Of a stretch of 64,000 nucleotides of DNA, positions 1-64,000 are shown piece after piece. The notes under the pieces are model-generated. The model ran no database searches and had not been told where the DNA came from. It saw only the letters and a program-made list of their open reading frames with translations. Position 1 is the first letter of the stretch. Each line of letters begins with the position of its first letter. The position numbers and the translations under genes are program-made. The stretch is from the NCBI RefSeq assembly GCF_026151205.1, contig NC_087081.1:7747246-7811245 (forward strand), in the 5' to 3' direction. Origin of the DNA: Bolinopsis microptera. Lineage: Eukaryota > Ctenophora > Tentaculata > Lobata > Bolinopsidae.

Positions 1-1606
1 CACGTTCAGCTAGTATCGACACTACCAGTAAAAACAGACATCTCAGCGACATTGCTGACCACCCTAGACCTGACGGATGTAGTCCCTGGCCCTCAGCTGG
101 ACAAGTTCCATGATACTTTCAAAGAAAACAGGCTGCAGCTCTTTTTAACACCCGGCTACGACGTCACTGAAGTGTTCAAGTGAGTTTCCAATTTTTGACC
201 GCTCTTTCGCGTGATCCTGTAGGACTCCAAGGACTCCAAAAATATATATATGTAATATTATATAATACTTATTGTATATTATATATACCATAAAAATACT
301 AACCATAAATATTAACGCAACATACTTAGATCTCGATAGTCTTCAAGCTGTCGCTAACTGGACTTATAACTGTATTTTTTTTTAAAAGTTTACCAATATA
401 ATTTTTGTTTCATTTCAGGTACGCATTTGAGCAGGTGAAACCGCCAATTTTCGCGACCTATAAAGTAACAAACGGTAATCCTGGTCTCGCCTTCACGCTA
501 GATCTTCAGTTCTTTCTTGAGCAAAAGATATCATTCGATTTTATCGAGGTATTGCTATTGACAGTTTTAAAGTAGTTAAGTTAGTTTAAATGTTTTGAAG
601 CAAATTAGATGCTTAAATAAAATACTAGCTTAATTAAGTAATTAATCGATACACTATATACCACTATTTTTATTGTTTAAGATATTATCATGATAATGTA
701 ATGATATTATCTACTTTCAATTTCCATTATTTAAATCCTGTTCACAGTTAAATTATTTCTATGGAGTAGAATGATTCCTGGGACCTTTTCCGACCATTTC
801 CCGTTGAAATCGCTTTGTTGCTAATTATGTCCGACAAAAGCTTAAATTGGGACGTATTTGACGGTACTATGATAAGTTAACATTTCCCTCCTATTTTGTC
901 AGGTGGCTCTACCCTTTCCTAACCGCGGTCCTATTAACTCTCTGAAGTTTGAACCTCAAAACAGTGATGTGGTAATGAACAAGAAGAAAAATCAGATTAT
1001 TTGGAGACGAGCTAAACCCCCCGTTACAGGTATTATTTAAATAAATATATCATATTTTTATGTAATATTTAATATCACTCAAAAATCGAGTCAACAACAT
1101 CTCCTTACATGGGCATCACGTGTTATCCCTCAGAAAAGTTAACACTGACGGGTAACCTCACGTTTGACTCCCGCCATTCCCGTCTGGACGGACATCCCCA
1201 GCTCAGAGACCTCAACTCGTACGCGGACATCTCCTTCAAGTCAAGTTCCACTACAATGAGCAAGATGAGGCTAAATAGGGAATCTGTGACGGTGTTTCCT
1301 GGTATCAAGTTCAGGTTTATATTAATATTATATATCCACTTTCAGGAGCTTTTCTTAAAACCTCTATCTCTTGCACTGTAAGCCACCATTTTTACATTTT
1401 TCACCATACTGTAGTTCAGATTTATACTTAAATGTAATAATATTCATCATGATATTATCTCGGTGATAACATTGATATTTACTGTATTCTGCTGTATAAA
1501 ACTTGATTTAATTAAATAAATTATATTTAGGTTGAACTACGAGGTGAAGAGCACTGGTCAGAGTATAAGGGTATGGAACTCTGTCGGGGAAGTGTTTGAT
1601 CAGTAG
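1..1606 (+). CDS. AP5M1: AP-5 complex subunit mu-1-like, C-terminal five exons (partial gene)
   Basis: Five exons join in perfect phase: 1-179, 419-548, 903-1029, 1134-1314 and 1531-1606, with GT donors and AG acceptors and a TAG stop at 1604-1606. They give about 230 residues; the 5' part lies outside the window. The product resembles the mu-homology domain of AP-5 mu (MUDENG): a VPGPQ stretch, then LPFPNRGPI (the family has an F-x-NRGPI block), an IIW strand, LTGNLTF, and a final IRVWNSVGE close to the C-terminus, matching the Y-x-WNS ending of the family. AP-5 is a late-endosomal/lysosomal adaptor, and its mu subunit is medium-sized and poorly conserved. Family assignment rests on remembered motif order, not a search; other mu-homology proteins are less likely because NRGPI is specific. 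Confidence 0.8.
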
Positions 1607-1762
1607 AGAGATTCAGTATCAATGCCACTGCAAAACAAGAAACTGTTTGATCAGTAGAGAGATTCAGTAGCAATGCCACTGCAGAACAAGAAACGGTTCG
1701 ATCAGTACTAGTAGAGAGATTCAGTAGCAATGCCACTACAGAACAAGAAACGGTTCGATCAG
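1590..1762. repeat. 51-58 bp tandem repeat (3 copies) spanning the AP5M1 stop codon
   Basis: Three direct copies begin with TTTGATCAGTAGAGAGATTC or a close variant and end in GAACAAGAAAC, followed by the start of a fourth. The first copy contains the last codons and the TAG stop of the gene; the rest is 3' UTR. The third copy carries a 6-base insertion. Copies differ by a few substitutions only. Confidence 0.8.
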
Positions 1763-2333
1763 TAGTTTTGAAGATAACGCAGATGGAAGAGTTTTGATAT
1801 TTACTTAATTTAGTTATGTTTGTTCCAAGACGGTTGTTAATTTATTTTTGTTAGACTTTTAGTTGATTCCAGAATAACTTTATAATATTATTATATGATT
1901 GTCAATTACTGAACGTCAAAACTTTTTTGTGTAACTTATCGTGTGATTTCATTTTGTATACTTCTTAATTAAAGTTTATTGTTCTGTTCATTCGTTATTC
2001 AACCCATTTTGTTCGAATGCAAATTTTTTTTAATGTACTGGCACCAATAATTCCATTAACACAAATAAAAAATTTGATATCAACTAAGATCCAGTTCTAG
2101 TTAAAGATGAACTTTATACTTTCAAGTTTAATGTTGTTCTCTGAATATAATTATCTCTAACAAATCATCTCAGGTAGATTTTTTAAGGAGAAAACATTAT
2201 TGGCAGCACAATTAGTTGGGAACTACTAATTACATTACAACACAACATCAGATATCATTAAAGAAGGAAGACTGATTGATTGAGAAGCACCACCCTCTTC
2301 GCTACTATCTCCAATGAGTATTTAGGTACATTG
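1763..2333. other. 3' UTR / intergenic, AT-rich
   Basis: AT-rich sequence between the AP5M1-like stop and the F-box gene. Several AATAAA-like and ATTAAA sites occur (near 1970 and 2066) and could serve polyadenylation of the upstream gene. No coding signal seen. Confidence 0.5.
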
Positions 2334-3551
2334 ATGGAAGATATAATTGTGTCAAACAATAATCAGATTGATCTGGATGATGCCTTAGCTTTCATTGGAT
2401 CAATCGTGAGCAGTGTTGACAGTAAAGCAGACCACATTGAAACAACCTCCCTACATTGGCTTAATAATGACTGCTTGAGACTGATATTTTCGTTTATTTC
2501 TAGGCAGACTCTTCAGACAGTTCATGTCCAATTAGTCTGCAAGAGATGGTTTACACTGATAAACTCTATGATGTTTCGTAGACCAAAACTGAATTTGTTC
2601 ACGGCTACTGAATATCATAAAGATGGAAAATATCCTAGAGATGAGAATGTAGTTCAAATTGGACATAGTGTTTTCAATTTTGTTCAGGCCTTGTATTTTA
2701 CAGAGGAAATAGTATCTGAGCTGATGTTATCGAAGATAAAAGAACCATATAACTTCTCCGCTACAATCGAGGTAATTAAAGTCGTTCCATCGGTGAGCAC
2801 TATTAAAATTCGCTACAGGGCCATCGTGCAATTGTGTCCTAATCTTAATAAATTTTCCACCGATAGATGCTTAGGCCTCCCTATAGTAGATCTAGAGGAA
2901 GTGGGTCTTCAACCGTTTTTATTCCCCTCAAACCTCAACGAACTTTCGATTACAAACAAGTGGATAAAGGAACCAGGTCTGAGCCACATTATTCAATCAA
3001 GCTGCATGACGTTACAAAAACTCAAATTAACAAGAGCTGGATTATTTTCGGGGCTGTCCATAGTTGAGCACTTACACGGCTGTAAGATGAAGGTTCTAGA
3101 CCTTTCTGGCTGCTTCAGACTTAAACCATCTATTTTCCCGTTTATCTTCAAAGCTTATCATGGTACACTTGAAGAGCTACATTTCCCAACATCCATCATG
3201 ACAATACCAATCCCCGCTGGGCTGATCATGGAGAAATTGAAATGTGTAACTATGTATGAGATCTGCCAAAACGGTGGAATCAGGGAACACGATGAAAATG
3301 TTGTAATGAGCTTGTTTAGATCCATGGTGAACGTTGAGAGTCTCACTATATTAACAGACGATCGTCCCTTATACCGCAGATTTGCACCATGTCAATATTT
3401 CGATTATATGAGCAAAATAATGACGTTAAAAAACCTTAAAGAGATAACTTTACCACTTGAACCTATGAGGAACACCATGTTTGGGAGCCATTCAATTATA
3501 AGGGAACTTAAAGAACTGGGCGTGAAGGTCAGGATAGACTGTGATTACTGA
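2334..3551 (+). CDS. F-box protein with LRR-like C-terminal region
   Basis: An uninterrupted ORF of 405 codons from ATG 2334. The frame opens only shortly upstream, after a TGA at 2277, so this is the first in-frame ATG and the gene appears intronless. Residues about 41-80 form an F-box: WLNNDCLRLIFSFI, then VQLVCKRWF, the usual helix ending with a CKRW-type turn. The remainder has weak leucine-rich segments such as LDLSGCFRL, LEELHF and LKEITLPL, as in FBXL-type substrate receptors. Known F-box proteins bind Skp1 in SCF ubiquitin ligases and recruit substrates through the C-terminal repeats; that role here is inferred. The LRRs are irregular, so the FBXL subclass is tentative. No frame breaks. 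Confidence 0.75.
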   Translation: MEDIIVSNNNQIDLDDALAFIGSIVSSVDSKADHIETTSLHWLNNDCLRLIFSFISRQTLQTVHVQLVCKRWFTLINSMMFRRPKLNLFTATEYHKDGKYPRDENVVQIGHSVFNFVQALYFTEEIVSELMLSKIKEPYNFSATIEVIKVVPSVSTIKIRYRAIVQLCPNLNKFSTDRCLGLPIVDLEEVGLQPFLFPSNLNELSITNKWIKEPGLSHIIQSSCMTLQKLKLTRAGLFSGLSIVEHLHGCKMKVLDLSGCFRLKPSIFPFIFKAYHGTLEELHFPTSIMTIPIPAGLIMEKLKCVTMYEICQNGGIREHDENVVMSLFRSMVNVESLTILTDDRPLYRRFAPCQYFDYMSKIMTLKNLKEITLPLEPMRNTMFGSHSIIRELKELGVKVRIDCDY

Positions 3552-5049
3552 ATAATATTATATTGATCTGAATAACACAGGTGGGAGGGTGAGCCAATCA
3601 GTTTTCAGCAATGACCAATCAAAACCGGGGATCGCCGTCACGAGTAAAAACAAATTTGGTTAATTTACCCTCTGTTATCTAAATTCATTTACCATATCTA
3701 TTAGTTTTTTAGTTAAAAATATTTTAATCATTAGGTTAAATTGAGCAGAAACGTGAGTAGAAACATTTTAGTCATAATAATATGTTGAAACATTTGAAAT
3801 AAAACTGCTTTATCTTAAAGGAATTACCGTATAATGTCTATTTCTAGATTTGTTTGATTATTTATAAGTTAAGATATCTAAAAAATTTCTGGATTTGAAT
3901 TTGCTTCAAGACTATATAATTTCATGCAGTTTCTATCGTGCAGTTTCTATCGTATCGTGTTAATTTTCTATCATGTTTTATTTTCTATTGTGTTGGTTTG
4001 ATGTTTTAGTTCTGACAATTAAAATGTTGATAACTTAAAATTTCAATTTTTAAAATCTTACTCAATAGTCTCACTGCTATTTAAAAACACAATATGGTAC
4101 ATCATGTTGTGATGTTGTATTTACTGGAACACTATATTCCAAATCTATCTAATAACTGTAGATATTTTCTCTATGATAGTATCACGTGGTATAGTTAGTT
4201 AACTAGACTTCATTGACCCTGTTACAGGAGTATACACTACACTGTCTTAATTTGTACTTGTAGACGACCAAAAGGGAGATTTTTTAGTAGCCAGCTGGTT
4301 AAAATTACCAAAACATTTATCATGTTACAATATAATTATATGTCAACGACCTCCAATCCCTAAATAAAATTTGTGGCTAGTTTATAATATCTTATTAGTT
4401 ATTTGGTATTCTTGATGATAAGTGTCATCCCGATACCCGTTATTTTTTCCCGATCCATGACTCAAAGTGCCGAAGGCACAAAAGAGTCAAGGACAAGGGT
4501 TAGCAATCGAGGTTTTTTTGGGGATATGGTAGCTTTGCGACCGTGCGACCGTGCGAGCGTGCGTGCCTGCGTACGTGTCGCCCACGTGTCTGCCTGCGCA
4601 AAGTTATTTTGCGCGAAAATCTGAATTAAACAATTGTTGGCGCGCGGTGCTGAAATGTTCAAGTACATTGTTAATTTCACCATGTACGCATCCCGCTAGG
4701 GACTAATTGATAGCATAGTATTATTATTTTGAGTTAGTATTACTATTTTGCACAGATCCGTGTCAGGTTGCATAAACAATAAACATATGGTTACATAGAA
4801 ATATACACGATTTTCAAATTAAATATGGAATTATATCAACTGGGCGGCGCTCGGCCTGTCACTCCGCCATATCTGCATGCTTATAAACAGTAAAGACTGG
4901 GGTTCCCAGGTGGTATGGAATATGATCAAATACTCCATCACGGATCGGGAAATTGAGCGGCCATCCACAAAAGAAAAGCGGCCGCATTTCTTGTTAATCA
5001 TGCTTATTAAAAAATTTGACATTAATATATACGAAACTTTCTATCAGGA
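3552..5049. other. Intergenic, AT-rich, with one GC-rich patch
   Basis: No convincing gene. An AATAAA-type site near 3797 could end the F-box transcript. A GC-rich patch at about 4537-4592 repeats GTGCG-like words, unlike its AT-rich surroundings. A compact hairpin lies at 4459-4488. Short open frames here lack recognisable domains. Confidence 0.5.
4459..4488. repeat. Nested inverted repeat (hairpin)
   Basis: GACTC pairs with GAGTC, and inside it GTGCC-GAA-GGCAC forms a perfect 5-bp stem with a 3-base loop. Adjacent to the GC-rich patch; may be part of a small mobile element or just a stable hairpin. Confidence 0.5.
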
Positions 5050-6852
5050 ATGTCAGTTCAAGAAACAGAAACGTTTGAGGAGGTTTATATCAAAGAAGAG
5101 ATGATAGACGCTCAACAAGTTAACACTACTTCAACCTGGTCATCATCAGTATGCTTTGGTAAATGTGAGGAAAACAACGAAAATAACAATCTGAAAGCTG
5201 AGGGTGTGCCGGCTAATCAGTTTGGAGCTGGTTCAGAACACTTCAACCAAGTAGGTGAAGTTGTAAAGATGGAGGATGTGCCGGCTAATCAGTTTGAAGC
5301 TGGTTCAGAACATTTCAACCAAGTAGGTGAAGTTGTAAAGATGGAGGATGTGCCGGCTAATCAGTTTGAAGCTGGTTCAGAACATTTCAACCAAGTAGGT
5401 GAAGTTGTAAAGATAGAGGATGTGCCGGCTAATCAGTTTGAAGCTGGTTCAGAACACTTCAACCAAGTAGGTGAAGTTGTAAAGATGGAGGATGTGCCGG
5501 CTAATCAGTTTGAAGCTGGTTCAGAACATTTCAACCAAGTAGGTGAAGTTGTAAAGATGGAGGATGTGCCGGCTAATCAGTTTGAAGCTGGTTCAGAACA
5601 CTTCAACCAAGTAGGTGAAGTTGTAAAGATAGAGGATGTGCCGGCTAATCAGTTTGAAGCTGGTTCAGAACACTTCAACCAAGTAGGTGAAGTTGTAAAG
5701 ATAGAGGATGTGCCGGCTAATCAGTTTGAAGCTGGTTCAGAACACTTCAACCAAGTAGGTGAAGTTGTAAAGATGGAGGATGTGCCGGCTAATCAGTTTG
5801 AAGCTGGTTCAGAACACTTCAACCAAGTAGGTGAAGTTGTAAAGATGGAGGATGTGCCGGCTAATCAGTTTGGAGCTGGTTCAGAACACTTCAACCAAGT
5901 AGGTGAAGTTGTAAAGATAGAGGATGTGCCGGCTAATCAGTTTGGAGCTGGTTCAGAACACTTCAACCAAGTAGGTGAAGTTGTAAAGATAGAGGATGTG
6001 CCGGCTAATCAGTTTGAAGCTGGTTCAGAACATTTCAACCAAGTAGGTGAAGTTGTAAAGATAGAGGATGTGCCGGCTAATCAGTTTGAAGCTGGTTCAG
6101 AACATTTCAACCAAGTAGATGAAACTCTATCTATTGGGGAAACCATTCCTTCTGGGACTGGACAACACGCTGAGCTTGCTAACAAATGTGCATCATATGA
6201 CTACAGGACTTCTGGAAAGTTGAAAACACAGAAACAGACGCACTCCGGAGAAAAACTTTATTCTTGCAGTTTGTGCGATCATAAATATAATCAATCGAGT
6301 TCTCTTACTGTCCACAAACGGACACACACCGGAGAGAAACCTTATTCTTGCAGTTTGTGTGATTATAAAACGAGTGATTCGAGTGCTCTTAGGGTTCACA
6401 AACGGACACACACCGGAGAGAAACCTTATTCTTGCAGTTTGTGTGATTATAAAACGAGTGATTCGAGTGCTCTTAGGGTTCACAAACGGACACACACCGG
6501 AGAGAAACCTTATTCCTGCAGTTTGTGTGATTACAAATCAAATCAATCGAGTCACCTTACTGTTCACAAACGGACACACACTGGAGAGCAACCTTATTCT
6601 TGCAGATTGTGTGATTTTAAATCGACTCATTTGAGTGCTCTTACAGTTCACAAACGTAAACACACCGGAGAGAAACCTTATTCCTGCAGTTTGTGTGATT
6701 ACAAATCAAATCAATCGAGTCACCTTACTGTTCACAAACGGACACACACTGGAGAGAAACCTTATTCTTGCAGATTTTGTGATTATAAAGCGAGGCGAGC
6801 ATACCCTCTTTTCATTCACGAACAGATCAAACACAAAGGAGAGAAACCTTAA
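5050..6852 (+). CDS. C2H2 zinc-finger protein with N-terminal SUMO-motif-like 24-residue repeats
   Basis: 600 codons with no frame break. ATG 5050 starts an N-terminal segment containing YIKEEM and LKAEG, then 12 full and one partial 24-residue repeats (residues 53-356, VPANQF...EVVKMED or ...VVKIED). A linker follows with a ruined finger (about 380-398: CASY instead of CxxC, Q for the first His). Seven C2H2 fingers (403-600) come next, joined by TGEKPYSC linkers; finger 7 has a four-residue His spacing. Fingers 2 and 3 are identical and 4 and 6 nearly so. Linked fingers of this type bind DNA in the nucleus. The sequence just before the ATG ends in ATCAG, so an upstream 5' exon is possible. 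Target and function unknown. Confidence 0.85.
   Translation: MSVQETETFEEVYIKEEMIDAQQVNTTSTWSSSVCFGKCEENNENNNLKAEGVPANQFGAGSEHFNQVGEVVKMEDVPANQFEAGSEHFNQVGEVVKMEDVPANQFEAGSEHFNQVGEVVKIEDVPANQFEAGSEHFNQVGEVVKMEDVPANQFEAGSEHFNQVGEVVKMEDVPANQFEAGSEHFNQVGEVVKIEDVPANQFEAGSEHFNQVGEVVKIEDVPANQFEAGSEHFNQVGEVVKMEDVPANQFEAGSEHFNQVGEVVKMEDVPANQFGAGSEHFNQVGEVVKIEDVPANQFGAGSEHFNQVGEVVKIEDVPANQFEAGSEHFNQVGEVVKIEDVPANQFEAGSEHFNQVDETLSIGETIPSGTGQHAELANKCASYDYRTSGKLKTQKQTHSGEKLYSCSLCDHKYNQSSSLTVHKRTHTGEKPYSCSLCDYKTSDSSALRVHKRTHTGEKPYSCSLCDYKTSDSSALRVHKRTHTGEKPYSCSLCDYKSNQSSHLTVHKRTHTGEQPYSCRLCDFKSTHLSALTVHKRKHTGEKPYSCSLCDYKSNQSSHLTVHKRTHTGEKPYSCRFCDYKARRAYPLFIHEQIKHKGEKP
5206..6117 (+). repeat. 72-bp coding minisatellite (12 full + 1 partial copies)
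   Basis: Twelve 72-bp units followed by a 48-bp partial, all in frame and starting GTGCCGGCTAATCAG. Copies differ at very few positions: GAA/GGA (Glu/Gly), CAC/CAT (silent) and ATG/ATA (Met/Ile in VVK-M/I-ED). The low divergence indicates recent expansion or homogenisation. Confidence 0.9.
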
Positions 6853-8634
6853 CACAATACTGGGTCCGAAATTAAAGATGGCTACAATTTTGAAAAGGCT
6901 TGTTTTTTCTGGATTCATAATAGGCGAATATTGTGACTGTAATCCTAAATCCAAGGACGCTTTGTTGAAATACCGAATTAGATTACTTTCATACCCTCGG
7001 GCCTTTTCACAATAATTTTCCTAAAAGCAATTTAGTGGGTGCGCCTGAACAGAGGAATATTATTCACTCTTATTTTATATGTTTTAATTGGTCATTAGAA
7101 CCGCCTGTTATCGTTCAGCTTTCAATTAAGACATGTACTATTTCAGTTATTCAGTTAAACAAAAGTTAAATCCAAGAAATGAAGGAAGAAGAACTTCGTT
7201 TGAAGTTAGCATGTTTGATAAATTTAAGGTTGAGTAGTTAAGGGAACACTTTACGAGTTCTCAACTATTGATAATGTAAATGATTGGTCCCCAAGTTAAT
7301 TACTCATTCACAAAATCATCGGCCTTCGCACTGTTTGCAGGTTAGATAGAAGTAACTGTTTTGCTGCTGATATCTACAATTAAGTTGTTTAAATGCGATT
7401 CCTGAGACCACTCTATCATCCAATTAAATCAATGCTATGTTTATAATTATTGCAGAATTATTCACACAGTGTAATTAAACTCAATGTAAATGTGATGTGA
7501 GAAGTTCACAATAGAGTAATAGGCATATTCAAACTTGATAATAAACATTAGCACCAATTAGCTGTACAGGACTTTCTTTGATTATTTATTTAATTCTTAT
7601 AATTTGTTTTACAACTATTAAAATCAATGTACCATCGACATACATAGGTGACATAGAGACATGGGTAGGTAGGATTACATTGATTGTGCTTTATCACATT
7701 TGACTTCATTTGACACTCCCCTTTCAATAAATCAATCTAATATAATATTAGATCGTACTAATAAAAACTGTAATAAATCGCCGATGGCTCCTTGAGCGTG
7801 ACTTCATCTAGTGTGTTGATTATTTTGTGTGCATTATCTTGAATAAGTTCTATGCTCAACTAAGTATATTATTCTATACCTTATCAGTTATATTCACACC
7901 GTGTGTTTGGGTTTTTTAACTCTTTTTAAAGGAAATTTCACGAGTTTTTCTTGTTAACCGAAAGGCACGATAGTTTTCTAGCGCTCAAATTCTCTCTCAT
8001 TGGAGGAAACCAAGACACGTGATGCAAATGCTAGATAGTTATTGGACAGGACCACTGTCAAACTTAATCTCACCGCTGGTAAATTGGTTTTTGTAAGAAT
8101 GAAATTCGAGAACCCGCTTTTGAGACAATGTAACATTTTGTTTGACTGTCAGAGTTAGCTATTTTTACCAAGGTCACACTGAAAGTCTGCATAATTGAAA
8201 CTGTTCGGTGTTTTATCTAAAAATAACTGCTTCTGGTGGAAAATGACGTGTTAAATCACATTTAATGTGTGATGTATAAAATGATACCTTGGCTGCTGAG
8301 TGCTACACACGATATTTCCCGACGTTCAAGCGGAGGGGATAGCGGTGACACGAAACTAAGCCAAGGAGTATTTGCCCATAATTATCAACCTGGGCTTAGA
8401 ATGCAATAATGTGTAATGTGATATACACAACATACAATAAAGTGTGTTATGTATCGTGTGCAACTGTTATTGTTTTGAAACTTCCTACACTGCTTAATCA
8501 GGACGACTCGCAGTTATACTCTTGCGACTCTTGCGGGGAATATCAGCGTTCAGAGCTCACCACTTTCCGGGGATTTAATTATCGGACATAATTAATTAAT
8601 TATATTATATAATATAGTGTGTGATCAGGAGACA
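6853..8634. other. Intergenic, no gene seen
   Basis: AT-rich sequence without recognisable domains or a consistent exon chain. One short frame near 8409-8591 contains a CDSCG word but nothing further supports it. Confidence 0.45.
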
Positions 8635-8702
8635 ATGGTTGACAGCAAATCGTGTGTTTTGTGTCGTGAATTAGTTACCGAATGTGACATAAAACTTCTC
8701 TG
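8635..8702 (+). CDS. Possible first coding exon (orphan), CxxC motif
   Basis: ATG 8635 opens 22 codons that end at a consensus donor, CTG|GTGAGT (8703). The peptide contains CVLC-RELVTEC, a CxxC arrangement seen in zinc-binding N-termini. An in-frame TAA shortly upstream is consistent with a 5' UTR. No downstream exon could be joined, since the next kilobase is low-complexity with long G runs. Either the gene is broken or disrupted here, or the exon is spurious. Confidence 0.35.
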
Positions 8703-10378
8703 GTGAGTTATGAGTATTTTGACGAATACTACTGTAGACACAACCCCAATAATTATATTAATTAGTCTGATCAGTATTTGTTTTGCCATTGGCACATGTT
8801 CAAATCTTGGCACATGTTCAAATCGCGGAGCGCGAAAGACAATCCATCTTTTTATGATCTTTTGTGCGCGCGTTTAGAACTTGGGCGCGCACGTGGCTGG
8901 TCCGGTGGTTTTGAAAATTCGGACAGGGGGACAGTGACGTAACGAATAGAAGGGCTCCGCTGACCCCGCTGTGCGGGGGGGGGGGGGGGGGGGCAAATCG
9001 TCCGTTTGAATGTGGGACAAGTTCGAAAACTTAACTTTACTAGCAAAACTGCGCGTTTTGCTCTAGATTGTAGATACTCACTCTTTAGAGATTTTACAGG
9101 CGTATCCTCTAAAATCACCTAATTTGTTCAATTTTAGGGAGGGCACCAAAAGGGGAGGATGGAGGAGGCGCTTTCTCGGCGGGAGGGGGGGGGGGGGCAC
9201 AAACAAGCAACGTACGCCACTGCAGGGGGGGAGTGGTCTGAATATCTGCGATTTTGGCGGACGTCCTAAGTAGATGGCCCTTAGTTGGCAGACGTTGCCC
9301 AAACATCATCCCAAATATCATCCCACGATTAAAATGGGCGAAGGAGAAAACAGATTTGCGATTTTTTACAATCAGGGAAAAAAAAACACCAGTTAAAAGG
9401 CGAAAAAAGCAAGCATTTTCTCCAAAGAGCAATGAAACAATTTAATTGAAATTTTAAACAATAAAAAAAATCGAAATTAATGGAATAAAGGGCTATCAGT
9501 TTTCTAATTATTCTTGAAGAATAAGTGAATTTTTCTCGGGAAAAGGAACGGAATAACTTTTGAACGCCAATAATATGCAAAGAAGATCAGGGACGCCGAA
9601 AAACAATTTTTAGCCATTTGGATGTATCAAATTTTTTATAGTTACGATATAAGCGAAGAACTTCTTAAATTTTGGGTTGAAAAAGGCTTCAAGGGCCGTC
9701 TGAAAAAAAAAAACCCGATATTTCGAAATAAAAGGAACAAAACGAAATTTAACCCCGCAATAAATTTAATTTTACCTTAACAATTTTAAATTAAAAAGAA
9801 ACATTCCGCTTTAAAGTGGGCTGTTTAACAAAAAAAATCACTGCAAAATTTAGTTTAGTCATTGTTTACTACTAGGTAGGTCTTCTTCACGGTGTTATGA
9901 CCGAGAAGAGCAGAAATCGTCACCAGTTCATGTATCTACAACCTCCAAGCAGGCCGGCTACTACCTGATCTTTTACCGGCGTTGTCCGACTTGGTCCTGG
10001 TTAAAACTCGAGTAGGTTCACAACTGATTTGACTGAAGCTGCACGTGCAGGTCCGCGCGCCGCACAGACTCAGTGATCTGATTACCAGTTTTTCAGTTTG
10101 CGGGACACGGTGGACTGAGGGGGGGACGGCATCTGTTTTATTTGTTCTGCTGTTTGAACCAGCCCTGAAATTAAATCTTATTATTCGGGGGGAAGGATAA
10201 AGGATAAAGTACATTTAATTAAGAGGCCAGTCCCCAATCAAATTCATAAAGCAATTATCAGACAGACAACGTTTACTACCCAAAAAAGCGTTAATTCATT
10301 CAATGAAGCATGATGATAAATAATCTATGATAATTGCTAATTATTAATTAATCAATTAGTCTCTACCTGCTAGCGTTG
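8703..10378. other. Low-complexity stretch with G runs and A/T homopolymers
   Basis: Contains G runs at 8975-8993 (19 bases) and 9185-9197 (13 bases), G- and C-rich patches, then A/T homopolymer-rich sequence to about 9850. No gene can be supported; the open frames on both strands are compositional. Confidence 0.5.
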
Positions 10379-13300
10379 CGTAAAGGGTATCCTAGTTTTC
10401 CTTGTAGTTGTTGACCGAGTCCCCGGCCTGGTGCATTTAATCACTGCGATAGAAGATTCTTTACAAAAAGGGCACATTCTTAATGCGAAAAAACTATATA
10501 ATATTACATGTTCAAACACTGCATGTTCGCCAACAAAGCAGGCTATCAACAATCCATGAATAAGTAGCAACCATGTTATCAACCCCCAAAATACCTGTTC
10601 ATATTCTCCCACTGACTCGCCAGGTTTTTAGTAAAACCCCTCGGTATTTTAGTTCGAGGTGTGATGTTGATCTTGTTCATGTCCACTTCACCACTGTGTT
10701 TTGGTGTACGAGCAGGCTTGGCAGGGGTTACATTGGGGGTGACGTTAGGGGTGATGGTGTTTGAGCAAGGTTGGTTGGGTGTCACGGAGGTGGAGACTGG
10801 TGCTATGTTCTCTTTCACGGAGGTGGAGACTGGTGGTATGTTCTCTTTAACAGGACTACCTGAGAAACACATTGGTAACTCACAAGTGATAAGAATGGAT
10901 GGGATCAATTCTGATATGTGATAAAAAGCCCTGAATTTACTTATTCTAATCTCTGAATATTTTGATAAAAACAAGTTCTGAAGGTTTAATTTAATGTTCG
11001 TACCTTGAACTGTGCTTGATATTTGGTCGTCTTGAAGCACTTGCTTAATCCAGTCTCTACTAAACTGTCCGGGATCTGTTTCCGAACTTACTGTAATCGG
11101 ACAATAACTTGGTACAGATGAAATTTGTTCATCAGCATTGATAGTTCTGTTATTTATTGAGGCAGCAGGTTTCGTCCCGTTGTTTCCCCGAAACACTCAG
11201 ATTACTTTCAAGGGTCAGATTTGTGGCTTGCTTCCGGACCACAAGTGCCCGTTTGAGTCCGTTTTCTGCTGCTCCGGGAGGTTAAGAGGAGTTGTGGGTG
11301 CGAAGCTGGAACCTTGCCGATCTCTCAGAATGACACTTGACTTTATCGATTGCATGGGAGTTAGATCTGAAGACCCAGAAAACTCGTTCAAGAACCTGAA
11401 CTATTTGCCGAAGTGTTTGGTTCGTCAAAAGAAATTGGGTAAACGTTTGACCGTGTTCAGTGTCGATTTCTGCAGGAAATTTCTTGTACTGTTTCCTGAA
11501 AGTCGGGTGTTATCAAAAATGAACCAATTTGTTTAGTCTCACAGCAAAACTGATGTTTGACATCCTTTGGAAAATTTGATCCGATAAATAAACGACTTTT
11601 TCATTATACCAGGAATATTGAATTCATTACAAAAGTTACCTATCCAGCGAGAGAGTTGAACCAGGTCTTGGGGTGGAGAAACATCTGAAGTACTAAGCGC
11701 TAAGGATTCCAGTTGAAAAGCCGGCATTTCAGGCATGATCACTCTACTAATTTTTGGTGGTGACTTAATAGAGTCTTCAAAGATCGCCTGAACCGAGGGA
11801 GATTCCGTGAGATTCTTGGAACAGTTCGGCTCGATTGATAAGTTGAGTGGAGCTTTGCTCGGATTTCTAGTCGTGACACTCACATCAGAGCTCAATCTCA
11901 GGGTAACATCACGAGATCTACATTCCGATATTTCAAGTTCGGATAACATTGATCTAGCGTCAGAGCATTCGGATGACAGGGATTTCTCCGCAAGGGGGTT
12001 TTCTTCTAGGGCAATAATTGGCGGCAACTGAGGGAGAGCACCGAACTTGGGAAAATCTACCCTACTGGAATCAGGATCCAGTTGAAATGTGGTGTTGTTT
12101 CCAAAGAAATTAGACATGTTTTGAGTAATATAGGGCATGTGAGACTCATTAATACCGGTAATGTTCAGTGTTTCATCGGGAGTTTTATAGCTGGCGTTTG
12201 GTTTTGATATGATTACTGAGTCTTCAAATTCCACCTCCCCAGTGACCTGCCCTTCACCAATGTTATCTGAGCCAGACTCTGGAATGTCTGCATCAAGCGA
12301 GTCAAAGTTCAATTTTTGCTGGAGAGCGGCCAATTTTTCAGTTGATTGTGCAAGTTGTTGACAGAAATTCTTATCAAACTCTCGAACGTTCAAGCTCATG
12401 TCAAGTCTCGTTATTTCGCGTGAGGTAAACAAATCAGTCATATTGTTAGCCAAATCTGAGGTCTCATTCCGGGTATTCGATAAATCAGACTGAGAAAATA
12501 GTTCCATCAGAGGTTCCAGATTTGGTTGACGATAAACTGGACCTCAGTTTCTCGCACCCGGGTGATGCCTTGCTACCATTCCCGTAAGGGGACTTAGCAA
12601 TACAGTTTAATGAAACTCTGATGGAGAGAAAGCTGGAGTTTGTTCATGCTAGATCTACTGAAAGTTTGCGGAGTAATATTAATAGCATTGAGAGACACGC
12701 TGTGACGAGCAGCTGTGAAGGAGTCCCCGGAGACGGACCGGACTTTGGGGGGACTGAGGGGTAGGCCAGCCAGACGAGGTGAACGTCGAGAGACGGGTGT
12801 GTTTGTGACCTGGCGGAGGTTGGGTTTATTAGTGGGGGTGTTTATCAGGTCCAGTTGTACTTAGGGGTCGTTCACATATTACGTAATCACTTGGCAAAAC
12901 AATCAACAGAAAACACTAAGTCTGTGGACTGAGGTTCATATAAACTTCTCAATTAAAGAAAGCAACACACCTGAACATTAGCTAAACTGATTGGAGCAGA
13001 TCGTCTGAGTCTGGGGCTCCTCCTGCGGGGCGGGGCGGCATCTACCTTTACCTCCTCTGTGACCTGGCAACTCTGAAGATAAGAGTCCCTTCGTCTGTGC
13101 AGGTTTACGTTAGGTGATATTGGGATCATGTGACTCTTCTTCGCGGGATGATACTCGATAGATACGTCCAACTGAGGTTGCAGGGTGATTTAAATATTGG
13201 TCCCACATTTCCGTTAAATCCTACTATGATATACTCCTCATTTCTCCCATCAAAAAGTCTGTCTAACATTGGCGTCTTAGACCATAGTTTGTCGCTTGAA

Positions 13301-16300
13301 ACTTAGTCTTTAGTTCACGTTAGCAGCCCATTATAATTTGTATCCAAACTTGAATATGATTTACGATTACGTACATAAATTAAATTCATGCAATTTCGAA
13401 TTTACCGCACGGCGCGAAAACAAGAAAACTTTCAACACAAACCACTCAACGCGCCCTACGTTAACAAGCTTATAAACCGTGACAGCATGTTTCGTTTCCT
13501 GCTGAGTCCACAAAATGGCGCGCAAATAACAGAATAGCAAAATTCAAGTACATCATGAGTAACTCACCCGAGGAGAGGGGAACAGCTTCTTCTTACTGAT
13601 TGTAGTGTCAGTTATTCCAGGTGTTGATGCCCCATGTTCTAGCTGCTTCACATAAGTTGACGGAGAATATTCTCCTAGTTCTGAAAAATACGTCGATAAC
13701 AACAAATACCAATGATAAATATCATAACTATCCATGGGAAACTTCCCAAAGAGGAATCCAAATTGTCAAGCATGATCAGCCTTCAACTACATCTGAACAA
13801 ATTTTAAAAGATTGGAATAGTTCACAGAATATCTGAACAAATTGAAAGACACAACACTCCTTATAAGGTAGTCACGTGGTTGTGGAACTAACCAGGTTGT
13901 ACAGGAGACTCCAGATTGGGCTCAACGTTACAGTTGTTAACAACCACTTCAGAGTTGTTAATGTTGTTAATTGACAACCCCGCTGTGTATGTTAACCTCT
14001 TTTGTTGGTCGTTAAAACTACCAGGCTTTGCCTGGACATGATAAGAATTTTAGTTATTATATTATATATTTTTAAATACGTTACATACGTTAACACTCAT
14101 ACCACCATTATATTACCCATGCATATTGCATAAGAAGATCAGAAAAATCGATGAGCCCCAAAAAGTTAATTTCCAATACGTGATTAGGAAAATTCCGTGA
14201 TTTAGTTAGGAAAATCCGGTGCTGCATAAAAACAAGAAGAATCTATGAAAATATGAAACATACCTTGAAGCAGAAGACAGGTGCCTTCTCTTTCTTCTTT
14301 TTATCAGTAAGTGGAGTGTCACAACCTGTCTGTTCGTCTGTAACATCAGTAACATCTGTAGTGGTCGAGGTGGTGGTGGTGACTGTACTGCCCTCAGAAC
14401 TGCGGTGAACACGTGATCTCTTGCGCTTTAGTCGCGACTTACGATAGCGTGATGTCCTGAAAGTGTGTTCATTTTACATTGTATTCGACGACGACATCTG
14501 CATGGGATGTTCCATCAGTCCCTTGTCACCTAACATTATCGAAACACCACCATAAAATCACGTGACGTCATCACAACACAACGTGACGTCACAGAAATTA
14601 AAAAATCTTAACCAGATCAATCATCCAAATCATTATAAGAAGGTAAAATAACAAGGTATTATAACTTTACAATAAGATGCCACACTCACAATCCCTCGCT
14701 GAGCCTCTGTTTAAAGTTCTTCCTCTTAACGGGATCAGCTTGTGGTGACATGTCAAACTTAGATCTCTTGTTTGGGGGATCTGTGATAATGTAGTGGTTA
14801 AATACAATAAAGCTTACTCCTTATAATGCAACGTGAAGTCGCTGGCTGTTATTGTGTGTATATATGTGCATTAACTTTATGGAGGGCGCGAAAAGTTATC
14901 TTTTATGGAGGGCGCGGAACATTTAAAAACATAAATTTATATTTTCAAGCACAACTAATAGTTCGTAGACGGACATAGCCGATACCGTTAGTATAGATAA
15001 TAGATAACATTGTGCCATTCATTGTAGAACGTTGTGACGTCATAAAAACAACACGTGACGTAACTTCAAAACATCACGTGACGTAACATCAAAACAACAC
15101 GTGACGTAATCAAAACATCACGTGACGTCATAAAAAACCACGTGATGTCACAACACCACACTCACCTAGATCTACTGGTGAGGGAAAGTCCGTCACATTT
15201 ACTGTTGTGTTATTCGGTTTGGCTGGTTTCTTCCTAGGATCCACAGGAGTCTGTCTCAATAACGCTTTCCTGGAACATTTCTTGTGAAATATCACGTGAC
15301 GTCGTCACAAAACTACGTGACGTCATTCGAATACCACGTGACGTCATCAAAACATCACGTGACGTGTCAGCAACGCTGTTCTGTAGTCTATTTTCAAGAC
15401 TTTTTGTCCAGACTTATATAATAATACAGCGCATATCCCTATGGTAAAAATTATCTGTACTAGGGTATTAAATAATCTACTCGGGCATACAACATGACAA
15501 CTTTAAACATATAAAGAGTCGCAATGTTAATAATATTATAAAACTGTGGAAAAATAATTATAACAAATACTGGAAATAACTGAAATATGTGTAATAACAT
15601 AAATATCATTATAATATCTGCATTCCGTATTTATAAAACGTGTAACTGTAGCAAGACAGGTAACAAGACCGGTTATATTGCTTGGAGTTACTTGTGACGT
15701 CATCAAAACAACATGTGACGTCATCACTAAACCACGTGACGTCATTTGACAAGACATGTTATATTGCCCGGAGTTACTTGTGACGTCATCAAAACAACAT
15801 GTGACGTCATCACTAAATCACATGACGTCATTTGACAAGACAGGTTGTTTTTCTCGGAGCTACTTTAAAGTAAGTAACTCAAGTGGATGTTACAAGCGAT
15901 ATCTGATCATTAACAAGATGGTCACTTATATTGGCTGAAAGTTAATAATATTCAGTTGTGGAACTGTAGGTTAAAATAACTTACTGATAGGAGCGATATA
16001 GAAACTAAAGTATGAACTTCAAGTTTCACGATAATATTATTATATATTATTATTATATCAAATGTATCGATCATCAGAACTATCTTATTTTAACTATAAA
16101 TCTCATGATTTAGTAGATTTCAGATCATAGCATTTGGTGACAAAAGTACAGCCAGTAACGTCATTCGCGTCATACCATGCATTAACAATTTCAAATTATT
16201 CTTTTTTCAAATTATATTTTTAATCAATGGCTCATGTCTACAAGTGCAGGTTAGTGTTGGAATTCATTTAAATTTTACATAAATTAACTAATTTCTAAAG

Positions 16301-16697
16301 TTATAAGTAACAATAAATTAAATCAGATTTGATAATAATTATTTTATTCAGCTTCCTAAGAGTCCATGCTACTTACCGGCCGTCCGCGGTCATGTTCCTT
16401 CTTAAACAGTACCTACGGTCAACATAATTATGACATAATGTTACTAGCATTGCTACAATCCTACTTGCTACATCTGCACAACTATAAGAGTTGTTAAACT
16501 GCTGAAGGTTAATCCTTAATTATCCTTTATTAAACATCGTAATCCTTCCTTCATTTCTCAAATGATTGTAATTTTATTACTCTTCTTTCTTATGTTTTAA
16601 ATAATCCCCTCAAAGCTTCTACGAAGAATTAAAATTCACTTTATTCCAAAGTTGTATTATTGTCCTACTACTATTAATATGCGAACCCCCCACCCCC

Positions 16698-16732
<35 letters not shown>

Positions 16733-17805
16733 ACAGATATTCTCGATATTCCTATAATTGTTAGATCTCCTCATTTAGATTACCTGTACAGTACATAACA
16801 ATGGACTCTACATGGTGAATGTTAGGATCATGACAAGTGAATTAAAATAAAACTATTCGAATGATTTGAGACTATAAAAGTTTAGCAAGTCGAGCGAGTT
16901 AAAACTCCGTATGATAATATGGAGGGAACTGTATAAATTATAACTAGCTGTATACCTGCGTTGTGCCGTGAGAAGAGGAGTTCCGATAACAGGTCCACGT
17001 GGAGCAGGCCCAGGTGTTCTGATACAGGGAGTAGAGAACGACAGATCTGTGAGGGAGTAAAGTTACAGATCTGTGGAGAAACTTAAACGAAGTTTAATTT
17101 TATACAGAGGTAATTTGTTATAAATATTTGAGTCAGGCCATATTTAAAGGAATACAATAGAGAACTGGAGAAGTAAATTAACAGGGATTCGAGGATGAAA
17201 GTTAAATAGCTAAGCAGCATTATGCAATTCAGCACATCCAAATAAGAAGCAATACTCCACCTCCGTGTATGGGAATATTTCTCATCTTATTCTCAACACT
17301 GAGATCTTGGTTAGAGACGGACTTTCTAGTTAAAGTTGGTCTGGTTCTCAAAACAACAGAGTGTTTAGTCGTCGTCTTGTTGTGTTTGAACACGCTGGTT
17401 AGTATACCTAAATGTATTGCTATTACCATCATGTGACGTCATCACAACACCTCGTGACGTCATCACAACACCACGTGACGTCATCACAACACCACGTGAC
17501 GTCATCATAACACCACGTGACGTCATTATAACACCACGTGACGTCATCACAACACCACGTGACGTCATAACAACACCACGTGACATCATGTGTTTGAACA
17601 CACTGGAGGTGTTGCTATTACCTTATTAATTTTTGTTTCAAATTGAAATCCTGTGATTAGTTACAGAAGAGTACTTCAATTTAATGTATAATGTATAATG
17701 TATAATGTATATGTTGTACACTACCAGAAAGAGATCCGCTACGTTTTCGTTTCCCTTTCAAAGGTAACTTGTACGCTGCTTCCTGTTCACTGACACCCCA
17801 AATAC
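10379..17805 (-). CDS. Multi-exon gene for an unrecognised S/T-P-rich basic protein with two KEN boxes
   Basis: On the minus strand these exons join with matching phases: 17394-17261, 17046-16956, 15269-15166, 14780-14690, 14456-14264, 13998-13893, 13680-13568, 13171-12971, 12809 to about 12617, about 12542-11640, 11366-11243, 11146-11004, 10859-10595 and perhaps 10433-10379. An earlier exon, 17805-17725, looks real but its phase does not match the next, so one small exon is missing. The product is about 900 residues, basic and apparently disordered, with many SP/TP sites, two RRSPRL motifs and two KEN boxes near the C-terminus. KEN is an APC/C-Cdh1 degron and SP/TP are CDK-type sites, so a cell-cycle-regulated nuclear protein is inferred. 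Sororin also combines RRSPR and KEN, but its C-terminal signature was not found. The 12.6/12.5 kb junction is the weakest. Confidence 0.7.
10595..10859 (-). CDS. KEN-box exon of the minus-strand gene
   Basis: Acceptor TTTCTCAG at 10860, donor AACAG|GTATTT at 10594. It starts with a duplicated peptide, SVKENIxPVST type, giving two KEN boxes 12 residues apart, followed by a TP-rich segment and the conserved-looking FTKNLASQWENMN end. Without the final splice the frame would stop 4 codons later; with it, an acceptor at 10434 adds a short basic tail ending at TAG 10379. Confidence 0.65.
11640..12542 (-). CDS. Large internal exon of the KEN-box gene
   Basis: About 300 codons open on the minus strand. 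The frame continues upstream of the first ATG (12507) as VYRQPNLEPLMELF, so this is probably an internal exon with an acceptor near 12542, not a gene start. It ends at donor ATAG|GTAACT (11639) in phase 1, which fits the exon at 11366. Content: Ser/Thr/Asn-rich, several NITG/NMSN/NLS-like words, a weak helical stretch (FCQQLAQSTEKLAALQQKL) near its start, and no known domain. Confidence 0.6.
12971..13171 (-). CDS. Exon of the KEN-box gene carrying the first RRSPRL motif
   Basis: 201 bases, 67 whole codons, phase 0 at both ends: acceptor AACCTCAG, donor TTCAG|GTGTGT. It encodes SPNVNLHRRRDSYL and a basic PPRRRSPRLRRSAP cluster, a plausible nuclear-localisation or CDK-site region. The next exon (from 12809) repeats RRSPRL followed by AGLPLSPP. 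Confidence 0.7.
14264..14456 (-). CDS. Basic and Thr-rich exon of the KEN-box gene
   Basis: Acceptor CTTTCAG at 14457, donor TTCAAG|GTATGT. It opens with an Arg/Lys-rich stretch (RYRKSRLKRKRSRVHR), a likely bipartite nuclear signal, followed by a poly-Thr segment with VTDVTD and an acidic/basic KKKEEK end. Phases fit both neighbouring exons. Confidence 0.65.
14559..14592. promoter_or_regulatory. Intronic CRE pair
   Basis: Two TGACGTCA palindromes 21-22 bases apart; the first is preceded by CACG to give CACGTGACGTCA, an E-box overlapping a CRE. Lies in an intron of the minus-strand gene. Binding is inferred from consensus only. Confidence 0.5.
15031..15160. promoter_or_regulatory. Intronic E-box/CRE array (about 6 copies)
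   Basis: Repeats of CACGTGACGT(A/C)A spaced about 19-23 bases apart with AAAACA-type spacers. Some copies have lost the palindrome (GTGACGTAA, GTGATGTCA). It sits directly beside the splice donor at 15165. Confidence 0.55.
15292..15368. promoter_or_regulatory. Intronic E-box/CRE array (4 copies)
   Basis: Four ACGTGACGT units at about 20-base spacing, starting about 20 bases outside the exon that begins at 15269. Three keep CACGTGACGT. Confidence 0.55.
15663..15865. repeat. 86-bp tandem repeat, 2.3 copies, three CRE palindromes per copy
   Basis: Copies start at about 15663, 15749 and 15835 (ACAAGAC...). Each full copy holds three TGACGTCA sites preceded by CTTG, CATG and CACG (CATG instead of CACG in copy 2). 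The third copy is partial and has lost the sites. Confidence 0.7.
16699..16731. repeat. 33-base C run
   Basis: Uninterrupted cytosines after a C-rich leader at about 16685, within an intron of the minus-strand gene. May be real or a base-calling/assembly artefact. Confidence 0.7.
17431..17590. repeat. 21-bp E-box/CRE minisatellite (8 copies)
   Basis: Eight units of the form CACGTGACGTCATCACAACAC. Copy 1 begins ATGTGACGTC, copy 2 has CTCG and the last has TGACATCA. As 21 is a multiple of three, the array is open on both strands (minus: repeated SRGVVMT; plus: repeated DVITTPR). It is bracketed by two copies of an exon start (see findings). Confidence 0.8.
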
Positions 17806-18459
17806 CTGATAAATATCGTTTTAGAATAATATACAGTGTATAAGGGGCCCTGTATAACAGTGACTGCACTGTCGTGTGCTTCTGGTTGAGTTATTATCTT
17901 ATTTTCAATTATTTGCCTCTACATTAACCTTCTATACTCGACTGCTCCGTTTATTTATTAACAGTACTTCTTGAAAGCAAACAGGTAACACTGACTTTTA
18001 ATAACCATCCGGGGGGGGGGCCAATGACTACCAATGGAGACTTTTGGGGACTAAAAATCATGGGGACTGGAGGTCAACTCGTTGACGTAATTCACCATTT
18101 GTCCCCATAAGTCCCCAGAATTTTTGACAGTTATTTATGGTTTCCAAGTTAGTTTAATAACGATACGATCGAGATGTTTTGTCCAAGATAAGAGTAGGAT
18201 AAACCTGACTTAAAAGTAAAATGATAAGCCCGGTTGTAATGTGTTCTACCACTGTACAAGTCAGTTCAGATTGAGGTAAATTGAAGTTTGAAGGTAGAAG
18301 TAGCCGACTCGCTGAACTATCTGAATCTTATAATCGAATGAAAAATCATGAATTAACCCTTCGACTTACCCTCCTAATACACTTAAAGATGTTAGATGAT
18401 GGGTGAATGAGTATTTATAACAGCCGTTCTGTGAACAGACTTGGTGATCTTTATTTTAA
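17806..18459. other. Probable 5' flank of the minus-strand gene
   Basis: No complete gene. A GTAAGT donor on the minus strand near 18370 follows a short open stretch and could mark an upstream exon of the KEN-box gene, but no ATG or phase link could be fixed. Confidence 0.35.
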
Positions 18460-21452
18460 GGGGGGGGGGGGGGGACATTGGGGACATTTGAGACATTGGA
18501 GACAAAGCTTTTGGAGACATTGGAGACACTGGAGACGTAGATGTATGATTGGAGAAAGAGGAGGATTTAGGAGGAGGATGACCCAGGAGAAGGACTCAGG
18601 AGGAGAAGGAGGAGGATGAGGACTCAGGAAGAGGACTCAGGAGGACTGAGAAGGAGGAGGACTGAGGATGGTTGTGGAGGATGGCTGAGGAGGATGGCTG
18701 AGGAGGATGACTGAGGAGGAGGATCTAGGAGGATAAGGACCCAGGAAGAGGAGGACCCAGGAGGAGGAGGAGGAGGACTCAGGAGGAGGACTCAGGAAGA
18801 GGACTGAGGAGGACAGAGAAGGAGGAGGACTGAGGAGTACTGAGGAGGATGGCTGAGGAGGATGACTGAGGAGGATGACTGAGAGGGAGGAGGAGGAGAA
18901 GAAGGACTGAGGAGAAGGAGAAGGAGGAGGACCTAGGAGGATGAGGACCCAGGAGGAGGACTCAGGAGGAAGAGGAAGAGGACTCAGGAGGACTGAAAAG
19001 GAAGAGGACTGAGGAGAACTGAGGTGGAGGAGGACTGAATAGGAGGAGGAGGGGGGACTGGGGGAGGACTGAGGATGAAGAAGACTGACGAGAAGGATGA
19101 GGAGGAGGACTGAGGACTGAGGAGGATGAAGAGGAGGAAGACCCAGGAGGAGGAGGGATGAGGACTGAGGAGGATGGCTGAGGAGGATGGCTGAGGAGGA
19201 TGACTGAGGAGGATGACTGAGAGGGAGGAGGAGGAAGAGGACTGAGGAGGAGTAACACTGAGGAGGAGAAAGAGGAGGACCTAGGAGGAGGTGGACCCAG
19301 AAGGAGGACTCAGGAGGAGGAGGAGATCTGAGGAAGAGGACTGAGGAGGACTGAGAAGGACTGAGGAGGAGAAGGAGAAGGTGGAGGAACTAAGAGGAGG
19401 ATGAACCAGGAGGAGGACTTAGGAGGAGGACTTAGGAGGAATGAGAAGGAGGAGGACTCAGGAGAACTGATGAGGAGGAGGAGGAGGACTGAATAGGAGG
19501 AGGGGGACTGGGGAGGACTGAGGAGGAGGAGGACTGACGAGAAGGATGAGGAGGAGGACTGAGGACTGAGGAGGATGAAGAGGAGGAAGACCCAGGAGGA
19601 GGAGGGATGAGGACTGATGAGGACTGAGGAGGATGGCTGAGGAGGATGGCTGAGGAAGATGACTGAGAGGGAGGAGGAGGAAGAGGACTGAGGAGGAGGA
19701 GTGGGACTGAGGAGGAGAAAGAGGAGGACCTAGGAGAAGGAGGACCCAGAAGGAGGACTCAGGAGGAGGAGGAGATCTCAGGAAGAGGACTGAGGAGGAC
19801 TGAGAGGGAGGAGGACTCAGGAGTACTGAAGAGGATGACTGAGGAGGAGGAGGAGAAGGGGAAAGACTGAGGAGGAGAAGGAGAAGGTGGAGGAACTAAG
19901 AGGAGGATGAACCAGGAGGAGGACTCAGGAGGAAGAGGAGGAGGACTCAGGAGGAGGACTTAGGAGGAATGAGAAGGAGGAGGACTGAGGAGAACTGAGG
20001 AGGAGGAGGAGGAGGACTGAATAGGAGGAGGAGGAGGGGGACTGGGGAGGACTGAGGAAGAGGAGGAGGATGAAGAGGACCCAGGAGGAGGAGGACTGAA
20101 GAGGAGGATGAGGATGAGGACTGAGGAGGAGGAGGAGGACTGAGGAGGATGGCTGAGGAGGATGACTGAGAGGGAGGAGGAGGACTGAGGAGGAGGAGGA
20201 GAAGGACTGAGGAGGAGAAGGAGGAGGACCTAGGAGGAGGAGTACTGATGAGGAGGACTGATGAGGATGGCTGAGGAGGATGGCTGAGGAGGATGGCTGA
20301 GGAGGATGGCTGAGGAGGATGGCTGAGGAGCACGGCTGAGGAGGATGGCTGAGGAGGATGACTGAGGAGGATGACTGAGAGGGAGGAGGAGGAGGAGGAG
20401 AAGGACTGAGGAGAAGGAGGAGAAGGAGGAGGACCTAGGAGGAGGAGGACTCAGGAAGAGGAGGAGGACTCAGGAGGAGGACTTACAAGGAGGAGGACTG
20501 AGGAGAACTGAGGAGGAGGAGGATGAGGACTGAATAGGAGGAGGATGGGGACTGGGGGAGGACTGAGGAGGAGGGGGACTTGGGGAGGACTGATGAGGAG
20601 GAGGAAGACTGACGAGAAGGATGAGGAGGAGGACTGAGGAGGAGGACTGATGATTGAGGAGGAAGAGGAGGATGATGAAGAGGAGTAGGAGGACCCAGGA
20701 GGTCCGGAGGAGGAACCAGGAGGAGGACCAAGGTCCCAGGAGGAAGACTGGGGAGGACTGAGGAAGAGGAGGAGGATGAAGAGGACCCAGGAGGAGGAGG
20801 ACTGAAGAGGAGGATGAGGATGAGGACTGAGGAGGAGGAGGAGGACTGAGGAGGATGGATGAGGAGGATGACTGAGAGGGAGGAGGAGGACTGAGGAGGA
20901 GGAGGAGAAGGACTGAGGAGGAGAAGGAGGAGGACCTAGGAGGAGGAGTACTGATGAGGAGGACCTGATGAGGATGGCTGAGGAGGATGGCTGAGGAGGA
21001 TGGCTGAGGAGGATGGCTGAGGAGCACGGCTGAGGAGGATGGCTGAGGAGGATGACTGAGGAGGATGACTGAGAGGGAGGAGGAGGAGAGAGGAGAAGGA
21101 CTGAGGAGGAGGAGGAGAAGGAGGAGGACCTAGGAGGAGGAGGACTCAGGAAGAGGAGGAGGACTCAGGAGGAGGACTTACAAGGAGGAGGACTGAGGAG
21201 AAACTGAGGAGGAGGAGGATGAGGACTGAATAGGAGGAGGATGGGGGACTGGGGGAGGGACTGAGGAGGAGGGGGACTTGGGGAGGACCTGATGAGGAGG
21301 GAGGAAAGATGACGAGAAGGATGAGGAGGAGGACTGAGGAGGAGGACTGATGATTGAGGAGGAAGAGGAGGATGATGAAGAGGAGTAGGAGGACCCAGGA
21401 GGTCCGGAGGAGGAACCAGGAGGAGGACCAAGGTCCCAGGAGGAAGACTCCC

Positions 21453-21453
<1 letters not shown>
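18460..21453. repeat. 3 kb purine-rich (GGA-type) satellite
   Basis: Begins with a 15-base G run and consists almost entirely of GAGGA, GGACTGAGGA, GGATGGCTGA and GGACCCAGGA words on the plus strand. Long open frames on the minus strand are Ser/Pro/Leu low complexity. Larger internal duplications are visible (about 450 bp near 19085/19533 and about 705 bp at 20041/20747). Confidence 0.9.
20041..21449. repeat. About 705-bp tandem duplication inside the purine satellite
   Basis: 20041-20746 and 20747-21449 share the same order of words, including the rare markers GGTCCGGAGGAGGAACC and CCAAGGTCCCAGGAGGAAG at the end of each copy (about 20702 and 21402). Differences are mostly single-base indels. 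Confidence 0.75.

Positions 21454-21505
<52 letters not shown>
21454..21505. repeat. 52-base C run ending the purine satellite
   Basis: The purine array (plus strand) switches abruptly to 52 consecutive cytosines, then to unrelated sequence (TTTAAGCACTCGG). The strand-asymmetry flip at this point is suspicious of an artefact or junction. Confidence 0.8.
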
Positions 21506-24500
21506 TTTAAGCACTCGGCAAGCACTCTTTTGTGAATATTTCCATAAATGATCGTCAAAAACAAAAGAAACCCAACGCCAATTTCAAATTACTGAGCATC
21601 TCATTTCAGACAAATAAATACAAAAGTAATAAGAAAAATTGATAATGCGTTTATTTTCCTTGCGCTACAACTCGTGTTACTAGATCAATCTGATTAAAAA
21701 TAAGCGTATATATGCAATATGTCTCCTCAATGTTGTCATTGGTAGTCGCCCCCGCCCCCTCCCTTAAATTTTACCTAAAGGTATTTTTCAAAAAGCCCTC
21801 AAGTAGCCCCCCAAGGGAAGTCGGGAAATTTTTCCAGTGCCCTTTTAAAAATTATTTAGCCTTCAGTCTTGAGAATTTACGATCTGGTCTGGAGAACCCA
21901 GTTTTTTTAAAATTCAAAAGGGGGGACTAATGGAGACTTTAACAAATTTAAAAAAAATTTTGACTGAAATTAATTTGCCCCCGAAAGCCCACTAAGTTTG
22001 TTTTCATGCTCTTTTGCTTGGGGAGCGATATCTTCGGAAAACCGCCCAAATCATTTGAACTTTTCCCTAAAAGTTTAAAATTTATAGAATTCTGATTTTA
22101 TATGCCATTCTGATATGTGATTTGCTCTAATTTTTTTAAAATTGAAATCATAATATTAAAAATCTTTAAAGGATCAGTGGACTAAACAAACCCAAATTTC
22201 CTAACTTACAAAAATGTGAACTTTTTTAAAAAAAAATTTAAAAAAAATTAAAAATTAAATGAACTAATTCCCCGCTTTCCACAAATACAAAGTAGCCCTT
22301 TGTAAAAGAGTTCCATAAGCTGGGTCCCCCAGTTTTTATATTAGTGCCCTCAGCAGCGGTAGTGGCTGGGTATCACATTGGTGTAAAAACTACGGGCAAG
22401 GTTTGTGACGTAATCTTGTTAGATGACCCTTTCTCCGCCAAAATTTGGGTGGGAAACTTTGTAAAAAATTTTTGGGGTTTGGTAAAGGAGGGTTTAGGAG
22501 GCAAAGTTACTTATTTTTGGATATGTTTTCTAGTTTTTTTAAAATTAAATTTAACCCTTTAATTTAAATAGTCTTTTATTTTTTTTTTTAATGTTTCCCC
22601 GGGGGGGCAAAAACCGAGTGAAAGTGGATTGTAATGAAAAATTGTAATTGATAATAAAACAAAAATAATAGGGTACAGTATTAATTTTAAAAATTATCTA
22701 TAAAAAGTTATAAGTGTTTGGGAAAAATTTTCATCACTTAAAGAGATATTTAAAATTTAAAAAATTAAAAGAAAGGGAAGTAAGTTATATTAAGTTAAAA
22801 TTCCGGAAAAGTGGTGGGTTTTAATGTCAGGTAAACAGAGCGTTAGAAATTTAAACACGCTTCCCTTTTTTTATTTTCCCTTTCTTCAACATTGACTCGT
22901 GGGTTTTTGTATTTTTTTAATTTAAAATTTTTTACTAATCTTTTAATTTTTTAAATTTTCAATTTTTTTGAGGGTCCTAATTAACTTATTAGTTTTAATA
23001 TAGTTTATCTTTAGTAATCACAAATTCTTCGGGATTTAAATCGCAAAAACTATGGGGAAAAAGGCCTTCGGGTTTCTTGTCCTGAAAAAAGGGTTTTATA
23101 GAGATCTACGTCAGGAGCGGTACGGGAGTTCACGTAAGCCTGTTTAATAAAGGGAAAACATATGGGGTTCGTTTCCCTGGGCTTTTCCTTTTCCCTCTTT
23201 AGCGGGATCAAAATTTGGGAATTTATGCAGAAATCAACTAAAAAGGGCTCTGAAAAAAAAATTTAAAAAACTTAAATCAATGATATCATCTTTACGATGT
23301 AGCATAAATTTTTTAAATTTAAAGATCCGGGGGTTTGGCGCCCCTTTTTTAAAAAAAATTTTTTGGGTCCAGCTTTCCCGATTTTGTCCACTTTTTTGTC
23401 CCCGGGGGTTCCCCCAAACCCTCACCTATTACCTGAAATCTGTTAGGGGATCACTAATTCGCCTAGATCGGTCCCTTAGCCTAAAAATTGTGTCCTTAAC
23501 CCCCTCCCCGTGACCCCCTCAAACCTGCCCCAGGCCCCTTTTTAAGATAAAAATATCAAATTTCCCCGAAAAAGTTTTTTGTTTGGACACAGCCCCGCTC
23601 TTTTTTGAACAGTCCCCCCAGTTCCAAGGGGGTGCAAGAGAAATTGCATGATCCCCGGGCAAAAACCCTGAAAAAATTTTTTTATGTGAAGCAATTTTTT
23701 TGCCCCAATTTTTTTAAAAAGAAACCCAAAACTTTTTTGTAAAACTGGGGAATTTAAACCCACATTTTTAATTGGGCAATTACAAAAATTTTTTAGAAAA
23801 AAATGGAAAATTTTTGATGCATGATTTTAAGATTTTAATTAAAGTTTTTTATTAAAGCCTATCACAAAATAAACTATGTGATCCAATTTAAAAAAATTGT
23901 ATTGCCTTCCAAAATGTGTTTGAGCTTTTTCCCAAACCAGGCCACAAATTTAAAAGGGTGTCCGGGCCCACGGGGACGAGTTCAAAATCCCCCCCAGGGG
24001 TTTCCCCCGTAAATTCCACACTCATTTGAATAGTTATTTTTTTTGTTTGCATAAAATTTTTTATTGTTTTGGGAGTAAAACTTTTAAAACAAAAACAAAT
24101 TTGGGCCTCTTCAAAATTAAAATTTTTAATAGCTTCGTTAAACCCAAATTTTGAAGCCCTATTAGGGTTATTTATGTGGGATTTACATACAATTTTTTAA
24201 ACAAAATATTTAGGCGTTGATAATATTTCGCATAAACCAATCAGATCAAACCCAAATCAAAATTTTGATAAAAACAATTCTTAAAAGTCTGATAAACCTG
24301 TTTACTTTTTGGAGAGATGAAAATTTGGGACCCCTGCCTTCTTCTTCGTTTTTGGGGGGTTTGGTTTTTGGAAAAACTACACCCCTTGGTTCAGATCTTC
24401 TAATTTCATGGTCCGAATGGGACCTTGCATTTTCCTGAAAAAAATTTTTTTTTACATTATGATTTATATTTTAAAATTGTTAAAAATGTTAAATATAATG

Positions 24501-26060
24501 GTAAATGTAGTCATATAATAGTAAATAAAAAAAAATAATAAAAATTTTTGAATTTTTACTTTAAAAGCTTTTCTTTATTTTTACAAAAAACCATTTTAGA
24601 GCATAAAATAAACTAGAACTAATGCCCTTATATATGAGATTAAAATTATAAAATTACTACGTTATATTTTGTAATTGTAAAAAAAAAAAAAATTATGAAA
24701 ACCCATAATAGAGTAATCTTTCTTCTTCGAAAAAAAATTTTACACTTGTTATCACTGGCTCAACGTCAGGGTTTTTCTTTACGTTTGTTGTGCAGACATC
24801 ATCAAAAAAACCCTTTGCTGATTTTTCGGGGTTTTTTTAATTTGGGGGAAAAGGGGGAAACTAGCCAAATTTAAACCCTTTTTGAACAAGATAAGTTTTG
24901 GGTTTATTGGGAAAAAAACACTATCTAAATTTCTCACAAAACACAAAAATAAAGCCAGGGAAATCTTTGAAAAATCTTAAACTTTGGTGGCATCTTTAGT
25001 GGGGGGCAAAAAATTTTTAGTCATTTATCAGTAAAAAAATTTTCAATCCCAAAAAAAAAACTCTGTTTTTTTTGTAAAAACCCCTTTTTTAAAACCCAAA
25101 AATTTTTTTTTTCCCAAATTCGGCCCCCCCACCCTCAGGAAATTTTTTAAACCCCAAGGTTTTGAAAAGTTCAAGGCTACCCCGCTTGTGAAGTCTATGT
25201 TTCGGTTTTGGTTTCGGACATAAAAAACAAAAATTGAGGAGCTTTTTCCTAAACACTCAAAAACTACCATTTTTTTGGAAACCCCAAAGGATTTGACATG
25301 CTCACAGGCTTCCTGTCTTTTGAAACCCTCCGGATTTGGTTTTGGATTGGCCACTAAAAAAAAAAAAATTTTTTTTAAAATTAAAATTAAAAATTAAATT
25401 TAAAGACGGTTACTTTTAAAGGGTTGGGAAGGAACTTTTGCATATCCTACGCGTCCCGATTTTCACTTTGAGCCCGTAGCGTCCCTGTTCTCCGCCGTTA
25501 ACCCAGGGGGGGGGTTGCACCGGAGGCGGGGGTAACAGAACTTTAACACTCTCGGGTTGTTGTTGATATCCCTGTTTAATTTATTTTAAAAAGGTATATA
25601 ATTTGGGGGAAAATCCCCCTCTCTCGAAAACACAGGGAGGCTAAAGTGCAAAGAAAAACTGCTAAAAAATGTGCTGAAGGGTGATAACTGTTGCTAAATG
25701 CTGCAAATGGCGCTTGGGGCAACCCGCCGCAGTTGCGCAGTTAGCGCCCGGGAGCCAAACCCCCCCCAAGCCAGTCCCAAAAGTGACAAGAGCATTTTCA
25801 AGATGTACCAAACTCACGGAAAAGCAAAAAACGTGGTACAATGAAAAGAGTCCCCCAATGTTAAAAGGCTACCCTTCCCCGGCCCAAAGGTTGGGTTTTG
25901 TAATACGGAGGAAAGGCAACTGGGCTTTCACAGTTCCTAAAACTTTTCCCCTGAAAAGATCGCCCAAAGAAAGGCCAACGGCGGCCCCCCTATTGTGATG
26001 TGATTGGTTTATTTTTCGACGCAGACTGCGTTTTTTATCTAATCAGGGAAAATGTATAAT
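21506..26060. other. Homopolymer-rich AT sequence without recognisable genes
   Basis: Runs of A, T, G and C of 4-9 bases are far more frequent than in the first 17 kb. The texture is what homopolymer over-calling would produce. No exon with plausible splice sites or known motif was found before about 26.1 kb. The frame at 25681-25998 could be an upstream part of the retroelement but shows no known domain. Confidence 0.5.
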
Positions 26061-28735
26061 TTATCAGGGGTTACAGGGTACCAGAACCCTTCCACCACGG
26101 GGAAAAAAGTGATTTGGGCCTTTAAACCCGACAACCTTTAAACCTAAAAAGGGCCTGGAGGGGCTCTAGTTGGATGGGGGTCTTTAAACTGCTTTTTGTT
26201 TTTGATGGATTTAGTTTGTTAAAAATGTTTTAAAACAGATCCCCGTTGTTTTCCCGAAACCCCCAAAAGTACTCCCCCACCCCAAGGGGAAGTTTATATT
26301 TTAGAGGATTTACGCAAAGGGCTGTTTAAAAGGGCTTGTTTTTTTGGGGTGGATCAGGCGGGGCCCCATAACGGACTCGATTTGGGGGAAACATTTCTCT
26401 GCAGGGAATCATTTTGGGAAAGCCCTCAGTGCACTTGCCCGGTTTTATAGCATTTGTTTCAAGGCGCCTTTGTAGAGGAAGATATCCCCTCATAGCTGGC
26501 TGAAAGAGTTCACTGCTGCAGATTAATCCCTTTGAAAAAGGCCAGGATAAGAAAAGGGGAAAAACCCAGTGTAAGACCCAATTTTGGAAAACGGCGGATA
26601 TTGCGCAGAATTTATTGGAAAAGCAGTTAAAGGGCTTTCCAAAAATGAATACAATATGCTGCGGCCCTGCAAAAACCCCGTGAAAGGGCCCCAAATCAGG
26701 GAAAAGAGGTTCCAAAATTAAAGCAAAAAGAGACCCGATTGGGGGAAAAAGTGACACTGAAAAACAAAACTACGGTTGACGCTGGGTAATGCGTTCCAAA
26801 CGTCTTTAATAGAGAAGCAGCCCTTTACAAAGTTTATGAGATTGTCCTCCGCTCTATCATATCTAAAAAACCATACCAAAAGCCAGGCAGACCTGTCCCT
26901 TTAATACTAACCCAGGGGCCCCTTTCCAAAAATTTAAATCCCGGGAAGGTTCAACTAGGGAAAATGTGGGAGCAATGGCATTTTATGGTTAGGGATCAAG
27001 GGCCCCTAGTAGTGACCTTGCCCATTTCCAAACCCAGGTTTGCAAACAGTCTTGGTATGCATATGCAGTAGTGGTGGTGGGAAAGATTGAAGGTATTAAA
27101 TATTGGGGGGATCGCTGTTGGAGCAAGGACCAAAGTATGGATATTACCCAAAAGCCAGTAAACCTTTCCCGATTTTGAAGAAAGCGAAAGGGCCTAGATC
27201 CTTTCGCAGAAAGTATTTTTTCAGGCAAAGGGATTAAAAACGAGTCTGAAGGAGGGAAAAACCCTTTTGGGGGCAGCAATTGGCGCGAACTTTTTTTTAA
27301 AAACAAAAATGTTCAGGGTTTAAAAACCATAAATGGTGTTTAGGAATCAAGCTGTTGTCATCAATTGCTATTGAGGAGCCCCAAGCTGCTTTTGGGCTGC
27401 ATATACTAAGGGAAAATTGTTACCGGGGGACGTTTATTCAGAGGACCATCCCGGGTATAATTTACCCTTTTTTCAACCATTGGGGGGTTGCATCAGAAAG
27501 ATTTTTATTCCAGCAATCTTGGGTAAGAAAAATATCAGGGCTTTGGAAACCCGGCCCTCCCCCCTATTTGCAAATTTCCAAGGGGGCAAAATGGGTGGCC
27601 TAGGTATCCTTCCACCCCTTTTAAAAAACGCACCAAAAGAGATTTAAGTCACACCATCCCACCCAAAAAAAACCCACAGACCTGATTTAAACCCGCAAAA
27701 CAAACCTTGAACCCTTACAACATGTCAAAATTTAAAATTTAACCCCTATTTAAAATTCAAAGGGAAAAACAAGGGGGAAACACTTATTTTTCGGTTAGCA
27801 AATCAATAGAGGACAGTGTAAAAAGATCCCAACTAAAGAGATCCCCCCGTTCATCAAAGAAAAAGGTTTAGGATGGGTTTTTTGGGTTCCCGCACTTCCA
27901 AATTTAAAGGATTTGGAAATCCCCGAAAAAAGATTGAGTTCCCTGATGGTCTGTACTTTGCGTTATGGTTTTGGGGATCCAACACCCCATTTCACTGTGT
28001 TGTGGAGTTGAAATAATGTGAACAAACCCCTTTTATGCAAGAAAGGTGGGCCCATGTTTCTATGAGGGCACAACAACAATTTCCCCCGATCTAAATGAAA
28101 AGGGTGCAGCGTGAAGTTATGAGAGAATTTTGTGACTGAGCCAAACATTGATACCCCCGGGTAATGAAGAAATTGTTTGGTACCTTGCTGATTGAAACTG
28201 CCCCCTTTATGTATCCTCAGAAGGGGCTCTGGAGCCCCTTTTTAACGAACATTCTTTGGGTGGGCTTTTGTTACCCCCCCAATCACCCCAAAAATGACAA
28301 AAAAGGGTTTGGGGAAAAGATCTATTTAAAACCATGAAATGAGGAAAAAGAAAAAGTACAAACAAAAGAATCATTTAAAAGGGGGATAAAGGCACCCTTT
28401 TCTCCACTTATATACCCCAACAAAAAGGCGGATGGGGTCCCACAAGCCCAAGGGTACCAAAAAAGAGACTCGCTGAAAAACTTTCCCGAAAGAGGAGAAG
28501 AATATGCGGCTATTATGGTTACAGGGGCACCAGGTTTTTGATTCTCATCTCAGGAGCAACCCGATAGCGGTAGGGGGGAGAGAGGGAGACGGCAATCGTT
28601 TAAAATTTCCAGTCAGTGTAAATTCGTTTAAATTTATACCCCCGCCCCTTTGGGGTTTTAAAGTTTCTAGCACTATCCTTTTGATATTGGGTTTTGGTTT
28701 TTTCAGAAACAAGTGTACCTCGTTTCCCTTTTTTT
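26060..28735 (+). mobile_element. Frame-broken reverse-transcriptase retroelement
   Basis: No long ORF exists, but ordered family motifs appear when the three plus frames are read together: a PVRPIGV block (about 26.57 kb); VDAGNAF (26775-26797, RT motif A with catalytic Asp); a degraded TQGDP-AMAFY block (about 26947-26990); WYAYAVV at the YADD site (27052-27072), catalytic Asp pair lost or garbled; then YYPK, EEPQAAF (27373), RTIPGI, FIPAILGKK (about 27500), GGLGI (about 27595), KKGG followed by HNN (about 28030-28075), a GTFSPLIY-like block (about 28390-28425) and LAEKLSRKRGEEYAAIM (about 28470-28515). This order matches a retroelement protein common in cnidarian and other invertebrate genomes, with a C-terminal Cys/His and nuclease-like module. 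Class assignment within retroelements is open. Breaks occur mostly in homopolymers. Confidence 0.7.
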
Positions 28736-31700
28736 AAAGACACAGTAATTTTTTGGGCACCCCACAGCTTTTAATTTTAAACTTTTTAAACAGTATTTTT
28801 ATCGGGGCTTGGGAAGAATGCATCCAGAATTTAGTTTTTTTTTTTTAAAAAACTATTAACTTATTAAACATTTTTGCTCTGCTTTAGCATTTACTTGACT
28901 ATTTTTTTTAAAAATTGGTTTTTTAGGCCTTTACCTTATAGGGCAGCCAATTGGGCCCCCGGCCCCATATTATGTGTATATTGTTTGAATTTTTCTTTTT
29001 TTTTAGGGGATTTTATATAATTATTTAAAAAAGGGTTTTATTTTTACCTCAGTTTTTTAAAATTTTACCATTTTTACAAAATTTTTTTATAGGGTAAATT
29101 TCTATATTTTTTGTATATTGTTTGAATACAACAATCATATTTTAATTTTGTGAGGGGTTTTTTTGCACTTTGGGGCTCCCTTGAGCAGCGGGGGTTTGGG
29201 GGAAAGGGGGCACTCAGTATTAAAATCTCTTTTCCCTTTAACAGGTTTTTCCCCTATATTTCCCTCGGGAGTTACTCTCCACTGAGTGTTAAATCTCTGT
29301 TTCGTCAGTTTTTACTCTACATTTCCCCCATTGTTACTTTTCCCCCTCAGTATTAACTCTCTGTCTTAAACAGTGTTACTTTCATTTCAATAGAGACTGT
29401 GGGGAATTTTTATAATTTCCAAATTTTTTTTTTACCTTTTTGGAAATGATCAGTGAATAGCTGCGGTTTAATTGGCCATTGACATCGCAATTAATCTAAA
29501 AATTGGGGAGAAAAATTCAATGGGCTTTCCAAAAAGTCCCAAAAAAATTTTGGGGGTATTTTAAAGTTGGGTATAGTGTTTAAAATGGGGCCCAAAAAGG
29601 GTCCAAAAAACGCTGCTTTTTTGCTGTCACATTTAAAGCTTAAGGGGTTGGGTTTGCTCTAAATTTTTCGGAAACTTTTTGCTTTCCCCTTTTGAGTTTT
29701 GGGGTAAGCTTACCCAAAATTTTTTACGGATTTTTCTCGTCCAAATTTATTCGAAAAAGGGAAGTGCTACGAAAATAGCGCGCGCAGGGGGGCCCAAAAC
29801 CCTTAACAAAAGGTCAAACCAAATTTTTTTCAAAAATTTTCCTTAGGACCTTTAGGCTTTTATGTTTATAAACATAGAGAATTTGGCGGAATGGGCAGGC
29901 TGAAACGCGACCCCCAGTACGTTAAAAATTTGGGTCAAGGGGGAAGGTTTCTTTAAAACACATTGTTTTAAGAATTTTTTTGCTGGGGAAGGGAAAATTT
30001 TAATTTGCGCTAAAAAACCATCCCACAGTCGGGCCCCGCGGGCCCCGGGGCGAGGCGAAAAAAAAAGACGGATGTTTCTCGTCTTTAAATTTTTTTCGAA
30101 GTAGCAAGGCCCCTTTCTTTGTAGCGCGATGCCTACTGGGCCCGCCCCCCGCCCCATCAAATAATTTTTCTCCCCAACCACATTTCCCGGTTTGATCGGG
30201 GAAAAAAAAAAGCACCCAACCCGGGCCTTTACCGAGCTGCGAAAGGAAATTGGGAAACATGAATCAACCGCTTTTTCAATGCACGCGTGTCCCAAAAACC
30301 CGGGGCCCGATCATTTTAAAAATGGTTGAAAGCACTACTACCTAAAAAAAATTTTTTCCCCCTTCGGCCGGGGGAAAATTTGCATGCAAACCCTATATTT
30401 TTTTTCAATTATTTTCTTGTAATGCTTGTGGAAGTCAAATTTTTTTTGCTTTTTCCCTTGCTGCAAATTTAATCAAAAATATCCAAATATCCAATCAAAG
30501 ATACAATGATTTAAAAAGTAAAAAAAAGATTAGAATCCACATGAAAAATGTTTAAAAAAAAACCGATTAAAAAAAAGTCCCCTCCATAATTTAGCACGTT
30601 TATGCGTTTCCAAAGTACATTGTACCTAACTTGTTACCGGACCGTGCAATTTTATATTCCTCATTATAAAATTTACAGGTGTCATGTAAGCGGTAAGGTG
30701 GGCGCGTTTTTTCGTTCATTTGCATTTGATAACTTTAATATAAATTATACATTGATCCTTATATATTATAAGATCTCGAATTGACTTTGAATCCTCAACT
30801 TAATGTTTAAGATTAGTACTGCGAATACAGCTCGATATACTTTTCCATAATATTAATACTGCAATGTTACATTAACATAGGTCAAGGGGGATTACATTTT
30901 TAAAAAACCCTTTCAATTTTTTTTTGTAAAAAAAAAAGCTCTCTGTGTAAAAAAATTGCGTTCGAAAATTTCCTAGCTGAGAGTAAGGCACTGTGTGTTC
31001 TTTTGTCCAGCCAGGCATTCTTTGTAATCGGTTTCTTTACTACACTTGGAAAATGTCAGCCCTTCTTTAAAAAATCTTTTACCTTGGGTGGGGCGCGACT
31101 TAGACTTGGGACCGTGGAAGAGGCGATTCCCAATTAAATTTTCGACCAGGTTTGAAACTTTAAATGGGCCCCAATTTCGGGAATTTGAATGATATGCAAA
31201 GGGCCCGCCCAAAGGGAATTTAAAGAAACTGTCACGCGGGAGTCCGTTGGGACGAGTATAATAACCCCACTGAAATCGGGTTTAAAAATTCTGACCTTAA
31301 AAACCCAAACCTGATCGGGATTGGTTTGTTTTAAGTCAGGTTCGGGCGTGGGGTTGGGGTTAAAATAGGTCACGTGGCCCTTTAGGGTACCCGTGAGGTC
31401 CCGGTAATCTAAGCGGATACCGCGGTCTTGGTATTGGTTTTTATGTTAATAAAATTTTATGAGGGTCAGTTTCTCAACGGTTTACCCTTTAAAATTTGCT
31501 TTCTCTCTCCCTCCCTCCTTCTTTGTCAGCAAAACCATTTTTTTAAAAATTTTTAAAACCCCTCCCTGGCCCAGTGGACATTTACATAAAAAGGTTTTCG
31601 TTTTCTATTGCTGTTTGAAAACTAATAGTAATTTCAAGTACCACAACGCTTTCTTTTGCCGAAGATCCCCCCAATTCCTTATTAAAAAAATTTAATTAAT

Positions 31701-31980
31701 TTTATTACTTGCTCCCTCCTCCCTCAGAACGGGTTCTGGAAAAATTGTTGGCCCAAAAGTTTTTAGTTTCCCGTTTGGTTTCAACCCCCTTTTTTTTTAA
31801 ACTTCCCGTTATGTTTTTTCCCGTTTGGTTTGGGATTTCCTCTCGGAAAAAAAGTGCTATTTTTGACATTTTTTTTTTATTGATAATGATGTTGGGGACA
31901 AAATGAGAGTCTTTCCCCTCGGGCCTTTAGTGTATCATTCGAATTTTCATTCATTTTATGAAATTAAAGTTTTTTTTGTT
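28736..31980. other. Homopolymer-rich AT sequence, no gene seen
   Basis: Same poor-consensus texture as upstream. Short open frames on both strands have no recognisable domain. A hidden frame-broken element cannot be excluded. Confidence 0.45.
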
Positions 31981-31985
31981 TAAAC

Positions 31986-32063
31986 GGCCCGGTGCGCCCG
32001 TTGGTTTAAACGCCAGCTTTCAATCGTTTAAAGGGTTTTGAGTTCGAAACCCACTGTTGCCGG
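31986..32063 (+). mobile_element. tRNA-like SINE head
   Basis: TGCGCCCGTTGGTTTAAACGCC resembles a tRNA D-arm/A-box, and GAGTTCGAAACCCACTG about 40 bases on is a good B-box (GGTTCGANNCC type) with T-arm context. Spacing and a missing clean acceptor stem suggest a decayed tRNA-derived SINE head, not a functional tRNA; extra T and A bases fit the local homopolymer noise. The following about 170 bases, to roughly 32230, could be the SINE body. Confidence 0.4.
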
Positions 32064-33305
32064 TTGTGGAATGGGTCGTTGGGCGTTCAGCGAAGGATCC
32101 CGGTGGTCTTGCGCCCCGGTCAACTCAGCCGAATACTCGAGAAAAAAAGGGGGTTTAGGGTTTTTTAAAAGGGGGAGTTTTCACATTGCAGCAAAAACTG
32201 GGGGAAGAAAGGGATGCACCACTTCCTTAACCGTCACTGGCCAAATAAATTTAAAACCCTTTGGCTTTCGCAATTGGGTGGTTGCAATTGGGTAACAATG
32301 TGGTGTTGGAATTTCACCCAAGTTTAAAAAAAGTTTTTGATTCAAAAACCCCCCAAATTTTCTGCAAACCCCGATTTAAAAACAGCAATTTTCATTTCCC
32401 CAAGCAAAAAGGGCTTTACATACATTGTAAATTTCGTACACAAACAAAAAAGTTAACCAAAGGGTTTTTTTTTCCTTTTAATTAATTCAAAATTTTCTTT
32501 GGAAACTCAAGGGTTTTTACTCTGAAATTTCATTTTGTTTTCCCGTTAGCTTCCTTTTCAATGATTAAAAAAATGGCACCCCGATTTGGCAAAATCCGCT
32601 TCCCCATAATTGAAAACCCCCCTTTTTTATTTTTCCAAGTCCCAAATTAAGCCCCATTGAAGGGGTTTTAAAGTTTTTTTAAAAAATTCATCGTCCCCAG
32701 AAAAATATCCGATTTGTAAAATTTGGGAACCTTTTTCAAAAAAGTTTTGTTGGTTAAACTCTAAAGGATGTTTATTTTAAAATCCGTTCCTCTGAATTCC
32801 CAACCCGTTTTTAAATTTTGGAAATTAAAACAGTTTCCTGCAAAGTGGTAATTTAATTTTTCTCAAATTTTTATTTTTTATGGTGAGGATTATTGTTTTA
32901 AACGAAATTTCCCAGAAACTGCTGGAAAAGAACTTGAAACTAACTGAAACAAGTTAATATATATGAGATGGGCGCCGGAATTAGTTGTTTTGTGCAAAAT
33001 GGGGGAGCAGGGGTTTTGTGGTCGTTTAAATTTTAAAAACTTTTCTTTTTGAAATTTGAGGTAACTTTAAAAATCTCTTTCCTTTCGAACAAAAGTCCAT
33101 TTTCCTTATTTAAGCTTCCCCCTACTTTCTTTTCCCCGCTCATAGGGTTTAAGTTTCAAAAAGTTTTACTGTCTTAAGATCATTTCTTACTTTGTAGTTG
33201 TAAGAATGTATTAGTAAACGCAGATTAACAATGCCCAATTATAGTTATATTAAACGGATTGTATTTAAAGGTACTAGACTGTATAAGTAATATGTGTTGT
33301 TGCAG
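32064..33305. other. No gene seen; homopolymer-rich until about 33.1 kb
   Basis: Possible SINE tail at the start, then AT-rich homopolymer-laden sequence. Texture becomes normal at about 33.15 kb, shortly before a good acceptor (TGTTGTTGCAG) at 33305. Confidence 0.45.
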
Positions 33306-33745
33306 CTAAGAGAGAAAGACTGGATGGTGAGATAGTGCAAGTCAGTGCTAAACATTCCAGCACTTTCAATGGTGACGACTGGAGTTATGGTGTTCATTGG
33401 AGTATAGACCTTCTCCTGAATACTCGTTCCTACACAGCACCTGGTTCTGACGGTAAAAGCTGGTTAAAGATAACACTAGACCAGGTTTATTGTGTGAAAA
33501 AGTGATAATACTTAAAGAAAATGGTGATCCTTAACCGCACCTGGACCTGCTCTTTTAAAGACTGTAGTACCTGTGAGGGTAAGTACTGTGGCTTTTCATA
33601 CACTCTCACAGTGTACACAGAGGGAGCAGTACCTGATAAACTATTACCTGAATCCAGCTGCAAATACGGAGATACGGTGAAGCTAGAGGCGATTGCTGCT
33701 AATAGCTTTAAATTGTACGAGGATAGTGATAATCGGGGAAACAAG
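33306..33745 (+). CDS. Galactose-binding-like (F5/8-type) exon, two frame breaks
   Basis: Reads QVSAKHSSTF, then IDLLLNT-RSYTA, then WLKITLDQVYCV, the order expected of an F5/8C/FTP-like lectin fold (SSTF, ID.......T, W..I.L). The frame stops after CVKK at an AAAAA run (about 33498) and resumes as VIILKENGDP, then shifts again to NRTWTCSFKDCSTC and the rest (…GFSYTLTVYTEG). Donor ACAAG|GTGAGA. Confidence 0.55.
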
Positions 33746-33989
33746 GTGAGACAACTTATTATAAAACTTACTAATATATGGCAGGTAGGATATTTACACT
33801 ATTTTCTATATAGTGAAATTATGTGTGAAAACACACCATGAAGTGGGGATATTATTCATTTGCCGTTTAGTAAATTATCAAATAACGTTAATGTTAGTTC
33901 AACATAAAATTAAACGTGTAATTATAATAAGCACTGTTTCAATAATTGTGTACATTTAGAATAATTACCTTACCGCAGACTTTATTTTA

Positions 33990-34240
33990 ACGGGCATCTA
34001 TTTATATTATTTCTTAATGACATTACAAGGGGTTTATCACCAGGAAACAGATATATAATTATAAACCATGCTGCTGACGATACAAAAATATGGCTGCGGA
34101 ATTAAGTCCCAGGATGGCTATTGGCTGCTTCAGCAGTATATTAACAGTCTTCAAAATTGGGCCACACCATAATAAGATAGTGTTTCACCCCCTCAAAAAG
34201 TCACGTTCTTTCTAATACCAGAGCATTTTTATGAATCGTA
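33990..34240 (+). mobile_element. LINE reverse-transcriptase fragment (ADDTK type)
   Basis: HLFILFLNDITRGLSPGN, a short spacer and AADDTKIW are in one frame, as in CR1/jockey-type RTs (LF...NDI, then ADDTKIW with the catalytic Asp pair). After a TAA the reading resumes as YWLLQQYINSLQNWAT and FHPLKSHVLSNTRA, the usual LQ..I..L..W and F...K...L blocks. Fragment only, inside an intron of the sushi gene. Confidence 0.7.
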
Positions 34241-34430
34241 GTTTTAAATTTGGTGTACAATAAGTAAGTGTCAAAACAAGGGGAAATTTTTTAACATATT
34301 TTATCTTTAAAGGGTTTAATTTACCCTTCTTACGGTAAGATTAATAAAGATGTTGGATAAAACTTTTTTGCGAAAAATATTCTTTTTGCTTCTTTTTTAG
34401 CTGTTAGAGTGAAGCGGAAACTTCGTAATG

Positions 34431-34870
34431 GCCCTGCAACCGTTCAAAAGTGAACGGGGAAATTCAGTGCTGCGGGTCGCAACTGTTTGAATGCGAAGTG
34501 GGAAATATAGGCAGGGGATTGAAACCCTGTTCTGAATGTAAGCGGGAAAATAATGTGGTGGACTGCAACCCCTTCTGAATGCGAACGGGAAATTTAGTGC
34601 TGGTGGATCTGCAACCTTTTGAATGCGAAGCGGGAAATATATCGGGGGATCTCAACTTTCTGAATGCAAAGCGGGGAAATATAGTGGCTGGACTGCCAAA
34701 TGTTCTAAAGCGAAGCTGGGAATTTAGTGCTGGTGGTTTGCAACCTTTTTTAATGCGAAGGGGAAATTTGTGCGGGGGATCGGCAACTGTTTGTTTCGAA
34801 GCGGGAAATTACCCCGGGGGTTTGAACCTGTTCTGAATGGAAGCTGGGAAATTTAGTCTGGGGATCTGAT
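34431..34870. repeat. About 50-57 bp degenerate tandem repeat (about 8 copies)
   Basis: Recurring order: (T)GCAAC, CTTTT/CTGTT, GAATGCGAAGCGGGAAAT, then AGTGCTGG(T)GGAT. Copies vary in length and sequence. Intronic position in the sushi gene. Confidence 0.75.
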
Positions 34871-35525
34871 TTTGAGAACTTGCAGGATAGGAAAAGCCTA
34901 ACTCTGATAAACCAATTTGGGGGTTGAGTTTTGGGATTTAAACTGTCCCAAATAGTTTTTTATTGTTTATATGATTTTACGATAAATATCAAATCAAAAC
35001 TTAAAAGGAACGTCCATTTAATTTTAAATAAATATTACTCGTTACAAGACCATTAAATCAGGGTTGTTTATTTTACAATAAAAATTAAACCAAAACTGCA
35101 GGCAACGCCTTATTGTTGATAACCTTTTTTTTGTCCTCCCCCGGGGGGTCCCTACAAAACAGTCTAGGGCGGTGTCAAAAAAATGTTCTTAAACACATTA
35201 CAGACAGAGAGTTCGGATTGTGTACTGTTGTCCTCAGGATCTCAAGCAAAAACGAAAATCGAAACAAAATGCGGTAAATATGTCAATTTATCATATTTTT
35301 CGAAGCTTTGCAATGCTTTTTGTAGCTATATTGCCCGCACATGGTTTTGGCAGGTAGATGTAGGACTTAAGAAGTAAATTAAGTGTCAGACTGTCAGGGG
35401 GTCTTGCGCGAAACGATCTTTCAACCTTACACAAACATCATCAAAAAATACTTATATTTGAACCGATAAACTCAATTTGATTGTACCACAATATCATTAA
35501 ATTAAATGATGTAATCCATTTTCAG

Positions 35526-35709
35526 TTTCATGTGAGAGCTTGCCCTCAAGCTGGGGACAGATAATGACAGAGTCACAGTTCCCCCCTCGCACCTGGGAGT
35601 GAAGTGTCCTTGACGTGTAGCACTGGACACACTTTGACCGGAGCCAGCACTGTCACGTGTATTGAGGAAGATAATTTCTCCTTCAACGAAGAGCCTTCTT
35701 GTGTGCTAG
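35526..35709 (+). pseudogene. Sushi (CCP) exon 1, frame-broken
   Basis: Starts SCESLPSSWG; after a CCCCCC run the frame shifts, and after about 35608 it reads EVSLTCSTGHTLTGASTVTC and ends EEPSCVLG at the donor. All four cysteines are present across frames. Confidence 0.6.
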
Positions 35710-36007
35710 GTTTGAACATCCAATGTATAAAATATGCGATTTATTCTCGACAAATTTGTAATTTGTAATTTGTTATTTGACCGAGCACATTATAATTAAT
35801 AAAACTAAAAACTGTTTCTATATATTGTTTGCTCATTTAAAGCGTTGTTTCGTTTATCTTTATTAATTAAAGTTACTTTTAAACACAAGAGTTTTCGCAC
35901 ATAAGTGGGCTGGTTTTAATCATGTTTTTGCTTTCCCTTCTGTTGCCTAATTCATTTCAATACGTCGAACCTTGACTTCTAGCTTAGCAAACAATATTTA
36001 CACACAG

Positions 36008-36194
36008 ACGAATGCAGAAAACTGCCGAACATCAGAACCTAGGAAACAACCAACCCAATTTCCTGTTCCCTACGATACCCGGGTAACAGTGCATTGTGAT
36101 GCTGGGTACTCTCTTGTAGGTGGTGACATCATCTCATGTATCCAGGACGATAGCTATCAAAGTTTTGATGGAAAACTTCCTTCTTGCGAAGAAA
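36008..36194 (+). pseudogene. Sushi (CCP) exon 2, one frame break
   Basis: Begins ECRKLPN in one frame, then a stop; the rest (FPVPYDTRVTVHCDAGYSLV, then ISCIQDD and LPSCEE) is in another frame. Acceptor CACACAG, donor GAAA|GTGAGT. Confidence 0.65.
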
Positions 36195-36363
36195 GTGAGT
36201 TTATTATTGTAACCCTCTATCATTAACGGTTTTTATGGTTTTAGAGCTGAATATGAAAAAAATTGTAATTTTGCAACGTAAATGACACAATAGCACAATA
36301 TAAGAATATAAACTGTGTAGTGTCGACCTACTGCATTATTATAGAAATTGTCTTAACAACCAG

Positions 36364-36550
36364 AGTACTGTTCCGGCGTACCTCCTGATATCTCACATCT
36401 AAAGTCGAGCACGATTTTCCCTGTGAGTTACGGGATAGTTGTGTCAGTGACCTGTTCGGAAGACAAAGAATTAAGGGCGACAAAATGATCACCTGGTAAC
36501 CAGGGTGTGCATTTCGATTTCCAGGGAAAAACCCAAGTGCAACGATGGCG
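36364..36550 (+). pseudogene. Sushi (CCP) exon 3, two or more frame breaks
   Basis: Reads EYCSGVPPDISHLK and FPVSYGIVVSVTCSED, then loses frame; GDKMIT and GVHFDFQGK can be seen in other frames before donor GGCG|GTAAGT. Confidence 0.55.
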
Positions 36551-36741
36551 GTAAGTGTGATCTTGAAGTGACATCATGATTTAATAAATTTGTTGTTTTA
36601 ACCGGTTAGAAATTAAAACCCTTTCCGTAAAAATAGTGAACTCAAAAGTAAAATTTATACGTGTACACGTTTAGTATTTGTTTAATATAAGCAACAAAAC
36701 AATTCGTATAAGAAGACTGGATGTAGCATTAGATTCTATAG

Positions 36742-36927
36742 GAACTTGTACGGAGTTGCCGATAGGAGACACTTAAAAACAGACTCTGTATTCCCGGTGA
36801 AAGAAAGGAGCTGAGATATTCGTGAACTGTGTTGAGGGGTTCACACTCACTTCAGGAGACAGAACGATAACCTGTGTACAAGACGCTGACTATACCTCAT
36901 CGAATCAACTTCCAACTTGTATCATCG
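36742..36927 (+). pseudogene. Sushi (CCP) exon 4, frame-broken
   Basis: Starts TCTELPIGDT, meets TAA, passes DSVFPVK in a second frame and returns to AEIFVNCVEGFTLTSG, TITCVQDADY and LPTCIIG at the donor. The two ends are in the same frame, so two compensating indels are implied. Confidence 0.6.
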
Positions 36928-37063
36928 GTAAGAATTTGTTTTTCAAAAGGTTGAATTCATAGTGATGCCTGCACTATCAAACTGACTTTAATTGTATATT
37001 GTTTAACAAGATTATTGACATGAATCTGAATTCCTAAAATCATCCTCAATATACATACTAAGA

Positions 37064-37139
37064 AAGACTATGATAAATTAGATTCTATGCTTCTATATAT
37101 ACTTATATAGAAGCATAGAGTCTGATTTATCATTGTCTT
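37064..37139. repeat. Near-perfect 76-bp hairpin
   Basis: Arms of about 34 bases starting AAGACTATGATAAATTAG pair with the right arm with only about 3 mismatches and a loop of about 8 bases. Sits just before sushi exon 5. Resembles a short foldback element. Confidence 0.75.
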
Positions 37140-37174
37140 AATATTTATATATAAATATTAAGGTTTTTTTTCAG

Positions 37175-37352
37175 AAAAGTGCACAAAATTGCCGAATATA
37201 TTTGACTTAAGACCAGCACCCCACTTCCAGTGGACCACGGAACATAGTGGAAACTGGACTGTATCCCGGGGTACAGTCTGTCAGGGAGCAGACTCATCAC
37301 CTGTATAAGGACAAAAACTGGGGTTTCTTGGATTCTCCTCAGTGTATTTTAG
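37175..37352 (+). pseudogene. Sushi (CCP) exon 5, two frame breaks
   Basis: KCTKLPNIFDLRPAPHFQW, then a shift to LDCIPGYSLSGSRLITCI, then a shift to DKNWGFLDSPQCILG before donor TTTTAG|GTAGGT. Confidence 0.6.
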
Positions 37353-37593
37353 GTAGGTTTTTGTAGTACTCTCAAAAGGAATTATGATCAAACAATTGAG
37401 ACACTGCAGCAGTGATATCAGGGTTACATTGTGAGAAAGAGCAATTTAAGAGCACTTACTTTACTACGGGTGATATCAGGAAAACGAAAAATTGGTTGAA
37501 TTGAATAAATGTTTCCATATTCACCTGAAATTCGTTACTCATTATCCCTGATTTATAATATCGTAGCCACAAACTGTTACCCAATCATCTCAG

Positions 37594-37778
37594 ATACGTG
37601 TGCAGAACTGCCAGACAGCCTGTTTCAGACATGACAACAACCAGCACCTTCCTTGTGATAGTAGGAACTGTGGTGGAGGTGAACTGTAAGCCTGGCCACA
37701 CTCTCGCCGGAGACAACAGCATCACTTGTATCAGAGATGCTTCCTTCACCATCGGTCAACGTCCTACCTGCACCATAG
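37594..37778 (+). pseudogene. Sushi (CCP) exon 6, one frame break
   Basis: TCAELPDSLFQT in one frame; then TFLVIVGTVVEVNCKPGHTL, SITCIRD and RPTCTIG in another. Donor CCATAG|GTTTGG. Confidence 0.65.
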
Positions 37779-37888
37779 GTTTGGAAATTCAATTAATTAA
37801 TAAATGTAGTTACCACCGATGATATCAGAATAATGAAGAAATGTATATAATAAGTTGAAGATACTAAAATGTTAATCTTAATCTGCAG

Positions 37889-38073
37889 ATCGCTGCACCG
37901 GTATGATGATTGAAAAACTACCTTTCAAACTGACGCTACATTTCCTATACATACGGAACTGGTATCACAGTATCTGTGATCCGAGTACTCGCTGACGGGC
38001 AGTAAAGTGATAACATGTGAGAAAGGGATTGTATACTCTCACCAGTCTTCACGTCCTAAATGTGTTAACTCAG
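37889..38073 (+). pseudogene. Sushi (CCP) exon 7, frame-broken
   Basis: Acceptor TCTGCAG; RCTG...EKLPF start, then GITVSV and, in a further frame, LTGSKVITCEKG and RPKCVNSG at donor CTCAG|GTGAAT. Last recognisable sushi exon; no downstream domain could be joined. Confidence 0.55.
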
Positions 38074-39764
38074 GTGAATGAACCAATGAATTAGCTGATA
38101 TTATCGTATCGTATTGAATGATTTAATAGTTTCATTTGAATTATAGGTTTATCATAAATATGAAGAAAGAGTAACCTGGCTCATTATCACTCACAATCAC
38201 TCATCATTTCCACATTCCTGTCTCATTGTTGGAATGTGGTGATAATGTTATAACATTGTTGTCTCTATCGACGACCAGTCCAATTGATGTGCTTGTTTGT
38301 TATTATGTAATGTTATTCAAGTCTCCTCCAGGATATTAAGCTTCAGAGTTAAACTTTTCACTTAAAGACAGATATCTTGAACGAAGCAGGTACAATCCAT
38401 AATCGACTTTGTTCGAGGGATATTATATTTTACTTTTTAACTATCGTGTTTGATTAAAGTGGAAGCGATTTATTATTGTGCATTATACCTTGTCAACTCT
38501 TTCAATATCAACTTATCGATTGATCGAACAGACCAAACCAGAAAAGTACAAATTGTCCATAGAATAATTTATGAGGTATGGTTATTATCGAGTTGAACGA
38601 AGGGATTTTTGAAGGTTATTCAATAAGATAATTGTTCTAATTGCAGTTTTATAACTTCTGGATGCAGTCAAGAAAGAAAAAATTGAAACCTCGGAGCGAT
38701 TCAACTGACTGAAATATTTTTATCTGTTTGGATATCAAAATTATGTTCAATGTGTAAGAAAAATAGGTTTGTCTGCGATTTCAGATCTCGTCATTTATCT
38801 TAATCCCCCAATTCAGTGGAGGAAAATGTGAGCTAAGGAGAAGAAAAGGATTGTGACTATCAGCAACCTATGGACTTCCGCAGACTTCTTCGGAACTTGA
38901 AACGAAAAGCGTATCTGATATCATACATATAAGTGAGCGATCATCGTCATGTCAAATTAATCACATCTGAGTTTGCATTTGCATTTCAAATATAAAACCA
39001 CCATAATTTTCCTTCAAAGTTTCAATGAAAGTTTTTATTGATATTAAATATATAGGTTTGTTGAAAACATATAAATTCTGTATACTCCCTGGTGCCTGCC
39101 TGCCTAGGTCGTCCAGATGAAATCTGGAACGAGTTTAAAAGTCCCTGGTACTATCACTTTATTATAACGATACCAATTATCATGGTACAATCTATAAATC
39201 ACTCCTAATTTCAGAGTCTTTTTCACTGATGGGAGACGAATGATAATAACACATCCGTCATAAAACAAGCTTATAAGGTACGTACTCTATTCATTAAACA
39301 TTTGGCTTATTTAGATCAAAAGAATTGTTATATTGGTTATATTTTCCAGGTTCAAAAGGATTTCTAACAAGCTCAGCTGTTAGTATTTTACATACTCATG
39401 TTATCACCGTTAAGAAATTCAAACAAATATCATCACTCAGACATCCTAGGTAACAGCATCACCTAACGATGAGAAGAAAGTTGTAAGAGACCGAGACTAA
39501 TCTGCCTCCTCCGGGAATATTGAGCACAGAATAAGAGATTAAGGTAATATTCTAGTTTTTATAGCCGTCTTTCTAGTGACTCCCTGTTTAATCGATTCTT
39601 ATAAAAACCAGAAGTTTAATGACAGCTATTGACATGATAATTAGATAATATTGAGAGGTGTTTTGTTTATTCCTTTCACACAAGCTACTATTTTTATAGT
39701 AATAGTATAACTGTTGCTGTATGATAAAATTTTATGTTAAGTTTATCCGGGTCGGCTGTAAGAA
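38074..39764. other. No gene seen
   Basis: AT-rich; no sushi signature or consistent splice chain after exon 7. Could be 3' UTR and intergenic DNA. Confidence 0.4.
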
Positions 39765-40520
39765 GTCTTGTGAGTGCAAGAGCTTCTAAGATTAGATATA
39801 TTCAGTTATTCAGTATCTACCTACTTACCTATGGAAACTTTGTCTTGACTATGCCTGTAGAGGGGAGGACTAAATTCTGACCTTGTCTAAACTATCCTGG
39901 ACAGTGACTATTAACGGTTAATTCGCTATCATATTAGAGTTCTGAGTGTACGTGAAAGATTCTGGGATTAGATATAATATCATTCAGTTATCTCGGTTAT
40001 TCAGTATCTACCCTATTGAACTTTATCTTCGGAATAAGCTGTAGAGGGGAGGGACAAACTCTGACCATCTCTTAACTTCCTGGACAGGAATATTAACGGT
40101 TAATTTTCTATCATCTCAGTTCTTCTAGAGCTACGTGAAAGAGTCTGGGATTATATATATTATTCAATTATTCAGTTATTCAGTATCTACCTATTGAACT
40201 TTTAATCTTGACTAAGCTGTAGAGGGGGAGGGTCTGAATTCTGACATTCTCGATACTATCCTAAACAGGGAATATTAACGGTTAATTTATTATCATAGTT
40301 CTGAGTGTACGTGAAAGAGCCTGGGATTAGATATATTCAGTTATTCAGTTATTCAGTTATTCAGTATCTGCCTATTGAACCTCTTTCTTGACTAAGCTGT
40401 AGAGGGGAGGGACTAAATTCTGACCATGTCTAAAAGTCTAAACTATCCAGGACAGGGAATATTTACAGTTAATTTATTATCATATCAGAGTTCTGAGTGT
40501 ACGTGAAAGAGTCTAGGTTA
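39765..40520. repeat. About 180-bp tandem repeat (4 copies)
   Basis: Units start near 39765, 39944, 40128 and 40306. Shared words: GTGTACGTGAAAGAGTCTGG, TTCAGTTATTCAGTATCTAC, AAGCTGTAGAGGGGAGGG, ATTAACGGTTAATTT. The number of ATTCAGTT sub-repeats varies between units. Confidence 0.8.
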
Positions 40521-43150
40521 AACCTTATAGGATAAACGTACCTAATTACAGGACGTTGTTTGAACGGACATTGTTTGACATGAGAGGCCATCATAGTGTT
40601 CAGATGTGATAATTATTAAATCAAGATTTCTTAAGGCTTTCCTACAATATACAAAGCTAAAAGGTGAAAAACTCTAATTTATTATCAACGAAAACGAGTG
40701 TTAGCATGTGGTTAAGCGCGACAAGATAAAAATAGTTGTAAGATCAGTGTTTTAACTTGATCTGTTTTTCAGGAAGATTAATAGACGAAGACAAGAAGAA
40801 TTAAGCCAGTAACTATCAACTTTAGAAACAAGAAGATCCCTGTAGAACGGGACCAACGTAACTGATTGCACGAAGACACGGGACTATAATCTTGCAATTA
40901 CCAGGATACATAAAGTAAGTTACTCTGGTCCCCGTCTGACACATTTACTTCTCTCATTTCTTGATGAGATGAAATCTTGTAGAGATCTTTATCGCAATAT
41001 ATATCTTTATACTTAAATCGATTTTTTAATATTCACAGAGAGATTTAATAAGTTTAACAACGTAACAATGTCTAATTATCTCCAAGACGCAGTTTTACCG
41101 AGTAAAGTGAAAGCTTGCGACCCTGGATAATAACAAAGTTGTGAACATGAAAATGTAAGTCAACAGAATATTGAACAATACAAGGGAAAATGAATAAACG
41201 AATTTATTTTGGCGTAGTATCACGTATCCTTTTTTTTGCAAGCCGAGCCCCATATAATAAAGTAGAAAGTATCGATTTTCTTTCGTTTTCCTGCGTTTTT
41301 TTATATCAGCCATTTGTCCACATATCCGAGTAAACATTCACAACAATGTTCACAATTACAGGTTTTTGAGGTGAAAACCTGTAAAAGCAAATTGGATTTC
41401 ACGGAGCTTATTATCAACCCTCACTATGAAGCGGATCTGCAGATTCTTCTTGACGACAACAAGATTAACTAATGTAAGTTTGACGGTGAGATACAAAAGA
41501 TATTGATCCCAAATATCTAATAGTAATATTTTATTGTGTGATTAATATTTGGTCAAGGAATGAATTTGCAGATTGTGGCAATACATGGCGATTAGCCTTG
41601 TTTCATTAACGATTTAATGTTGGGGAGATTTTCTTCTTTTTTTGAGTTCTCAAATACAAAGTTCTCAAATTGAGTACTCGAATACTCAGCATAAGAATTT
41701 ACATTTGATACGGCACCAGCAGAGCTAGTGCATTAGCATAAAGTATCTTTATCTTAGGGTAATCTGTGATTTTGAATTTACAATTACAGACGAGCTTTGC
41801 TGAGGGAGAGACGAAGTTCTAATCTAATATTTCTTAACAATACAGGCCCCAGGGTAGAGTTTAATGTTACTCTTAACATGGAAATTTTCAGATGTATTGT
41901 TATAGTTGGCCCTCACACAGACACCGCAAGAAAGAGCTGTTCCTTCGTCCCAGAAGGTAAGACAAAGTTACCAACGTTTATTAGGCCAGGTTATGACACC
42001 TTTAAATATGAATATTCAATTACTATCCGACGGGGGCACTTCTCAAATTTAACGGCTCATGATCCAACATTATTTTGAAACCAACTATTTCAAACCCTAT
42101 TACAGCTTTACAGTTGATTTGGAAAAATCATAGTGATACCAAAAATAAAAATCGAGGTTACTTAAAAACAGGGTTGAAATCAGCAGTAATAATCTTTAAG
42201 TTATTATATAAACAATCAACTTGATGATAAGATAAGTGTTTGTTTTTACATTGATAATTTCAGGGCACTCATAATCGAGTTTCTGACTTACAAACAACAA
42301 CTGTGAAAAGGACTGCATTCCCGAAGTAATGAATACCACCATGATGAAACTTTAAAGGGAAACTAATATGTTTGAGCAGCGATGGACAATTTTTACTAAC
42401 TTTGAGGCTTTCAATTAAAGAACGATTTTTTAGATTGAAAACTTAATTATGAAATATAAAATAATGAAATTGGGATAATATTATATTAGTGTTTTAAATA
42501 AAGACAATTTTTAAACTTTTAACCTAAATGAATTTTATATTCCTAGGTTTGCGATTTCTTTTATGCGTCGCGTAGGTACTTACTTTATTTTAATTTTGGA
42601 TTGCATATTTTATTAACATACAATGCTTTCGAATTTTTATAGTTTACTTTGATCAAAATCCCAATCCCGGGTCTAATCACTTAATGGACCGAATTCAATA
42701 AATAGAACGAAATGAAAATAATGTGGTACCTGAGCCGGCCCTCAGATTGACGTTGAATCGTTGTTAGTTATAAAATTATAAGCTAAGGGGTGGCTGTCAA
42801 AACCTGATGTCACCACCTGATCGTTTAATTTTGGAGCATGGCAATATCCAGTTAGGTTCGATCGGTTAATACTAGTTGATACTAGTTGCATGTATCAGTG
42901 AAGTGCACTTGCGTACCAAGCTTTTACTTTGAAAAAGCATAAGTCCTTATTCTTGATAAACGACTTTAAAATATTATGTATTCATCGAAATGACCCTTCT
43001 CCTCAATATCTCAATATAATCTCCACTCTCCACTTTTGCTCCTAGAAGCTCTGGTTAGAGCAAATGCAAATTGCAATCTTACCGATTATTCCTAATATGG
43101 ACTAAAAATTCGATTGTTAATTGTTTCAGTTAACAATGTTCTTTTACTTT
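40521..43150. other. Mostly non-coding; one weak possible exon
   Basis: The only candidate is an open stretch at 41790-42078 (+) preceded by an AATTACAG acceptor and ending at TGA. It encodes about 95 residues (FNVTLNMEIFRCIVIVGP and so on) with no known domain. A small hairpin, ACAGGTTTT...AAAACCTGT, lies at about 41359. Nothing else is supportable. Confidence 0.3.
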
Positions 43151-43154
43151 AACG

Positions 43155-44332
43155 TTATACATCAACGGCATACATAATTGTCATAACTACTTCTACTAAG
43201 TCCGATCTACGCCAGATAACCCTGTCCCGCATCAGGGTTCGCAGTTCCTCTTTAGAGTTTGTCCCAACTTCCTTCAGTAACATAGACAAGTAGCTTTGTC
43301 TAGGTCGGCCTTGCTGTGATCTACCGTGCGTAGGTTCCCATAAGACTAAATCACTGGAAAGTAGATCAGGATGTCGGATGCAGTGTCCCGCCATTTTTAA
43401 TCCCCTGCTTCGTAATTTGTTTGACAGCCTTGGTAGGCTACCATACAAAGTTATATTGCTGACCTTGTCCTTCCATGAGATACCCAGCACCATACGCAAC
43501 ATTTTTTTGTATGTCCAGTCCAACCTTTTCTCTGATCCGTAAAGCAGTACTGATTCACAAGCTGCTTTGAACAATCTAATCTTAAGGCTCTTTGAGTGTT
43601 TAGATTTCCAGATATCCTTCAGTCTATGTAGGGCACCCCACGCATTTCCCTTTCTAACCCTTATCTCCCTATCTGTGCTCTCAATCCAGGAGCCTAAGTA
43701 GATGAAATCATTCACATTTTCTACGGCTTCCCCGGATCGACTTTGAAGGTCGCTAGATCGATCCTCCATATTCAGTGTCATGACCTTGGTCTTGCCTTCG
43801 TTTATCTGTAGTCCCACGCTTGCTGCCGATGATTCTAATCTGAGCAGGAACTCGTCAGCCTTGTCCATGTCCTCAGATAAAAGTGCTATATCATCTGCAA
43901 AGTCCACATCGGTCATGATCTTGGGCCCCACTCTTCTGCTTTTTCTACATTCGAGAGTGAGTCCAAGTCGCTCCGTATCATCGCCTATGGCTTGCCTCAT
44001 GCAGTAGTCAATAACTATTGCAAAGAGGTAAGGTGCTAAGGTATCACCCTGTAACACACCTGCAAGTATTTCGAACAATTCCGTTTCTCCGTCTGGAGTT
44101 AGGACTTTGGCCATTGTCTTCTCGTACATGAGCCGTATAAGCTGTACGATTTTGATTGGAATACCGTAACTGTAAGCTTCTAGAATCTTGAGCATTTTCC
44201 CACGATGTACACTGTCGAAAGCCTTCTTAAAGTCTATAAATGTCAGAACAGCTGGCAGTTTCCGACTCTTGACACCCTCTATAAGACGCCTCAGTATCTG
44301 CTGAGTTGTTGAATTGTCATAAACATTACAGA
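43155..44332 (-). CDS. Reverse transcriptase C-terminal part of a LINE (RTE/CR1-like), 5'-truncated
   Basis: The frame is open from about 44350 down to the TAA at 43155 with no break. Ahead of the first Met (44195) it already reads LIEGVKSRKLPAVLTFIDF and KKAFDSVHRGKM, containing the motif A Asp of RT palm domains. Then come GVLQGDTLAPYLFAIVIDY (QGD, motif B region), DVDFADDIALLSEDM (FADD catalytic pair), and LGLQINEGKTKVM-type blocks; the C-terminus has the GRPRQSY...RDRVIWR region usual in such elements. The N-terminal endonuclease and part of the fingers are missing. As the coding frame is intact, the insertion may be young, or this copy may simply be lucky. Confidence 0.8.
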
Positions 44333-44353
44333 TATAAACGTTTATAATATAGA
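43165..44353 (-). mobile_element. 5'-truncated LINE insertion with 14-bp target-site duplication
   Basis: AACGTTATACATCA occurs at 43151-43164 and again at 44354-44367, exactly bracketing the RT sequence. This is a normal length for target-primed reverse transcription. The element is about 1.19 kb; its 3' end is at the lower coordinate. Confidence 0.75.
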
Positions 44354-44424
44354 AACGTTATACATCACGATTTAGTGGTACCGGTTTTTTCCTTTTACCT
44401 TTGAGCCATAAACAGCTTTAAACA

Positions 44425-45663
44425 GTCTTAGAGAGTTTTAGAGAGTTTATAGTAAAAGCGATCAACCTAGTGGGGTCCTCGTGTTAAATGTAGGGTAACC
44501 CTAGTTAAACCTAAGTTAAACCTAAGTTTTAGAGAGTTTTAGAGAGTTTATAGTAAAAGCGATCAACCTAGTGGGGTCCTCGTGTTAAATGTAGGGTAAC
44601 CCTAGTTAAACCTAAGTTAAACCTAAGTTTTAGAGAGTTTTAGAGAGTTTATAGTAAAAGCGATCAACCTAGTGGGGTCCTCGTGTTAAACGTATGGTAA
44701 CCCTAGTTAAACCTAAGTTAAACCTAAGTTTTAGAGAGTTTTAGAGAGTTTATAGTAAAAGCGATCAACCTAGTGGGGGTCCTCGTGTTAAATGTAGGGT
44801 AACCCTAGTTAAACCTAAGTTAAACCTAAGTTTTAGAGAGTTTTAGAGAGTTTATAGTAAAAGCGATCAACCTAGTGGGGTCCTCGTGTTAAACGTATGG
44901 TAACCCTAGTTAAACCTAAGTTAAACCTAAGTTTTAGGGAGTTTTAGAGAGTTTATAGTGAACGCGATCAACCTAGTGGGGTCCTCATGTTAAATGTATG
45001 GTAACCCTAGTTAAACCTAAGTTAAACCTAAGTTTTAGGGAGTTTTAGAGAGTTTATAGTAAAAGCGATCAACCTAGTGGGGTCCTCGTGTTAAATGTAG
45101 GGTAACCCTAGTTAAACCTAAGTTAAACCTAAGTTTTAGGGAGTTTTAGAGAGTTTATAGTAAAAGCGATCAACCTAGTGGGGTCCTCATGTTAAATGTA
45201 GGGTAACCCTAGTTAAACCTAAGTTAAACCTAAGTTTTAGAGAGTTTTAGAGAGTTTATAGTAAAAGCGATCAACCTAGTGGGGTCCTCGTGTTAAATGT
45301 ATGGTAACCCTAGTTAAACCTAAGTTAAACCTAAGTTTTAGAGAGTTTTAAAGAGTTTATAGTAAAAGCGATCAACCTAGTGGGGTCCTCATGTTAAATG
45401 TAGGGTAACCCTAGTTAAACCTAAGTTAAACCTAAGTTTTAGGGAGTTTTAGAGAGTTTATAGTAAAAGCGATCAACCTAGTGGGGTCCTCATGTTAAAT
45501 GTAGGGTAACCCTAGTTAAACCTAAGTTAAACCTAAGTTTTAGAGAGTTTTAGAGAGTTTATAGTAAAAGCGATCAACCTAGTGGGGTCCTCGTGTTAAA
45601 TGTATGGTAACCCTAGTTAAACCTAAGTTAAACCTAAGTTTTAGAGAGTTTTAAAGAGTTTAT
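44425..45663. repeat. 101-bp minisatellite, left block (about 12 copies)
   Basis: Unit markers GCGATCAACCTAGTGGGGTC recur every 101 bases (e.g. about 44461, 44562, 44663, 44764). Each unit contains GGGTAACCC, two TTAAACCTAAG words and two TTTTAGAGAG words. Variation is limited to a few sites (CTCGTG/CTCATG, TAGGG/TATGG, GAGAG/GGGAG). Confidence 0.9.
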
Positions 45664-47582
45664 GGACACGTTCATTTGAGTTTGAGGATATTGGTAAATA
45701 TAAGTGACCCTATTAAAAGGCACAGTGTAGTTGACTTTGTCACACTATGAAATTACACAAACCCTTGATGGTTAGGATAATCGTCTCATCCTCTAGGCTA
45801 ACTTTGTCACATAACGATATCTTAATCAGGTGATAAGATATCGCTTAAATACGGCCGGCACGGAAATGGTTACATTGTCACACTATAAACATGTGACAGA
45901 GTAAATATGGACCCCTTGCTGCCGTTTTCGACCAAAATTTTGAGTGTCCAGTTGATTGGATGTGTACATATGACCATTACCTACATATTTGACGACTTTT
46001 TTCGTTAGATGGTGCACTCAGGTTTACTCTGTCACACATTTAAGAAAATATGTGAACAATGTTTAGGGAACCCTGATAAGCAATGCTGAGTAGTGTAGGT
46101 TTAGTTAATGGCCTGGAAGTGCTAGGAATTGTTATTATATCATATAGTCGCAAGGAATTAAAACACAGAAGGCACAGACAAGTTTACTTTGTCACATAAT
46201 CTTGATGATATCTGAACATGTGTGAAATTGAACAAATAATGATATACCAGCTTAAACCCTTTGTATTACGTACTATGGATCAAACAACACTGCTAGTACC
46301 ATGCACCAGTCACATAAATCATTAACGTGTGGTAATATGTTAACAGTGTCACAATTAAACTACCACAACATGGTCAAAAATAGGGTAATTTCGTCACAAA
46401 AAAAATTATTATAACTCTGTCAGCTCCTTGCTGGCAAAATAACTAGTTAGTTTATCGACATTTTTTTGATGATAAAATTACGTAGTATTCTAATAGAGGT
46501 ATAGATCTTCAAAATAGGGGCAAGACATGTTTACTTTGTCACATCAGTTATTATTACAGTTAGGTAATCGTCATCACATTAACATATATTTTTTTGTAGT
46601 TTGGATTGATTTATTTAGGTAATAAGCAGGTGATAAGGCAGCCTATGCTAATTTTTACACACTATCTTGAAATTGTTGGGGCAGGAAAAGTTAATTTTGT
46701 CACATTTTTAGTGACTTTGACAAATTTAACCTAAAATTGTTAAACTTAAGCTCTGATGTTCTGGACAATATTCTACCAATTTTTTCTGAAAGAATGTTAA
46801 ATTCTAATAGAGTTATAGAATATATAGATCTTCAAAATAGGGGCAAGACATGTTTACTTTGTCACATCAGTTATTATAAGAGTTATTACTTATTATAAGA
46901 GACTATTTCATTATATAATCATTGTTACGATTTCGTATAATTTTTTGTGACAATGTAAACATCAACTGATCTTAACTTGCATCAACTACATTGTCATCAT
47001 GTAAAGTTTTCCCGCCTTTCAAACCAAAATCAGATATAAATAATTCGCCCAAAATTTTAAATTCCATATATTGTGACAGAATTAACCTCATTGTGCCTGT
47101 ATTAGCTTACTATTCAAAGCAACATATTTTAGGGCTATGATTGGTACTCCGTACTTGGTAGATCAACCATCAAATAATGAGTAAAAAGGGTTTTGAGGAC
47201 ACCTCACAGTAGAATAGAGGTATGGTATTCTGAGTGTGACAAAGTTACCTAAATATTGCCTTGTAACCGTTCGATCCGTGCCCTTTAACCAATGTTGTAT
47301 CATAATTGTTAGATTGACCTAATCTACTATGTTTCAGACCAAGGAATGATAATTAGACAACTGCAGTTAAATAAGTCACACAAAATGTGACATTTGAACC
47401 ATTATAGTGCCTAACAACAATAGATTTTCTTTCTGAGCAGTGCATATGGGAGTATGGGTTACGCGGCTAATGTTCAGAACTTCTGAACGTGCTAGGTTAA
47501 TAGATGTCAAAATTAAGCCACTATCGTCAAAAACGCTATTATTTTTGTTTACCAATATCCTCAAACTCAAATGAACGTGTCC
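45664..47582. mobile_element. 1.9 kb TIR DNA transposon (non-autonomous) with subterminal motif array
   Basis: Perfect 35-bp terminal inverted repeats, 45664-45698 and 47548-47582, starting GGACACGTTCATTTGAG. The 4-bp target duplication TTAT (45660-45663 and 47583-47586) interrupts a minisatellite unit that is whole once the element is removed. No transposase ORF, so it is non-autonomous. Inside are about 15 copies of a TTACTTTGTCACA-like word, forward in the left two thirds and mostly reversed in the right third. Superfamily not assigned; a 4-bp TTAT duplication is not piggyBac (TTAA) or mariner (TA). Confidence 0.85.
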
Positions 47583-48290
47583 TTATAGTAAAAGCGATCA
47601 ACCTAGTGGGGTCCTCATGTTAAATGTAGGGTAACCCTAGTTAAACCTAAGTTAAACCTAAGTTTTAGGGAGTTTTAGAGAGTTTATAGTAAAAGCGATC
47701 AACCTAGTGGGGTCCTCGTGTTAAATGTAGGGTAACCCTAGTTAAACCTAAGTTAAACCTAAGTTTTAGGGAGTTTTAGAGAGTTTATAGTAAAAGCGAT
47801 CAACCTAGTGGGGTCCTCGTGTTAAATGTAGGGTAACCCTAGTTAAACCTAAGTTAAACCTAAGTTTTAGAGAGTTTTAGAGAGTTTATAGTAAAAGCGA
47901 TCAACCTAGTGGGGTCCTCGTGTTAAATGTAGGGTAACCCTAGTTAAACCTAAGTTAAACCTAAGTTTTAGAGAGTTTATAGTAAAAGCGATCAACCTAG
48001 TGGGGTCCTCATGTTAAATGTAGGGTAACCCTAGTTAAACCTAAGTTAAACCTAAGTTTTAGAGAGTTTTAGAGAGTTTATAGTAAAAGCGATCAACCTA
48101 GTGGGGTCCTCGTGTTAAACGTAGGGTAACCCTAGTTAAACCTAAGTTAAACCTAAGTTTTAGAGAGTTTTAGAGAGTTTATAGTAAAAGCGATCAACCT
48201 AGTGGGGTCCTCGTGTTAAATGTAGGGTAACCCTAGTTAAACCTAAGTTAAACCTAAGTTAAACCTAAGTTTTAGAGAGTTTATAGTAAA
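47583..48290. repeat. 101-bp minisatellite, right block (about 7 copies)
   Basis: Same unit as the left block, resuming at TTATAGTAAAAGCG right after the transposon. One unit lacks an internal TTTTAGAGAG, and the last has a third TTAAACCTAAG. It passes at about 48290 directly into the macrosatellite. Confidence 0.9.
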
Positions 48291-48295
48291 AGCGA

Positions 48296-48420
48296 GAACG
48301 CTCTCCAGCTCCAAAACAGTCCCCCAACTTCCATGAGAACCGCAACTGGATTTCCACACTAGGTGTGTATATGTTAGGTAATAAAAGATAGGTATCGTGA
48401 GTTTTAAGTAATATTGACAA
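48296..48420 (-). mobile_element. LINE RT fragment, truncated first copy
   Basis: Only the PIVESSCG...FGAGERxE part is present, abutting the last 101-bp minisatellite unit. This marks the left boundary of the macrosatellite. Confidence 0.55.
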
Positions 48421-49599
48421 GTGTAGCACGCTAATTGTGTGATAGTACATACAAAGACGTTTCAACAATTCCTCTCCATTATGCAACTCTAAATCTCATA
48501 TTCACACCAGTAAGAAAAAACTCTCAGCAGATCATAATGTTCACACGACCTAACACAACAAACTCACACTGCACCCATACCAACTGTAGTCACAATGTCC
48601 ACTTTCATCCACAACAAATCACGACTGCAAAAACCAAAAGGTGTCCATATACACAAGATTTCTACGTATGTAAAATTACTGTCAAAAGACTATAATATAA
48701 GGAGGGAACGATTAAAACAGCACACGATAAGATTTTCAAGCATCGCGCAAGAGCAGTTCAACAGGCCTATAAACCAAGGGCACAACATCCTGACTAAAGC
48801 GTGGGCTCAGCTCCATATATTCCAGCGATGTGAATAAATCACGCTATCACTACATACACCCAAGATCAATTTCCTTTCGTATTACTTATTAGACAATGTT
48901 AAACCTTCATATATAGCACTCATTACACACCGTAAAGGTAGACCAGAAAGGCTTACACACATTAAATCTCTATTTAACACCTAGTATCAATAACAAAGAC
49001 AAGAGTCGCGAGAAGCTAAGCGGATTTCTCTCTTCTATCTACAAACATATTCAAAGACAAATTTAAACAAATACGCACACGAACCTTCTGTTCAGTAGAA
49101 AATCATATGTACTTGGACAGAGCTTAAACACGTGTGGCTACACATCACTATTTTTCAATGTAAAATGTACCAATGAACCATTTGGATGTAACCTGTATTC
49201 AGTGTGTTGTAATTTTTCCTAATTAGCACATTTTAACTAGTTATCAGAAGCATTTATTCATTTCTACTAACTTTATAACAATTTACGACCTCTTGAAGAA
49301 GCATGCGATTGCGACGACCGTAAAATTTGCCCTCTATATACTCCTATCATCAACTTCCTTGTTTCACTGGTTCCTTGCGCGTCTCTCTCTACTATCCAAT
49401 CCGAGCTGATACATATCCAGATTCAGACTAAATCAATATCTATTCGAAACTAATTCTAATCCGAGGAGGACCACATTTGAATCGATAATCAATAGTTTTG
49501 ATCCAGTAATTTACTACGCTACATTATAATTATGCTAGTCGTAACTAATAGCTTCAAATACCCAAACATACTATTCATATGATTCTGGTACACCAAATC

Positions 49600-51123
49600 A
49601 ACTATTCACCTGTTGCTTGATTCAGGGGATACTGTTATTATACAGTAATATGATCGGTAGACAGTGGTCCGCGGGACCCGTGGTCCGAGCGACCGTTATC
49701 GGGTCCTATCTCGATACTGCCAATGGAGACCCAAGGCAGCGTGTAGGGAAAGGGCAAAGAGAATGGTGGCTCGCAGGGGAGAGAAAAGGGAAGGGGACCA
49801 GAGGGCGGGTTAAATTGAACCGAACGGAAACTACAGGAAGTGACTGAAACTCTAAACGACGCTCTAACAAACTGAATGGGACCAAAAGGCAGATTGTAGG
49901 AAATCAAAGATTGTGCCTCCAAGGAAAAGAAACCAAGCCGTAATAGACCGAACGGAAACTACAGGAAGTGACCTGAAACTCTAAACGACACCTTTAACAG
50001 AACTGAAGGGACAAAAGCAGAGTGGAGGGAATCAAAGATAGTGCTCCAAGAAAAATGAACCAAGCTTAATCAGAACCGACGGAACCTACAGGAAGTGACT
50101 GAAACTCTAAAACAAACTCCTATATCGAACTAACAGGAAAGGACGACAACACTTTAACGACACTCTATCCGAACTAACATGAACTAACACAGAACTAAAA
50201 TGGGACCAAAACCAGAGTGAGGGAATCAAAGATTGTGCTCCAGGAAAAGAGAAACAAGCTTAATAGAACCGAACGGGAAACTACAGGAAGTGACTGAAAC
50301 TCTTAACGACACTCTAACAAACTGAAGGGACCAAAGCAGAAGTGTAGGGAATCAAAGATTGTGCTCCCAGGAAAATGAAAACGCAAGCTTATAGAACCGA
50401 ACAGAAACTACAGGAAGTGACTGAAACACTAAAACACACCTAACAGAACTGAATGGGACCAAGGCAGAGTGTAGGGAATCAAAGATTGTTGCTCCAGAAA
50501 AAAGAAACCAAGCTTAATAGAACCGAACAGAACAACAGAAAGTAACAGAAACTCAAACGACACTGCAACAGAACAGAATGGGACCAAGGGCAGAGTGTAG
50601 GGAATCAAGATTGTGCTCCCAGAAAAAGAAAACCAAGCTTAACAAACCGAACCAGAAACTACAGAAAGTAACTGAAACTCTAAACGAAACTCTATCGGAA
50701 CTACAGGAAAGGACTACAACTCTTAACGACACTCTATCCGAACTAACAGGAACTGAGACAGAACTAAATGGGACCAAGCAGAGTGTAGGAATCAAAGATT
50801 GTGCACCAGGAAAAAGAAACCAAGTTAATAGAACCGGAACGGAAAACTACAGGAAGTGACTGACAACTCTTAACGACACTTTAACAGAACTGAATGGGAC
50901 CCAAAGCAGAGGATAGTAATCAAAGATTGTGATCAGGAAAAAAAACCAAGCATAACATACCGAACAGAAACAACAGGAAGTGACTGAAACTCTTAATGAC
51001 ACTTTTTTGGAGGAGGCTGATTCTGGAAACTGTTAGTAGATGGGACCGTACTGTTCACACCCCCATACCTAATAACTCCTTTACACGGCAGCTCTCAATC
51101 AACTGACGCAACTGGTTATGATG
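49600..51123 (+). CDS. Coiled-coil repeat exon, macrosatellite copy 1 (frame-broken)
   Basis: Plus-strand repeats of about 126 bp read as 42 residues = six heptads, e.g. TETLNDTLTELNGT, KIVLQEKETKLNRT and ERKLQEV, with Leu at the same heptad place in five of six heptads (Cys in the sixth). Some units carry an extra 63 bp = three heptads (LSELQERTTTLNDT type). Before the array the frame reads IQGILLLYSN...TVIGSYLDTANG; after it TLNDTFLEEA..., to a donor GATG|GTAAAT at 51123. About nine repeats. Indels break the frame in nearly every repeat, yet the heptad pattern survives. No gene name can be given. Long parallel coiled coils are typical of structural or tethering proteins; that is inference. 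Confidence 0.5.
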
Positions 51124-52689
51124 GTAAATCTTTCCTTATCTTTTAAATTTACCAGGAAATGTATAATTGTTGTATAATTGCAATATTGTTTTCATATTAA
51201 TCATTATTTAACAATTGACCAATAAAGCTCATACCACTGTTGACACTGACAAACTTATAACATTTCATAGGATTTCATTGTGGTGAACGTTACAGTGGAC
51301 TGGTGAAGCATTCAAACGAACACCACGAGGATCAAGAGACCACGAAATTGCGAAGGAGACATAACAACAACTACTGTTATACTACTATTGAAGTTTAACT
51401 TAAGTGCATGGTACACGTAAAACCTTTGAGACATATGGGCCCTGTAATCGATCTGTAATCATCTGTATCAACATTAAGTAGCTTAATATTAACATTACTT
51501 ATATACGTGTACAGCTATTAACTATTAACTATCACTAATATTATTCTATGTGACTGTATAAAACTGTAACTGACCATAATATGACGTTAAACCATTTATT
51601 ATATAAATACTGACTTAAATATAATGACTAAAATCTTTGATTTTAAAATGAAGCCTGTGTACAACTGTTAACATTAACAATTGACGAAATCAACACTTAT
51701 TATAAAAACTCAACTAATCATCTTCACTGTTCTTATGGACTTTATGAGGTCTTAAACCCTACCAGAGCATTACTTTAGAGCGGAACTGAGCGTACGACAA
51801 CAATTTACCAGATAAACAACTGACCGCTCTTTTGATCTTGAAGTTTAGCGACCCGTCCTAATAATTACAAAGTAACTGTTAAAAGGACGACTTTTAGGAT
51901 CAATATTATCGGTGCCTCATCAAATATATTATAATACCATGATAAAAAATACATAGCAGGGTCCTTCATACTTTTTAAGCTACACCTCTGGAATAATCAA
52001 AATTAACGTGTTTTATCAACAACCCCCCGACAATAAGTAGAAAAAATGCAAGAGAGTACGATGTTTAAAAAAATGATGCATTTTGATGATTTCTATCCTT
52101 ATAACTAGTTCACTCTTACATCTACCGCTTAGTACGTCTAGTGGATCATACCTACCTGATATCAAGGAACTGTCTACATGGAAGGTTTAGGAAGGTGGTA
52201 AAAGATGTACTATGAAAATGTCTTCCTTCTAATATACACTCAATCGCAAACACCTACGCAATGCATTTTTTATAGGTAAATATAATGCAATGAGGATCAT
52301 ATACTTAACCACTATCATTAGTAGGTAAGTAAGTAATAAGTAAAGATTATGACATAACTATCATAACAAGTGTCTACAAAATAACATATGCACTAAATAA
52401 AAAAATAATTTAAATGAAAAAAAAATATATTTTCATCAAACCTCTTAATAAAATTATCAAATTACATTTTATTAATTAATAAAATCCTATACATTATCTA
52501 TATAATAATTAATTCATTTAATATTCCCAGTGGGAATAAAGATTTATGAAACGCTACTTGCCACAAAGGACTGAAACCAAAGATATTCATTATGTGTCTC
52601 CTAATGCATAAATAACTGGGTCCGTTCATTTTCCTAAAACTTCATTCGAAACATTCAAATTCCAAAAATAAAAAATCATTACACTGTTT

Positions 52690-53170
52690 TTAGAAATTCA
52701 TTTCTTTCTTAAATATAATCCATCCAAACAAACTTTAAAAAGCTTAAAACTGTCAGCAGTTTCTTGACATCTGAAGGGAGTTTGTTCCAGTAAGGAATGA
52801 CTCACTATACCGGAAGAAAAGAAGACTGGAGATTCCTTAACTTTAGTTACCCCTTATTACACCTATTGGTTGGAAACTAAGATTAAAACCAATATCTGCT
52901 CAATTCTGAACAACCCGATCCATCTTCATTCAAACCACTAGTTACTTTAAAAGCTCAATAAGGTCCCCATGTATTCGCCGCTCTGCAGCGTTGTCAAAAA
53001 TGGGATATCCAGCCAGGCAGCAGTATGGAAGAGTACCCACCTCATCAATAAGACGGTAAACCGCCTCTGGACGCTCTCACAGCTCCAAAACCGTCCCCCA
53101 ACTGTCCATGAGCCGCAACATGATTCCACAATAGGTGTGTATAATGGTAGGTATAAATAGGGTATCGTGA
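52690..53170 (-). mobile_element. LINE RT C-terminal fragment, copy 2
   Basis: Minus strand: LYTPIVESSCGSW, then LESVQRRFT, RLIDEVGTLP, AERRIHGDLIE, VTSGLNE and a final SFKLFK region. This order (PI.E...W, LE.VQRRFT, E.RR..GDLIE..K, SFK..L) is the standard C-terminus of CR1/jockey-type LINE ORF2. Frame breaks are frequent. Confidence 0.65.
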
Positions 53171-54239
53171 GTTTTAGTAATATTGACAAGTTATGACGAA
53201 ATTGTGGTGGATAGTACATACAAACGTTTCAACAAATCTCCTCCTATTGCACAAATTCATATTCACACAGTAAGAAACCTCAGAGATCTTAAGTTTCATC
53301 AACGACCACCACAAACCACACTGGCCATGCACCATACCAAACTGTAACATATGTCCACTCATCACAACAAATCACGACTGCAAAACCAAAATGTGTCATA
53401 TACAAAGTTACGTGTAAATTAATGTCAAGAGCTATATATAGGGGAAACGAAGTAGAACATCACACGATAGATTTTCATATCATCGAAGAGCAGTCAACAG
53501 GCCTTTAACCAATCCTGATAATGCGTTTCTGCTCATTATCATAGTTTCACGATAAACAAGAACCAGATATTTCCTCGATATTTTAGAAATTAACTTTAAA
53601 GCACCATTAAACGTAAAGGTGACAGAACTTACTACATTAAATTATTTAACCTAGTATCCATTAACCAAGAAGAGTGGCGAGAAGCTAAGGGATTCTTTAC
53701 AACAAATTCAACAGACAAATTTAAACAAATAGCACACGAACCTCAGTTCAGTAAGATTATTATGTACTTGGACCGAGTGTAAAACGTTAGTACATCACTA
53801 TTTTCAATTGTAATGTACAATACCATTTGATGTTACCTGTATTCAGTGTGTGTAATTTTAATACAGCAATTTAACTAGTATAGAAAGCATTATTATATAC
53901 TAACAATTATAACAATTTTAGCCTGAAATGGCGTTGACGCCGAAATTTGCCCTTACTTCCTAACTACCTTGTTTCACTTGTCCTTGTCTCTTACCAACCG
54001 GATAATATCCAGATATCAGTAAATCAATATTATTCGTAACTAGTTATATCCGAGAACCCACATTTGAATCTATCAAAGTTGATCCAGTAATTTACTACGC
54101 TACAATTAATTATGCTAGTCGTAACGAAATGCATCCAAGATACCCAACATACAATTCATATATCTGGTAACCAATCAACTATTCAAACCTGTTGCTTGAT
54201 TCATGGGATACAGTTATTATACCGTAATATTTGATCTGG

Positions 54240-55701
54240 TAGAACAGTGGTCCGCGGACCGTGGTCCGCGGACCGTGATCGGGCTATCTCGATACTGCCA
54301 ATGGGACCAAGGCAGAGTGTAGGAATCAAAGATTGTGCTCCAGGAAAAAGAAAACCAAGAGCTTTAATAGAAACTAACGAAACTACAGAAGTGACAGAAA
54401 CTCAAAACGACACTCTAACAGAACTGAATGGGACCAAGGCAGAGTGTAGGGAAATCAAAGAAATGTGCTCCAGGAAAAATAAACCAAGTCATTAAATAAG
54501 AACCGAACGGAAACTACCACTGTAAGTGACTGAAACTCTAAACACACTTAACAGAACTGAATGGAACAAAAGCAAGAGTTAGGGAATCAAAGATTGTGCT
54601 CCAAGAAAAATGAACCAAGCTTAATAAACCGAACGGAGAACTAACAGGAATGACTGAAACTCTAACGAAACACCCTATCGAACTACAGGAAAGGACTACA
54701 ACTCTTAACGACACTCTATCCGACTAACAGGAACTAACACAGAACTAATGGGACCAAAACCGAGTGTAGGGTATCAAGAGATTTGTTGCCCCAGGTAAAA
54801 CGAAACCAAGCTAATAGAACCGAACGGAAACTAACAGGAAGTGACTGAAACTCTTAAACGACACTCTAACAGAACTGATGGAAACCAAAGCAGGTGTAGG
54901 GAATCAAAGATTGTGCTGCCAGGAAAAAGAAACCTCAATCTTAATAGAACCGAACAGAAACTACAGGAAGTGACTGAAACTCTAAACGACACTCTAACAG
55001 AACTGATGGACCAAGGCAGAGTGTAGGAATCAAAGATTGTGCACCAGAAAAAATAAACTATTCTTAATAAGAACCGAACAGAAACTAACAGACAAGTAAC
55101 TGAAACTCTAAACGACACTCCTAACAGGAAACAGAAATGGGACCAAGGCAGAGTGTAGGGAATCAAGGATTGTGCTCCAGGAAAAAGAAACAAGCTTAAC
55201 AGAACCGAACAGAAACTACAGAAAGTAACTGAAACTCTTAAAACTGAAACATGACGAACTAACAAGGAAAAAAAGGACTACAACTCTTAAACGACACACT
55301 ATCCGAACTAACAGTAACTAACACAGAACAAATGGGACCAAACCAGTGTAGGGAATCAAAGATTGTGCTCCAGGAAAAAGAAACCAAGCTAAATAGAACC
55401 GAACGGAAAACTACAGGAAGTGACATGAAACACTTAACGACACTTTAAACAGAAACTGAAATGGGGACCAAAGCAGAGTATAATGGAATCAAAGAAAGTG
55501 TTCAGGAAAAAAGAAACCAAGCTTAACAGAACCGAACAGAATCTACAGGAAGTGACTGAAACTCTTAATGACACTTTTTGGAGGAGGCTAGAAGTCTTAA
55601 CTGTTAGTAGATGGTTACTTCTGTTCACATCCCCCTTACCCTGAATAAGCTCTTGTATTAACACGGCACGCTACAATCACCTGACCAACTGGGATTTGAT
55701 G
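54240..55701 (+). CDS. Coiled-coil repeat exon, macrosatellite copy 2 (frame-broken)
   Basis: Same layout: a doubled GTGGTCCGCGGACC palindrome (54247-54274), YLDTANGTKAEC-like start, about nine to ten 42/63-residue heptad repeats, and end at GATG|GTAAAT (55701). Longer in-frame pieces include KLQEVTETLNDTLTEL. Confidence 0.5.
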
Positions 55702-57249
55702 GTAAATCTTTCTTACTTTTTTAATTTTCCATGAAAAGTATAATTGTTTGTATAATTGGCATAATTGTTTCTATATGCATTAATAAACAACGTGACCAGA
55801 AAAAGCACATACCACTGTTGACCTGACAAACTTATAGACATTTCAGAGGAATTTCATTGGGGGTGAACGTTACCAGGGGACTGGTGGAAGCATTTCAGAA
55901 CAACACCACGAGTAACAAGAGGACCACGAAAATTGCGAGGAGGACTGAACACAACTACTGTTATCAACTATGAAGATTAATTAAGTTCATGGTACACTGT
56001 AACCATTGTCATTGGGCCCCCTTGTAAACGCTGTAATCATCTGGAATCAACATTTAGGCTGTAATATTAACATTACTAATATACTGTTATCATCGTTAAC
56101 TATTAACTATCAACAAATATAATTCTATTAGACCTGTATTAAACTGTACTGACTTAATATGACGTAAACATTTATTTATGATAATTACGATTTACATATA
56201 ATGCCTAAAATCTTTGATATTAAGGCTGTGTTCAACTGTTAACATTAAATTTGACGAAATAACACTTATTATAAAAACTCCAACTAATCATCTGTCAGCT
56301 GTTTCATAAGACTTTATGAGGTCTTAAAACCCTACCAACATTACTTGAGAGCGAACTGAAGCGGTACGACAAACAATTTGTACCAGATAAACAACTGACG
56401 CAGCTCTTATTGAAAATTGAAGTTTAGCGACCCTCTTCCTAATAATTAACTAGTAAACTGTTAAAGGACGACTTTAGGATCAATATTTTCGGTGCCTCAT
56501 CAAATATATTATAATACCTGATAAAAAATATCAGTAGCAGGGTCCTTCTACTTTTTCAGCTACACCTCCTGGAATAAGTCCAAAATTTAACGTGTTATCA
56601 ACAACCACGACATATGGAGAAATAATGCGAAGATGAGTACATCATGGATGCTTTTTTAGATGATTTCTATGCTATTACTAGGTCACTCTTCCACTACCGC
56701 TTGTACATCTAGTGGGATATTACCTACTCTGAGTATCAATATACGTCTACCATGGTAGGTTTGGAGGTGTATAGATGTACGTAAAGAAAAAGTCATCCTT
56801 CTAAACTATCACCAATCGCTACACCTAAGCCTAATCATTTTTATAGGTAAATATAATTCTAATTAGGATCATATACTTACCTACTATCATATTATGTAAG
56901 TAAGTAGAGTAAGTGAAAGATTATGAACATAACATCACAATCACACCCAAGTCTCATATAATCATTAGCACAAAATAAAAAAATAATTTTACAAAATAAA
57001 TATATTTTTCCATCAACATTAATAATTTATCAAAATTAAATTTTATTAATTAAATAAAATCTAATACATTATCTATAAATATATAATTTCATTAATACTT
57101 CCCAGTGGAATAAAGATTTATGAGAACGCCTTCTTTGTTTGCCACAAAAGATAAACCAAAGATTATTCATTAGTTGTCTTCCTTATTGATAAATAACTGG
57201 TCTTCATTTTCCCCTAAAACTTCTTTCGCAACATAGTCCAAAAATAAAA

Positions 57250-57740
57250 ATCATTTACACTGTTTTTAGAAATCATTTCTTTCTTAAATCCTTCCAATCT
57301 ACTTAAAGCTAAAACTGTCGGCAGTTCTTGTTTGACATCTGAAGGGAGTTGTTCCAGTATGGAATGACTCGCTCCGGAAGAAAAGAAGACTGGAGATTCT
57401 TAATAACTTTAGTTACCCTCTTATTACAACCTATTGGTTGAAACATAGATTAAGACCAGATCTTGCTCATTCTGTAACAAACCCGATCCATATTCAGTCA
57501 AACCCTAGTTACATTTAAAAGCTTCAATAAGGATCCCCCCATATTCGCCAGCTCCTGCCAGCGATGTCAAATTGAGGATAATCCAGTCTGCAGCAGTAGG
57601 AAGAGTACCCACCTCATCAATAAGACGGGTAACCGCCTCATGCCGCTCTCCAGCTCCGAAAACAGTCCCTCCCAACTTCCATGAGCTCGACTGGATATCC
57701 ACAAATAGTGTGTAGATGTTATGGTATAAAATAGGGTATC
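57250..57740 (-). mobile_element. LINE RT C-terminal fragment, copy 3
   Basis: Same fragment as at 52.7 kb; VTRLIDEVGTLPTAADW and ILIEAFK are in one frame. Part of the macrosatellite unit. Confidence 0.65.
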
Positions 57741-58854
57741 GTGTAGTTTATAATATTCGACGATGTGTATGACGTAATTGTGCTTATAGTAAATAAAACG
57801 TTTCAACAATTCTCTTCCATTATTGCAACAAATTCATATACACACCAGGTAATAACTCTCAGAGATTCATATGTACATCACGACCACAACGACAAACCAC
57901 ACTGCACACCATAACCAAACTGATCATATGTCCACATCATCACAACAAATCACGACTGCAAACCAAAATCGTTCATATACAAAGTTTACGGTGTAAAATT
58001 ATGTCAAGAGCTATATATAGGGGAAACGAGTAGAACAGCACACGATAGATTTTCAGAGCATCGAAGAGCAGTCAACAGTCCTTTAACCTATCCTGATAAT
58101 GCGTTGGCTGCTCATTATTCGAGTTTCAACACGATAACATAGAACCAGATATTTCCCGTTCGAAAATTTTTAGAAATTAACTTATATAACCCCTTAAACG
58201 TAAAGTGACAAGAAGCTTACTACATTAATTTATTTAAACCTAGTAAATCAATAACAAAGAAGAGTGCGAGAAGCTTAAAGAGGGATTACTTTTAACTACA
58301 ATAATCAAAGACAAGATATGCACAAATGCACAACGAAACTGCTGTTCAGTAGATATTGAGTACATGGACAGGATGTGAAACGGTGTACATCACTATTTTC
58401 ATTAATGTACAATACCATTTGATGTTACCAGTATTCATTGTGGTGGTAATTTTAATTTAGCATTTTAACTATATAGAAGAACATTATTATAAACTATAAC
58501 ATTTATAACAATTTTTAGCCTGAAGAATGGCGTTGACGCCGAAAATTTCCCTTACTCAAACTTCCTTGTTTCACTTGTCCTTGTCTTCTTTCCAACGGAT
58601 AAATCCAGATATTCAGTAATCACAAATATTAGTCGTAACTAATTATATCCGAGAGACCACTATTTGAATCGTAATCAATAGTTGATCCATGATATTTACT
58701 ACGCTTACAATTAACTTATGCTAGTCGTAACTAATTTGGCATCCAAGATACCAAAAACATACTATTCATATGATCTTGTAACCAATCAACTATTTCACCT
58801 GTTGCTTGATTCAGGGGATACTAGTTATTAATACAGTAATATGAACTGGTAGAA

Positions 58855-60295
58855 ACAGTGGTCCGCGACCGTGGTCCGCGACCGTGATCGGGCTATCTCG
58901 ATCTACTGCCAATGGGACCAAGGCAAGTGTAGGGATCAAAGATTGTGCTCCAGGAAAAGAAACCAAGCTTAATAGAACCGAACGGAAACTACAGGAAGTG
59001 ACTGAAACTCTAAACGACACTCTAACAGAACTGAATGGGACCAAGGCAGAGTGTAGGAAATCAAAGATTGTGCTCCAGGAAAAAGAAACCAAGCTTAATA
59101 GAACCGAGCCGAACGGAAACTACAGGAAGTGACAGAAACTCTAAACGACACTTTAACACACAGATACTGAATGGACAAAAGCAAGGTGGTAGGGGAATCA
59201 CAGATTGTGCTCCAAGAAAAATGAACCAAGCGTATAAGAACCGTACGAAACTACAGGAAGTGACTGAAACTCTAAACGAACTCTACGGAACTACAGGAAA
59301 GGACTACAACTCTTAAACGACTCTCTATCAGAACTAACAGGAACTAACACAGAACTAGAAATGGGACCAAAAACAAGAGTGTAGGGAATCACTCAGATAT
59401 CTCCGGAAAAAGAAACCAAGCTTAATAGAACCCGAACGGAAAAACAAGGAAGTGACAGAAACTCTTAAACGACACTCTAACAGAACTGAATGGACCAAAG
59501 CCATTAGTGTTAAGGAATCGAAAGATTGTGCTCCAGGAAAAAAGAAACCAAGCTTAATCGAACCGAACAGAAACTAACAGGAAGGAAGTGACTTAAACTC
59601 TAAACGACACTCTAACAGAACTTGAATGGGACCAAAGCAGAGTGAGGGAATCAAGAATTGTGCACCAGAAAAAAGAAACCAAGCTTAATAGAACCGAACA
59701 GAACACAGATGTAACTGAAAACTCTAAACGACACTCAAACCACTGAATGACCGAAGGCATAGAGTAGGGAATCAGGATTAGTGCTCCAGGAAAAAGAAAC
59801 CAAGCTTAACAGAACCGAACATAAACTACAGAAAGTAACTGAAACTCTAATACGAAACACTATCGAACTATACAGGAAAGGACTACAACTCTTACGACAC
59901 TCTATCCGAACTATCAGGACTAACACAGAACTAAAATGGGACCAAAGCAGAGTGTAGGAATCAAAGATTGTGCTCCAGGAAAAAGAAACACAAGCTTAAT
60001 AAGAACCGAACGGAAACTTCAGAAGTGACTGAAACTCTTAACGACACTTTTAACAGAACTGAATTGGGACCGAAACAAGTATAGAAACAAGATTGTGTAC
60101 CAGAAAAAGAAACCAAAGCTTAACAGAACCGAACAGAAACTACAGGAAGTGACTAAACTCTTAATGACACTTTTTTGAGGAGGCTAGAAGTCTGGAAATG
60201 TTAGTAGATGGGACGTTCTGTTCACTCCCCCTTTACCATGAATAAGCTCTTTACACGTCAGCACTACAATCAACAGACCAACTGTGTTATGATGT
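58855..60295 (+). CDS. Coiled-coil repeat exon, macrosatellite copy 3 (frame-broken)
   Basis: The best preserved stretch is 58940-59130, where KETKLNRTERKLQEVTETL and NDTLTELNGTKAECRKSK are continuous in one frame, showing that the 126-bp unit is designed in multiples of seven codons. The donor reads GATG|TTAAAT here, one base off the other copies. Confidence 0.5.
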
Positions 60296-61839
60296 TAAAT
60301 CTTTCTTACTTTTTAAATTATCCAAGGAAATGTAAAATTGTTTGTAAAATTGCATAATTGTTTCATATTATCATCTTTAACAACGTGACCAGATAAAGCC
60401 ATACCACAGTTGACTGAACAAACTTATAACATTTCAGAGGATTTCATTTGGGTGAACGTTTACAGAGGGGACTGTGAAGCATTCAACAACACCACGAGAA
60501 CACGATGAACCAACAAAAATTGCGATGAGACTGAACAACAACAACTGTTATCTACTATTGAAGTTTTAATTAAGTGCATGGTACACTGTAACCTTTGTCA
60601 TTGGGCCCTGTAATCGTCTGTAATCATCTGTAATCAACCAATTACTGAAATATTAACATTACTAAAATACTGTATTAACATGTAACTATTAACTATCAAC
60701 TAATATTTTTATTCCTATGGTGACTTGTTATTAACTGTACTGAACATAAAATGACGTAAACATTTAATAATGATAATTACGTTTACATATAAACTAAAAT
60801 CTTTGGATTTTAAGCAGTGTTCAACTGTTTAAACGATAAACATTTTACGAAATCAACCACTTATTATAAAAACTTCCAACTAATCATCTGTCCCATGTTA
60901 TAATGACTTTATGAGTCTAATAAACCCTACCAACATTACTTTTCGGCGGAACTGAAGCGTACACAACAATTGTACCAGATAAAACAACTGACCGCTCTTT
61001 TGACTTGAAGTTAGCGACCCGTCCCTAATAATTATAAGTAACTGTAAAGGACGACTTTAATGATCAATATTTACGGTGCCTCATCAATTATATAATACCT
61101 GATAAAAAATATCAGTAGCAGGGTCCTTCATACTTTTTAAGCTACACCTCTGGAATAAGTCCAAAATTAACGTGTTTATCAACAACCACGACAATATGGA
61201 GAAATAATGCGAAGATGAGTACATAATGGATGCTTTTTGATGATTTCTATCGCTTTTACTAGGTCCACACTTAACATCTACCGCTTGTGTACGTCTAAGT
61301 GGAATTACCGTACTGAGATATCAAAATACTCTACATGGTAGGTTCGGAGTGTAAAGATGTAACGGATAAAAAATGTCTTCCTTCTTCTAAAATATCACCA
61401 ATCGCTACACCTAACGCATGCTTTTTAATAGGTCAAATAGTAATGCCTATGAGGATCATATACTTACCTACTATCATTAGTAGGTAAGTAAGTAAGTAAG
61501 TAAAGATTATGACATAACACATCACAAGGGTCTACAAAAATATCATTGCACAAAATAAAAAAATAATTTAAATAAATATTTTTTTCCATCAACATTAATA
61601 TTTATCAATTAAATTTATTAATTAATAAATTCTAATTACATTATCTATAAAAAATTAAATCATTAAAACTTCCCGAGGAATAAAGATTCTGAAACGCTTC
61701 TTTGCCACAAAAGGATGAAACCAAAGATAATCAATTTATGTTCTCCTTAATGCTTAAATAACTGGGTCCATCAATTATTCCCTGAAAACTTCATTCGAAA
61801 CATTCCAAAAATAAAAGTTCATTTACACTGGTTTTAAGA

Positions 61840-62345
61840 AAGTCTTTGGTTCTTTCACTTAATTCTTTCCGAATGCTAGGGTGGGGGGGGGGGGGGGGGG
61901 GGGGACTTTTAAAGCTTAAAACTGGTCGAGCGAGGGGTTCTTGACATCAGAATGGAGTTTGTTCCAGTAAGGTCGAATGTACCTTTGGACCTCCTCCCGA
62001 AGAAAAAAGAATAACTTGAGATTCGTTAACTTTAGGTTACACTCTTATTACACCTATTGGTTGAAACTAGATTAAGACCAATCTGCTCAATCTGAACAAA
62101 CCCGATCCATATTCAGTTCAAACCACTAGTGTACTTTAAAGCTTCAATAAGGTCCCAAGTATTCGCCGCTCTGCCACGTTGCCTTCAAATTGAGGAAATC
62201 CATTCTGCAAGCTGTATGGAAGAGTACCCACCTCATCAATAAAGACGGGTAAAAACCGCCTCTGGACGCTCCTCCAGCTCCAAAACAGTCCCCCCAAACT
62301 TTCCATGAGCCGCAACTGGATTCCACAATAGGTGAGTAGATGTTT
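61840..62345 (-). mobile_element. LINE RT C-terminal fragment, copy 4, with inserted G run
   Basis: Same fragment. A 22-base G run (61883-61904) plus scrambled flanks lies inside it and is absent from the copies at 52.7 and 57.3 kb. Confidence 0.65.
61883..61904. repeat. 22-base G run
   Basis: Present in only one of the macrosatellite copies, with garbled flanks; probable artefact. Confidence 0.7.
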
Positions 62346-63140
62346 AGGTATAAAATAGGGGTAACGTGAGTTTAGAGTAATATTGACATGTGTTAATGAC
62401 GTAATTGTGTGATAGTACATACAAACGTTTCAACAATTCTCTCCATTATTGCAACAAATTCATATATCCACCAGGTAAGAAAACTCTCAGAGATCTTAAT
62501 TTCATACACACCACACCGACAAACCACACTTCACCATACCAAACAGTATCATATGTCTATCCACTCATCACACCAAATCTACGACTGCAAACCAAAAGTG
62601 TCATATACACAATTTACGTGTAATTATGTCAAGAGCAATAATAGGGGAAACGAAGTAGAACAGCACATCGATAATTTTACAGAGCATCGAAGACGCAGTC
62701 AACAGTCCTTTAAACCTAACTCTATAATGCGTTGGCTGCTCATTATTCAAGTTATCACGATAACATAGAACCAGATATTTCCTTCGTATATTTTAAGAAA
62801 TTAACTTTATATATCACCAATAAACGTAAGTGACAGAAGCTTACTACATAATTTATTTAAACCTAGTATCAATAAAACATAGAATAGTGCGAGAAGCACT
62901 AAGGGATTCCATTACAACATATTCAAAGACAAATTCTTAAAACAAATAGCACACGAACCTGCTGTCAGTAGATATTATTTACTGGACGAGTGTAAAACCA
63001 GTGTGTACATCACATTTTCAATGTATATGAACAAAGCGCACTTGATGTAACCTGTATTCAGTGTGTGTAATTTTTAATTTACATTTTAACTAAAGTAATA
63101 GAACATTTTATTATTTACAAACAATTATAAACAAATTTTA

Positions 63141-63166
63141 CCTGAAGATGGCGTTGACGCCGAAAA
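63141..63166 (+). ncRNA. CTGAAGA...GAAA hairpin, hammerhead-like core (also at about 53922 and 58519)
   Basis: CCTGAAGATGGCGTTGACG followed by CCGAAAA recurs in three units. CTGANGA, a GC stem-loop (GGCG/CGCC) and GAAA are in the order of a hammerhead ribozyme catalytic core. An unpaired U at the stem base and the undefined stems I and III leave this as a resemblance only. Similar elements are known in Penelope-like retroelements. Confidence 0.25.
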
Positions 63167-63469
63167 TTGCCCTACTTCTCCCTAACTTCCTTGTTTCACT
63201 GTCCATGTCTCTGTCCACCGATAATCCAGAGATATCATTAAATCAATATAATTCGTAACTAAATATATCCGAGAGACCACTTTTGACTCGTAATCAATAG
63301 TTTGATTCCAGTAATTTACTACGCTACAATTAATATGCAAGTCGTAACTAATTGGCACCATGATACCACACATACTATTCATAATGATCTGGTAACCAAT
63401 CAACTATTCACCTGTTTGGCTTGATTCAGGGGATACAGTTTATTATACAGTAATATTGATCTGGTAGAC

Positions 63470-64000
63470 AGTGTCCGCGGACCGTGTCCGCGACCCGAGA
63501 TCGTGCTATCTCGATACTAGGCCAATGGGACCAAGGCACGAGTGTAGGGAATCAAAGATTTTGCTCCAGAAAAAGAAACCAGCTTAATAGAACCGAAACG
63601 GAAACTAACAAGGAAGTTTTTGGGGGGGGGGGGGGCGGAGTGGGGACTGAAACACTAAACGACACTCTAACAGAACTGAAAGGGACCAAAGGCAGAGTGT
63701 AGGAAACCAATTATTGTGCTCCAGGAAAAAGAAACCAAGCTTAATAGAACGAACGGAAACTACAGGAAGTGACTGAAACTCACAAACGAACACTTTCTAA
63801 CAGAACTAGAAATGGGACAAAAGCAGAGTGTAGGGAATCAAAGATTGTAGCTCCAAGAAAATCGAACCAAGCTTAATAGAACCGAACGGATACTACAGGA
63901 AGTGACTGAAACTCTAAACGAAACCTACATCGGAACTACAGTAAATGACTACAACTCTTAACGACCTCTATCCGAAACAAACAAGAAACCTAACCAGAAC
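63470..64000 (+). CDS. Coiled-coil repeat exon, macrosatellite copy 4 (partial, runs off window)
   Basis: Starts with the GTCCGCGGACC word and continues with the same 126-bp repeats to the end of the window. A 14-base G run (63622-63635) is inserted inside one repeat. Confidence 0.45.

Follow-up and report, generated by a model that had tools for sequence, protein, structure and literature searches.

A noisy macrosatellite in the Bolinopsis microptera assembly very probably contains the 3′ part of a LamG-headed, heptad-stalk gene

The window analysed here, a stretch of 64,000 nucleotides from contig NC_087081.1 (C10) of the ctenophore Bolinopsis microptera, closes with a macrosatellite of 4.6 kb units that runs on beyond the window end, and all four macrosatellite units touched by the window contain an array of 126-bp repeats (Table 1). 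To the left lies a satellite of 101-bp units, and the junction between the two, at ~48291, is abrupt. Elsewhere in the window we observed a 608-aa open reading frame (5026-6852) with ~13 near-identical 24-residue repeats ahead of C2H2 zinc fingers, and a reverse transcriptase frame on the minus strand (43155-44357; PF00078, E 2e-18). Long runs of poly-C/poly-G occur at 16686-16731, 21450-21505, 61880-61905 and 63620-63640, the last two within the noisy array. An Rfam scan of the window returned nothing at gathering thresholds. Of two glutamate receptors examined, L027 has chains of ML032222a iGluR, a Mnemiopsis protein, as its three best PDB matches, and L026 has kainate receptors as its top matches; a search for COX1 came up empty.

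Table 1 Features of the macrosatellite and its surroundings, in window numbering unless a contig is named.
Feature	Position	Strand	Basis or remark
101-bp satellite, AGTTAAACCTA units	44424-45663, 47583-48295		second block abuts the array on its left
Noisy macrosatellite, 4.6 kb units	48291..64000, on to ~86384 (C10:7833629)	+	repeat alignment
Stalk repeat array, first unit	49813..51005	+	126-bp arrays, tblastn matches
Stalk repeat array, second unit	54300..55577	+	126-bp arrays, tblastn matches
Stalk repeat array, third unit	58911..60173	+	126-bp arrays, tblastn matches
Stalk repeat array, fourth unit, truncated at window end	63516..64000	+	126-bp arrays, tblastn matches
In-frame TGA, stalk repeat 3	54611..54613; also 50056-50058, 59222-59224	+	window places by eye
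GTAAAT donor-like site, putative exon 1 end	51124..51129; also 55702-55707	+	window places by eye
Putative terminal exon 2 with stop	55847..55948; also ~51268-51364, 60438-60534	+	window places by eye
GIY-YIG fragment inside unit	53190..53730, interpolated from consensus	+	PF01541 profile
Two palindromic GTGGTCCGCGGACC motifs terminating a dispersed ~157-bp element, immediately left of the array	54247..54277	+
Other noisy macrosatellite copies	C2:16.270-16.294 Mb; C6:15.853-15.857 Mb; C8:17.0976-17.1251 Mb

In a consensus of the 14 full units, the intervals between the nine repeat starts measure 126, 126, 189, 126, 126, 126, 190 and 126 bases, the 190-base spacing likely being 189, because its extra A occurs in only 7 of the 14 units. 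As the preliminary description had proposed from the sequence, the 126-bp unit translates to 42 residues and the 189-bp variant to 63, with one leucine per heptad. Leucine keeps one register in five of the six heptads of the 42-residue unit (TELNGTK AECRESK IVLQEKE TKLNRTE QKLQEVT ETLNDTL), a regularity matched by 4 of 20,000 shuffles, and in 22 of the 25 heptads of the intact gene L004, introduced below, which none of 20,000 shuffles matched. The 42-residue unit holds three N-x-T sequons, every one immediately following a leucine, a feature absent from the preliminary description, and the second core position is mostly Thr, Ser or Lys (by eye), which would make for a weak coiled-coil core. 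Of 21 family loci, 18 show a leucine heptad register beyond chance, matched by no more than 8 of 2,000 shuffles in any of them; the exceptions are L025 (88 of 2,000), L035 (1429 of 2,000), which has another tail, and L031, where 11 aa are left. The longest plus-strand stalk frame in the window array spans 112 aa, and the longest in the 14-unit consensus 220 aa.

Downstream of the stalk repeats, the GTAAAT donor-like site reported in the preliminary description is indeed present, at the position where paralogue conservation stops (by eye, five distinct loci); in the third unit it is disturbed near 60294, and 6 of the 14 units carry an extra G at the donor G. This extra G and the 7:7 split over the A in the 190-base spacing are two further possible frame breaks beside the in-frame TGA of stalk repeat 3, whose three bases are supported in the pile-up by 14/14 (T), 12/14 (G) and 14/14 (A) units and whose position is disturbed in the fourth unit. 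The unit consensus retains the donor-like site, a predicted intron and a last exon, read as EDFIGVNVTVGLVKHFKQHHEEQEDHENCEED followed by a stop and with counterparts in four gene copies, and then passes into retroelement pieces. The GIY-YIG fragment, which we take to be Penelope-like, scored E 0.00028 and 21.6 bits against PF01541, under the cut-off of 22.6.

Upstream of the stalk repeats, the unit consensus has no AG within 54 bases of the array, the nearest lying 54 bases before it, so the exon start suggested earlier for this position was not recovered; in the source genes the exon opens far upstream, together with the head domain. We had considered the left flank as the gene's own upstream region and dropped this candidate because the ~157-bp piece is a dispersed repeat, with 357 first-look candidates genome-wide, of which the best 40 were scored. 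In tblastn searches (E up to 1e-3), the L001 and L004 proteins match the window units only from residue 210 or beyond, and the LamG domain, which occupies residues 33-175 of these queries, is absent from the units; the window thus carries only the stalk and the exon end. No unit was found to have a start or a complete open reading frame, as far as single-unit frames can be judged through the sequence noise, and the consensus stalk frame contains a stop.

Searching the whole genome with the 42-residue repeat as query revealed intact gene copies. L001 and L003 are 423-aa open frames at C1:606 kb and C1:188 kb, and L004 is a 478-aa open frame at C2:19.219 Mb. Their predicted layout comprises a hydrophobic, signal-peptide-like start, a Laminin_G_3 domain (E 6e-14 in L001, 1.5e-11 in L004), the stalk repeats, a conserved SRWDVLF...MMG end and a GT donor-like site. 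A short gap separates this site from an acceptor-like TTTCAG and a stop-bearing last exon of ~32 residues, to which exon 1 would be spliced. All four gene copies inspected have this second exon with its stop, recognised through a frame match in two of them and by eye in the other two; one of the four (C2:19.237 Mb) carries stops in its head. The DNA downstream of L004 aligns with a nine-unit consensus at 94.9% identity over 727 columns, and the stalk repeats of L001 and L004 differ with a dN/dS of 0.30, a synonymous bias. The satellite repeats resemble the gene stalk repeats by descent, and the intact genes support the earlier proposal of a coding exon of heptad repeats, with its donor site, as the origin of the sub-repeat; the further claim that a whole exon had been amplified does not hold, as the signal-peptide-like start and the LamG head are missing from the units. 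Sequence matches to the gene in the PDB were all at E 0.033 or worse.

We then measured the noise in the array against the 14-unit consensus, finding a total difference of 8.6-12.1% per unit, mostly insertions (3.6-6.7%, with 2.3-3.4% substitutions and 2.1-3.2% deletions). A MAFFT consensus at default gap costs, which gave 9-12% substitutions, far over the edit-cost alignments, served as a starting point only. The total rate is 9.8% for the stalk, against 10.6% and 10.9% elsewhere in the unit, and 3,757 (79%) of the 4,739 distinct variants are confined to a single unit. Stalk substitutions fall 57, 95 and 77 on the three codon positions with no third-position excess. All 36 pairs among nine units are 72-79% identical in one alignment, being roughly equidistant, and six adjacent unit pairs on C10 reach 83-85% by blastn. 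The adjoining 101-bp satellite is accurate, at 94-97% matches and 0-3% indels.

The noisy macrosatellite occurs on four contigs, C10, C8, C2 and C6. Between C10 (65441-86384 in window numbering) and C8 (17104194-17125133, inverted), 20,946 columns are 99.94% identical, errors included (4 mismatched and 8 gapped positions); no other stretch of >300 bp at 97% was found between or within the arrays of the four contigs, except in the accurate 101-bp satellite on C10. These data bear on the possibility that the array is real and built of old, decayed pseudogene units, its indels being true mutations. Differences do run along the whole of the units, and one stop is a true common feature, as such a history would predict; however, insertions outnumber substitutions, most variants are private, the distances are star-like, the satellite next door is nearly free of indels, and a 20.9 kb block recurs on two contigs with all its supposed mutations, leaving this explanation improbable. 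Since C10 and C8 share the 20.9 kb with its errors, the simplest reading is that one raw read was placed twice.

Gap fills made of uncorrected reads occur in long-read assemblies, and the array resembles them in that its insertion-rich sequence, with private errors, is limited to filled repeats and in that identical errors stand at two loci; it differs from other such fills in concealing a recognisable exon. The earlier suggestion that the indels are assembly noise hiding a coding frame is the most likely one, given the insertion-rich private errors. The B. microptera assembly was built from PacBio reads with wtdbg and HiRise scaffolding, its gaps were closed with TGS-GapCloser, and Illumina polishing was done with pilon (PMC10232365). 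CLR and HiFi libraries are named for three species jointly (PMC10232365), so that we infer CLR reads for B. microptera from the assembler; TGS-GapCloser would have made these particular fills. Illumina polishing is expected to mend such errors, and the 12 differing columns between C10 and C8 are the sole hint of it. An uncorrected gap fill can thus take on the look of a cryptic gene, and the position or length of the array is doubtful on one or both of C10 and C8.

The preliminary description had read the units as a serially amplified exon of a single long coiled-coil protein, spliced across consecutive units. Lengths in multiples of 21 bases, the leucine register and the donor-like site would all fit such a protein, but it would need to bypass both the stop in the last exon and the TGA in stalk repeat 3, so the units cannot join into one protein; with neither an AG close before the array nor a head and start, we consider this reading very unlikely. 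That the array is a non-coding satellite with a 21-base periodicity arisen by chance is close to inconceivable, since the same repeat runs open through the intact genes (423 and 478 aa), with a synonymous bias, and the window's short stalk frames (112 aa at most), which would suit it, are also what noise hiding a longer one would leave.

The amplified unit very probably contains a 3′ fragment of a secreted-looking LamG-stalk gene, its indels being raw long-read errors introduced by gap closing. A gene copy would have been truncated inside its stalk exon, beside a dispersed repeat, retaining the donor, a short intron, the terminal exon and the DNA beyond it, in which retroelement pieces lie; tandem amplification of this copy would then have produced the macrosatellite, with a heptad pattern inherited from the gene, and the pervasive indels would be single-molecule errors left where gaps were closed with uncorrected reads. 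Because of the TGA in stalk repeat 3, the missing head and a start that was not found, the gene copy in the satellite is most likely a dead passenger. Coding macrosatellites such as DUX4 in D4Z4 and USP17/RS447 consist of kilobase tandem units, and the Bolinopsis units are like them in containing coding-gene sequence; unlike them, they were not found to have a start or complete open reading frame and hold a headless fragment with a TGA.

The source genes belong to a large family. The L001 head, used as query, found at least 151 head matches (best 150 of 308 candidates scored), and PF13385 found at least 150 (best 150 of 251 candidates scored), a few of these being two matches of a single gene. 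We examined 21 loci, namely L001, L003, L004, L024, L025 and 16 retrieved for their open frames. All 12 proteins scanned from this set pass the Pfam cut-off for Laminin_G_3 (PF13385), and six of the 12 also pass that for Pentraxin (PF00354), at 31.9-89.9 bits; neither of the closest genes, L001 and L004, does so. Five loci (L037, L039, L040, L042 and L045) have their own expanded in-frame stalk repeats, L039 repeating LNTTREELGTVKGVLNVTQEE many times and carrying 39 sequons in 474 residues. The stalk of L034:109-1203 leads into a hydrophobic stretch and a basic tail that contains tyrosine, so that this member is possibly a membrane-bound variant. Near-identical family genes lie in opposite orientation within a contig at C1:188 kb/C1:606 kb and at C4:1.363/1.505 Mb, and may represent inverted duplications or remnants of haplotigs.

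Coiled coils also occur in neuronal pentraxins and in some other pentraxin/LamG proteins. The ctenophore genes are like these proteins in being secreted-looking and in joining a LamG/pentraxin-like head to a heptad-repeat stalk; unlike in these proteins, the head is N-terminal, the stalk is C-terminal and dense in N-x-T sequons, the family is very large, and the copies inspected apparently have two exons. Our literature searches, including ones aimed at the family, returned no paper describing these LamG-stalk genes. No such family appears in the accessible parts of papers on colloblasts (PMC6278862), Beroe (PMC11184263), the sea-anemone matrisome (PMC12549020) and ctenophore collagen IV (PMC5395295), and the terms laminin, concanavalin, pentraxin and LamG have no occurrence in the accessible main text of PMC11797021.

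Finally, we compared heads with stalks in 11 paralogue pairs, nine of them testable. L001/L004 gave a dN/dS of 1.29 in the head and 0.18 in the stalk (p 0.0007) and is the only pair below 0.05 on its own. Seven pairs pooled gave an odds ratio of 2.37 (p 0.0016, counts rounded), which fell to 1.67 (p 0.15) without L001/L004; excluded from the pool were L001/L003, near-identical with few changes, and L049/L050, L053/L054 and L057/L058, which have no usable tail. L059/L060 is reversed, at 0.17 in the head and 0.32 in the stalk, and head values are low in L051/L052 (0.13) and L053/L054 (0.27). Heads may be evolving faster than stalks, but this signal is only a lead, because the pooled result hinges on L001/L004 and other pairs are contrary.

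A broader and distinctly tentative reading is that ctenophores possess a large repertoire of secreted pentraxin/LamG-like heads on sequon-dense heptad stalks, in which stalks grow as multiples of heptads are amplified in frame and heads diversify faster, with the macrosatellite as a by-product of this stalk turnover or a donor to it; within such a repertoire, faster head change would fit molecules that serve recognition or adhesion. The larger value of the locus lies in having exposed a many-gene ctenophore set that joins a secreted-looking head to a sequon-rich stalk, a family of possible relevance to adhesion, mucus or recognition in this early-branching animal.
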